This document shows, in pieces, positions 1 through 45,573 of a stretch of DNA of 45,573 nt. Numbering within the stretch: the first letter of the stretch is position 1; every line of letters starts with the position of its first letter. Where the stretch lies: contig JAIPUZ010000049.1 in assembly GCA_022833215.1 (NCBI GenBank), positions 1 through 45,573 of the forward strand, in the 5' to 3' direction. The position numbers were made by a program, and so were the translations under genes. Below the pieces are notes generated by a model. The model ran no database searches. It had not been told where the DNA came from and saw only the letters and a list, made by a program, of their open reading frames with translations. Origin of the DNA: Mesorhizobium sp. Lineage in GTDB: Bacteria; Pseudomonadota; Alphaproteobacteria; Rhizobiales; Rhizobiaceae.

Positions 1-455
1 TCAACGTCATCCCGCACATCGACGTGTTCATGGAAGACGGCACCACCAAGGAAGAGTGGAAGATGGTGGCCGAGACCAAGAAGATGCTCGACCCGAAGAT
101 CAAGGTCACCGCCACCTGCGTGCGCGTGCCGGTGTTCATCGGCCATTCGGAAGCCGTGAACCTCGAATTCGAGAAGCCGATCACCGCCGACGAGGCCCGC
201 GATATCCTGCGCGAGGCGCCGGGCTGCCTGGTCATCGACAAGCATGAGGACGGCGGCTACATCACGCCGATCGAGAGTGCTGGCGAGGACGCCACCTACA
301 TCTCCCGCATCCGCGAGGACTCCACCATCGACAACGGTCTGAACCTGTGGATCGTGTCGGACAATCTGCGCAAGGGCGCGGCCCTCAACACCGTGCAGAT
401 CGCCGAACTGCTGGTGGCGCGCGGGCTCATTCAGCCGAAGCAGAAGGCCGCCTGA
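1..455 (+). CDS. asd: Aspartate-semialdehyde dehydrogenase, C-terminal part (5' truncated by window edge)
   Basis: The NADPH-dependent enzyme reduces aspartyl-4-phosphate to aspartate semialdehyde in lysine, threonine, methionine and diaminopimelate synthesis (cytoplasm). Only the last ~150 codons are present; the first complete codon is at position 3. Visible hallmarks are NVIPHIDVF at the edge, the TATCVRVPVFIGHSEAVN segment, which contains the substrate-binding region and the conserved His of the catalytic domain, and the C-terminal NTVQIAELL helix typical of the family. The protein ends in QPKQKAA and stops with TGA just before a strong hairpin terminator. The upstream part, with the nucleotide fold and catalytic Cys, lies outside the window, so its integrity cannot be judged. 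Family assignment is from recognised sequence. Confidence 0.95.
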   Translation, partial: NVIPHIDVFMEDGTTKEEWKMVAETKKMLDPKIKVTATCVRVPVFIGHSEAVNLEFEKPITADEARDILREAPGCLVIDKHEDGGYITPIESAGEDATYISRIREDSTIDNGLNLWIVSDNLRKGAALNTVQIAELLVARGLIQPKQKAA

Positions 456-478
456 ACCGCATCGTAACGGCAAAAAAG

Positions 479-513
479 AAAATCGCCCCGAAGTGCTGCT
501 TCGGGGCGATTTT
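479..513. terminator. Bidirectional intrinsic terminator between asd and gapR
   Basis: A perfect 15-bp inverted repeat (479-493 with 499-513) has a 5-nt loop TGCTG. Its arms start with AAAATCGCCCC and end with GGGGCGATTTT, so a T-run follows the GC stem on both strands. It sits 24 bp after the asd stop and 25 bp before the gapR stop, where it can end both convergent transcripts. Confidence 0.93.
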
Positions 514-537
514 CTTTTGGAAAGCAATGGGTGCCGA

Positions 538-798
538 TCACACCATGCCAAGCGCGGCCTTGTAGAGGTCGAGGATGGATTCCTCCTCCTCGCGCTCGGC
601 CTGATCCTTCTTGCGCAGGCGGATGATGGTGCGCATCGCCTTGGTGTCGAAGCCGGTGCCCTTGGCCTCGGCGAACACTTCCTTGATGTCGTCGGCGATG
701 GTCTTCTTCTCTTCCTCGAGCCGCTCGATGCGCTCGATGAAGGCCCGCAGCTGGCCGGCGGCCACGGTGTTGCTGGTTTCGGTGATCTCGTCGGCCAT
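538..798 (-). CDS. gapR: GapR-family DNA-binding protein (DUF2312)
   Basis: This 86-aa acidic/basic coiled-coil protein belongs to DUF2312/UPF0335. The founding member is Caulobacter GapR, a nucleoid-associated protein that binds overtwisted AT-rich DNA ahead of replication and transcription and stimulates topoisomerases. Sequence support: after a short N-terminus, an uninterrupted amphipathic helix ([20 protein letters not shown]), then the conserved [17 protein letters not shown] block and the C-terminal [11 protein letters not shown] helix. Length is normal for the family (about 80-90 aa). It is convergent with asd and shares its terminator; the 140 bp between it and pyc must hold its promoter. 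The function is inferred from the family, whose members are very similar across alphaproteobacteria. Confidence 0.92.
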
Positions 799-938
799 GT
801 TGTTCTCCGTATCGTTTCTGGTTGGCGGCGACTCGGCAAGCCGGGCCGCAAATTCAGCCCGGTTCGATGCCCGACAGGCTTAGGCGGGTCAAGCGGTTTG
901 TGGGTGCCGTTCAGGCCCCGCAAACGATCTGCTGACAC

Positions 939-4397
<3,459 letters not shown>

Positions 4398-4505
4398 TGA
4401 GGTGCTCCGCTGTCTGGAAGAAGGCGGGCGAATGATTAGCGTGAAAATGCTGCGGTGCAACCGGGAATGACATGAGGTGAGGCGCTAAATGCCTGAAACG
4501 GACAA

Positions 4506-4534
4506 AAAGGCCCGGCGCAGGGCGCCGGGCCTTT
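4506..4534 (-). terminator. Intrinsic terminator of the livJ transcript
   Basis: A perfect 13-bp stem (4506-4518 with 4522-4534; arm AAAGGCCCGGCGC) has a 3-nt loop. On the minus strand it is followed by five U (plus-strand AAAAA 4504-4508). It lies 137 bp downstream of the livJ stop and ends the structured 3' UTR. Confidence 0.92.
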
Positions 4535-4538
4535 GTTC

Positions 4539-4670
4539 ATCAGGCGAAAGCCTGATCAGCCACTTTGTGGAGCGGCGGGCATTCTGGCGAATGCGACCCG
4601 CTCCTTCAGCCTTGATCCTTCCAGTCGCATTCGGGCAACGCCAGACTTTTCCGTCCGGCCGCAAAATGCC
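4539..4670 (-). other. Structured 3' UTR of livJ (tandem hairpins, possible 3'-derived sRNA)
   Basis: Between the livJ stop codon and its terminator the minus-strand RNA can form a long hairpin. CGAATGCGAC (4588-4597) pairs with GTCGCATTCG (4624-4633), with outer arms 4578-4583/4665-4670 (GGCATT/AATGCC) starting right after the stop codon. A second hairpin, ATCAGGC-GAAA-GCCTGAT on the plus strand (4539-4556), comes before the terminator hairpin. The pairing is seen directly; a role as a stable 3' fragment or regulatory RNA is inference. Confidence 0.55.
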
Positions 4671-5789
4671 TTAGTCGAGCTGGAAGTAGTTGTACTTGCC
4701 GTCGTCGGCCTTGCGCCACTCGTAGACGACATAGTCGGCGTCTGTGCGGTCGCCCTTCTCATTGAAGGAGAGTTCGCCCAGAACGGTCTTGAACGGACCC
4801 TTTTCCTTGATCGCCTTGGCCACTTCCTGAGGATCGTTCGAGCCGGCGGCGGTAGCCGCCTGCGCGATGATCTGGGTCGAGGCATAGGCATAGAGCGTGT
4901 AGGCTTCCGGCTCGAAGCCGCCAGCGCGGAACTTCTCGACCACTTCCTGCGCGGCGGGGTTCCTGCGCGGATCGGGGCCGAAGGTGTTCAGCGTGCCCTG
5001 CACCGCGTCGCCGGCGATGGAGGCCAGCTCGTTGGAGACGATGCCGTCACCCGAGAACAGCGGCACGTCCAGGCCCTGGTCCGCGGTCTGGCGGATGATC
5101 AGGCCGGCTTCGGTGTGCAGGCCACCCCAGTAGATGAGAGTGACGCCGGCTTCCTTCATCTTGGCGATCAGGGCCGAGAAATCCTTGTCGCCGGCATTGA
5201 CGCCTTCATAAAGAACCTCGTTCAGTCCGGCCGCGTTGAGCGCTTTCTTGGTCTCGTCGGCAAGGCCCTGCCCATAAGGGGTCTTGTCGTGGATCACGGC
5301 GATCTTGGCATCCTTGTAGTGCTCGGCGATGTAGGCGCCGGCAACCTCGCCCTGCTGGTCGTCACGGCCGCAGACGCGGATCGTGTTCCACAGGCCGCGT
5401 TCGGTGAAGACCGGATTGGTGGCGGCGGGCGTCACCTCGAGGATGCCATTCTCGGCATAGACTTCCGACGCCGGAATGGCGACGCCCGAGTTGAAGTGGC
5501 CAACCACGAATTTCACGCCGTCGGCAACGAACTTGTTGGCAACCGAGATGCCCTGCTTCGGGTCGGACACGTCGTCGCCGATCGAAACCTTGATCTGCTC
5601 GCCATTGATGCCGCCGGCTGCGTTGATGTCGGCAACGGCCTGCTCGGTTCCCCTTTGAATCTGGGCGCCGAAGGCAGCATTCGGACCCGTGATCGGGGCA
5701 CCGATACCGATGAGAACATCCGCCCAGGCAGTGCCGCTGAAGACCAGCAGCGCGCCAAGCGACACAGCGGACAAGAGTGACTTCTTCAT
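4671..5789 (-). CDS. livJ: Branched-chain amino-acid ABC transporter, periplasmic substrate-binding protein
   Basis: This 372-aa periplasmic binding protein of the LivJ/LivK type (type I fold) delivers amino acids to the LivHMGF complex. It has a clear Sec signal peptide ([19 protein letters not shown], then AWA before DVLIG). Family motifs follow: [57 protein letters not shown], the [12 protein letters not shown] hinge, and [18 protein letters not shown] near the C-terminus. It lies downstream of livHMGF and DUF6867 on the same strand, with 247 bp in front that can hold its own promoter. Separate transcription is common, since binding proteins are needed in excess. GGGAG stands 8 nt before the ATG. 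Exact substrate is unknown; members bind Leu/Ile/Val or other amino acids. Confidence 0.93.
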
Positions 5790-6036
5790 TTATACGCTCC
5801 CATTTTCAGAGTGGGCGAGAGTTATACTTTCGTGCGATGCCCACCCATCTCGCAGAAAGCCAACTTTGCCTATTTCATGGCAGTTGTCACGTCGATTCAA
5901 CTTTGGCCGGAGTGTCGCTGCGGCACCGACGACGAACGCACATCGACGCCTTTCTTGCACGCCCCGGCACGGCGTTGTGTCACGCCGTTCTTCCGGAGCC
6001 TGCATGGATCTGTGCTGCATTCGTACGCCCGGTCTC

Positions 6037-6384
6037 CTAGCTTTTCGAACGCCAGCTCAATGGCGACACTTTTTCGTAAAGCCAGCTATACTGGGTCACC
6101 ATCTGGTTGGTGCGCGTGTAGCGGTAGCCGAGAAAGCCGAGCAGCATCAGGATGAGGGTGTCGACCAGATAATATTGCGGGCTGAACATGGTGCCGTTGA
6201 ACAGCGCGTGGTGGATGAAGCGAACGGCGAGGCCCAGCCCCATCAGATAGAAGAACAGCGCCAGCGGCTGCCGCCATGTCTGCGCGCAGGCCCTGCCGGT
6301 CATCCACGCGGCCCAGCCGCCAAGCAGGCAGGTAACGAAGAAGAACTGCCAGACCGACGGCTCCTCATAGAGAATGCCTTGCAT
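6037..6384 (-). CDS. DUF6867 small membrane protein of the liv operon
   Basis: This 115-aa integral membrane protein has about three hydrophobic segments: WQFFFVTCLLGGWAAWMTG (about 12-30), LALFFYLMGLGLAVRFI (about 41-57) and YLVDTLILMLLGFLGY (about 72-87). A basic, polar C-terminus (YRYTRTNQMVTQYSWLYEK) follows. I recall it as the DUF6867 family, found beside branched-chain amino-acid transporter genes in Hyphomicrobiales; no function is established. It follows livF by 100 bp and precedes livJ, all on the minus strand. Conserved position suggests an accessory or assembly role for the Liv complex, but that is inference. Short ORFs on the opposite strand here lack family character. Confidence 0.8.
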   Translation of the reverse strand: MQGILYEEPSVWQFFFVTCLLGGWAAWMTGRACAQTWRQPLALFFYLMGLGLAVRFIHHALFNGTMFSPQYYLVDTLILMLLGFLGYRYTRTNQMVTQYSWLYEKVSPLSWRSKS

Positions 6385-6484
6385 TATGCTGCCTCCCGAC
6401 TTTGCGCGAGCCCATCTGGCTCCGGCCGCAGTTCGAACTTCCAGTTTCTGCGGAACGCCGAAGCCCGGCGCCCCGGTCGCGGTC

Positions 6485-7213
6485 CTAGTGCCGGCCGCCT
6501 TCCAGATAGGCGGCGCGCACCTCCGGATCGGCCAGCAATTCCTTGCCGCTGCCGCTCATCGTCACCCGGCCGTTGACGAGCACGTAGCCACGATGGGCGA
6601 GCTTGAGCGCGGCGAAGGCATTCTGCTCGACAAGGAACACGGTCAGCCCTTCGGTGCGGTTCAGTTCGCGAATTGCATCGAAGATCTGCTTGACGATCAG
6701 CGGCGCAAGACCGAGCGAGGGTTCATCCAGCAGAAGAAGCTTCGGTCGCGCCATCAGGGCCCGGCCGATCGACAGCATCTGCTGTTCGCCGCCGGACAGG
6801 GTGCCGCCGCGCTGGGCCAGCCGCTCCTTGAGGCGGGGGAACAGGGTGAACACCTTCTCCACGTCCTCATCGAAATATCTGAGCTTGTCGAGGCTGGCGC
6901 CCATCTGCAGGTTTTCCAGCACCGTCATGCGCGGGAAGATGCGCCGGCCTTCCGGCGACTGCGCGATGCGAAGCCGCGCGATTTCATGGGTCGGCAACTG
7001 CGTGATGTTGGTTCCCGCAAAGCTGATGGTGCCCGAAGACGCCCTCGGCGTGCCGAAAATGGTCATCATCAGCGTCGACTTGCCGGCGCCGTTGGCGCCG
7101 ATCAGCGCGACGATCTCGCCCTCGCTGACACTGACATTGACCCCGTTGAGTGCCTGAATGTTTCCGTAGAAGGTTTCGACGTTCCTGACGTCGAGCAACG
7201 GTGCCGTGGACAT
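6485..7213 (-). CDS. livF: Branched-chain amino-acid ABC transporter ATP-binding protein LivF
   Basis: This 242-aa cytoplasmic ATPase energises uptake together with LivG. Walker A GANGAGKST is at 39-47, a Q-loop region follows at AQSPEGRRIFPRMTV, the signature LSGGEQQ is at 139-145, Walker B LLLLDEP is at 159-165, and the switch region is FLVEQNAFAAL, with Gln-Asn in place of His as is usual for LivF. Its ATG shares one base with the livG TAA stop (TAATG), so translation is coupled. It ends 100 bp before the DUF6867 gene. Length and motif order match LivF; the LivF/LivG split is clear because the neighbouring ATPase carries the LivG features. Confidence 0.96.
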   Translation of the reverse strand: MSTAPLLDVRNVETFYGNIQALNGVNVSVSEGEIVALIGANGAGKSTLMMTIFGTPRASSGTISFAGTNITQLPTHEIARLRIAQSPEGRRIFPRMTVLENLQMGASLDKLRYFDEDVEKVFTLFPRLKERLAQRGGTLSGGEQQMLSIGRALMARPKLLLLDEPSLGLAPLIVKQIFDAIRELNRTEGLTVFLVEQNAFAALKLAHRGYVLVNGRVTMSGSGKELLADPEVRAAYLEGGRH

Positions 7214-8673
7214 TATTTGCGCCCCCCGCGCTTGGTTGCCGGTCCGGATGCGGCCTTTCGGGCGAGAGCCTTCGCCTGACCGATCCAGTCTTCGCGGGCG
7301 ATGCGACCGTCAAAGGCCAGATAGGCTTCCGCAGCCGCGATGTCGGCCTTCTTCCATGCTGCGATCTGGTCGAAATGGTAGATGCCGTGGGCGTTGAGCT
7401 TCTTCTCGTTGACCGGTCCGATTCCCTTGATGAGCTGGAGATCGTCCGCCTTGCCGCCGCGTGGCGCGGACATACGGTTCGAGATGCCCTGTTCCTTGCC
7501 GTCAGCCGCCCCGCTCTTCGCCGAAGCGCCCTTGGCAGGGGTCCGGGACGGCTCCGCCCTGGCCGCGGCGCCCTTCCTGCCGGGTCCGGCCGCGCCGGCG
7601 GTGGCCGCCGTCTCGGCACGTCCTGCCGCCTTCGCGGCAGGTTTGGCGGCAGCGGGTTTCTCCGCCTTCACCCTTTGCGCCTTGCCGGCTCCCTTTTCGA
7701 CCGTCACACGCTCGCCGTTGCCGTGAACGACGGTGTCGCTCAGGGGCCCGGCCAGCATGGACGCCGAAGCCTCGGGCCCGTGCTCGGTGTCGGGGCCTGT
7801 ATCGAGCTGCTCGATGACGTCCTCGTCGCCGACCTCGATCAGCACCTCCTCGACCTCCTCGTCGTCCACGCCGAGATAGGCGGCGATGACGCTCGGATCG
7901 GTGCGCACCTCTTCCGGCGTTCCGTCGGAAATCTTGCGGCCATATTCCAGCACCACGATGTGGTCGGAGATTTCCATGACCACGGACATGTCGTGCTCGA
8001 TCAGCAGGATCGACGTGCCCGTAGTGTCCTTGATGTCGTTGAGCAGGGCATTCAGCGCCAGCGATTCCTTCGGGTTGAGGCCGGCTGCGGGCTCGTCGAG
8101 GCAGAGCAGTTCGGGATCGGTGCACATGGCGCGCGCGATCTCCAGCCGGCGCTGGGCGCCGTAGGGGAGATCGCCGGCCGGGTCGTCGGCACGGTCGATC
8201 AGATCCGCCTTCTCAAGCCAGTGCCTCGCCTTCTCGGTCGCCTCCGCGGCTGCCTGCGGATAGCCGCCGACGCCGAACAGGCCAAGGATCGTGTAGCCCG
8301 AGGCTTTCATCAGCTTGTTGTGCTGGGCCACCAGCAGGTTCTCCAGAACCGTCATGCCCGAAAACAGGCGGATGTTCTGGAACGTGCGCGCCACCTTGGC
8401 CCTGGCCGTGATCTGGAAGTCCGGCATGCGCTCAAGCAGGAACTCGTTGCCCGCGCGTCCGGTGAAACGGATCATGCCCTCGGTCGGCTTGTAGAAGCCG
8501 GTGATGCAGTTGAACACGGTGGTCTTGCCGGCCCCGTTGGGACCGATCAGGGCGGTGATCTCGCCGCGCCGCACATCGAAGGACAGGTCGCCGATGGCCA
8601 CCAGCCCGCCGAACTTCATCGACAGATGCTCAACCCGCAGGATCGGCATCGCTGTTGTGGTCGTCGCGCTCAT
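7213..8673 (-). CDS. livG: LivG-type ABC ATPase fused to a C-terminal helix-hairpin-helix domain
   Basis: This 486-aa protein has two parts. Residues 1-270 are a complete LivG ATPase: Walker A GPNGAGKTT (44-52), LivG-type signature LPYGAQRRLEIARAM (169-183), Walker B LLCLDEPAAGLNP (189-201), switch His in LLIEHDMSVVM. Normal LivG is about 250-290 aa and ends here. The tail starts with an acidic stretch (DDEEVEEVLIEVGDEDVIE), then an Ala/Lys/Gly-rich low-complexity linker to about residue 405, then a compact domain (410-472) beginning DDLQLIKGIGPVNEKKL and ending EDWIGQAKALAR, a helix-hairpin-helix type. The start is ATG 8673, overlapping the livM stop (TGATG); the longer frame upstream lies inside livM. 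The tail's role is unknown; the ATPase part is certain. Confidence 0.93.
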   Translation of the reverse strand: MSATTTTAMPILRVEHLSMKFGGLVAIGDLSFDVRRGEITALIGPNGAGKTTVFNCITGFYKPTEGMIRFTGRAGNEFLLERMPDFQITARAKVARTFQNIRLFSGMTVLENLLVAQHNKLMKASGYTILGLFGVGGYPQAAAEATEKARHWLEKADLIDRADDPAGDLPYGAQRRLEIARAMCTDPELLCLDEPAAGLNPKESLALNALLNDIKDTTGTSILLIEHDMSVVMEISDHIVVLEYGRKISDGTPEEVRTDPSVIAAYLGVDDEEVEEVLIEVGDEDVIEQLDTGPDTEHGPEASASMLAGPLSDTVVHGNGERVTVEKGAGKAQRVKAEKPAAAKPAAKAAGRAETAATAGAAGPGRKGAAARAEPSRTPAKGASAKSGAADGKEQGISNRMSAPRGGKADDLQLIKGIGPVNEKKLNAHGIYHFDQIAAWKKADIAAAEAYLAFDGRIAREDWIGQAKALARKAASGPATKRGGRK

Positions 8674-10238
8674 CAGCCGTGCCCTTCCTTGGTGAACGAA
8701 CCCGCGACTGCCTTGCGTTCCTTCAGGAAGGCGGTCGGCTCGCGACTGCCGACGAAACCGCGCGGCTTCCACACCATGACGATGACCATGGCAGCGCCGA
8801 AGAGCAACATGCGGTAAAGCTCAGGCGTGAAGTCCGCGCCGAAAATCTGCTTGAGGAACTGCATCTCGCGCAGGATTTCGGTGCCGCCCACCATGACGGC
8901 CGCCGCCACCGCAATGCCACCGAGCGAGCCCATGCCGCCGAGAACCACGATGGCCAGGATGATCGCCGACTCCAGGAAGATGAAGGACTCGGGGCTGACG
9001 AAACCCTGCCGCGCGGCAAAGAAGGAGCCGGCGAAGCCGCCGAACATGGCGCCGATGGCGAAGGCGGTCAGCTTGGTGGTCGTGGTGTTGATGCCGAGCG
9101 AACGGCAGGCGATCTCGTCCTCGCGCAGCGCTTCCCATGCCCGCCCGACCGGCAGGCGGCGCAGGCGAATGGTGACATAGCCGGTCAGCACGCACAGCGC
9201 CAGGATGAGATAGTAGAGGAAAATCTTGTAGTAGGCGCCCGACTGGGCGATGCCGAGGACCTTGGAGATGTAGTTCGGGTCCGAGACGTTGAACGATATC
9301 ACGCCGAAGAAACTGACCTTGGGAATGCCGGAGATGCCGGCCGCGCCATTGGTGACCTCGCGCCAGTTGATCAGCACCAGCCGGATGATCTCGCCGAAGG
9401 CCAGCGTGACGATGGCCAGATAGTCGCCTCGCAGGCGCAGCACCGGAAAGCCGAGGATGACGCCCCACATGGCGGCCATGGTGCCGGCGACCGGCAGCAG
9501 GATCCAGAACGACCAGCCGAACTGGGTGCCGAGCAGCGCATAGGAATAGGCGCCCACCGCATAGAAGGCGACATAGCCGAGGTCGAGCAGGCCGGCGAGG
9601 CCGACCACGATGTTCAGGCCCCAGGCCAGCATCACGTAGATGAGGATCTGGATGCCGAAATTGTCGACCCACTTCAGCGAGCCCTGGAACCCGAACAGCG
9701 AAACCATCACGACGGGATAGATCAGCAGGATGGTGAAGCCGAGCGAATAGGAATGCGCGCCGATGAAGCTGCGGAAATAGAAGATCGCCCAGGCGACCAC
9801 ATAGATGATCGCGGCAGCGCGCAGCAGGCCGACATAGGCGCCCCAGTAAGGCCCGACGGCGGCCTGCAGGCTGTTGCCGAACAGGAGCAGGCCGGCAGCC
9901 ACCACAAGGCCGATCACCAGATTGGGCTTGCTGAAGAACCGCAAGGCGAAGGCGGTCGGCAACTGCCCTGTGCTTGCGTTGACCGTCTTCTGCGCCACAA
10001 GGAACGGCGTCAGGTAGACGACCTGCAGGAAGCGCACGACAGCGGCGATCACCACCACCGTGGCGAGCAGATAGGGACGCGGCACCAGAACCAGCTCGTT
10101 GTGGATGTTCTGGTCCGTCTTCAGGCCCACCAGCAGGACGAACATGAAGAAGGCGATGACGGCTGCGTAGAATGCCTCGCGCAGCCCGGCAGCGATGGTG
10201 GCGCTGCCAGCGGACTTTTTGGTTTCAGCCATGGCCAT
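8673..10238 (-). CDS. livM: Branched-chain amino-acid ABC transporter permease LivM
   Basis: This 521-aa inner-membrane permease pairs with LivH to form the channel. The C-terminal ~300 residues are the conserved permease core: LAWGLNIVVGLAGLLDLGYVAFYAVGAY in pieces, the LRLRGDYLAIVTLAFGEIIRL segment, the cytoplasmic coupling loop GRAWEALREDEIACRSLGIN, and ILAIVVLGGMGSLGGI. The first ~200 residues add extra membrane segments (DUF3382-type N-terminal region found in long LivM). It starts 4 bp after the livH stop (3-bp gap) and its stop overlaps the livG start, so the operon is tightly packed. The long plus-strand frame through livM/livH is a GC-rich shadow. Confidence 0.95.
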   Translation of the reverse strand: MAMAETKKSAGSATIAAGLREAFYAAVIAFFMFVLLVGLKTDQNIHNELVLVPRPYLLATVVVIAAVVRFLQVVYLTPFLVAQKTVNASTGQLPTAFALRFFSKPNLVIGLVVAAGLLLFGNSLQAAVGPYWGAYVGLLRAAAIIYVVAWAIFYFRSFIGAHSYSLGFTILLIYPVVMVSLFGFQGSLKWVDNFGIQILIYVMLAWGLNIVVGLAGLLDLGYVAFYAVGAYSYALLGTQFGWSFWILLPVAGTMAAMWGVILGFPVLRLRGDYLAIVTLAFGEIIRLVLINWREVTNGAAGISGIPKVSFFGVISFNVSDPNYISKVLGIAQSGAYYKIFLYYLILALCVLTGYVTIRLRRLPVGRAWEALREDEIACRSLGINTTTTKLTAFAIGAMFGGFAGSFFAARQGFVSPESFIFLESAIILAIVVLGGMGSLGGIAVAAAVMVGGTEILREMQFLKQIFGADFTPELYRMLLFGAAMVIVMVWKPRGFVGSREPTAFLKERKAVAGSFTKEGHG

Positions 10239-10241
10239 GGG

Positions 10242-11144
10242 TCAGACCTTTTCGACTTCCGGCCGGCCGAGAATGCCGGAGGGCATGAAGATGAGCACGA
10301 TGGCGAGGATCGAGAAGGCCGCCACATCCTTGTAGTCGATGGAGAAATAGGCCGACCAGATGCTCTCGATGAAGCCGATGGCGAGACCGCCGAGCACCGC
10401 GCCCGGTATGGAGCCGATGCCGCCGAGCACCGCTGCCGTGAAGGCCTTTACGCCGGGCACGAACCCGTCCGAGAACACCACCACACCATAATACATGAGG
10501 AACAGCGTGCCGGCGACGGCAGCCAGCGAAGCGCCGATGATGAAGGTGATGGAAATGGTGCGGTCGACATTGACGCCGAGCAACGCGGCCATCTTGCGGT
10601 CCTGCTCGCAGGCGCGCTGCGCCCGCCCGAGCGACGTCTTGTTGACCACGTACCAGAAGATGACGAGCAGCAGTGCCGTGACCACCACGATGATGATCTG
10701 CTTCAGCGAGATCGAGACGCCGTATACATTGTAGACCTTGCTGACCATCGGCGGGATCGGCTTGTTGCGCGGACCCTGCGTGACCTGCACGAAATTGGAC
10801 AGCACGATCGACATGCCGATGGCCGTGATCAGCGGCGCCAGCCGGAAAGAGCCGCGCAGGGGGCGGTAGGCGATCTTCTCGATCACCCAGTTGTAGAGGC
10901 TCACCAGCAGCATGGAGACGATCATCATGATCAAAAGGGCGGCGGCGACCGGCACCGAGTAGAACATCGCGCCGAGGATCAGGAACACGATCAGGGCGGT
11001 GAAAGCGCCGACCATGAAAATGTCGCCATGAGCGAAATTGATCATGCCGATGATGCCGTAGACCATCGTATAGCCGATCGCGATCAGGCCATAGATCGAT
11101 CCCAGCGTCAGCCCGTTGATAAGCTGCTGGATGAAGTATTGCAT
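10242..11144 (-). CDS. livH: Branched-chain amino-acid ABC transporter permease LivH
   Basis: This 300-aa inner-membrane permease is the first gene of the livHMGF-DUF6867 operon. Start MQYFIQQLINGLTLGSIYGL and the following IAIGYTMVYGIIGMINFAHGD are diagnostic of LivH. The coupling loop RACEQDRKMAALLGVNVDR and the GGIGSIPGAVLGGLAIGFIE segment are also present. About eight hydrophobic helices are expected. AGGGGAG stands 10 nt before the ATG. Upstream is a 611-bp gap shared with a divergent GntR gene, which must hold the operon promoter. The substrate follows from the binding protein livJ at the far end of the cluster. Confidence 0.96.
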   Translation of the reverse strand: MQYFIQQLINGLTLGSIYGLIAIGYTMVYGIIGMINFAHGDIFMVGAFTALIVFLILGAMFYSVPVAAALLIMMIVSMLLVSLYNWVIEKIAYRPLRGSFRLAPLITAIGMSIVLSNFVQVTQGPRNKPIPPMVSKVYNVYGVSISLKQIIIVVVTALLLVIFWYVVNKTSLGRAQRACEQDRKMAALLGVNVDRTISITFIIGASLAAVAGTLFLMYYGVVVFSDGFVPGVKAFTAAVLGGIGSIPGAVLGGLAIGFIESIWSAYFSIDYKDVAAFSILAIVLIFMPSGILGRPEVEKV

Positions 11145-11755
11145 ATTTAAGCGGCTCCCCTGGAATGTCGCCGGACCAGGCGCATTCCTTTTCGTCGTTC
11201 CCCTAGTGGTACGGTTTCAAGTCCGGATTGCAACTCCATTTTTTGTTCTTTTACGCGACTTTGGGATGAGATCGGCCCCTCATCGCGGGAGTTGTTTCCT
11301 GTTGGCAGGTCAGGGCGGAACCTATCATCGGCCCAACGCAATGTCATTGATGTTTTTGGCGATATTTCTCCTGTTTGGGAAAGGAATAACCGAGATTTGA
11401 GGTTATTTTGAATGATCCTTGTGAAGGGAGGAAACGCCGAACCTCTGCGCCTATGCATGTCCGAACCACGAAACGGGCCCGATCACAATTCCGCAACGTA
11501 AGTCGTGAAGGCATTTTCCTGCTCAAACCGGAGCCAGTGTACAGGGGCGGAACGGACCGGGTCGCCAAAGCTCGGCCACGGCCCCGCGGCCGAACCGGAT
11601 GAAATTCGGCATCCCGCCTTCCCCACCACGATCCTTTCGGATTTCCTGCCGGTCGATCATTCCGGGAAGCCCTCCCATCTCCTTGTTCTTCCAGTGAGAT
11701 ACGACAGATATATCTGTGGACGACATGATCCGGCGAAAGAATGAACTGGTGATAT
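11145..11755. other. Long divergent intergenic region between livH and a GntR gene
   Basis: This is 611 bp without a convincing gene. Small frames in it lack family character and have no good ribosome site. It must contain the leftward liv promoter and the rightward GntR promoter. Visible elements are a 6-bp hairpin GATGAG/CTCATC (11265-11270/11279-11284) and the ACAGATATATCTGT palindrome listed separately. AT-rich patches around 11236-11255 and 11341-11412 look promoter-like, but I cannot assign -35/-10 boxes with confidence. Confidence 0.6.
11704..11717. promoter_or_regulatory. Perfect 14-bp palindrome upstream of the GntR gene (operator candidate)
   Basis: ACAGATATATCTGT is a perfect palindrome 39 bp before the GntR start codon at 11756. 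Its place suggests autoregulation by the FadR-subfamily GntR protein encoded next to it. The symmetry is seen directly; the regulator assignment is inference. Confidence 0.55.
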
Positions 11756-12439
11756 ATGAATCCGCGTATCATGGAGATGCGCGTGATATCCCGACCCGCA
11801 GACATCCCATCTCCCGCCACGACCAGAGCCTTCAATGCGCTGGAGCGAATGGTCGTCACCCTCGAACTGGCCCCGGGAAGCTTCGTCACCGAAAGCGCGC
11901 TCATCGGGAAGATCGGGCTCGGCCGCACGCCCGTCCGGGAGGCGGTTCAGCGTCTGGCATGGGAGGGGCTGCTGGAGGTGCGGCCACGGGCCGGCATCAC
12001 GGTCACGCCGCTGTACGGCAGCGACTGGCTGCGCATCATCGATGCGCGCCGCGGCATTGAGAAACTGCTGGCCCGCTCGGCGGCGCGCTTCGTCACGCGC
12101 GAAGTTGCCGGCAGGTTCCACGAGGCCGCGCTTGCCATCCAGCAGGCCGTTCTCGCCACCGACGTCGTTGCCTTCCTCGCTGCGGACAAGGCGATCAACG
12201 AGGCGCTCGCAACCGCAGCCGACAACATGTTCGCATCCCGTGCAGCGGCAGCCCTGCAATCGCACAGCCGCCGCTGCTGGTTCCGCTTCCGCGCGCATCT
12301 GGGAATGGCCGACTGCGCCGCACTGCATGTGGCGCTGATCCAGTCGGTGCTTGAGGGTGACGAGAACGACGCAGCCCTCAATGCCGACAAGCTGATGGAT
12401 TTCCTGCGCGGCATGGCCGAGGACGCCGCGACGCGTTGA
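11756..12439 (+). CDS. GntR-family (FadR/FCD subfamily) transcriptional regulator
   Basis: This 227-aa protein has an N-terminal winged helix (about 25-90; FNALERMVVTLELAPGSFV, then ESALIGKIGLGRTPVREAVQ, the classic GntR recognition helix, then LAWEGLLEVRPRAGITV). A helical C-terminal effector domain follows (IIDARRGIEKLLARSAARF onward), as in FCD-type members, though shortened and poor in the usual metal-binding His residues. Members sense carboxylates or acyl compounds. Neighbours are the divergent liv operon and a downstream VOC gene 202 bp away, so its target is not obvious; autoregulation at the palindrome 11704-11717 is plausible. Alternative start ATG 11771 is possible. Confidence 0.88.
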   Translation: MNPRIMEMRVISRPADIPSPATTRAFNALERMVVTLELAPGSFVTESALIGKIGLGRTPVREAVQRLAWEGLLEVRPRAGITVTPLYGSDWLRIIDARRGIEKLLARSAARFVTREVAGRFHEAALAIQQAVLATDVVAFLAADKAINEALATAADNMFASRAAAALQSHSRRCWFRFRAHLGMADCAALHVALIQSVLEGDENDAALNADKLMDFLRGMAEDAATR

Positions 12440-12641
12440 GCAAACGCACTTGCAGGTGAGAGAGAGCCGTGAGAACCTTAGCCTGTCTGAAACAGGTTAG
12501 GCTGGTGCGGTTGGCCCAGCCCCTGCAGCCGAACTCCGCCAATGTGGCAGAAGCGGCTCTGCAGGTCCTTCCGTCGCAATCGCGGCGGCCCAAGACCTTG
12601 ACCGTGCCGCAATTTCGCGGCGCGAACAGAAGGGATTGGAC

Positions 12642-13064
12642 ATGCAACAGCAGATTTCCGTCATCACACTCGGCACTCAAAACCTTGAGCGCTCACGCCG
12701 TTTCTACGTCGAGGGCTTCGAATGGAAGCCGGTGTTCGAAAATGACGAAATTATCTTTTACCAGATGAACGGCTTCATGCTCGGCACATTCAGCACGCAA
12801 GCTCTGGAGCAGGATATGAACAGGGCCGGACTTATGACGCCCGGCGCATTCTCCCTTGCCCACAACGTTCAGCGCCGCGGCGATGTGGAACCGCTGATGT
12901 CGCGGCTTGCCGTGGCGGGCGGGTGCATCATCCGTCCCGCCGATGAGCCGCCGCATGGCGGCTTTCGTGGTTATGTATCCGATCCCGACGACCATGCCTG
13001 GGAAATCGCGTGGAACCCGGCATGGGCGATCGACGCCGATGGCCATATAACCTTCGGCCTCTGA
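12642..13064 (+). CDS. VOC-family (glyoxalase/bleomycin-resistance fold) protein
   Basis: This 140-aa protein has two beta-alpha-beta-beta-beta modules. ISVITLGTQNLERSRRFYVEGFEWKP in pieces is the standard N-terminal module (NLERSRRFY). The second module ends in FRGYVSDPDDHAWEIAWNP, the DPDxHxWEI motif of the superfamily. The N-terminal His metal ligand is replaced (VITLG), as in the subgroup lacking classic glyoxalase I activity, so the reaction is unknown. I choose ATG 12642 over TTG 12636 because AGAAGGGA lies 6 nt before it. It stands alone, convergent with mmsA; possible stress or small-molecule role is inference. Confidence 0.87.
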   Translation: MQQQISVITLGTQNLERSRRFYVEGFEWKPVFENDEIIFYQMNGFMLGTFSTQALEQDMNRAGLMTPGAFSLAHNVQRRGDVEPLMSRLAVAGGCIIRPADEPPHGGFRGYVSDPDDHAWEIAWNPAWAIDADGHITFGL

Positions 13065-13070
13065 AAAGGA

Positions 13071-13100
13071 GCCCTGCACTTCTGTTCTGAAGAGCAGGGC
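13071..13100. terminator. Hairpin between convergent VOC and mmsA genes
   Basis: Stem GCCCTGC (13071-13077) pairs with GCAGGGC (13094-13100), and an inner CTTC/GAAG extension closes a 6-nt loop. It lies 7 bp after the VOC stop and 70 bp after the mmsA stop. A T-rich run follows only on the minus strand (CTCCTTTT), so it may serve mmsA; it is imperfect as a terminator. Confidence 0.5.
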
Positions 13101-13169
13101 AAGTCGGGGAGGAAGCTTTGCCTTGCGCCCGCTGTCGAAGGCGGACGCGCAGCTTGATCAACCAAACCG

Positions 13170-14666
13170 CTACTTCATCAGCGGCATCGAGAACTCGGCG
13201 CCTTCCTTCACACCGGACGGCCAGCGCGAGGTGACCGTCTTGGTCTTGGTGTAGAAACGCACCGCATCCGGGCCATACTGGTTGAGGTCGCCGAAGCCGG
13301 ACTTCTTCCAGCCGCCGAACGTGTAATAGGAGACCGGCACCGGGATCGGCACATTGATGCCGACCATGCCGACATTGACGCGGGAAGCGAACTCGCGGGC
13401 CGCATCGCCGTCGCGGGTGAAGATGGCGACGCCGTTGCCATATTCATGCTCGGAAGGCAGGCGCACCGCTTCCTCGAAATCGTGGGCGCGAACCACCGAC
13501 AGCACCGGCCCGAAGATCTCTTCCTTGTAGATGCGCATGTCGGGCGTCACATCGTCGAACAGACAGCCGCCGAGATAGAAGCCGTCCTCGTAGCCCTGCA
13601 TCTTGAAGCCGCGTCCATCGACAACCAGCTTGGCGCCTTCCTCGACACCCAGATCGACATAGCCGCGCACGCGCTCCAGCGCCTGCTTCGTCACCAGCGG
13701 GCCGAAATCGGCGCTCGGATCGGTGGAGGGACCGATCTTGAGGCTTTCCACGCGCGGGATCAGCTTTTCCATCAGCTTGTCGGCGGTGGCTTTGCCGACC
13801 GGCACGGCCACCGAAACGGCCATGCAGCGCTCGCCGGCCGCGCCGTAGCCGGCGCCGACCAGCGCATCTACGGTCTGATCCATGTCGGCGTCGGGCATGA
13901 TGATCATGTGGTTCTTGGCGCCGCCGAAGCACTGCACGCGCTTGCCGTTGGCGCAGCCGCGGGAATAGATGTACTGCGCGATCGACGACGAGCCGACGAA
14001 GCCGATGGCCGAAATGTCGTCATGGTCGAGAATGGCGTCGACCGATTCCTTGTCGCCGTTGACGACGTTGAGGATGCCTGCGGGCAGACCAGCCTCGATC
14101 ATCAGTTCGGCAAGGCGCATCGGCACGCCCGGATCGCGCTCCGAGGGCTTGAGGATGAAGGCGTTGCCGCAGGCGATCGCCGGGGCGAACTTCCACATCG
14201 GGATCATGGCCGGGAAGTTGAACGGGGTGATGCCGGCGACCACGCCGAGCGGCTGGCGGATCGAATAGAGGTCGATGCCGGGCCCGGCGCCCTCGGTGTA
14301 CTCGCCCTTCATCAGATGCGGCACGCCGAGCATGAACTCGACCACCTCGACGCCACGCTGGATGTCGCCCTTGGCGTCGGGAAGGGTCTTGCCGTGCTCG
14401 CGGGCCAGCAGCTCGGCCAGTTCGTCATTGTCGCGCGCCACAAGTTCGAGGAACTTCGACAGCACGCGGGCGCGGCGCTGCGGGTTGGTGGCGGCCCACG
14501 CCGGCTGCGCCGCCTTGGCCGAAGCGACGGCTGCATCGAGCTCGGCCTTGCTGGCCAGCGCCACCTTGGCGCGGACCGAACCGTCGAGGGGCTGGAACAC
14601 GTCCGCCGTGCGGCCCGAAGCGCCCTTCACATGCTTGCCGTCGATGAAATGACCGTATTCAATCAT
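13170..14666 (-). CDS. mmsA: Methylmalonate-semialdehyde dehydrogenase (CoA-acylating)
   Basis: This converts methylmalonate semialdehyde (and malonate semialdehyde) with CoA and NAD+ to propionyl-CoA (or acetyl-CoA). The pathways are valine, pyrimidine and, in rhizobia, myo-inositol breakdown. At 498 aa it is of standard length. Diagnostic motifs: ITPFNFPAMIPMWKFAPAIACGN (147-169, shown here in shorthand), CFGGAKNHMIIMPDADMD, and the catalytic Cys281 in GERCMA. Unlike hydrolytic ALDHs it has the MmsA-type FGGAKNH rather than the usual ELGGK. AGGGAG precedes the ATG. It is divergent from a LysR gene across 177 bp, a common regulator/target layout. Confidence 0.96.
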   Translation of the reverse strand: MIEYGHFIDGKHVKGASGRTADVFQPLDGSVRAKVALASKAELDAAVASAKAAQPAWAATNPQRRARVLSKFLELVARDNDELAELLAREHGKTLPDAKGDIQRGVEVVEFMLGVPHLMKGEYTEGAGPGIDLYSIRQPLGVVAGITPFNFPAMIPMWKFAPAIACGNAFILKPSERDPGVPMRLAELMIEAGLPAGILNVVNGDKESVDAILDHDDISAIGFVGSSSIAQYIYSRGCANGKRVQCFGGAKNHMIIMPDADMDQTVDALVGAGYGAAGERCMAVSVAVPVGKATADKLMEKLIPRVESLKIGPSTDPSADFGPLVTKQALERVRGYVDLGVEEGAKLVVDGRGFKMQGYEDGFYLGGCLFDDVTPDMRIYKEEIFGPVLSVVRAHDFEEAVRLPSEHEYGNGVAIFTRDGDAAREFASRVNVGMVGINVPIPVPVSYYTFGGWKKSGFGDLNQYGPDAVRFYTKTKTVTSRWPSGVKEGAEFSMPLMK

Positions 14667-14787
14667 GCTCTCACTCCCTGGATGGATGCCAAAATCTTCA
14701 TTGGGCCGGATTGTTCACCTTCCCGACAAGCTTGGCAATGCGAGCGAAAACGCATCCGTTGTGCAAATTTGGTAGAACAAGTTCGCC

Positions 14788-14807
14788 ATGCGCTTTATTT
14801 GGTGCAT
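14788..14807. promoter_or_regulatory. Candidate LysR-type binding site between mmsA and lysR
   Basis: The inverted repeat ATGC-N12-GCAT lies 36 bp before the LysR start and 121 bp before mmsA, in the 177-bp divergent spacer. LysR proteins bind interrupted dyads of this kind. The match is short, so this is tentative. Confidence 0.35.
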
Positions 14808-14843
14808 AGTGAACCTGCCGCTGGTCCAGAGGGGAGCAAGCAC

Positions 14844-15725
14844 ATGAACTGGGACGACGTGCGCATCTTCCTTGCCGTGGCCCGCTCGGGGCAGATCCTC
14901 GGCGCGGCGCGGCGGCTGGAGCTGAACCATGCCACCGTATCGCGGCGCATCGGCGCGCTGGAGGAGGCGCTACGGGCAAAGCTGTTCCGCCGCCTCACCA
15001 CGGGCAGCGAACTGACGCCGGCCGGCGAGCGTTTCCTCGAAATCGCCGAGCGCATGGAAGCCGACGTGATCGCCGCCCGCTCGGCGGTCGCCGAGGAGGA
15101 CGAGGACATTTCCGGTTCGGTCCGCATCGGCGCGCCGGACGGCTTCGGCGTCGCCTTCCTCGCCAGGCGCCTCGGCGAGCTGACCCGCCAGCACCGCGAC
15201 CTCACCATCCAGCTCGTGCCGGTGCCGCGCTCGTTTTCGCTGTCGCGGCGCGAGGCCGACATCGCCATCACCGTCGAGCGGCCGCAGGAGGGCCGTCTGG
15301 TGGCGGGAAAACTGGTCGATTATACGCTTGGCCTCTTCGCCTCGCGTGACTACGCCGAACGCTACGGCCTGCCGAAAAACGCCACTGAGCTGCCGCAGCA
15401 CGCCCTGATCGGCTATGTGCCCGACCTGATCGTCAGCCCCTCGCTCGACTACGAGGCCGAATTCAGCACGGACTGGCGCTCCGCCTTCGCCATCTCCTCG
15501 GCGCTCGGACAGGCCGAAGCGGTGCGTTCGGGCGCCGGCATCGGCATCCTCCACACCTTCATCGCCCGCTCCATGCCCGAGCTCGTGCCGGTCGAGGCTG
15601 TCGCCCCGATCCGCCGGTCCTACTGGCTGGTCTATCACGAAACGGTGCGGCCGCTGCGCCGCGTGCAGGCGGTGGCAAGCTTCATCACGCGGGTCGTCGA
15701 ACGCGAGCGGGGCCTGTTTTCCTGA
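14844..15725 (+). CDS. LysR-family transcriptional regulator
   Basis: This 293-aa protein has an N-terminal winged helix (1-60: MNWDDVRIFLAVARSGQILG, then AARRLELNHATVSRRIGALEE) and a substrate-binding domain from about residue 90 (ISGSVRIGAPDGFGVAFLA onward). The start is ATG 14844, with GGGGAG 7 nt before it; the longer upstream frame runs antisense to mmsA and is a shadow. It is divergently placed to mmsA and therefore probably controls it, responding to a valine- or inositol-pathway intermediate. That target is inferred from position only. Confidence 0.92.
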   Translation: MNWDDVRIFLAVARSGQILGAARRLELNHATVSRRIGALEEALRAKLFRRLTTGSELTPAGERFLEIAERMEADVIAARSAVAEEDEDISGSVRIGAPDGFGVAFLARRLGELTRQHRDLTIQLVPVPRSFSLSRREADIAITVERPQEGRLVAGKLVDYTLGLFASRDYAERYGLPKNATELPQHALIGYVPDLIVSPSLDYEAEFSTDWRSAFAISSALGQAEAVRSGAGIGILHTFIARSMPELVPVEAVAPIRRSYWLVYHETVRPLRRVQAVASFITRVVERERGLFS

Positions 15726-15803
15726 TGGGCCAACAGGCCAGCCGGCCTTGCCAACCACTTGCTTTTCGGAGATTTTCCGCCGGGGCTGAACAGGGGCAAG
15801 GGC

Positions 15804-16271
15804 GTGGGACCGAAAATCGCAGTTTTGACATTGGGGCTGGCGCTTGCCGGCACGGCATCGGCTGAAGACCTCTCATGGTTCACGCAACCGGCCGGAGAAG
15901 GCGGCATCGAGCTGATCTATGGCACACCCGACAGTGGCTATGCGCCGATCTCCTTTCGCTGCGACAGGCCCGGCACCCCGCTGACCGTGGTCATCGAGCA
16001 TGAACCGGCCAATGCCGAAGATGGCATCGCGGTGGAGGTTCTGCTTTCGGCCGGCGATATCGAATTGCCGCTCGCCACAACCGGCACAAGGCTGTTGATG
16101 GACGAGTTGTTCATCCTGCAAGGCGAAACGCCGCTCGATGCGCGCCTTCAGGACCTGCTCACCTCGCGAGGGCCGCTGATACTGACCATCGAGGGCGACA
16201 GGCAGGACTACCCACTCTACGACGCGAGCGCGGCCGTGCAGGCCATGCTCGGCGCCTGCAAAACCGGCTGA
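15804..16271 (+). CDS. Hypothetical exported protein
   Basis: This 155-aa protein has no family I recognise. With GTG 15804 as start (AGGGG 7 nt upstream), the N-terminus is a signal peptide: a KIAVLTLGLALAG core and a TASA cleavage site before EDLSW. An upstream TTG at 15759 would bury this signal. The mature part is acidic and beta-rich (GGIELIYGTPDSGYAPISF, PLTVVIEHEPAN, IAVEVLLSAGDIELPLA, RGPLILTIEGD). It has two Cys (FRCD and GACK near the end) that could form a disulfide. It follows the LysR gene by 78 bp on the same strand; a periplasmic role is likely but unknown. Confidence 0.75.
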   Translation: MGPKIAVLTLGLALAGTASAEDLSWFTQPAGEGGIELIYGTPDSGYAPISFRCDRPGTPLTVVIEHEPANAEDGIAVEVLLSAGDIELPLATTGTRLLMDELFILQGETPLDARLQDLLTSRGPLILTIEGDRQDYPLYDASAAVQAMLGACKTG

Positions 16272-16355
16272 CCGGAGCAGACCGTTTTCAGGACCGGCAA
16301 ACCGACCGCGGGCAGCGCTCCAGATTTAATCTTGATTATTTTCATCCACTTTAAT

Positions 16356-16721
16356 ATGAAAGCCCGGCAAGTGGCGAGATCGATACAAGCGGAGCAGCGT
16401 GCCTTGGCGAACATGGTGGAAATCGAACGGCGTCAGGATGAGGCGCAGGATCAGTTGCGCATCACCATCATGAACGAATTCTGCCGCATCATGGGGCGCA
16501 GCGGCCTGCCGCCCATGGCTGTGATGCGGCTGGCCGCCCGCGCCGTCGGCGAGGTCTACCGCGAAGTTGCCGACAGCCACTCCGGCCCCAATGCCTGCCC
16601 CTGCAACTGGCGCCCGAACGAGCGGGTCGACACCGACATGCTGTGCACCGCGCTGATGGCGGCGATCCGCTACAGGCCGGTCGCCGACCTGCGCACCATG
16701 CGCATCGCCGGCTCGGCCTGA
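16356..16721 (+). CDS. Conserved hypothetical cytoplasmic protein
   Basis: This 121-aa protein has a charged, helical N-terminal half (RQVARSIQAEQRALANMVE, then IERRQDEAQDQLR). A conserved-looking C-terminal half follows with three Cys (ACPCNWRP, DMLCTALM). No membrane segment or signal is seen. The start is uncertain: ATG 16356 has no clear ribosome site, TTG 16332 would add eight hydrophobic residues, and ATG 16413 would shorten it. It ends 21 bp before the convergent Gfo/Idh gene. The clustered Cys could bind metal, but that is speculation. Confidence 0.65.
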   Translation: MKARQVARSIQAEQRALANMVEIERRQDEAQDQLRITIMNEFCRIMGRSGLPPMAVMRLAARAVGEVYREVADSHSGPNACPCNWRPNERVDTDMLCTALMAAIRYRPVADLRTMRIAGSA

Positions 16722-16742
16722 AGCCTCTTTGCTCCTGAGGTT

Positions 16743-17987
16743 CTACGCGCCGCGGCGCGCCACCAGCGGCACGTAGTCTTCCAGCTCAGGCGCGGGGAAG
16801 CGCACCGTCTCGCCGGTCTCGGCAGAGCGGTAGAGAGCCATCAGCATCTCGACCACGCCCAGCCCGTCCTCGAAGGTTTCAAGCGGCGTCTCGCCCTTGC
16901 GGAAGCACTCGACCATGTGGCGGTTCTCGTCGGTGTAGCCATAAACGCCCGCCTCGTCCTCCAGCACCGGCATCAGCCCCTGCTCGGCATTCTGCTTCTC
17001 AACGAGGTCCTCGCCTTCCGAGCCCTTCACCTCGCGCGACATGAACACCTTGAGCCCGGTCGAGAGCGAATTGAACTCCATCGCATATTCCGGCCCCAAC
17101 AATTCGAGTTGGATGCGCAGGCCCGCCCCCACATAGGCCCATGAGGTGGTGGCCTCGATCATCAGTTCGTTGCCGTCCTCGTCCTCCAGCGCGATGGTGC
17201 CGCGCGCGAAATCCTCCGAAGGCCGGTTGCGGTAATCGACCTCGGCGCCGAAACGGGCGCGCAACTGGTCGGCATAATGCGGCCGCGTCCATTTCAGGTT
17301 GGCCACCGTGCCGTTCACCGCCTTGATCTTGAGCGAGCTGCGCGGCGCGCCGGGTGCAGTCAGCAGATGGCGCGCGACCTCGACCGAATGGCACATCATG
17401 TCGGAGAGCACGCCGCCGCCCTGCTTGTCGCCCTGCCAGAACCACGGCTCGTGCGGGCCGGAATGCTCCTCGGCTGCGCGCGCCAGATAGGGCCGCCCGG
17501 TGGTGGAGGCGGCGCGCCGCCAGATGATCTCCTTGCCGCGCAGCACCGGCGTGGAGAAAACCTGGTTCTCCAGATAGCCGTGGTTGAGCCCGGCATCGGT
17601 GGCCAGCGACAGCATCTCGCGCGCCTCGCGCACGGTGCGCGCCAGCGGCTTTTCGCAGGCCACCGCGAACACCTTGCTGCGCCCTGCCTTCACCTCGGCA
17701 TGGATGGTGCGCATGATGTCGAGGCGGGTGTAGTTGGGCGACAGGATCCAGATGGCGTCGACGTCATCGGCGCGCAGCATGGATTCGAGGCTCTCATGGC
17801 TTGTGCAAGCGCCCAGCCCAAGCTCCGTCACCTGATCGACGAAGCGCTGGCGGTTTTCGGCGCTGCGGCTGTAAACGCCCGTCACCTCGACATTGCGCAC
17901 GCCGAGCATCGACTTGAGATGGAAATGGGCGATGAAGCCGCTGCCGACGAAACCGACCCGCAGCGTGGCTTTCGGAAACTCCGTCAT
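16743..17987 (-). CDS. Gfo/Idh/MocA-family NAD(P)-dependent oxidoreductase
   Basis: This 414-aa sugar or inositol-type dehydrogenase has an N-terminal Rossmann domain (VGFVGSGFIAHFHLKSM, GxGxxA variant, about 11-27). The EKP motif (VACEKPLARTVREAREML) has the conserved Lys. The C-terminal catalytic domain includes GGGVLSDMMCHSVEVARHLL, whose Asp/His positions match the family's catalytic site. It is the last gene of the sugar ABC operon, 27 bp after the lacI stop, with AGGAG 5 nt before its ATG. It probably oxidises the imported sugar, polyol or derivative; substrate is not readable from sequence. Confidence 0.9.
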   Translation of the reverse strand: MTEFPKATLRVGFVGSGFIAHFHLKSMLGVRNVEVTGVYSRSAENRQRFVDQVTELGLGACTSHESLESMLRADDVDAIWILSPNYTRLDIMRTIHAEVKAGRSKVFAVACEKPLARTVREAREMLSLATDAGLNHGYLENQVFSTPVLRGKEIIWRRAASTTGRPYLARAAEEHSGPHEPWFWQGDKQGGGVLSDMMCHSVEVARHLLTAPGAPRSSLKIKAVNGTVANLKWTRPHYADQLRARFGAEVDYRNRPSEDFARGTIALEDEDGNELMIEATTSWAYVGAGLRIQLELLGPEYAMEFNSLSTGLKVFMSREVKGSEGEDLVEKQNAEQGLMPVLEDEAGVYGYTDENRHMVECFRKGETPLETFEDGLGVVEMLMALYRSAETGETVRFPAPELEDYVPLVARRGA

Positions 17988-18014
17988 GGTCGCTCCTTTC
18001 AGGAATGGCGTTGT

Positions 18015-19034
18015 TCAGGAAATCTTCGGCGCGGCGGTGGTGCCGCGCACTTTCAGCGTGGTGGGCAGGATCACCGGCTTCCGTGGCGCGGGCGCACCGG
18101 AAAGCATGTCGAGCAGCATGCCCATGGCCCGTTTGCCGATCTCGGCGCGCGGCTGCGCAACCGTGGTCAGCGGCGGAAAGAAGGCTTCGCTCAGATAAAG
18201 ATCGTCGAAGCCGACGACCGACACATCACCCGGCACGTCGCGGCCCATGCGGCGCAATTCGTGGATCGCGCCGAAGGCCATCTCGTCATTGGCGAGGAAG
18301 ATGGCGGTGGGCGGCTCGGGCAGCGCCAGCAGCCGGCGGCAGGCGTCGCGGCCCGATTGCAGCAGATAGTCGCCGCGCGGCTCATACCCCTCGGGAACCG
18401 GCAGGCCGGCCGCCTGCATGGCGGCGCGATAGCCTTCCCGGCGGCGCACGCTCATCTCCTCCGGCACCGGCCCGCAGACATGGGCGATGCGGCGGTGGCC
18501 GAGCCCGACCAGATGCTCCACCGCCTGCATGGCTGCCGCCGCGTTGTCGATCTGGACATGCGGGAAGCCGACGCCCTCGATCATTTCCAGCGCCACCACC
18601 ACCGGCAGGTCCGCCGAGAGGTGGCGGCGAAAGTCCGGCGTCGAGGGCAGCGAGCCGGTCATCAGGATCATGCCGTCGGCATGGCCGTCACGCAGCATGT
18701 CGAAATATTCGGTCTCGCGCTCGGGGTCGTTCTCGGCATTGCCCATCAGCACGGCATAGCCGGCGGCGCGCGCCGCCGCCTCCACGCCCTTGACCACATC
18801 GAGATAGAAGGGGTTGCCGATGTCGCGCACCACCAGGAGCACCGCCATGGAGCGGCGGGTGCGCAAATTGCGGGCGCTGACATTGGGCCGGTAGTTGAGC
18901 GCGCTCGCCGCCTCGCGGATGCGCGACAGCGTCGGCTCCGCCACCAGCCCGGTATCGGCCAGCGCCCGCGACACGGTGGCCGGCGAGACGCCGAGGCGCT
19001 CGGCAATGTCCTTGATCTTCGGCCGCCTTGTCAT
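18015..19034 (-). CDS. LacI-family transcriptional repressor of the sugar operon
   Basis: This 339-aa protein has the N-terminal LacI helix-turn-helix and hinge (KIKDIAERLGVSPATVSRAL, then RIREAASALNYRPNVSARNL). A periplasmic-binding-protein-like effector domain follows (MAVLLVVRDIGNPFYLDVVKG; HADGMILMTGSLP; AIFLANDEMAFGAIHELRRMG; VSVVGFDDL). The start is ATG 19034; the longer frame lies in the permease gene. It sits inside the ABC operon, 8 bp after a permease stop and 27 bp before the Gfo/Idh gene, so the repressor is co-expressed with what it probably controls. Its likely operator is the palindrome at 23620-23633. Confidence 0.94.
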   Translation of the reverse strand: MTRRPKIKDIAERLGVSPATVSRALADTGLVAEPTLSRIREAASALNYRPNVSARNLRTRRSMAVLLVVRDIGNPFYLDVVKGVEAAARAAGYAVLMGNAENDPERETEYFDMLRDGHADGMILMTGSLPSTPDFRRHLSADLPVVVALEMIEGVGFPHVQIDNAAAAMQAVEHLVGLGHRRIAHVCGPVPEEMSVRRREGYRAAMQAAGLPVPEGYEPRGDYLLQSGRDACRRLLALPEPPTAIFLANDEMAFGAIHELRRMGRDVPGDVSVVGFDDLYLSEAFFPPLTTVAQPRAEIGKRAMGMLLDMLSGAPAPRKPVILPTTLKVRGTTAAPKIS

Positions 19035-19042
19035 GAGACCGG

Positions 19043-19999
19043 TCACGCCCTCATCGAGCGGCCGCGGCCGTAGAACAGCATCAGCACCAGAAGCGTGGCC
19101 CCGAACACCATCTGGCGGCCGGATTCGTCGATGTTGACGGTGGTGAGGATGCTTTGCAGGATGACCAGCAGGAACGCACCGGCCATGGTGCCGGTATAGC
19201 CGCCCTTGCCGCCCGACAGCGGCGTGCCGCCGAACACCACGGCGATGATGGAGGCCAGCATGTATTGCTCGCCGACATTGGCGAAGGACGAGCCTGAATA
19301 GCCGAGCAGGCAGATGCCGGCGATCGCCGCGAACACGCCCGACAGAACGAACAGCGCGATGCGGATCGCCTTGACCGGCACGCCGGCCATGAACGCCGCC
19401 TGCTCGTTGGAGCCGATGGCGTAGATGCGGTGGCCGAACACCGTGCGGTTGAGCAGGAAGGCCATCACCAGCCCTATGACCACCCACAGCCACAATATGC
19501 CGGGCAGGCCGAACAGGAATGTGCGCGACACGAAATCGGCCAGCGCAGGTGCCGCGCGTCCCGAAGGAATGCCCTGGCGAACCACGACCAGCAGGCCCTG
19601 CAGCACGCCCAGCATGCCGAGCGTCATGACCAGCGGCGGGATGCGCAGCAGCGTCACGCCGATGCCGTTGAGCAGACCGAAGAAGGCGCCGGTCACGATG
19701 CAGGCAAGGATGGCCAGAGGAATGCCGCCATTCTCGCCCGCCATCAGATTGCCGGCGATGATGGCGCTAAGCGACACCACGCCGCCGACCGACAGGTCGA
19801 TGCCCTCGCGCCCGCCGAGGATGACGAGATTCTGCCCGGCCGCGACGATGCCGAGCAGCGCGGCCACGATCAGCAGGCGCAAGATCTGCTGGCCGGAGGC
19901 GAAGCCCGGCGACAGCGTTTCGCCCAGCCACAAAAGAACGGCGATCAGGATCAGCGCCACCACCAGCGGCTGCCTGATGAAGGCGGTCACCGCGCTCAT
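19043..19999 (-). CDS. Sugar ABC transporter permease (RbsC-like), second copy
   Basis: This 318-aa inner-membrane permease belongs to the ribose/xylose/galactose (CUT2) class. It has about 8-10 hydrophobic helices. Family landmarks are GQNLVILGGREGIDLSVGGV in shorthand (the DLSVG motif), LLNGIGVTLLRIPPLVMTLG, the coupling-loop region YAIGSNEQAAFMAGVPVKAI, and VVFGGTPLSGGKGGY. The start ATG 19999 overlaps the stop of the preceding permease by 4 bp (ATGA), so the two are coupled and probably form a heterodimer. It ends 8 bp before lacI. Confidence 0.93.
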   Translation of the reverse strand: MSAVTAFIRQPLVVALILIAVLLWLGETLSPGFASGQQILRLLIVAALLGIVAAGQNLVILGGREGIDLSVGGVVSLSAIIAGNLMAGENGGIPLAILACIVTGAFFGLLNGIGVTLLRIPPLVMTLGMLGVLQGLLVVVRQGIPSGRAAPALADFVSRTFLFGLPGILWLWVVIGLVMAFLLNRTVFGHRIYAIGSNEQAAFMAGVPVKAIRIALFVLSGVFAAIAGICLLGYSGSSFANVGEQYMLASIIAVVFGGTPLSGGKGGYTGTMAGAFLLVILQSILTTVNIDESGRQMVFGATLLVLMLFYGRGRSMRA

Positions 20000-20988
20000 G
20001 CCCGCGCCCTCCGCCCGACCAGCACACCGGCCATCAACGCCAGCAGGATGGCGACGCCCTGCACGAGGTTCTGCCATTCCGAAGGCGTGCCGACGAAGAA
20101 CACCAGCGAGTTGATGAAGCCGATGATCAGCGCGCCGATCACCGAGCCGACCACCGTGCCGTAGCCGCCGGCCAACGCGCTGCCGCCCAGCACCACGGCG
20201 GCGATGGAGAACAGCGTCATCTTGCCGCCGACCAGCGGATCGCCGCTCGCCGTATCGCCGGTGATGCAGAAGGCGGCAAGCGCGGCGAACACGCCGCACA
20301 GCGCATAGCCGCCCATACGGATCGCGGTCACCGGCAGGCCGCTCTGATAGGCTTCCTGCTGTCCGTCGCCGACGGCAAGCAGCCGCAGCGACAGGCGCGT
20401 GCGCACCAGCACGACGAGCAGGATCGCGAACAGGACGGCGACATAGAAGACGAAGGGGATTTCGAGGATACGCCCGCCATAGGTGCGCCAGAAGGCGGTT
20501 GGCGCGGGCGTTCCGGCGACCGGCTGGATATAGAGCGCCAGCCCCGTGAAGAAGATCGACGTGGCGAAGGTGGCAACGATGGCCTGCAAGCGCAAAGCCG
20601 CCACCACGATACCGTTGACGATGCCGCAGGCGAGCCCGGTCGCCAGCCCGATGGCGAGCGCGGCGACGATGGTCGCACCATCCCCGCCCCATTGGGCCAT
20701 GACACCGACGATGACGACATTGACCAGCGACACGATGGCCCCGGCCGAAAGGTCGATGTCGCCGGCATAGATGACATAGGTCTGCGCGACGGCGAGCAGC
20801 ATCAGCGCCAGATAGGTCTTGATGAGCCCGGTCATGCCTGCCAGCGACAGACTGCGCGGCTGGAACCAGCCGTTGAGCGCGATCAGCACCACGAGGATGA
20901 TCAGCGCCGGCAGGAAGGGATAGCGCTCGAAGGCGCGCTTCACGGCGCTGCTGCTGCGGGGGCGGGCGGGAGCTTCGATGCTTGCCAT
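19996..20988 (-). CDS. Sugar ABC transporter permease (RbsC-like), first copy
   Basis: This 330-aa CUT2-type inner-membrane permease has a cytoplasmic N-terminus (MASIEAPARPRSSSAVK), then hydrophobic helices. Motifs are VIYAGDIDLSAGAIVSLVNV, IVNGIVVAALRLQAIVATFA, the coupling loop LLAVGDGQQEAYQSGLPVTA and VVLGGSALAGGYGTVVGS. Its ATG shares one base with the ATPase stop (TGATG) and its stop overlaps the next permease start. The frame continues upstream through the ATPase gene, but that extension is a shadow. Confidence 0.93.
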   Translation of the reverse strand: MASIEAPARPRSSSAVKRAFERYPFLPALIILVVLIALNGWFQPRSLSLAGMTGLIKTYLALMLLAVAQTYVIYAGDIDLSAGAIVSLVNVVIVGVMAQWGGDGATIVAALAIGLATGLACGIVNGIVVAALRLQAIVATFATSIFFTGLALYIQPVAGTPAPTAFWRTYGGRILEIPFVFYVAVLFAILLVVLVRTRLSLRLLAVGDGQQEAYQSGLPVTAIRMGGYALCGVFAALAAFCITGDTASGDPLVGGKMTLFSIAAVVLGGSALAGGYGTVVGSVIGALIIGFINSLVFFVGTPSEWQNLVQGVAILLALMAGVLVGRRARA

Positions 20989-22484
20989 CACGCAGCCTCG
21001 TATGCGGCCTGATAGAGGTTGAAGCGGGTGCGCGCCGCCCCGGTCAGTTCGCGCCGGATCGCACCGCCATTGAACACGAGGATGCGGTCGGCATTGTCGA
21101 GCAGTTCGGCATCTTCCGAGGCATAGAGGACGATGCCCATGCCCTCCCCGGCCAGCCTGCGGATCAGCGAAAACAGGTCCGCCTTGGCCGACAGGTCGAT
21201 GCCCTTGGTTGGATCGTCGAGCAGGAGCACGGCGGGGCGGTCGATCAGCCAGCGCGCGATCACCACCTTCTGCTGGTTGCCGCCGGAGAGCGAGGAGATC
21301 GGATGGCCGAGACCTGCGAATTTGGTCCTGAGCGCCTGCAGGGCGGGCAGCGCCTTTGCAGCCAGCGCGGATGGACTGGCCAGTATCATCCGTTCGCGCA
21401 GATAGTGGATCGGCATGACGTTTTCGAGGATCGGGCGACCTGTCACCACGCCGTCGCGGGAGCGGTCGCCCGACACATAGGCCACGCCCTGCCGGATCGT
21501 CCCGCGCGGATTTTTGGGATGAAGCGGCTTCCCGCCAAGCTCGACGCTGCCGGCCGTCGGCGGGTTGGCGCCGAACAGCGCCCGCAGCACCGCCGACTGG
21601 CCCTGCCCGTGCAGCCCGCCGAAGCCGAGGATTTCGCCGGCCCGCACCTCGAAACCGATGTCGGAAAAGCCCGGCCCGCTCAGACCGCGCACCGACAGCA
21701 CCGGCGGACCGGCAGGCCGGGCGGGCGCGGCATCGGCGGCGACCGCCGTTTCTTCCTGAGCGCCCACCATCATCGAGATGATTTCGGCCGGCGTGGTTTC
21801 CGCAATCCGCCGCGAACCGACGATCTCGCCGTCGCGGATGACGGTGGCGCGGTCGCCGATGGCAAAGATTTCGTCCATGCGGTGCGAGATGAAGATGATC
21901 GAGCGGCCTTGCCCCTTCAGGTCGCGCAGGATCTCGAAGAAGCGCTCCACCTGCGCCCGGTCGAGCGCCGAGGTCGCCTCGTCGAAGATGAGCACTGACG
22001 CCTCGCCGGCCAGCGCCTTCATGATCTCGACAAGCTGGCGCTGGTCGGCGCGCAGGTCCTGCACCACGGCGTCGGGCGAAAAATCGTCTCCGGTCACGCC
22101 GTCGAACAGGGCGATATATTTCGCCGCGCGCGCTTCCAGCGCCGTGCGGTCCACGAACACACTCCGCGAGGGCAGGTCGGCAAGGCAGATGTTTTCCGCC
22201 ACCGTGCGGTGCGCGGCCAGCGACAGTTCCTGATAGAAGATGGCAATTCCGACCGCCCGCGCCGCCTGCGGCCCGGTGATGGAGACCGGCTTGCCGTCGA
22301 GCAGGATCTCGCCCGTATCGGGCCGCACCGAACCGGCGACGATCTTGGACAGCGTGCTCTTGCCCGAGCCGTTGGAGCCCATCAGCACATGCACCTCGCC
22401 GGCCTCGATATCGAGATCGGCATGGCGAAGCGCCTTCGTCGCGCCGTAGCTCTTGCCGACGCCCCTGAGTTGCAGCCTGCTCAT
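20988..22484 (-). CDS. Sugar ABC transporter ATP-binding protein (two fused NBDs, RbsA/MglA-like)
   Basis: This 498-aa cytoplasmic ATPase has two nucleotide-binding domains in tandem, as in RbsA/MglA/XylG. NBD1 has Walker A GSNGSGKST (36-44), a degenerate signature (LRADQRQLVEI) and Walker B VLIFDEATSAL. NBD2 has a relaxed P-loop (GGLHGQGQSA), canonical LSGGNQQKVVIARWL and VLLLDDPTKGID. Such degeneracy is normal for CUT2 ATPases. I use ATG 22484 (MSRLQLRGVG) over TTG 22499. It lies 61 bp after the binding-protein gene and overlaps the next permease. Confidence 0.94.
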   Translation of the reverse strand: MSRLQLRGVGKSYGATKALRHADLDIEAGEVHVLMGSNGSGKSTLSKIVAGSVRPDTGEILLDGKPVSITGPQAARAVGIAIFYQELSLAAHRTVAENICLADLPSRSVFVDRTALEARAAKYIALFDGVTGDDFSPDAVVQDLRADQRQLVEIMKALAGEASVLIFDEATSALDRAQVERFFEILRDLKGQGRSIIFISHRMDEIFAIGDRATVIRDGEIVGSRRIAETTPAEIISMMVGAQEETAVAADAAPARPAGPPVLSVRGLSGPGFSDIGFEVRAGEILGFGGLHGQGQSAVLRALFGANPPTAGSVELGGKPLHPKNPRGTIRQGVAYVSGDRSRDGVVTGRPILENVMPIHYLRERMILASPSALAAKALPALQALRTKFAGLGHPISSLSGGNQQKVVIARWLIDRPAVLLLDDPTKGIDLSAKADLFSLIRRLAGEGMGIVLYASEDAELLDNADRILVFNGGAIRRELTGAARTRFNLYQAAYEAA

Positions 22485-22545
22485 GGTTTTTCGCCGCAAT
22501 CATGCGGCAGCGGGGAAAACCCCGCCGGCCGCTTTGCTTTATCGC

Positions 22546-23571
22546 TTACTTGAACAGCGCCTCGGCGTCCTCGATCGACAGCGCGCTTGTGTAGGAATAG
22601 TAGCCCGGCTTGCCTTCGAGCTGCTTCGCCGCTTCCTCCAGGTTCGAGCTGTCGATGAACGGGATCGGCAGGTACATCGCGTTCTTGTACTGGCCCGCTT
22701 CCGCCGGCTCCTTCAGCTCCTTGCCCTGCAGCATCAGCACCGCCACGTTGAGCGCCGAGGCCATGACGCCGGGCGGGTTCACCGACGCGCCGGAGTTCAG
22801 CTTGTCCTTGGTCCACAGGTCGATGAAGTCCTTGCGGATCTCGCCGGTGGCGGCGATGGAATCGGTCTTGCCCGCATCCATGATCGACTTCCACGCACCG
22901 GCGGCCATGCCGTCCTGCACCCACACGCCGTTGATGTCGGGATAGGTGGCGAGCAGGTTCTGCATGGCCTGCTGGCCCTGCGCCTGATCCCAGTTGGCGT
23001 TCACCTCGTTGACGACCTTGATGTCGGGATGCTGGGCGAACACTTCCTTGTAGCCGGCAACGCGCATCTCGTTAGCCGGATGGCCGGCGACGCCGTTGAT
23101 CGCGACCACGTTGCCCTTGCCGTCCAGCGTCCTGGCGAGCCATTCGGCGCCGGCCGCGCCCCACGCCTTCTGGTCGATGCCGACATAAAGCGCATCTGGC
23201 GAGGAGACCTCGGCGTCGGTGGCGATGACGAGGATGCCGGCCTCCTTGGCCTGCGCGAACACCGGATCGAAGGCGGTCGGGCTGTTCGGGTTGATGATGA
23301 TGGCATCGACGCCGGCGCTGATGAAATTGCGCACATGGGCGATCTGGCCGGGCACGTCGACATTGGCGCTCTGCACCTCGACGGTGACGTTGACGCCCTT
23401 TTCCTTCCACGCCTCGGCGGCGGCCTTGGCCTCGTCGATCATCTGCGTGCGCCACTCGGACCCGACCCAGCCGTTGGAAAGGCCGATCTTGAAGTCCTGC
23501 GCGAAGGCGGACACGGTGGAAAAGGCCAGCGCGGCACCCGCGACGGCGGAGAGAATATGCGACTTCTTCAT
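22546..23571 (-). CDS. Sugar ABC transporter periplasmic substrate-binding protein (RbsB-like)
   Basis: This 341-aa protein has a Sec signal (MKKSHILSAVAGAALAFSTV, then SAFAQ before DFKIG) and a type I sugar-binding fold. Features are KIGLSNGWVGSEWRTQMID, VRNFISAGVDAIIINPNSP, VIATDAEVSSPDALYVGIDQ and GVWVQDGMAAGAWKSIMDAG. The start ATG 23571 has GGAGG 9 nt upstream; the longer frame is not needed. It is the first gene of the six-gene operon and is preceded by the operator candidate at 23620-23633. The ligand is probably a pentose, hexose or polyol; I cannot name it. The adjacent Gfo/Idh enzyme supports a sugar or cyclitol. Confidence 0.93.
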   Translation of the reverse strand: MKKSHILSAVAGAALAFSTVSAFAQDFKIGLSNGWVGSEWRTQMIDEAKAAAEAWKEKGVNVTVEVQSANVDVPGQIAHVRNFISAGVDAIIINPNSPTAFDPVFAQAKEAGILVIATDAEVSSPDALYVGIDQKAWGAAGAEWLARTLDGKGNVVAINGVAGHPANEMRVAGYKEVFAQHPDIKVVNEVNANWDQAQGQQAMQNLLATYPDINGVWVQDGMAAGAWKSIMDAGKTDSIAATGEIRKDFIDLWTKDKLNSGASVNPPGVMASALNVAVLMLQGKELKEPAEAGQYKNAMYLPIPFIDSSNLEEAAKQLEGKPGYYSYTSALSIEDAEALFK

Positions 23572-23619
23572 TTGAATTCCTCCCTGGAGCTCAATTTCGA
23601 TAATGAGCTTAGAGGCAAA

Positions 23620-23633
23620 TGAAATCGATTTCA
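23620..23633. promoter_or_regulatory. LacI-type operator candidate in front of the sugar operon
   Basis: TGAAATCGATTTCA is a perfect 14-bp palindrome centred on CG, 49 bp before the binding-protein ATG. LacI-family operators commonly have this form, and the operon encodes a LacI protein. A weaker dyad with the same TCGA centre lies 28 bp closer to the gene (around 23590-23607), and a third, AAAGCG-TT-CGCTTT, lies at 23644-23657. The symmetry is seen; binding is inferred. Confidence 0.65.
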
Positions 23634-23713
23634 ACGGAGATCGAAAGCGTTCGCTTTTTCGTGATTCCGGCATCAGCCGGCGAAAAGAGCGAGGCGCAGA
23701 CAAGGCAGGGCAG

Positions 23714-23840
23714 AAAAAACAACACCCGCCGGGGGAGGAGGTCCGGCGGGTGTCGTATGAGAAGGCCAGCTATCGGGAGGAGGATAATGGCTGGCCTATA
23801 TCCGCCGGGTCTGGGAGGAGGTAGGCCCCGCGGAATTCGA
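23714..23840 (-). ncRNA. Trans-acting sRNA with three anti-Shine-Dalgarno loops (alpha-r14/NfeR1-like, cuckoo-type)
   Basis: On the minus strand three hairpins follow each other, each presenting CCUCCUCCC in its loop. SL1 is 23833-23802 (11-bp stem with two mismatches, loop motif 23821-23813). SL2 is 23797-23763 (8-bp perfect stem GGCCAGC plus closing pair, motif 23783-23775). SL3 is 23753-23722 (11-bp perfect stem ACACCCGCCGG, motif 23741-23733), followed by UUUUUU (23719-23714), an intrinsic terminator. A possible -10 TATCTA lies at 23853-23848, giving about 125-130 nt. The family with three unpaired CCUCCUCCC motifs is recalled as alpha-r14 (NfeR1 of Sinorhizobium meliloti); related cuckoo/CcsR RNAs show the same loop. 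Such RNAs pair with ribosome-binding sites of transport mRNAs. Exact 5' end is inferred. Confidence 0.85.
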
Positions 23841-23885
23841 TGATCAATAGATACCCGCATGGCTCTTTTGATGAAAGGCTCAATT

Positions 23886-23918
23886 TTGCATGGCTGCGTT
23901 GCGTTTTGTGCAATGCAA
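23886..23918. promoter_or_regulatory. Dyad of TTGCAT/ATGCAA half-sites upstream of the sRNA
   Basis: TTGCAT (23886-23891) and ATGCAA (23913-23918) form an inverted repeat, with further TGCAA/TTGCG half-sites between. It lies about 46-78 bp upstream of the inferred sRNA start, a typical activator position. It may be a LysR-type or PhaR-like site; the regulator is unknown. Confidence 0.4.
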
Positions 23919-23997
23919 CATAAACTCCGACTCATATGCGCCCTCGTGTCCGGTCCGGAGCGGGAGCGCATAAGGGATGGCGTTTACGCGGGCAGCG

Positions 23998-25116
23998 TCA
24001 GGCAGCCTTGCCGGTCAGGCTCTGCGCGCCATGGCTGTCCGTTTGCGCATAGGCGCTGCCGAAGCGGTTGGCGAGGAAGGTGTCGAGCGCGATGTCTTCC
24101 TGGCGCACGAAGCCCTGCCGTGGTAGATCGCCGCTCGCCAGCATGTCGAGCACGGCGCAGATCCCGGAAGCGGTGGTGATCTGGATCGCGCTCAGCACCT
24201 TGCCGTTGACACGGCGGCTGTAAACCTTGTTGGCATAGGTCTCCTGGAGCAGACGGCCATCCTTGCGGCCCGACACCGTCACGAAGACGATGACCACGTC
24301 CTGCGTGGTGGCCGGCAGGGCGCTTTCGAATATGTCCTTCAGCACCTCGCGGCGGTGGCGCAGGCCGAGGTCGTTCAGCAGCGCCTTCATGATCGCCGCA
24401 TGGCCGGGGTAGCGGATGGTGCGGTAGTTCAGCGTGCGTACCTTGCCCTTCAGCGTCTCGCACAGCGTGCCGAGGCCGCCCGATGTGTTGAACGCCTCAT
24501 AGGTCACGCCGTCCAGCGAGAATTCCTCGCGTTCTTCCAGCGGCGGAACCTCGACCAGCTCGCCCTCGACGATGGCCTCGCATGGCTCGCAATATTCGTT
24601 GATGACGCCGTCCGTGCTCCAGGTCAGGTTGTAGTTCAGCGCGTTGGACGGGTACTGCGGCAGAGCGCCGACGCGCATGCGCACGCTGTCGAGCGTGTCG
24701 AAGCGGCTGGCGAGATCGGCCGCGACGATGGAGATGAAGCCCGGCGCCAGCCCGCACTGGGGAATGAAGGCGGTCTTCGCCGTCTTCGCCAGCTCCTTCA
24801 CCCGGCGGGTCGAAGCGACGTCCTCGGTCAGGTCGAGATAATGTACGCCTGCGGCAGCGGCGGCCTCGGCGATGCGCGTGGTGAGGCTGAAGGGAGCCGC
24901 GCTCAGCACCGCGAACTTGCCGGCCAGAGCCTTCTCCAGTTCGCCGGGCGCCGCGATATCCAGCTCAAGGCCCGATACGCCCTCGACGCGATCCAGCCCT
25001 GCAAGCTGCTCCGCGGAACGGTCAACGACGGTGACCCGGTAGTCGCCGGTGCCCGCCAGCATGCCCGCGATGGTGGAGCCGATCTTGCCCGCACCGATGA
25101 CGACGATTTCCTTCAT
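23998..25116 (-). CDS. L-lysine 6-dehydrogenase-like protein (saccharopine dehydrogenase family)
   Basis: This 372-aa protein has an N-terminal Rossmann fold (IVVIGAGKIGSTIAGMLAG, GxGxxG at about 9-14). It continues with LSAAPFSLTTRIAEAA, HYLDLTEDV, IPQCGLAPGFISIVAADLA, PQYPSNALNYNLTWSTDG and NTSGGLGTLCETLKGKVRTL. These blocks closely resemble the Agrobacterium lysine 6-dehydrogenase as I recall it. That enzyme oxidatively deaminates the epsilon-amino group of lysine to 2-aminoadipate semialdehyde with NAD+. The start is ATG 25116 (AGAGGGA 6 nt upstream) rather than TTG 25122. It is divergent from an Lrp/AsnC gene, consistent with amino-acid control. Substrate is inferred from similarity. Confidence 0.82.
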   Translation of the reverse strand: MKEIVVIGAGKIGSTIAGMLAGTGDYRVTVVDRSAEQLAGLDRVEGVSGLELDIAAPGELEKALAGKFAVLSAAPFSLTTRIAEAAAAAGVHYLDLTEDVASTRRVKELAKTAKTAFIPQCGLAPGFISIVAADLASRFDTLDSVRMRVGALPQYPSNALNYNLTWSTDGVINEYCEPCEAIVEGELVEVPPLEEREEFSLDGVTYEAFNTSGGLGTLCETLKGKVRTLNYRTIRYPGHAAIMKALLNDLGLRHRREVLKDIFESALPATTQDVVIVFVTVSGRKDGRLLQETYANKVYSRRVNGKVLSAIQITTASGICAVLDMLASGDLPRQGFVRQEDIALDTFLANRFGSAYAQTDSHGAQSLTGKAA

Positions 25117-25219
25117 GGCCAATCCCTCTGTTTCGTGAAACCTGCAGGAATCATCGCCATATCCACGTCGAAAGGAAGGATGCAGTTCGGCAAATCGATG
25201 CTATATTTCAGGCAGTTTC

Positions 25220-25666
25220 ATGCATGGATCTGACGATATGCCGAAAAATACCGATCAGGAACTCATTGCGCTGCTGCGCGAGAACGCGCGCGCATCGACG
25301 GCCGAACTGGCCCGGCGTCTCGGCGTATCCCGTTCGACCGTGCAAAGCCGGATCGAACGGCTGGAATCGCGCGGCGTCATCACCGGATATGGGGTGCGGC
25401 TGGCGCCCGATTATGAAAAGGGCCTCGTGCGCGCCCATGTGCTGCTGACCGTAACTCCGAAACAGTCGGACAAGGTGGTGCGCGACCTCAGGGCCCGGAC
25501 GGCAGTGCGCGCCCTGCATTCGATAAGCGGCAGCTTCGACATGATCGTTGTGGTGGAATCGCCTTCGATCAGCGATCTCGACGCGCTGCTGGACGACATC
25601 GGCGCGATGGACGGCGTGGAGCGCACCCTGTCGTCGATCATCCTGTCGACGCGGATAGAGCGGTGA
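25220..25666 (+). CDS. Lrp/AsnC-family transcriptional regulator
   Basis: This 148-aa protein has an N-terminal HTH (about residues 10-60: DQELIALLRENARASTAELA, then RRLGVSRSTVQSRIERLESRG) and a C-terminal RAM/AsnC ligand-binding domain (VRAHVLLTVTPKQSDKVVRDL, then HSISGSFDMIVVVESPS). The start may instead be ATG 25238 (MPKNTDQEL), which is closer to typical Lrp length; ribosome sites are weak for both. It is divergent from the lysine 6-dehydrogenase-like gene across about 100 bp, so it probably senses lysine or a related amino acid and controls that gene. It converges with mnhG. Confidence 0.92.
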   Translation: MHGSDDMPKNTDQELIALLRENARASTAELARRLGVSRSTVQSRIERLESRGVITGYGVRLAPDYEKGLVRAHVLLTVTPKQSDKVVRDLRARTAVRALHSISGSFDMIVVVESPSISDLDALLDDIGAMDGVERTLSSIILSTRIER

Positions 25667-25686
25667 CAAAACGCGCCGGGCAACGC

Positions 25687-26097
25687 TCAGCTCTTCTCCG
25701 GCTCTCCGTTTTTCGTGCCCTTGACCACCACCTCCGAAGACCGCTCCGCGACGGCGGTGAAAGTCGGAACCTCGGGGTTCTTCTCCATACGGTCGCGGTA
25801 GAGGGCGGCGCGGGCGAGCAGCATCAGCGTGACCGGGGTGGTCACGGTGACGAAAACCGCAATCAGCAGTTCGTGCAGCACAGGCCGTCCTTCGATCATC
25901 GAGAAGAACAGCATCGAGCCAAGCAGGATGCCGCCCGTGCCCCAGGTGGTGCCGAGCGTCGGCGAATGGACCCGTTTGTAGAAGCTGTCGAGGCGCACCA
26001 GCCCGATGGCGCCGAGCAGCGTCAGGCCGGAGCCCAGAACGAGCAGCAGGGCAACCAGCAGCGCGGCCCAGAGCGGAAGGTTGGCGGCATGGCTCAT
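25687..26097 (-). CDS. mnhG: Mrp-type Na+(K+)/H+ antiporter subunit G
   Basis: This 136-aa membrane protein is the last gene of the Mrp/Pha operon. It has three hydrophobic segments and the family core GLVRLDSFYKRVHSPTLGTT, typical of MnhG/PhaG. An unusual hydrophilic C-terminus follows (RDRMEKNPEVPTFTAVAERS). The ATG 26097 overlaps the mnhF stop by 4 bp. The complex sits in the inner membrane and exchanges Na+ or K+ for H+, supporting pH and salt tolerance. In Sinorhizobium the equivalent pha system is needed for K+ adaptation (established knowledge). Confidence 0.93.
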   Translation of the reverse strand: MSHAANLPLWAALLVALLLVLGSGLTLLGAIGLVRLDSFYKRVHSPTLGTTWGTGGILLGSMLFFSMIEGRPVLHELLIAVFVTVTTPVTLMLLARAALYRDRMEKNPEVPTFTAVAERSSEVVVKGTKNGEPEKS

Positions 26098-26375
26098 TCG
26101 ATCACCTCGCCGCGCATGAGGAATTTCGCCAGAGCCGAGGTCGACACGAAGCCGAGCAGCGCAATCACCAGCGCCGCCTCGAAATAGAGGGTGCTGCCGG
26201 TGCGGATGCCGAAGGTGAGCAGCATCAGCATGGCGCAGACATAGAGCGCATCGAGCGCCAGCACCCTGTCCTGCGCGCGCGGACCGCGGAACAGCCGGAA
26301 CCCGCAGCACAGGGCCGCCAGCGCAAGGAAAATCTGCGAGATGGTGACGGCCCACAGCAGAATGGCGGCGCTCAT
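26094..26375 (-). CDS. mnhF: Mrp-type Na+(K+)/H+ antiporter subunit F
   Basis: This 93-aa small membrane subunit has three transmembrane helices and the signature FRGPRAQDRVLALDALYV, characteristic of MnhF/PhaF. Both ends overlap neighbours by 4 bp (ATGA), indicating translational coupling with mnhE before it and mnhG after it. Length is normal. The longer frame upstream lies over mnhE and is a shadow. Confidence 0.93.
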   Translation of the reverse strand: MSAAILLWAVTISQIFLALAALCCGFRLFRGPRAQDRVLALDALYVCAMLMLLTFGIRTGSTLYFEAALVIALLGFVSTSALAKFLMRGEVIE

Positions 26376-26857
26376 TCGAAAATCTCCATCAGCAGGGCTT
26401 CGTAACGGTTCTTGATCAGATCGCTCCAGGAGTCCTCGCTCACCACGTCGAGCACATGGATCAGCAGCAGATCGTCGGCGGATCGATACTCGACCCATGC
26501 CGTGCCCGGCGTGCTGGTGATGATGCAGGCCAGGAAGGCAAGTCCCGTCGGGTCGCGCATCTCGAGAGGGATGGCCACGAAACCAGACACCACTTGCGGA
26601 TTCTTGCCACCCAGCACGATACGCGCCACCGCAATGTTGGAGCGCAGGATATCGACGAACACGATGCCCATCAGATGCGCGATCCGGGTCCAGCGGCGCA
26701 GGCGCGGCTTCGAGGGCTGAAGCGCCGACATCATATGCGAGGCGACCAGTGCGATGACTGCGCCAAGCAGCAGATGGCCGGGCGTGAAGCCGTTGAGCAG
26801 CAGCCACATCGCAAGCAGCGATGCGGCCAGCAGCGGATAGGGAAGCACCCGTGTCAT
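26372..26857 (-). CDS. mnhE: Mrp-type Na+(K+)/H+ antiporter subunit E
   Basis: This 161-aa membrane protein has two hydrophobic segments at the N-terminus (YPLLAASLLAMWLLLNGF; HLLLGAVIALVASHM). The conserved cytoplasmic part follows: VDILRSNIAVARIVLGGKN, FVAIPLEMRDPTGLAFLACI, ITSTPGTAWVEY. These are MnhE hallmarks (the TPGT motif). It overlaps mnhD and mnhF by 4 bp each. No anomaly seen. Confidence 0.94.
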   Translation of the reverse strand: MTRVLPYPLLAASLLAMWLLLNGFTPGHLLLGAVIALVASHMMSALQPSKPRLRRWTRIAHLMGIVFVDILRSNIAVARIVLGGKNPQVVSGFVAIPLEMRDPTGLAFLACIITSTPGTAWVEYRSADDLLLIHVLDVVSEDSWSDLIKNRYEALLMEIFE

Positions 26858-28476
26858 TGACCGGCCTCCATCTTTGGCGACGGCACCTGACGGGCCGAAA
26901 GCACGCCCTCGATATAGGCATCCGGCGCGTGCAGCGACTGCGACGTCGCATCGACATAGGCCATCACCGGGCCGGCGTTGATCGTCATGACGACGCACAG
27001 CGCCAGCAGCAGCGCAATCGGCGCGAACTCCACGATCAGAACCCGCGGCACCACACCCTCGATTGGCGGAGCCCAGAAAGTGCGGATGCCGACGCGCAGC
27101 ATGGCGACCATTGCGAACAGGCCGGAAATGATGAGCACCGCGAAGAAGGCCCATGCCATGCCCGAGATGGCGTTGTCATCGCCGGTCGAGAGCGCGGCCG
27201 ACAGAAGGGCGAACTTGCCGATGAAGCCCGACAGCGGCGGCATGCCGGAAAGCAGAAGGCCGCACAGCACGAAGCACAGACCGAGGATGGCCAGCGTGGC
27301 CGGAAGCGTGACCCCCACTTCCTCGACGACCTCTTCTTCTTCCGGATCGTCGCCATAGGCTTCCATGGTCACTGCAAGGATGTTGGCGGCCGGATCCTGC
27401 GAACGATCGACCAGTTCGACGAGCAGGAACAGCGCGCCGATCGTCAGCGTCGAGGAAACGAGATAGAACAGCGCTCCGGCGGTCACCCCGGCGTCGGCCA
27501 TGCCGACGGCAGCCAGAAGCGTGCCCGATGAGACCAGCACGCTGTAGGAAGCGAGCCGCGCCATGGCCTGCGACGCCAGAACGCCGATGGTGCCGAAAGC
27601 CATCGTCACCAGACCGGCGGTGAGCAGGCCGATATCGCCGAAGCTGGCCGAGTCGCCGGCGCGCGCGCCGAGCAGCAGCGGCGAGAGGCGCAGCACCGCA
27701 TAGACGCCGACCTTGGTCATGATCGAGAACATCGCCGCCACGGGGGCGGCGGCGGCCGAATAGGCTCCGGGCAGCCAGAAGCACAGCGGCCACATGCCGG
27801 CCTTGGTCAGGAAGGCAATGCCGAGGATCGCCGTGCCCGCCTCCAACAACGCCCTGTCCTGTGCCGCGACCGCGGGTATGCGCACCGCCAGATCGGCCAT
27901 GTTCAGCGTGCCGGTGACACCGTAGATGAGGCTGACGCCGATCAGGAACAGCATCGAGGCGCCGAGATTGACCACGATGTAGTGCATGCCGAAGCGCACG
28001 CGCGTCGCCCCCGAGCCGTGAAGCATCAGCCCGTAGGATGCGGCAAGCAGCACTTCGAAGAAAACGAAGAGATTGAACAGGTCGCCGGTGAGGAAAGCGC
28101 CGTTCAGGCCCATCAGCAGAAACTGGAACAGCGAGTGGAAATGCTGGCCGCCCTTGTGCCAGCGCGCCAGCGAGAACACGAGTGCGGCGTTCGCCAGCAG
28201 CGCTGTGAGCAGGAGCATGAGCGCCGACAGCCGGTCGACCACCAGCACGATGCCGAAAGGCGCCGCCCAGTTGCCGAGCAGGTAGACGCTGGCCACCGAG
28301 CCCTCGACATCGGCCTGCGCGACGAGCAGCCAGGCGATGACGAGCAGTCCGAGGGTGGACGCGACATTGACCAGCGACTTGAAGGTATGGCGCCGCTCGT
28401 CGAACAGCAGCAGGAATGCGCCGGTGACCAGCGGCAGAATGATCGGCGCTATATCGAGATGATTGGCGAGCTGCAT
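26854..28476 (-). CDS. mnhD: Mrp-type Na+(K+)/H+ antiporter subunit D
   Basis: This 540-aa polytopic membrane protein is related to complex I NuoN/NuoM (proton-translocating antiporter domain). The core includes LFVFFEVLLAASYGLMLHGS, LGASMLFLIGVSLIYGVTG, the key Lys region AFLTKAGMWPLCFWLPGAYS, and AMFSIMTKVGVYAVLRLSP. An acidic loop YGDDPEEEEVVEEVG stands out between helices. The ATG 28476 shares one base with the mnhC stop (TGATG), and the stop overlaps mnhE by 4 bp. The longer frame upstream of 28476 overlaps mnhC and is not used. Confidence 0.95.
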   Translation of the reverse strand: MQLANHLDIAPIILPLVTGAFLLLFDERRHTFKSLVNVASTLGLLVIAWLLVAQADVEGSVASVYLLGNWAAPFGIVLVVDRLSALMLLLTALLANAALVFSLARWHKGGQHFHSLFQFLLMGLNGAFLTGDLFNLFVFFEVLLAASYGLMLHGSGATRVRFGMHYIVVNLGASMLFLIGVSLIYGVTGTLNMADLAVRIPAVAAQDRALLEAGTAILGIAFLTKAGMWPLCFWLPGAYSAAAAPVAAMFSIMTKVGVYAVLRLSPLLLGARAGDSASFGDIGLLTAGLVTMAFGTIGVLASQAMARLASYSVLVSSGTLLAAVGMADAGVTAGALFYLVSSTLTIGALFLLVELVDRSQDPAANILAVTMEAYGDDPEEEEVVEEVGVTLPATLAILGLCFVLCGLLLSGMPPLSGFIGKFALLSAALSTGDDNAISGMAWAFFAVLIISGLFAMVAMLRVGIRTFWAPPIEGVVPRVLIVEFAPIALLLALCVVMTINAGPVMAYVDATSQSLHAPDAYIEGVLSARQVPSPKMEAGQ

Positions 28477-28817
28477 CACGGCTCCCTGCCGTCGACATGG
28501 TCGGAGCCCGTCAGGCCGCGCGCCACCAGCAGCACCACGAGGAAAAGCGCCGTGGTGGCGAAGCCGATGACGATGGCGGTCAGCACCAGCGCCTGCGGGA
28601 CGGGATCTGTATAGGCTGCCGGATCGACGATCCCGGATCCGTCGAGCACCGGCGGCACGCCACTGCGCAGGCGGCCCATGGAGAAGATGAACAGGTTGAC
28701 GCCGTAGGCGATCAGCGACAGGCCGACGATCACCTGATAGGTGCGCGGGCGCAGCAGCAGCCATACGCCGGAGCCCACCAGAACGCCGATGCCCAGAGAA
28801 AGGGTCAGTTCGGTCAT
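28476..28817 (-). CDS. mnhC: Mrp-type Na+(K+)/H+ antiporter subunit C
   Basis: This 113-aa NuoK-like membrane protein has three helices (LSLGIGVLVGSGVWLLLRPR; QVIVGLSLIAYGVNLFIFSM; LVLTAIVIGFATTALFLVVL). The conserved DPVPQALVLTAIVIGFA block is diagnostic of MnhC/PhaC. The ATG 28817 overlaps the mnhAB stop by 4 bp. Length is normal. Confidence 0.95.
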   Translation of the reverse strand: MTELTLSLGIGVLVGSGVWLLLRPRTYQVIVGLSLIAYGVNLFIFSMGRLRSGVPPVLDGSGIVDPAAYTDPVPQALVLTAIVIGFATTALFLVVLLVARGLTGSDHVDGREP

Positions 28818-31729
28818 TGGACCTCCTGCTCGGCCAGGGCTGCGGTCTTGGCGGCGCGCAGCTTGCGGATCGACTGGTGCGCCAGCGCGATCAGCATCAG
28901 CACGGTGGCGCCGAGCACCAGCGCGAAGACGCCGAGATCGAAGAACAGCGCCGTCGCGGCGGGAACCTTGCCGATCACGGGCAGCTCCACATATTGCGCA
29001 TGGGAGGTCAGGAACGGATAGCCCAGCGCCCACGATCCGATCCCGGTCGCGGCAGCGATCAGCAGGCCCCATCCGATCCACTTGACCGGCAGCACCCTCA
29101 GCCGCTCCTCCACCCAGCGCGTGCCGGCGGCCAGATATTGCAGGATGAAGGCGGATGCCAGCGCGATGCCGGCAACGAAGCCGCCGCCCGGCAGATCGTG
29201 GCCGCGCAGGAACAGATAGGCCGACAGCACGACGATGACCGGGAACAGCCACTGCATGATCACCGCAGGCACATACAGATAATCGGCAACGATGGTGCCG
29301 CCTCCCGGCATAGCCACCGGATCGTCCGCCGACTGGTGGCGCTGCTGTTGCGTGGAGCCAACGCTTTCAGGGGCGGGACGGAAACGACGCAGCAGCACGA
29401 AGACGGTGATCGCCACGATGCCGAGCACGGTGATCTCGCCGAACGTGTCGAAGCCGCGGAAGTCGACGAGGATCACGTTGACGACATTGGTTCCTCCGCC
29501 CAGCGGATAGGCGTTCTCGACGAAATAGTCGGCGATGGTCTGCGGCGGCTGGCGCACCATCACCGCGTAGGAGATCATAGCCATGCCAAGGCCGCAGGCG
29601 ATCGCCATGGCGAAGTCGCGATAGCGCCGCAGACGCGACCAGAATGCCTGCACCGGCGTTTCGACATCCGCAAAGCGTTGCGGCAGCCAGCGCAGCCCGA
29701 GCAGGATCAGCACGGTGGTGACCACCTCGACCAGAAGCTGGGTAAGCGCAAGGTCGGGGGCCGACAGCCACACGAAGGTGATGCAGGTGATCAAACCGGC
29801 GCCGCTCATCAGCATGAGGGCGACGAGGCGGTGGAACTTCGCCTGATAGGCTGCCCCGATGGCGCAGGCCATGCCGATGACCCACAGGATGGTGAAAACG
29901 ACGTCGGTGCTTCCCGCGAGCCTGATCTCGGGCAGCAGCGGACCGCGCCACAGCGTCAGGATCGCAGCGATCAGCGCGATGGCGACCATGAGGCGAAGCT
30001 GCGGCTGCAGACGGCGCGTGCCGAGCCAGCCCTCGAGGAAGCGCGCCCAGCGCCACGACACGGTGACCATGACCTGCTCGAAGATGCGCTGGCCGTTGAT
30101 GCGCCGGAAGTACGGCGGTCCTTCCTCGCTGGTCGCCAGATAGGAGCGGATCGTAAGGAACATCAGCGCACCCGCCACCAGCGCCACGATGCTCATCATC
30201 AGCGGCAGGGTGAAACCGTGCCAGACGGCAAGGCTGTAGTAGGGCGTGGAATCGCCGAGCACCGAGACGACGGCGCTGTGCAGATAGGGACCGACGGTGC
30301 GGCCCGGCACAACGCCCACGATCAGGCAGATCAGCACCAGCAGAAACACCGGCAGCCGCATGAAGAAGGGCGGCTCGTGCGGCTCGCGCGGCAGCGGTTC
30401 GGGCGCCGCGCCGAAGAACACGCTGTGGATGAAGCGGATCGAATAGGTCACGGCGAAGGCGCTGGCGATGACCGCCGCGTAGGGCGCGATCGTATCGAGC
30501 CACGAATCGGCATGGTGCTCGATCGCCTCGGCGAAGAACATCTCCTTGGACAGGAAGCCGTTCAGCAGGGGCACGCCTGCCATCGCCGCGCTCGCCACCA
30601 TGGCGAGCGTGGCGGTGATGGGCATGGCGCTGAGCAGGCCGCCGAGGCGGCGCATGTCGCGCGTTCCCGTCTCGTGGTCGATGATGCCGGCGGCCATGAA
30701 CAGCGATGCCTTGAAGGTGGCGTGGTTCATCATGTGGAAGATCGCCGCCACCGCGCCCAGCGGGCTGCCGAGGCTGAGCAGCATGGTGATGAGGCCGAGA
30801 TGGCTGATGGTCGAATAGGCCAGCAGCCCCTTGATATCCTGCTGGAAGATCGAGAAGAACGCGCCCAGCACCAGCGTGATCATGCCGGCAAGACCGACAA
30901 CGAAGAACCATTCATAGGTTCCCGCCAGCACCGGCCACATTCGCGCCATCAGGAAGACGCCCGCCTTGACCATGGTTGCGGAGTGCAGGAAGGCCGACAC
31001 GGGGGTCGGCGCCGCCATGGCGTTCGGCAGCCAGAACTGGAACGGAAACTGCGCGCTCTTGGTGAAGGCGCCCAGCAGGACCAGGATCAGGATCGGCCGG
31101 TACAGATCGTGCTCGCGCAGCAGGTCACCGGATGCCAGCACCTCGTCGAGATCGTAGCTGCCCACCACATGCCCGATCAGCAGCATGCCGCCGAGCAGCG
31201 CCATGCCGCCGATTCCGGTGACGGTCAGCGACATGCGCGCGCCGTCGCGCGCGGCCGCATTGTGATACCAGTAGCCGATCAGCAGGAAGGAGAAGATGCT
31301 GGTCAGCTCCCAGAAGATGACGAGCTGGATCAGATTGCCTGAGAGCACGACACCAAGCATCGATCCCGCAAAGGCAAGGAAGAACATGTAGAAACGCGGA
31401 ATCGGGTCTTCCGGCGACATGTAGTAGCGCGTGTAGATGACAACCAGGAAACCGATGCCGGAGATCAGCATCGCGAACATCCAGGCGAACCCGTCGATCC
31501 GGAAGACAAGCTCCAGCCCCAGTTCCGGCATCCAGCTCACGCTCTGGCGCACGGCATTGCCGGCTGCGATGTCCGGATAGGCCATCATCACCATGATGAG
31601 GATGGCGAGCATGACTGTGCCGGAAAGCCAGGCTTCCGCATTGCGCGCATTGGAGGGCAGCAGCGCGGCGACAGCGCTCGCCACGAATGGCAGCACTATC
31701 ATCCAGATGAGAGTCGCGCCGCCCAGCAT
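28814..31729 (-). CDS. mnhA: Fused Mrp-type Na+(K+)/H+ antiporter subunits A and B
   Basis: This 971-aa protein is the first gene of the operon. The N-terminal two thirds are MnhA/PhaA, related to NuoL: YYMSPEDPIPRFYMFFLAFA, WELTSIFSFLLIGYW, TKSAQFPFQFWLPNAMAAPT with the conserved Lys, HSATMVKAGVFLMARMWP. Then come the C-terminal MbhD/MbhE-like helices (LALTQLLVEVVTTVLILLGL) and a fused MnhB domain (LFPVIVVLSAYLFLRGHDLP, GGGFVAGIALASAFILQYLA). This explains why there is no separate mnhB. Such PhaAB fusions are known in rhizobia. GGAT lies 7 nt upstream of the ATG. A divergent HTH gene starts 88 bp away. Confidence 0.95.
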   Translation of the reverse strand: MLGGATLIWMIVLPFVASAVAALLPSNARNAEAWLSGTVMLAILIMVMMAYPDIAAGNAVRQSVSWMPELGLELVFRIDGFAWMFAMLISGIGFLVVIYTRYYMSPEDPIPRFYMFFLAFAGSMLGVVLSGNLIQLVIFWELTSIFSFLLIGYWYHNAAARDGARMSLTVTGIGGMALLGGMLLIGHVVGSYDLDEVLASGDLLREHDLYRPILILVLLGAFTKSAQFPFQFWLPNAMAAPTPVSAFLHSATMVKAGVFLMARMWPVLAGTYEWFFVVGLAGMITLVLGAFFSIFQQDIKGLLAYSTISHLGLITMLLSLGSPLGAVAAIFHMMNHATFKASLFMAAGIIDHETGTRDMRRLGGLLSAMPITATLAMVASAAMAGVPLLNGFLSKEMFFAEAIEHHADSWLDTIAPYAAVIASAFAVTYSIRFIHSVFFGAAPEPLPREPHEPPFFMRLPVFLLVLICLIVGVVPGRTVGPYLHSAVVSVLGDSTPYYSLAVWHGFTLPLMMSIVALVAGALMFLTIRSYLATSEEGPPYFRRINGQRIFEQVMVTVSWRWARFLEGWLGTRRLQPQLRLMVAIALIAAILTLWRGPLLPEIRLAGSTDVVFTILWVIGMACAIGAAYQAKFHRLVALMLMSGAGLITCITFVWLSAPDLALTQLLVEVVTTVLILLGLRWLPQRFADVETPVQAFWSRLRRYRDFAMAIACGLGMAMISYAVMVRQPPQTIADYFVENAYPLGGGTNVVNVILVDFRGFDTFGEITVLGIVAITVFVLLRRFRPAPESVGSTQQQRHQSADDPVAMPGGGTIVADYLYVPAVIMQWLFPVIVVLSAYLFLRGHDLPGGGFVAGIALASAFILQYLAAGTRWVEERLRVLPVKWIGWGLLIAAATGIGSWALGYPFLTSHAQYVELPVIGKVPAATALFFDLGVFALVLGATVLMLIALAHQSIRKLRAAKTAALAEQEVQ

Positions 31730-31770
31730 GCGGAGATCCTTTGGATGGGAATGAGACGATATTGCCTGAT

Positions 31771-31789
31771 TTCATCCATTATGGTTGAA
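31771..31789. promoter_or_regulatory. Imperfect 19-bp dyad between mnhAB and the HTH gene
   Basis: TTCATCCATTATGGTTGAA is symmetric except at the centre and one flanking pair, with a CCATTATGG core. It sits midway in the 88-bp divergent spacer, where it could be the operator of the small HTH protein and overlap both promoters. Tentative. Confidence 0.4.
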
Positions 31790-31817
31790 TCTACCGCCGT
31801 ACCGCAAGGGCTGATCG

Positions 31818-32081
31818 ATGCAAATATTTCCTGAACAGTGCCGGGCCGCACGCGGCCTGCTGAACTGGACGCAGGACAGGCTTGCCCGCGCCGCCGGCGT
31901 GTCGCGCAGCACCATCAAGGATTTCGAGTGCCACCGCCATGCCCTGCAGCGCGGATCGGAGGAACTCGTTATCGGCGCTTTCACGCGCTGCGGGGTGAGG
32001 CTCCTGTTCGACGCGGATGGCGCCGGCATCGGCGTGCGCATGGAGCGTCCGGAAAAGCTGTACGCCCTGACGAGATCCTGA
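31818..32081 (+). CDS. Small XRE-family helix-turn-helix protein
   Basis: This 87-aa protein is almost only a DNA-binding domain. CRAARGLLNWTQDRLARAAG and VSRSTIKDFECHRHAL form a Cro/CI-type HTH (about 8-45). A short region follows (VIGAFTRCGVRLLFDADGAG) of the kind seen in many rhizobial XRE proteins. AAGGG lies 7 nt before the ATG. It is divergent from the mnh operon and is the nearest regulator candidate for it, although these small proteins are common and often of unknown role. The repeat element begins 27 bp after its stop. Confidence 0.88.
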   Translation: MQIFPEQCRAARGLLNWTQDRLARAAGVSRSTIKDFECHRHALQRGSEELVIGAFTRCGVRLLFDADGAGIGVRMERPEKLYALTRS

Positions 32082-32107
32082 AGGGATCGAGGTCATGAAG
32101 GGCAGAA

Positions 32108-32211
32108 GCATGTCGCCCGAAAGCGGAAGCCGGTTTCGGGGTAAAGACATGCGCAAAAAAACGACAGGTTAAAGCGCAGGGAGCGAATCTGAAAGATCGC
32201 AGTGCACTTCA
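32108..32211. repeat. Rhizobial palindromic intergenic repeat element
   Basis: The sequence has GCATGTC-GCCCGAAA (32108-32122) facing TTTCGGGG-GACATGC (32134-32152), then a second imperfect hairpin region (AAAGCGCAGG, GAGCGAATCTGAAAGATCGC). I recognise this as a repeat scattered in Mesorhizobium-like genomes, always between genes. Only one copy is visible in this window. Similarity is from memory; boundaries are approximate. Confidence 0.65.
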
Positions 32212-32228
32212 GGTTCCGGAACGGAAAA

Positions 32229-32257
32229 GCCGGCCGCGTCGGCAAGACGCGGCCGGC
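32229..32257 (-). terminator. Intrinsic terminator of the aminotransferase gene
   Basis: A perfect 12-bp stem (GCCGGCCGCGTC, 32229-32240 with 32246-32257) with a 5-nt loop. On the minus strand it is followed by CTTTTCC. It lies 28 bp after the aminotransferase stop. Confidence 0.82.
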
Positions 32258-32285
32258 ACCGGAAGATTTCCGCCTGTGAAGCTGC

Positions 32286-33656
32286 TCAGCCCTTCACTTG
32301 CGGCAGCGCCGTATCGAGCGCCTTTTTCACTGCGTCGACCATCTGATCGACCTGCTTTTCGGTGATGATGAGAGGCGGGCAGAAGCCCAGCGTATCGCCC
32401 ATGTTGCGCGAGATGACGCCGTTGTCCTGAATGTACCCGTTGACCAGCGTGCCCAGCGCGCCGACATTCTTCCACGGTGCCTTCGTTGCCTTGTCGGCGA
32501 CAAGCTCCACGCCCGCGATCAGACCCACGCCGCGCACCTCGCCCACCAGCTCGTGATCGGCCAGTTCGTGCAGACGCTTTTGCATGTGGGCGCCCACCGT
32601 GCGTGCATTGCCCACCAGATCGCGCTCCTCGATCAGCTTGAGGTTTTCCAGCGCGACCGCCGCCGACACCGGATGCCCGCCGGCGGTGAAGCCGTGGCCG
32701 AAGGTGCCGATGCGGTTGCTCTCGTCCGCCAGCGGCCCATAGACCTTCTCGTTGATCAGCAGCGCCGAGATCGGCATGTAGGACGACGACAGCTGCTTGG
32801 ACATCACGAGGATGTCCGGCCGGATGCCGAAGGTCTGGCAGCCGAACATGTTGCCGGTGCGGCCGAAGCCGCAGATCACCTCGTCGGCGACCAGCAGGAT
32901 GTCGTACTTCGCCAGAACCGCCTGGATCTTTTCCCAATAGGTCGCCGGGGGCACAACCACGCCACCCGCCCCCATCACCGGCTCGCCGATGAAGGCCGCG
33001 ATCGTCTCCGGGCCTTCGGCCAGGATCAGCTGCTCCAGCTCGTCGGCCAGGCGCGTGGCGAACGCTTCCTCGCTCTCGCCGGCCAGAGCGTCGCGATAGT
33101 GATGCGGCGTGCCGGTGTGCAGCACGTTGGCGATCGGCAGGTCGAATGAGATCTGGTTGTTGGGCAGGCCGGTGAGGCTGGCCGATGCGATGGTGACGCC
33201 GTGATAGCCGCGCTTGCGCGAGATGATCTTCTTCCTCTGCGGCTGGCCGAGCGCATTGGAGCGGTACCAGATCATCTTCATGGCCGTGTCGTTGGCCTCG
33301 GAACCCGAATTGGTGAAATAGGCCTTGCTCATCTCAACCGGCGCAATAGACACCAGCTTCTCGGCAAGGTCCACCACCGGCGAATGCCCCTTGTGGGTGA
33401 AGGTGTGGTAGAAGGGCAGCTTCTTCATCTGGTTGGTGGCCGCATCGACCAGACGCTGCTCGGAAAAGCCGACCGCCACGCTCCACAGACCCGCCATCGC
33501 CTCGATGTAGCGTTTGCCCGAAGCGTCCTCGACATAGACGCCCTCGCCCTTCTCGATGACCAGGGGACCCACTTCCTCATGCTTGCGTGCGTTGGTGTAG
33601 GAGTGGAGGTGATAGCGGACGTCGCGCGCTTCTGTGGAGTTCGGATGGGCGGTCAT
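32286..33656 (-). CDS. Class-III PLP-dependent aminotransferase (omega-amino acid type)
   Basis: This 456-aa fold-type I aminotransferase moves an amino group from an omega-amine or omega-amino acid to pyruvate or 2-oxoglutarate. Visible residues are FTNSGSEANDTAMKM (PLP phosphate), RKRGYHG with the aromatic stacking residue, IGEPVMGAGGVVVPP, LLVADEVICGFGRTG with Asp258, and the Schiff-base Lys287 in VMSKQLSSSYMP. The overall pattern (YHLHSYTNARKHEEVGPLVI start) fits rhizobial proteins called aspartate aminotransferase family, near taurine- or putrescine-pyruvate and GABA transaminases. It is divergent from a GntR gene coupled to an FAD oxidoreductase, suggesting an amine or amino-acid catabolic unit. 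Exact substrate unknown. Confidence 0.9.
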   Translation of the reverse strand: MTAHPNSTEARDVRYHLHSYTNARKHEEVGPLVIEKGEGVYVEDASGKRYIEAMAGLWSVAVGFSEQRLVDAATNQMKKLPFYHTFTHKGHSPVVDLAEKLVSIAPVEMSKAYFTNSGSEANDTAMKMIWYRSNALGQPQRKKIISRKRGYHGVTIASASLTGLPNNQISFDLPIANVLHTGTPHHYRDALAGESEEAFATRLADELEQLILAEGPETIAAFIGEPVMGAGGVVVPPATYWEKIQAVLAKYDILLVADEVICGFGRTGNMFGCQTFGIRPDILVMSKQLSSSYMPISALLINEKVYGPLADESNRIGTFGHGFTAGGHPVSAAVALENLKLIEERDLVGNARTVGAHMQKRLHELADHELVGEVRGVGLIAGVELVADKATKAPWKNVGALGTLVNGYIQDNGVISRNMGDTLGFCPPLIITEKQVDQMVDAVKKALDTALPQVKG

Positions 33657-33718
33657 GGCGTTTCCCTGTGTTGTAATTCACGACAAACCGGCAAAGCAGG
33701 AGCTTGCCATTTGGTGTG

Positions 33719-33728
33719 TGATGCATCA
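33719..33728. promoter_or_regulatory. TGATGCATCA palindrome in the aminotransferase/GntR spacer
   Basis: This is a perfect 10-bp palindrome within the 137-bp spacer between the divergent aminotransferase and GntR genes. It is a possible operator for the GntR protein; it overlaps a possible upstream GntR start (33728). Tentative because short. Confidence 0.4.
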
Positions 33729-33793
33729 TGTTTTTTAGCGGGCCGAATGTCAATGTCGGTCCATTGGTCCACGATGTCACGGATAATGAGCGC

Positions 33794-34495
33794 ATGCAGC
33801 CATCTTTCAGCCTTGAGGCGCTTGAGAAGGAAAATCTCGGCGAGACGGTCTATGGCCGGCTGGCCGATGCGCTCATGAGGGGCCGCTTTGCCCCGGATGC
33901 GCGCCTTACCATCCGGGAACTGGCCCAATCGCTCGGCACCAGCGTCACGCCGGTGCGCGATGCCATCCTGCGGCTTATCCAGGACGACGCACTGGTCCAG
34001 AAATCCGCGCGCGAGGTGCGCGTCCCGGTCATCACGCCGGAACGCTATCGCGAGATCCGCATGATTCGCCTGAAGCTCGAAGGGCTCGTCGCTCGCGAGA
34101 CGGCGCTTTGCGCCGAAGCGGCCGATATCGCGCGCCTGCGCGATCTCATCGCCCGTAACGAAAAGGCCATTGCCGACCGCAACTGGACCGAGGCGCTGGA
34201 GCTCAACCAGACCTTCCATTTCGCGCTGGCCGACATTGCCGGCCTTCCGCTGCTGCGCAGCATCCTGCATCGGCTGTGGTTGCAGATGGGACCGCTGATT
34301 GCCGAAGCCTACGAGCCCGGCGGGCGGGTGATGATCGTCCATCACCACGAATTGCTGAGCGCTGTGGAAGCAGGCGATGCCGACGCGGCGGAACGCGCCA
34401 TCGCAAGCGACATAGGCGATGCAGCCGACATCATTCTCGAACGGCTGACTGCGCGCCTGGGCACGTCTGCCGACACGCCCGGAGCCAGACACTGA
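33794..34495 (+). CDS. GntR-family (FCD subfamily) transcriptional regulator
   Basis: This 233-aa protein has an N-terminal winged helix ([57 protein letters not shown]) and an all-helical FCD domain ([60 protein letters not shown]) with the His/Asp metal-binding residues of the type. I use ATG 33794 (MQPSFSL); ATG 33728 would add 22 residues of non-domain sequence. Its stop overlaps the FAD oxidoreductase start (TGATG). It probably controls that gene and the divergent aminotransferase. Confidence 0.9.
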
Positions 34496-35613
34496 TGGAA
34501 GAGGTCGATTGCATTGTCGCCGGCGCCGGTGTCGTCGGGCTGGCGGCGGCGCGCGCGCTGGCGCTTCACGGTCTCGACGTGCTGGTCCTCGAAAAGGCCG
34601 GCGCCATCGGCACGGAAACCAGCTCCCGCAACTCCGAGGTCATCCATGCCGGGCTTTACTACCCGCCCGGATCGCTGAAGGCGGAACTCTGCGTTGCCGG
34701 CCGTGACTTGCTCTACGCCTATTGCGCCGAACGCGGCATCCCCCATCGCCGCTGCGGCAAGCTGATCGTGGCGACAGGCGAGGGACAGGAAGAAGCGCTG
34801 GCCGCCATCGCCGGCAATGCACGCACCAGCGGGGCGGGCGAATTGAAGCGCCTCACGGCAACGCAGGCGAAAGAGCTCGAGCCGTCGCTTGCCTGCACCG
34901 CCGCCCTGCTCTCACCCGATACCGGCATCGTCGACAGTCACGCGCTGATGCTGTCACTGCTGGGAGACGCGGAAGCCGCCGGCGCCATGCTCAGCCTCAA
35001 TACCGAAATCGTATCGGGGCGGATCGAGTCCGGTCGCATCCTGCTCACCACCCGCGACACGCAAAGCGGCGAGACCTTCCAGATCGCGGCCCGCAGCCTC
35101 GTCAACGCGGCAGGTCTGGGCGCGGTGGCGCTGGCGGGATCGCTCGACGGCCTCGATGCGCGCTTCGTGCCGGTGCTGCGCTACGCCAGGGGCAACTACT
35201 TCTCGGTGACGGGGCGCGCCCCCTTCCGGCACCTCATCTACCCGGTCCCGGAGCCCGGCGGGCTCGGCATCCATCTGACGCTGGACCTGAACGGCATCGC
35301 CCGCTTCGGACCTGATGTCGAATGGATCGACGGGATCGACTATCATGTCGACCCGGCCCGCGCCGACCGCTTCTACGGCGCCATCCGCACCTACTGGCCG
35401 GGCCTTGCCGACGGCAGCCTGCAACCGACCTACAGCGGCATCCGCCCGAAACTTTCCGGACCGGGCGAGGCCAATGCCGATTTCGTCATTCAGGGACCGG
35501 ACACGCACGGCATCGCCGGCCTCGTCAACCTGTTCGGCATCGAGAGCCCCGGCCTCACCTCCTGCATCGCCATCGCGGAACGGGTGACGCAAGCCCTTGC
35601 AGCCAGAAAATAG
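34495..35613 (+). CDS. FAD-dependent oxidoreductase (DAAO family, L-2-hydroxyglutarate oxidase-like)
   Basis: This 372-aa flavoprotein has the N-terminal dinucleotide motif [21 protein letters not shown] in shortened form (GAGVVG, about 10-15). [20 protein letters not shown] follows, typical of LhgO-like dehydrogenases (L-2-hydroxyglutarate and similar 2-hydroxyacids). [16 protein letters not shown] lies in the middle, and [20 protein letters not shown] with [20 protein letters not shown] at the C-terminus. It starts on the stop of the GntR gene, so the two are translationally coupled. It oxidises a hydroxy- or amino-acid with electrons passing to quinone or O2; substrate is not certain. Confidence 0.88.
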
Positions 35614-35868
35614 GAGCAGGCTGGACGGTTCTCGTTTCTTTGCCGGCGAGCCTGACCCGCGCGCCCGTGTCATCAACGTCATGACGAGGCATGCCGCAAG
35701 CGGCACGGCTCCGTCCCCGGAGTCGCAGCCCCTGTTCCCGACACCCGCACTCCATCCCCCGTCAATGAAAACCGGCCTCTGCGGACAGGCGATGCCACTG
35801 CCCTGATGACTTGCAATACAGGCGGCCGCTTCCCATGATTAAACCTCGTTAATAGTTGAGGTTTGATC
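35614..35868. other. Gap before soxR
   Basis: This is 255 bp between the FAD oxidoreductase stop and soxR. It holds no convincing gene; a small TGCCGC-AA-GCGGCA dyad (35692-35705) is too tight to be a terminator. The last 30 bp contain the SoxR-box-like dyad listed next. Confidence 0.5.
35841..35864. promoter_or_regulatory. SoxR-box-like dyad at the soxR start
   Basis: AAACCTC-N10-GAGGTTT ends 4 bp before the soxR ATG (35869). The ACCTC...GAGGT arms have the same 20-bp span as the perfect box downstream of soxR, but the left inner half is degenerate. It probably mediates weak autoregulation and overlaps the ribosome site (GAGG). Confidence 0.7.
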
Positions 35869-36339
35869 ATGCCCAAAAAGCCGGCTGCCGTTCTTACGGT
35901 GGGCGAGGTGGCGCGGCGCAGCGGCATAGCCGTCTCCACCGTGCATTTCTACGAGGCCAGGGGGCTGATCGAAGGATGGCGCACCGAGGGCAACCAGCGC
36001 CGTTACCACCGCGCCGTGCTGCGCCGCATCGCCATCATCCGCATCGCCCAGCGCGCCGGCATCCCACTGGCGCGCATACGCGAGGCGCTGAGCGATCTCC
36101 CGCACGACCATGTGCCGAACGCCCGCGACTGGCAGAAGTTCACGGACGAGTGGCGCGTGATGCTCGATGACCGCATCACGCGCCTGCTCCAGCTTCGCGA
36201 TCAGATCGCCAGTTGCATCGGCTGCGGTTGCCTGTCGCTGGAAGATTGTCCGCTGCGCAACCCCGACGACCGGCTGGGAGAAAAAGGCCCCGGTCCACGC
36301 CGGCTGGAGCTGGCGGAAAACCATGATGAAGGCACTTGA
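35869..36339 (+). CDS. soxR: Redox-sensing transcriptional activator SoxR
   Basis: This 156-aa MerR-family protein has an N-terminal MerR HTH ([20 protein letters not shown], then [20 protein letters not shown]), a dimerisation helix, and the [2Fe-2S] cluster motif [12 protein letters not shown] with Cys116, 119, 121 and 127 (CX2CXCX5C). [17 protein letters not shown] follows, as in Escherichia coli SoxR. Oxidation of the cluster by redox-cycling compounds activates target promoters. The start is ATG 35869; the TTG six bases earlier lies in the operator. There is no soxS in the window; the direct target is the MFS gene behind the box at 36338-36359. Confidence 0.96.
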
Positions 36340-36366
36340 CCTCAACCAAGGTTGAGGTCTTACAAC
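36336..36366 (+). promoter_or_regulatory. SoxR-dependent promoter of the MFS gene
   Basis: -35 TTGACC (36336-36341) and -10 TACAAC (36361-36366) are 19 bp apart, the over-long spacing of MerR/SoxR promoters. Between and over them lies GACCTCAACC-AA-GGTTGAGGTC (36338-36359), matching the CCTCAA...TTGAGG SoxR box. The soxR stop overlaps the -35. Confidence 0.92.
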
Positions 36367-36393
36367 GCATGTCGACTGAAACAGGAGTCGGCA

Positions 36394-37824
36394 ATGCAAG
36401 ATTCGATCGATACCGTCTTTTCACCACCGGCGCCGGCCGGATGGGGCGATCTTTTTTCCGGCGGCAACACGATGCCGGTGCTGGTTCTCGCCGGCGGAGT
36501 GACGCTCTATTCCGTCAACATGTACATCGCCATCACCGTCATGCCTTCCGTGGTGCAGGAGATCGGCGGGCTCGACTTCTACGCCTGGACCATGACGCTG
36601 TTCGTGGTCGGCTCCATTCTGGGTGCGGCACTGGCGGCCAATCTTCTGCGCCAGTGGGGCCCGCGCGGCGCCTATTTCATCGCCTCGCTGCTGTTCGCGG
36701 CCGGCACGCTGACCTGCGCCATGGCGCCGACCATGTCGGTCATGCTCATCGGCCGCACGCTTCAGGGCCTCGGCGGCGGCTTCCTCTATGCGCTGGCCTA
36801 TGCGCTTACCCGCATCGTGCTGCCGGAGCGGGTCTGGGGCCGGGCCATCGGGCTCATCTCGGCCGTGTTCGGCATCGCCACGCTGGTCGGTCCGGCCATT
36901 GGCGGCATCTTCGCCGATGGCGGCTCGTGGCGCACCGCCTTCTGGTCGCTGCTTCCCTTCGCTCTCGCCTTCGCGCTGCTCGCCCTCTTTGCCTTCCCGC
37001 GCAAGAGCAGCGACAGGAACGAGCGCGCGCCGGTGCCGGTGCTCCAGCTCATCCTGCTGACGCTGGCGGTTCTGGCGGTTTCGGCAGGCGGCCTCTCCAG
37101 CGAAACGCAATGGGCCGCGGCGGGTCTGATCGGCGCGCTGGTGCTGATCGTGCTGATCGCCCGCACCGACGCGATCGCCAGCGCCCGCCTGCTGCCGCGC
37201 CGCTCCTTCCGCTTCTCCTCGGCACTCGCACCGCTCTATCTCAGCGTGGCGCTGCTGATGCTGTCCATGCAGCCGGAAATCTACGTGCCCTACATGCTCC
37301 AGCAGCTCCACGCGCAGACGCCGCTGTGGGCCGGCTATCTGGCCGCCATGATGTCGATGGGCTGGACGCTGGGCTCGCTGCTGTCCTCGCGCCGCCAGTC
37401 CGGCGGCAAGAGCCTGCTGACCGTCGGCCCGGCGCTCACCTTCATCGGTCTGGTCATCCTCGCCATCTGCCTGCCGGTTCAGGGCAACGGTTCATGGATG
37501 TGGCTTGGCCCGATCTGCCTTGCGCTGATCCTCGTCGGGCTCGGCATCGGCATTGCGTGGCCCAATCTCGTCACCGAAGTCTACCGCAGCGCGCCGGCGG
37601 ACGAGCAGGATCTGGCGACCGGCGGCATGACCACGGTGCAGCTCTTCGCCATCGCCATGGGCACGGCGCTGGCCGGCATGATCTCCAACACCGCCGGCAT
37701 CGGCGCGCCGGGCGGCGTCGAGGGTGCCGCCTCGGCAGCCTTCTGGGTCTGCGCCCTGTTCGCGCTGGCGCCCGCGGTCGGCGTCCTCGTGGCAGGCTAC
37801 ATTCAGGGTCGGTCCCGACCCTGA
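36394..37824 (+). CDS. MFS transporter, SoxR-controlled efflux candidate
   Basis: This 476-aa membrane transporter has about 14 hydrophobic segments and is in the EmrB/QacA-like (DHA2) range. MFS motifs: the region between helices 2 and 3 (NLLRQWGPRGAYFIASLLFA), LIGRTLQGLGGGFLYALAYA, and motif C-like GIATLVGPAIGGIFADGGSW, an antiporter signature. The ATG 36394 has AGGAG 6 nt upstream. Placement behind a SoxR box makes export of redox-cycling drugs, phenazines or quinones likely; substrate is inferred. The terminator is at 37931-37971. Confidence 0.92.
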   Translation: MQDSIDTVFSPPAPAGWGDLFSGGNTMPVLVLAGGVTLYSVNMYIAITVMPSVVQEIGGLDFYAWTMTLFVVGSILGAALAANLLRQWGPRGAYFIASLLFAAGTLTCAMAPTMSVMLIGRTLQGLGGGFLYALAYALTRIVLPERVWGRAIGLISAVFGIATLVGPAIGGIFADGGSWRTAFWSLLPFALAFALLALFAFPRKSSDRNERAPVPVLQLILLTLAVLAVSAGGLSSETQWAAAGLIGALVLIVLIARTDAIASARLLPRRSFRFSSALAPLYLSVALLMLSMQPEIYVPYMLQQLHAQTPLWAGYLAAMMSMGWTLGSLLSSRRQSGGKSLLTVGPALTFIGLVILAICLPVQGNGSWMWLGPICLALILVGLGIGIAWPNLVTEVYRSAPADEQDLATGGMTTVQLFAIAMGTALAGMISNTAGIGAPGGVEGAASAAFWVCALFALAPAVGVLVAGYIQGRSRP

Positions 37825-37930
37825 AGCACGGAGCCTCCTGCCGAAGCCCGCGCCATCCCCCCTGGCGGCCAGCGCTTCGGCCGGGCGGGTGTCGCTCCCC
37901 TGCCACTCCCGCCCATCAGGCACCGTGCCC

Positions 37931-37971
37931 CCCATCCCGCCACATGCCCCATCGTGGCGGGATGGGTTTTT
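37931..37971 (+). terminator. Intrinsic terminator of the MFS gene
   Basis: A perfect 13-bp stem (CCCATCCCGCCAC 37931-37943 with 37954-37966), a 10-nt loop and TTTTT follow. It lies 107 bp after the MFS stop and before the metH promoter. Confidence 0.93.
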
Positions 37972-38009
37972 CATTCCCGAAACCCTGCGAGCTCTCGCAA
38001 TCGTATATG

Positions 38010-38031
38010 TTGACATAAAGATATCTTTATG
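38010..38031 (+). promoter_or_regulatory. metH promoter/operator: TTGACA with an 18-bp palindrome
   Basis: A consensus -35 TTGACA (38010-38015) overlaps the perfect palindrome CATAAAGATATCTTTATG (38014-38031), 32 bp before the metH ATG. Repressor binding would block the -35. The AAGATATCTT core recalls ArsR-family SahR operators described for methionine genes in Proteobacteria (from memory); no such regulator is in the window. Confidence 0.7.
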
Positions 38032-38063
38032 CGATTTCGCATGCTTCGCATCGGGAACGAAAA

Positions 38064-41873
<3,810 letters not shown>

Positions 41874-41892
41874 GGCCCGGCCTCCCCCCCGC

Positions 41893-43785
41893 TCAGACCG
41901 TTCGGTCCAGCACTCCCAGCGGGAACTCGATCTCGACGCGCACGCCGTCGGGATCCCAGTGGCGGCTGAACTTGCCGCCCAGCTGCGCCTCGACCGACAG
42001 GGTGAGAAGGCGGGTGCCGAAACCTGCATGTTCGGGTGTTGCGCCGGTCAGGTTGACACCGCGTTCCACCCATTCGACGCCAACCCGGTCCGCCGCACGG
42101 CTGAAGCGCACCGCGATGCCGCCGCTGGGCGTCGACAGCGCTCCGTATTTGGCTGAATTGGTGGCCAGTTCATGGAACACCAGCGCCAGCGGCGTCGCCG
42201 CACCGGCATCGATGCGCGCATCCGGCCCCTCGATGGAAATGCGCTGTCCCTTCTCGTCGTCGTAAGGCCGCAGCAGCCGCCGCACCAGTTGCTGGAACGA
42301 ATGGGAGACACGCTGCGCCGTTCGGGCGTGGTCGCCGGGGCGGATGAAGTCATGTGCGTCGTTGAGCGCCAGCAGCCGGCCGCGCAGCTCATCGGCGAAA
42401 TCCTTCATGTCCGGCCGGCCGCGCAATGACAGCCCGATCATGCCACCGACAATCGAGAAGATGTTCTTGATGCGATGGTTCAGTTCACGCGCGATCAGCT
42501 CGCGCTCGTCCACGGCAAGCTTCGATTCGTGGATGTCGGTCGCCGTGCCGAACCAGCGCTTCAGCCGGCCCTTGGGGTCGCGCTGCGGCAAGGCCATCAC
42601 CCGCAGCCAGCGATATTCGCCCGACTTGTGGAGAAACCGGTACTCGATATCGTAAACATCGCCACTTTGCAGGCAATCGCGCCAGACTTCGAGTACCCGG
42701 GCATTGTCGTGCGGATGCAGCAGGCTGATCCAGTTTTCCGTATTCACGGCCTCCGCTTCGGGGATGCCGGTAAACTCGAACCATCTCTTGCTGAAATAAT
42801 CATGCACCCCTTCAGCCGTCGCGCTCCATATGATCTGCGGCAGCGTATCGGTGAGCGTGTCGAAGCGGAATTCGCTGTCGGCGAGCGCCGCCGCCGTCTC
42901 CATCTGCTCGGTAACGTCGACGAGGATGCCTATCATGTGACTGGCAATGCCGTCGGAATCGCGAACCGGCCTGCCGGACGCCATGACCCAGCGCATCTTT
43001 CCATCGGCCGCAAAAACGCGATACTGACAGCGTACCTCCTGCGTGGCGTGCGGCGCGGACAGGATCGCCTCGTTCACGATGTGCCTGTCCTCGGGATGGA
43101 TCGCCGTCATCAGCATGTCGGTATGGATACCGCGCGCAATCTCCTCAGGGCCCACTCCGTAAAGGCGCGCGAAATCCTTGTCCCCGGTGCAGGTGCCGGT
43201 TGCCAGCTCGAGGTCCCAGATACCGATCAGGCCGGACGCGGAGATCGCAAGGCTCAGCCGTTCGTCTGCGCGACGCCGGTCTCGAATCGCCCTCACCCGC
43301 TCCGTGGTCTCGAACGACAGCAGCAGCACCCCGCAGGGGATGCCGAACTCATCGCGGATCGGCGAGAACTCGAGATCGAACCACGCCGTTTCCAGCGTCC
43401 CGTTGCGCCTGAGCTTGATCGGCTGATCCCTGTAGCTCAGCGCGTTGCCACAAAGGCACGTGTCTATGACCTCGCGGTAGAAACCGGCCGCCTCGGCGAG
43501 AACCTCGGTAACGGGCTTGCCGATCGAGCCGCGATAAAGCTCTCCGAAAACGTCGCTGACGGTGTCGTTGTAGACGAGCAGCCCGTCGCGCCCGATCAGC
43601 ATGGACATGGGCGCCGATGCGCCAAGGATGGTGCGCGCCATCGTCCGCAGCGCCGGAGACCAGCCTTCCATGGGTCCCGCGGAGGTTGTCGCCCAGTCGA
43701 AAGCAAGCGTATCGCCAAGCATCCGGCTTGCGACAAAGCCCGCAGGAACAGGCTCCGCGAAATGCGTGGTCAAGGAAGCCGGCAT
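41893..43785 (-). CDS. HWE-family sensor histidine kinase with PAS domains
   Basis: This 630-aa protein is soluble (no membrane helix seen). Three PAS-like sensor regions are at about 40-165, 175-295 and 305-420 (each ending in a GTATDIHES- or VDVTEQ-like PAC strand). An HWE kinase follows: phospho-acceptor His437 in ELNHRIKN, N-box HELATNSAKYGAL (538-550), and the GVEWVERG Trp-Glu pair (572-574). HWE kinases are typical of Rhizobiales and often respond to light or general stress. I use ATG 43785 (AGGAGGT 5 nt upstream). No response regulator is adjacent, so its partner is unknown. Confidence 0.93.
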   Translation of the reverse strand: MPASLTTHFAEPVPAGFVASRMLGDTLAFDWATTSAGPMEGWSPALRTMARTILGASAPMSMLIGRDGLLVYNDTVSDVFGELYRGSIGKPVTEVLAEAAGFYREVIDTCLCGNALSYRDQPIKLRRNGTLETAWFDLEFSPIRDEFGIPCGVLLLSFETTERVRAIRDRRRADERLSLAISASGLIGIWDLELATGTCTGDKDFARLYGVGPEEIARGIHTDMLMTAIHPEDRHIVNEAILSAPHATQEVRCQYRVFAADGKMRWVMASGRPVRDSDGIASHMIGILVDVTEQMETAAALADSEFRFDTLTDTLPQIIWSATAEGVHDYFSKRWFEFTGIPEAEAVNTENWISLLHPHDNARVLEVWRDCLQSGDVYDIEYRFLHKSGEYRWLRVMALPQRDPKGRLKRWFGTATDIHESKLAVDERELIARELNHRIKNIFSIVGGMIGLSLRGRPDMKDFADELRGRLLALNDAHDFIRPGDHARTAQRVSHSFQQLVRRLLRPYDDEKGQRISIEGPDARIDAGAATPLALVFHELATNSAKYGALSTPSGGIAVRFSRAADRVGVEWVERGVNLTGATPEHAGFGTRLLTLSVEAQLGGKFSRHWDPDGVRVEIEFPLGVLDRTV

Positions 43786-44345
43786 CGAGCACCTCCTGCG
43801 ATTGCCTGCTCTGGCGCATGTTGCGCAGCGCTTTAATCGACCTGAAGCCAATAAACGTAAACAGAACAGCTTCGACGCTTGCGCGCAAGCAGGAACAGAC
43901 TCCTTGCCGCCTCAACCTTGGGTTTTGGCTAACGCGGATGCACCGCAACCACGGATTATCAACCTGCATCCCCACGCAAAGCACCAGACTATCCCCGCGA
44001 TATGGGCCATGCCGGCCAGCCGTCAACCCGTCCGGGTCTGTGCTGCTTCAACGAAACGCCGGCGAAAGCGTCGGGTAGGCCCGTCTGTGCCGGGTCGCGG
44101 GCGACCTCCCGCTCGGCGTCCTTACGCGCCGCAAGGCTGGCTGCCGGACCGCTCCGGCACTCTCCCTCCGGCCAGTCATCGATCCTCGCAAGCGAGAAAG
44201 CGGAACGCAGGGTCTCCGCTCCGTTCGGATAGCAGATAAGCTGCCTGCAGCTCTCTGCCACTGGCGCGAGGCACCCGGCGGACCCTCGCGACATGGCTTG
44301 TCCCTGTGTGCAATGCGGCTTTATTTTCCTTTTGTATGTAAAAAT

Positions 44346-44357
44346 TACCTATTGGTA
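44346..44357. promoter_or_regulatory. TACC-TATT-GGTA palindrome upstream of the fad-type gene
   Basis: A 12-bp dyad with arms TACC/GGTA lies 3 bp before a possible -10 (TATAGT 44361-44366), so a repressor there would block a promoter. TetR-type repressors of acyl-CoA pathways often use such sites; the regulator is unknown. Confidence 0.45.
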
Positions 44358-44446
44358 GATTATAGTGGTGTCAAGGATCGGCAAGCCAGCGCTCGGAGTT
44401 TCGCTTCATCCGTGGCGACATGCGCTGCCTGCATACAAATTCCACT

Positions 44447-44467
44447 ATGCAGAATTAAATTCTGCAT
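44447..44467. promoter_or_regulatory. Perfect 21-bp palindrome upstream of the fad-type gene
   Basis: ATGCAGAATT (44447-44456) and its exact complement AATTCTGCAT (44458-44467) flank a single A. It lies 64 bp before the ATG at 44532. Such length and perfection is strong evidence of a dimer-binding operator; family (IclR, MarR or TetR) cannot be told. Confidence 0.65.
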
Positions 44468-44531
44468 TATTGACGAGAGGCCGGTTCGTTTTTATAGAAC
44501 CCGCAGAAGGCATAGGGAGAAGGCGTCAGCC

Positions 44532-45573
44532 ATGGACAATCTGGTCAGTTTCGAGCGCCGCGGGCGCATTGGCATCATCACCATCGACAGCCCGCCGGTG
44601 AATGCACTTGGCCATGCGGTGCGCGTGGGTCTGGTCGCCGCGCTGGAGGAGGCCGGGCGCGACCCGCAGGTGGAAGCCATCGTGCTCAACTCGGCCGGAC
44701 GCATCTTCACCGCCGGCGCCGATATCCGCGAGTTCGGCAAGCCGTCGCAGACGCCGACCCTTCCCGAGGTGATCGCTGCTTTCGACCGGAGTCCGAAGCC
44801 GATCGTGGCCGCGCTGCACGGAACCGCTTTCGGCGGCGGCCTTGAACTGCCCATGGGGTGCCACCATCGCGTGGCGCTTGCCGGAACAAAAATCGGGCTG
44901 CCCGAGGTGAAACTCGGCCTGCTGCCGGGCGCCGGCGGCACGCAGCGCCTGCCGCGCCTGACCGGCGTCGAGCGCGCGCTCGACATGATCGTCACCGGCA
45001 ATCCGGTGGAAGCGGAAGAGGCTCTTGAGCTTGGTATCGTCGATGCGGTCTATCCGGGAGGCACCGCGCTGGATGCGGCGCTCGATTTCATCGAAAAGAC
45101 GGGGATCGAGAAGCTGACCGCCACGCCCGTCAGCAGCCGCACCGACAGGATCGCCGGCACCGATCCGGCCGTCTTTGCCGCCGCCCGCGCAAAGCTTGCG
45201 AAGGAAAAGCCCAACCTGTTCTCGCCGCAGCGCTGCGTCGATGCCGTCGAGGCAGCCGTGCAGCTTCCCTTCACCGAGGGCCTCGCCCGCGAGCGCGCCC
45301 TGTTTCAGGAATGCATGGCGTCCCCGCAGCGCGCCGGGCTGATCCACGCCTTCTTCGGCGAGCGCGAAGTGGCCAAGATCCCCTCGCTGCCGGCCGGCAC
45401 GCCGCTGCGCAAGGTGGAAAAGGTCGGCGTCATCGGCGCCGGCACCATGGGCAGCGGCATCGCCATGTGCTTCGCCAGCGCCGGCATTCCCGTCACGCTG
45501 GTCGATGCCAAGCCGGAAGCGCTGCAGGCGGGCCTGGCCAATGTGCGCCGCACCTATGAAGGCAACGCCAAAA
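44532..45573 (+). CDS. Multifunctional enoyl-CoA hydratase/3-hydroxyacyl-CoA dehydrogenase (3' truncated by window edge)
   Basis: This is the start of a FadB/FadJ-type fatty-acid oxidation protein; 347 codons are present. The N-terminal crotonase domain (about 1-190) shows [18 protein letters not shown] (oxyanion-hole Gly) and [20 protein letters not shown] with the catalytic Glu, then [17 protein letters not shown] linker follows, and the NAD-binding domain begins with [16 protein letters not shown] at about residue 300. The two activities hydrate enoyl-CoA and oxidise 3-hydroxyacyl-CoA. The start is ATG 44532 with AGAAGG 8 nt upstream. The 3' end lies outside the window. The upstream palindromes suggest substrate-controlled expression. 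Confidence 0.95.

Follow-up and report, generated by a model that had tools for sequence, protein, structure and literature searches.

The stretch of DNA considered here, hereafter the window, comprises 45,573 nucleotides of Mesorhizobium sp. and corresponds to contig C49 of a 4.55 Mb assembly in 131 contigs. On its minus strand, positions 23717 to 23840 hold a 124-nt element of three hairpins, recognised by a family match and by its fold as an αr14 (NfeR1-type) small RNA. Upstream of it lies a saccharopine-dehydrogenase-type gene (23998–25122) and downstream a sugar-type ABC operon, with the gene of a substrate-binding protein (Peripla_BP_4; 22546–23571, minus strand, start codon at 23571) that we regard as a candidate local target. 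The setting between a sugar ABC operon and a lysine-catabolism gene, proposed in an earlier note made from the sequence alone, is therefore the one observed, the term "sugar" being a label by similarity because the NCBIfam matches fall under their curated cut-offs. Elsewhere on the minus strand of the window are found a branched-chain amino acid type ABC operon (4671–11216) and an Mrp/NADH-quinone-oxidoreductase-type antiporter gene (26854–28890). In addition, the region 23600–23660, ahead of the sugar-type operon, contains palindromes like AAAGCGAACGCTTT and GAAATCGATTTC, the latter presumably a palindrome of the LacI-operator kind; these are possible sites for the LacI-type regulator encoded at 18015–19040. 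A GAAATCGATTTC-type palindrome also precedes the binding-protein gene in genomes G070, G112, G114 and G006.

The 9-mer GGGAGGAGG is present on the plus strand at 23733–23741, 23775–23783 and 23813–23821, and at no further position in the window. All three sites fall within 89 bases, while shuffling gives an expectation of 0.52 matches per whole window, with three or more, anywhere, in 1 of 100 shuffles. Read on the minus strand, they supply the anti-Shine-Dalgarno motif CCUCCUCCC in the loop of hairpin 1 (motif a, 23813–23821) and the corresponding motifs in the loops of hairpin 2 (motif b, 23775–23783) and hairpin 3 (motif c, 23733–23741), as located by motif search and folding. Specifically, the minus-strand fold of 23717–23840 has an energy of −59.4 kcal/mol, whereas 200 shuffles average −37.9 (sd 3.3), which corresponds to z = −6.5; it places hairpins at 23834–23801, 23797–23763 and 23756–23719 with all three motifs unpaired. 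Hairpin 1 is the weakest of the three in the window copy, its stem being interrupted (5+3+2 pairs). Hairpin 3 runs into a stretch of six U's, from 23719 to 23714, and the segment 23714–23756 is likely to be an intrinsic terminator, as indicated by the fold, the U-run and the covariation of the stem. All together, the three looped 9-mers, the U-tail on the third hairpin and the compact minus-strand structure of about 125 nt that the earlier note had described are borne out by these predictions.

The name αr14/NfeR1, proposed in that note and accompanied by the suggestion of an Rfam search, was confirmed by that search: the ar14 model (RF02344) matches over its whole length, positions 1–123 of 123, with 91.8 bits against a curated cut-off of 58.8 (E 1.5e-15). 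The link to the cuckoo-type RNAs, proposed at the same time, holds only loosely, through the CCUCCUCCC loops in common, as the CcsR1 model (RF02791) gave 40.1 bits in a permissive scan, below its cut-off of 65.3. The ar7, ncr1175, 6C and CC3664 families were likewise discarded in the permissive scan, each falling under its own cut-off, and the window RNA is not among the matches of its own genome to AbcR (ar15, RF02345) at E ≤ 0.01, which are two, on contigs C76 and C98. On the strength of model match and predicted fold, the window RNA is an extra member of the already known αr14/NfeR1 family.

Support for the stems was sought in an alignment of 48 αr14 copies, namely seven window orthologs (the window included), two copies from contig C8 of the same genome, five from other Mesorhizobium arrays, two from Sinorhizobium meliloti, two other solo copies and 30 family loci. 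The alignment yields 19 predicted pairs, located in hairpins 2 and 3, and 17 of them show compensatory (double) changes; 96.6% of the cells are paired, compared to 78.7% in shuffles, and none of 500 shuffles equalled the observed value on any of five measures. Related sequences can beat shuffles without any structure, and a slid control, which preserves relatedness, was included: shifting the partner by 1–3 columns brought pairing down to 36–48%. The covariation named in the earlier note as a check on the stems was accordingly found for hairpins 2 and 3. For hairpin 1, which is poorly aligned and for which no pairs were predicted, folding of single copies was used. Folded singly, each of the three hairpins left at least 7 of the 8 motif bases unpaired in all of the 72 distinct copies, and every fold was better than the mean of its own shuffled stems.

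LsrB and VtlR are orthologous forms of a single regulator. Upstream of the RNA, on the minus strand, a box of the LsrB/VtlR type, CAACGCAGCCATGCA, occupies 23901–23887 and agrees at 14 of 15 letters with the VtlR motif quoted for Brucella, CAATGCAGCCATGCA (PMC12595884, accessible part). The recognition form GCAT-N3-TG-N3-T, given for VtlR in the accessible part of PMC7486931, is found at 23888–23900 on the plus strand. Partly overlapping the box is a TGCA-N6-GCAA element (23899–23912, minus strand; −72 to −59 from the RNA start), which differs by one letter, in GCAA, from the LsrB site TGCA-N6-GCAT at −72 to −60 of S. meliloti NfeR1 (PMC10746234, accessible part). A possible sigma-70 promoter, picked out by eye, consists of CTTTCAT (23877–23871), 17 bases and TATCTA (23853–23848), again on the minus strand; it resembles the S. 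meliloti signature CTTAGAC-N17-CTATAT only loosely (PMC10746234), and its −10 is conserved only in part among the orthologs. A degenerate box pattern, CAAYGCHGCCATGCA, designed after the sites had been inspected, has a single exact match in the genome, at the window box; with up to two mismatches it has 195, compared to 20 for the reversed pattern, so that weak box matches carry little meaning. No box with up to three mismatches was found in the S. meliloti stretch scanned (L220), nor does the 250-base stretch ahead of the window RNA contain an NtrC-type TGC-N11-GCA. In symbiont NfeR1 an NtrC site of this form lies at −101 to −116, and the same paper (PMC10746234), in its accessible part, states that it is not evident in Agrobacterium and Brucella; the site is therefore not family-defining.

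Contig C8 carries a tandem pair of further αr14 copies above the cut-off (86.0 and 86.1 bits; array at L148 10144–10900), in the order box (3 mismatches), two 46-aa DUF1127 frames (Pfam PF06568) and, directly following, the two αr14 copies. All 29 of the other Mesorhizobium array loci inspected, which are the best-scoring copies from 29 of 36 other genus genomes (L009–L037), show, in this same order, a box with 2–3 mismatches, two DUF1127 frames and αr14; across the 63 loci scanned the reversed box has no match. In the Mesorhizobium arrays the VtlR-type box stands about 440 bases ahead of the first αr14 copy, and 2–4 motif clusters are present per array; at the window copy the box immediately precedes the RNA, which is solo, with no neighbouring αr14 copy and with the nearest 1000 upstream bases free of DUF1127 frames. 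Among 30 family loci (L190–L219, the top-scoring copy from each of 30 genomes out of the 114 in the family with matches), a DUF1127 frame lies upstream in only five and a box with up to three mismatches in only eight, which speaks against extending the arrangement to the family at large. The C8 arrangement is of a known kind, because Brucella VtlR reportedly activates DUF1127 genes (PMC12595884) and DUF1127 genes accompanied by CcsR-like RNAs have been published as the CIN1 locus (PMC10253847, accessible part). In S. meliloti CP090106.1, a 3.7-Mb sequence under the title pSymB, a pair of αr14 copies (109.2 and 108.5 bits) stands ahead of two genes annotated as DUF1127, the whole lying between tig and trmFO. 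As a side observation, lone DUF1127 frames on contig C117 (L168) and in two other genomes (L170, L171) are preceded by a 40-base promoter piece similar to that of the window RNA; a 25-base match to it in an order-level genome (L174), in which no DUF1127 frame was seen, was taken as chance.

Five more matches in the genome fall under the cut-off, from 29.1 to 16.2 bits, at a loose limit at which 9 of 14 control genomes also match, none of them above the cut-off. The best, on contig C73 (L004 1501–1589), appears by eye to have two hairpins only; it is flanked by a gene end which we take to resemble a phasin and, on the other side, by a tRNA. A copy in G002 (L152 4766–4881), which also has a phasin-like gene on one side and a tRNA on the other, exceeds the cut-off, unlike its C73 counterpart. 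Among the genomes whose locus was scanned, an αr14 copy above the cut-off adjoins a tRNA in G002, G003, G004, G014 and G031.

A relatives search at E ≤ 0.001 found αr14 in 37 of 37 genus members (G000–G036) and in 46 of all 61 genomes, 37 of the 61 being above the cut-off, and a family sample was matched in 114 of 121 genomes at E ≤ 1e-6 (108 above the cut-off); none of the 14 control genomes matched in either search. For the solo copy, a DNA search with promoter and RNA at E ≤ 1e-20 returned 8 of 146 genus genomes, reduced to 7, the source genome included, after an array copy (G149) had been dropped. This threshold misses remoter solo copies, such as the cassette of similar kind in G007 (contig C615). 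The orthologs (G000, G070, G085, G086, G112, G114 and G006, in genomes of 3.9–4.8 Mb) form two groups whose cassettes are 79–81% identical, with box, RNA and downstream gene kept in both, and they carry single-base insertions and deletions inside the RNA. In six of the seven, G086 being the exception, the binding-protein gene lies downstream on the same strand, 145–376 bases away; the saccharopine-dehydrogenase gene lies upstream in three (G000, G070, G085). The latter was rejected as a conserved partner, since 0 of 109 such loci elsewhere had at least two clustered motifs; these comprise 29 loci (flank ≤ 1.5 kb) and the best 80 of 581 relatives (flank ≤ 5 kb), two sets that may overlap in species, with some loci ending at contig ends and with G070 and G085 outside the 109. 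The best 80 of the 581 relatives of the saccharopine-dehydrogenase-type protein are 82–89% identical to it and come mostly from Mesorhizobium, with a few from Pseudaminobacter or Aminobacter. Separately, a solo αr14 (89.0 bits) was noticed on the mobilizable Mesorhizobium terrae plasmid NZ_CP044217.1 (L221 2501–2704); its cassette shows 71.8% identity over 94% of the query, with a similar upstream region, and has a transposase gene on one side and a gene of the thermonuclease family on the other.

As to targets, the accessible part of PMC8844928 names, in 2022, two validated NfeR1 target mRNAs, both coding for substrate-binding proteins, and nearby transporter mRNAs had been suggested as candidates from the window sequence. 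The ribosome site of the adjacent sugar-type binding protein, GGGAGGA at 23578–23584 (GGGAGGA-N6-ATG), offers seven consecutive bases complementary to the loop, with a pairing energy of −14.7 kcal/mol, and of −14.5 to −15.0 in three orthologs. In a background of 110 ATG-led frames (window, L148, L168), a rough one as it takes the first ATG per frame and lacks the binding-protein start itself, the best value was −14.0 and the median −5.7 kcal/mol. Among 28 coding-like window frames, also a rough set, for which up to six starts per frame were compared and the best one kept, a GTG start at 11978 was best (−16.5) and the binding-protein start second. The branched-chain-type binding protein at 4671–5789 (Peripla_BP_6), probably the gene called livJ in the earlier note, gave −9.6. 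The suggestion is thus plausible for the sugar-type gene and weak for the livJ-type gene. Genome-wide, GGGAGGA-N3-9-ATG has 94 matches compared to 6 for the reversed pattern, two of them in the window, of which one is the complement of the RNA itself; GGGAGGAGG-N3-9-ATG has 6 (control 1), two being complements of αr14 copies. Pairing with GGGAGGA is in fact weak evidence of targeting, because any strong Shine-Dalgarno sequence resembles GGAGG. A later addition to the NfeR1 targets is ntrB (PMC10746234); the frame before ntrC in L222, called ntrB by that position alone, pairs weakly (−10.0). NtrC control together with ntrB targeting was accordingly rejected for the window copy, given the lack of an NtrC-type site and the weak pairing.

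A candidate for the regulator is encoded on contig C76, where trxB is followed by a LysR-type gene and then by an AbcR RNA (L225 1411–3403; L257). The LysR-type gene is of 298 aa, the AbcR RNA (ar15, 51.9 bits) starts about 280 bases beyond it, and in S. meliloti AbcR1/2 are located between SMc01226 and lsrB (PMC8844928); by this neighbourhood, the C76 gene is taken as a candidate LsrB/VtlR ortholog. The upstream region of this AbcR has no box at up to three mismatches and shows the GCAT-N3-TG-N3-T form at −62, GCATGAGTGCGTT. Each of the two AbcR copies of the genome carries, by eye, one CUCCUCCC motif.

In conclusion, we consider it very probable, from the sequence features described, that the locus is a solo αr14/NfeR1-type small RNA gene under LsrB/VtlR-type control, whose loops would silence mainly transporter mRNAs; its likely function would be to repress the translation of transporter mRNAs in trans, after activation by LsrB. 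The box region 23887–23912 is probably the binding site of an LsrB/VtlR-like regulator of the LysR type, which would activate the promoter just upstream of 23840, giving an RNA of about 124 nt predicted to end at its own terminator hairpin. By analogy with S. meliloti NfeR1, the three loops would present CCUCCUCCC to the Shine-Dalgarno sequences of mRNAs, mainly those of transporter genes, blocking ribosome binding and lowering translation, and the adjacent binding-protein mRNA would be a likely target through its ribosome site. The upstream box and the neighbour gene make this a specific and testable case for LsrB-type control and local transporter silencing.

The RNA might instead act mainly in cis, with read-through of the terminator placing the hairpins ahead of the sugar-type operon on one transcript, as its leader; one of the loops would then pair with the binding-protein ribosome site on that RNA. 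The position ahead of that gene, on the same strand in six of seven orthologs, would fit, as would the finding that the saccharopine-dehydrogenase gene is upstream in three of those six loci and was not found in the other three, and so would the sequence of the ribosome site. However, a strong hairpin and six U's intervene between RNA and gene, the gap contains the GAAATCGATTTC palindrome, which suggests a separate promoter for the operon, and G086 has the cassette without the binding-protein gene; we hold this reading to be highly unlikely. It is in our judgement unlikely, too, that the locus is a silent extra copy with no relevant level of expression. The restriction to 7 of 146 genus genomes (E ≤ 1e-20) would be compatible with it, and a Northern blot in S. 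meliloti reliably showed only one of six copies (PMC7143759, accessible part), but box, RNA and downstream gene have been kept across two groups of diverged cassettes.

That the segment is a mere transcription terminator or a protein-coding stretch, with no small RNA, can hardly be credited: a 120-aa frame does span the RNA on the same strand (23609–23971), but single-base indels within the ortholog RNAs would shift it, and two covarying stems, three identical open loops and a full-length family match speak against both versions. A further suggestion, which we offer tentatively and regard as rather doubtful, is that the locus represents a portable LsrB-driven αr14 cassette that left the DUF1127/CIN1 locus and was fixed before the sugar-type ABC operon to serve it as a dedicated redox-to-carbon brake; it also rests on the M. 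terrae plasmid copy beside a transposase gene.

Coming back to the preferred reading of an LsrB-controlled solo gene, the open-access literature covered, outside which most subscription papers lie, gave in its accessible passages no account of this solo copy and no description of the order box, DUF1127 and αr14 in Mesorhizobium. A study of M. huakuii small RNAs cites NfeR1 as background (PMC5596092, accessible part), and a paper on an S. meliloti DUF1127 gene (PMC12218461) mentions neither CcsR, NfeR1 nor LsrB. One genome here provides a natural comparison, encoding αr14 both as a single free unit behind an LsrB-type box and in two copies that end a DUF1127 operon, itself preceded by a similar box. 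In Rhodobacter, DUF1127 proteins have a role in processing RNA, and the comparison could show whether co-transcription with them matters for αr14 RNAs, and also whether the NfeR1 circuit can do without its NtrC arm.

Among known systems, NfeR1 of S. meliloti (RF02344) is alike in its three CCUCCUCCC-loop hairpins, its length of about 123 nt and its terminator-like hairpin 3, as well as in having an upstream region of its own with TGCA-N6-GCA near −72. The window copy differs in that no NtrC-type site was found, in the loose fit of its −35/−10, in the weak pairing with the presumed ntrB frame and in its neighbours, a sugar-type ABC operon and a saccharopine-dehydrogenase-type gene. With CIN1 of Rhodobacter sphaeroides (ccaF1-CcsR1-4), the promoter of which is of the RpoHI/RpoHII type (PMC10253847), the window RNA has the loop motif in common, and the tandem C8 copies of the source genome likewise stand behind two DUF1127 genes; the window copy differs in lacking a nearby upstream DUF1127 frame and a neighbour copy, and in its sub-threshold CcsR1 score. 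Finally, AbcR1/AbcR2 (αr15, RF02345) are trans-acting on transporter mRNAs and contain CUCCUCCC; AbcR1 is activated by LsrB/VtlR (PMC7486931, PMC8844928), and in S. meliloti AbcR is Hfq-bound while NfeR1 is not (PMC8844928). Each AbcR copy of this genome has a single CUCCUCCC, whereas the window RNA exposes its motif in three loops.
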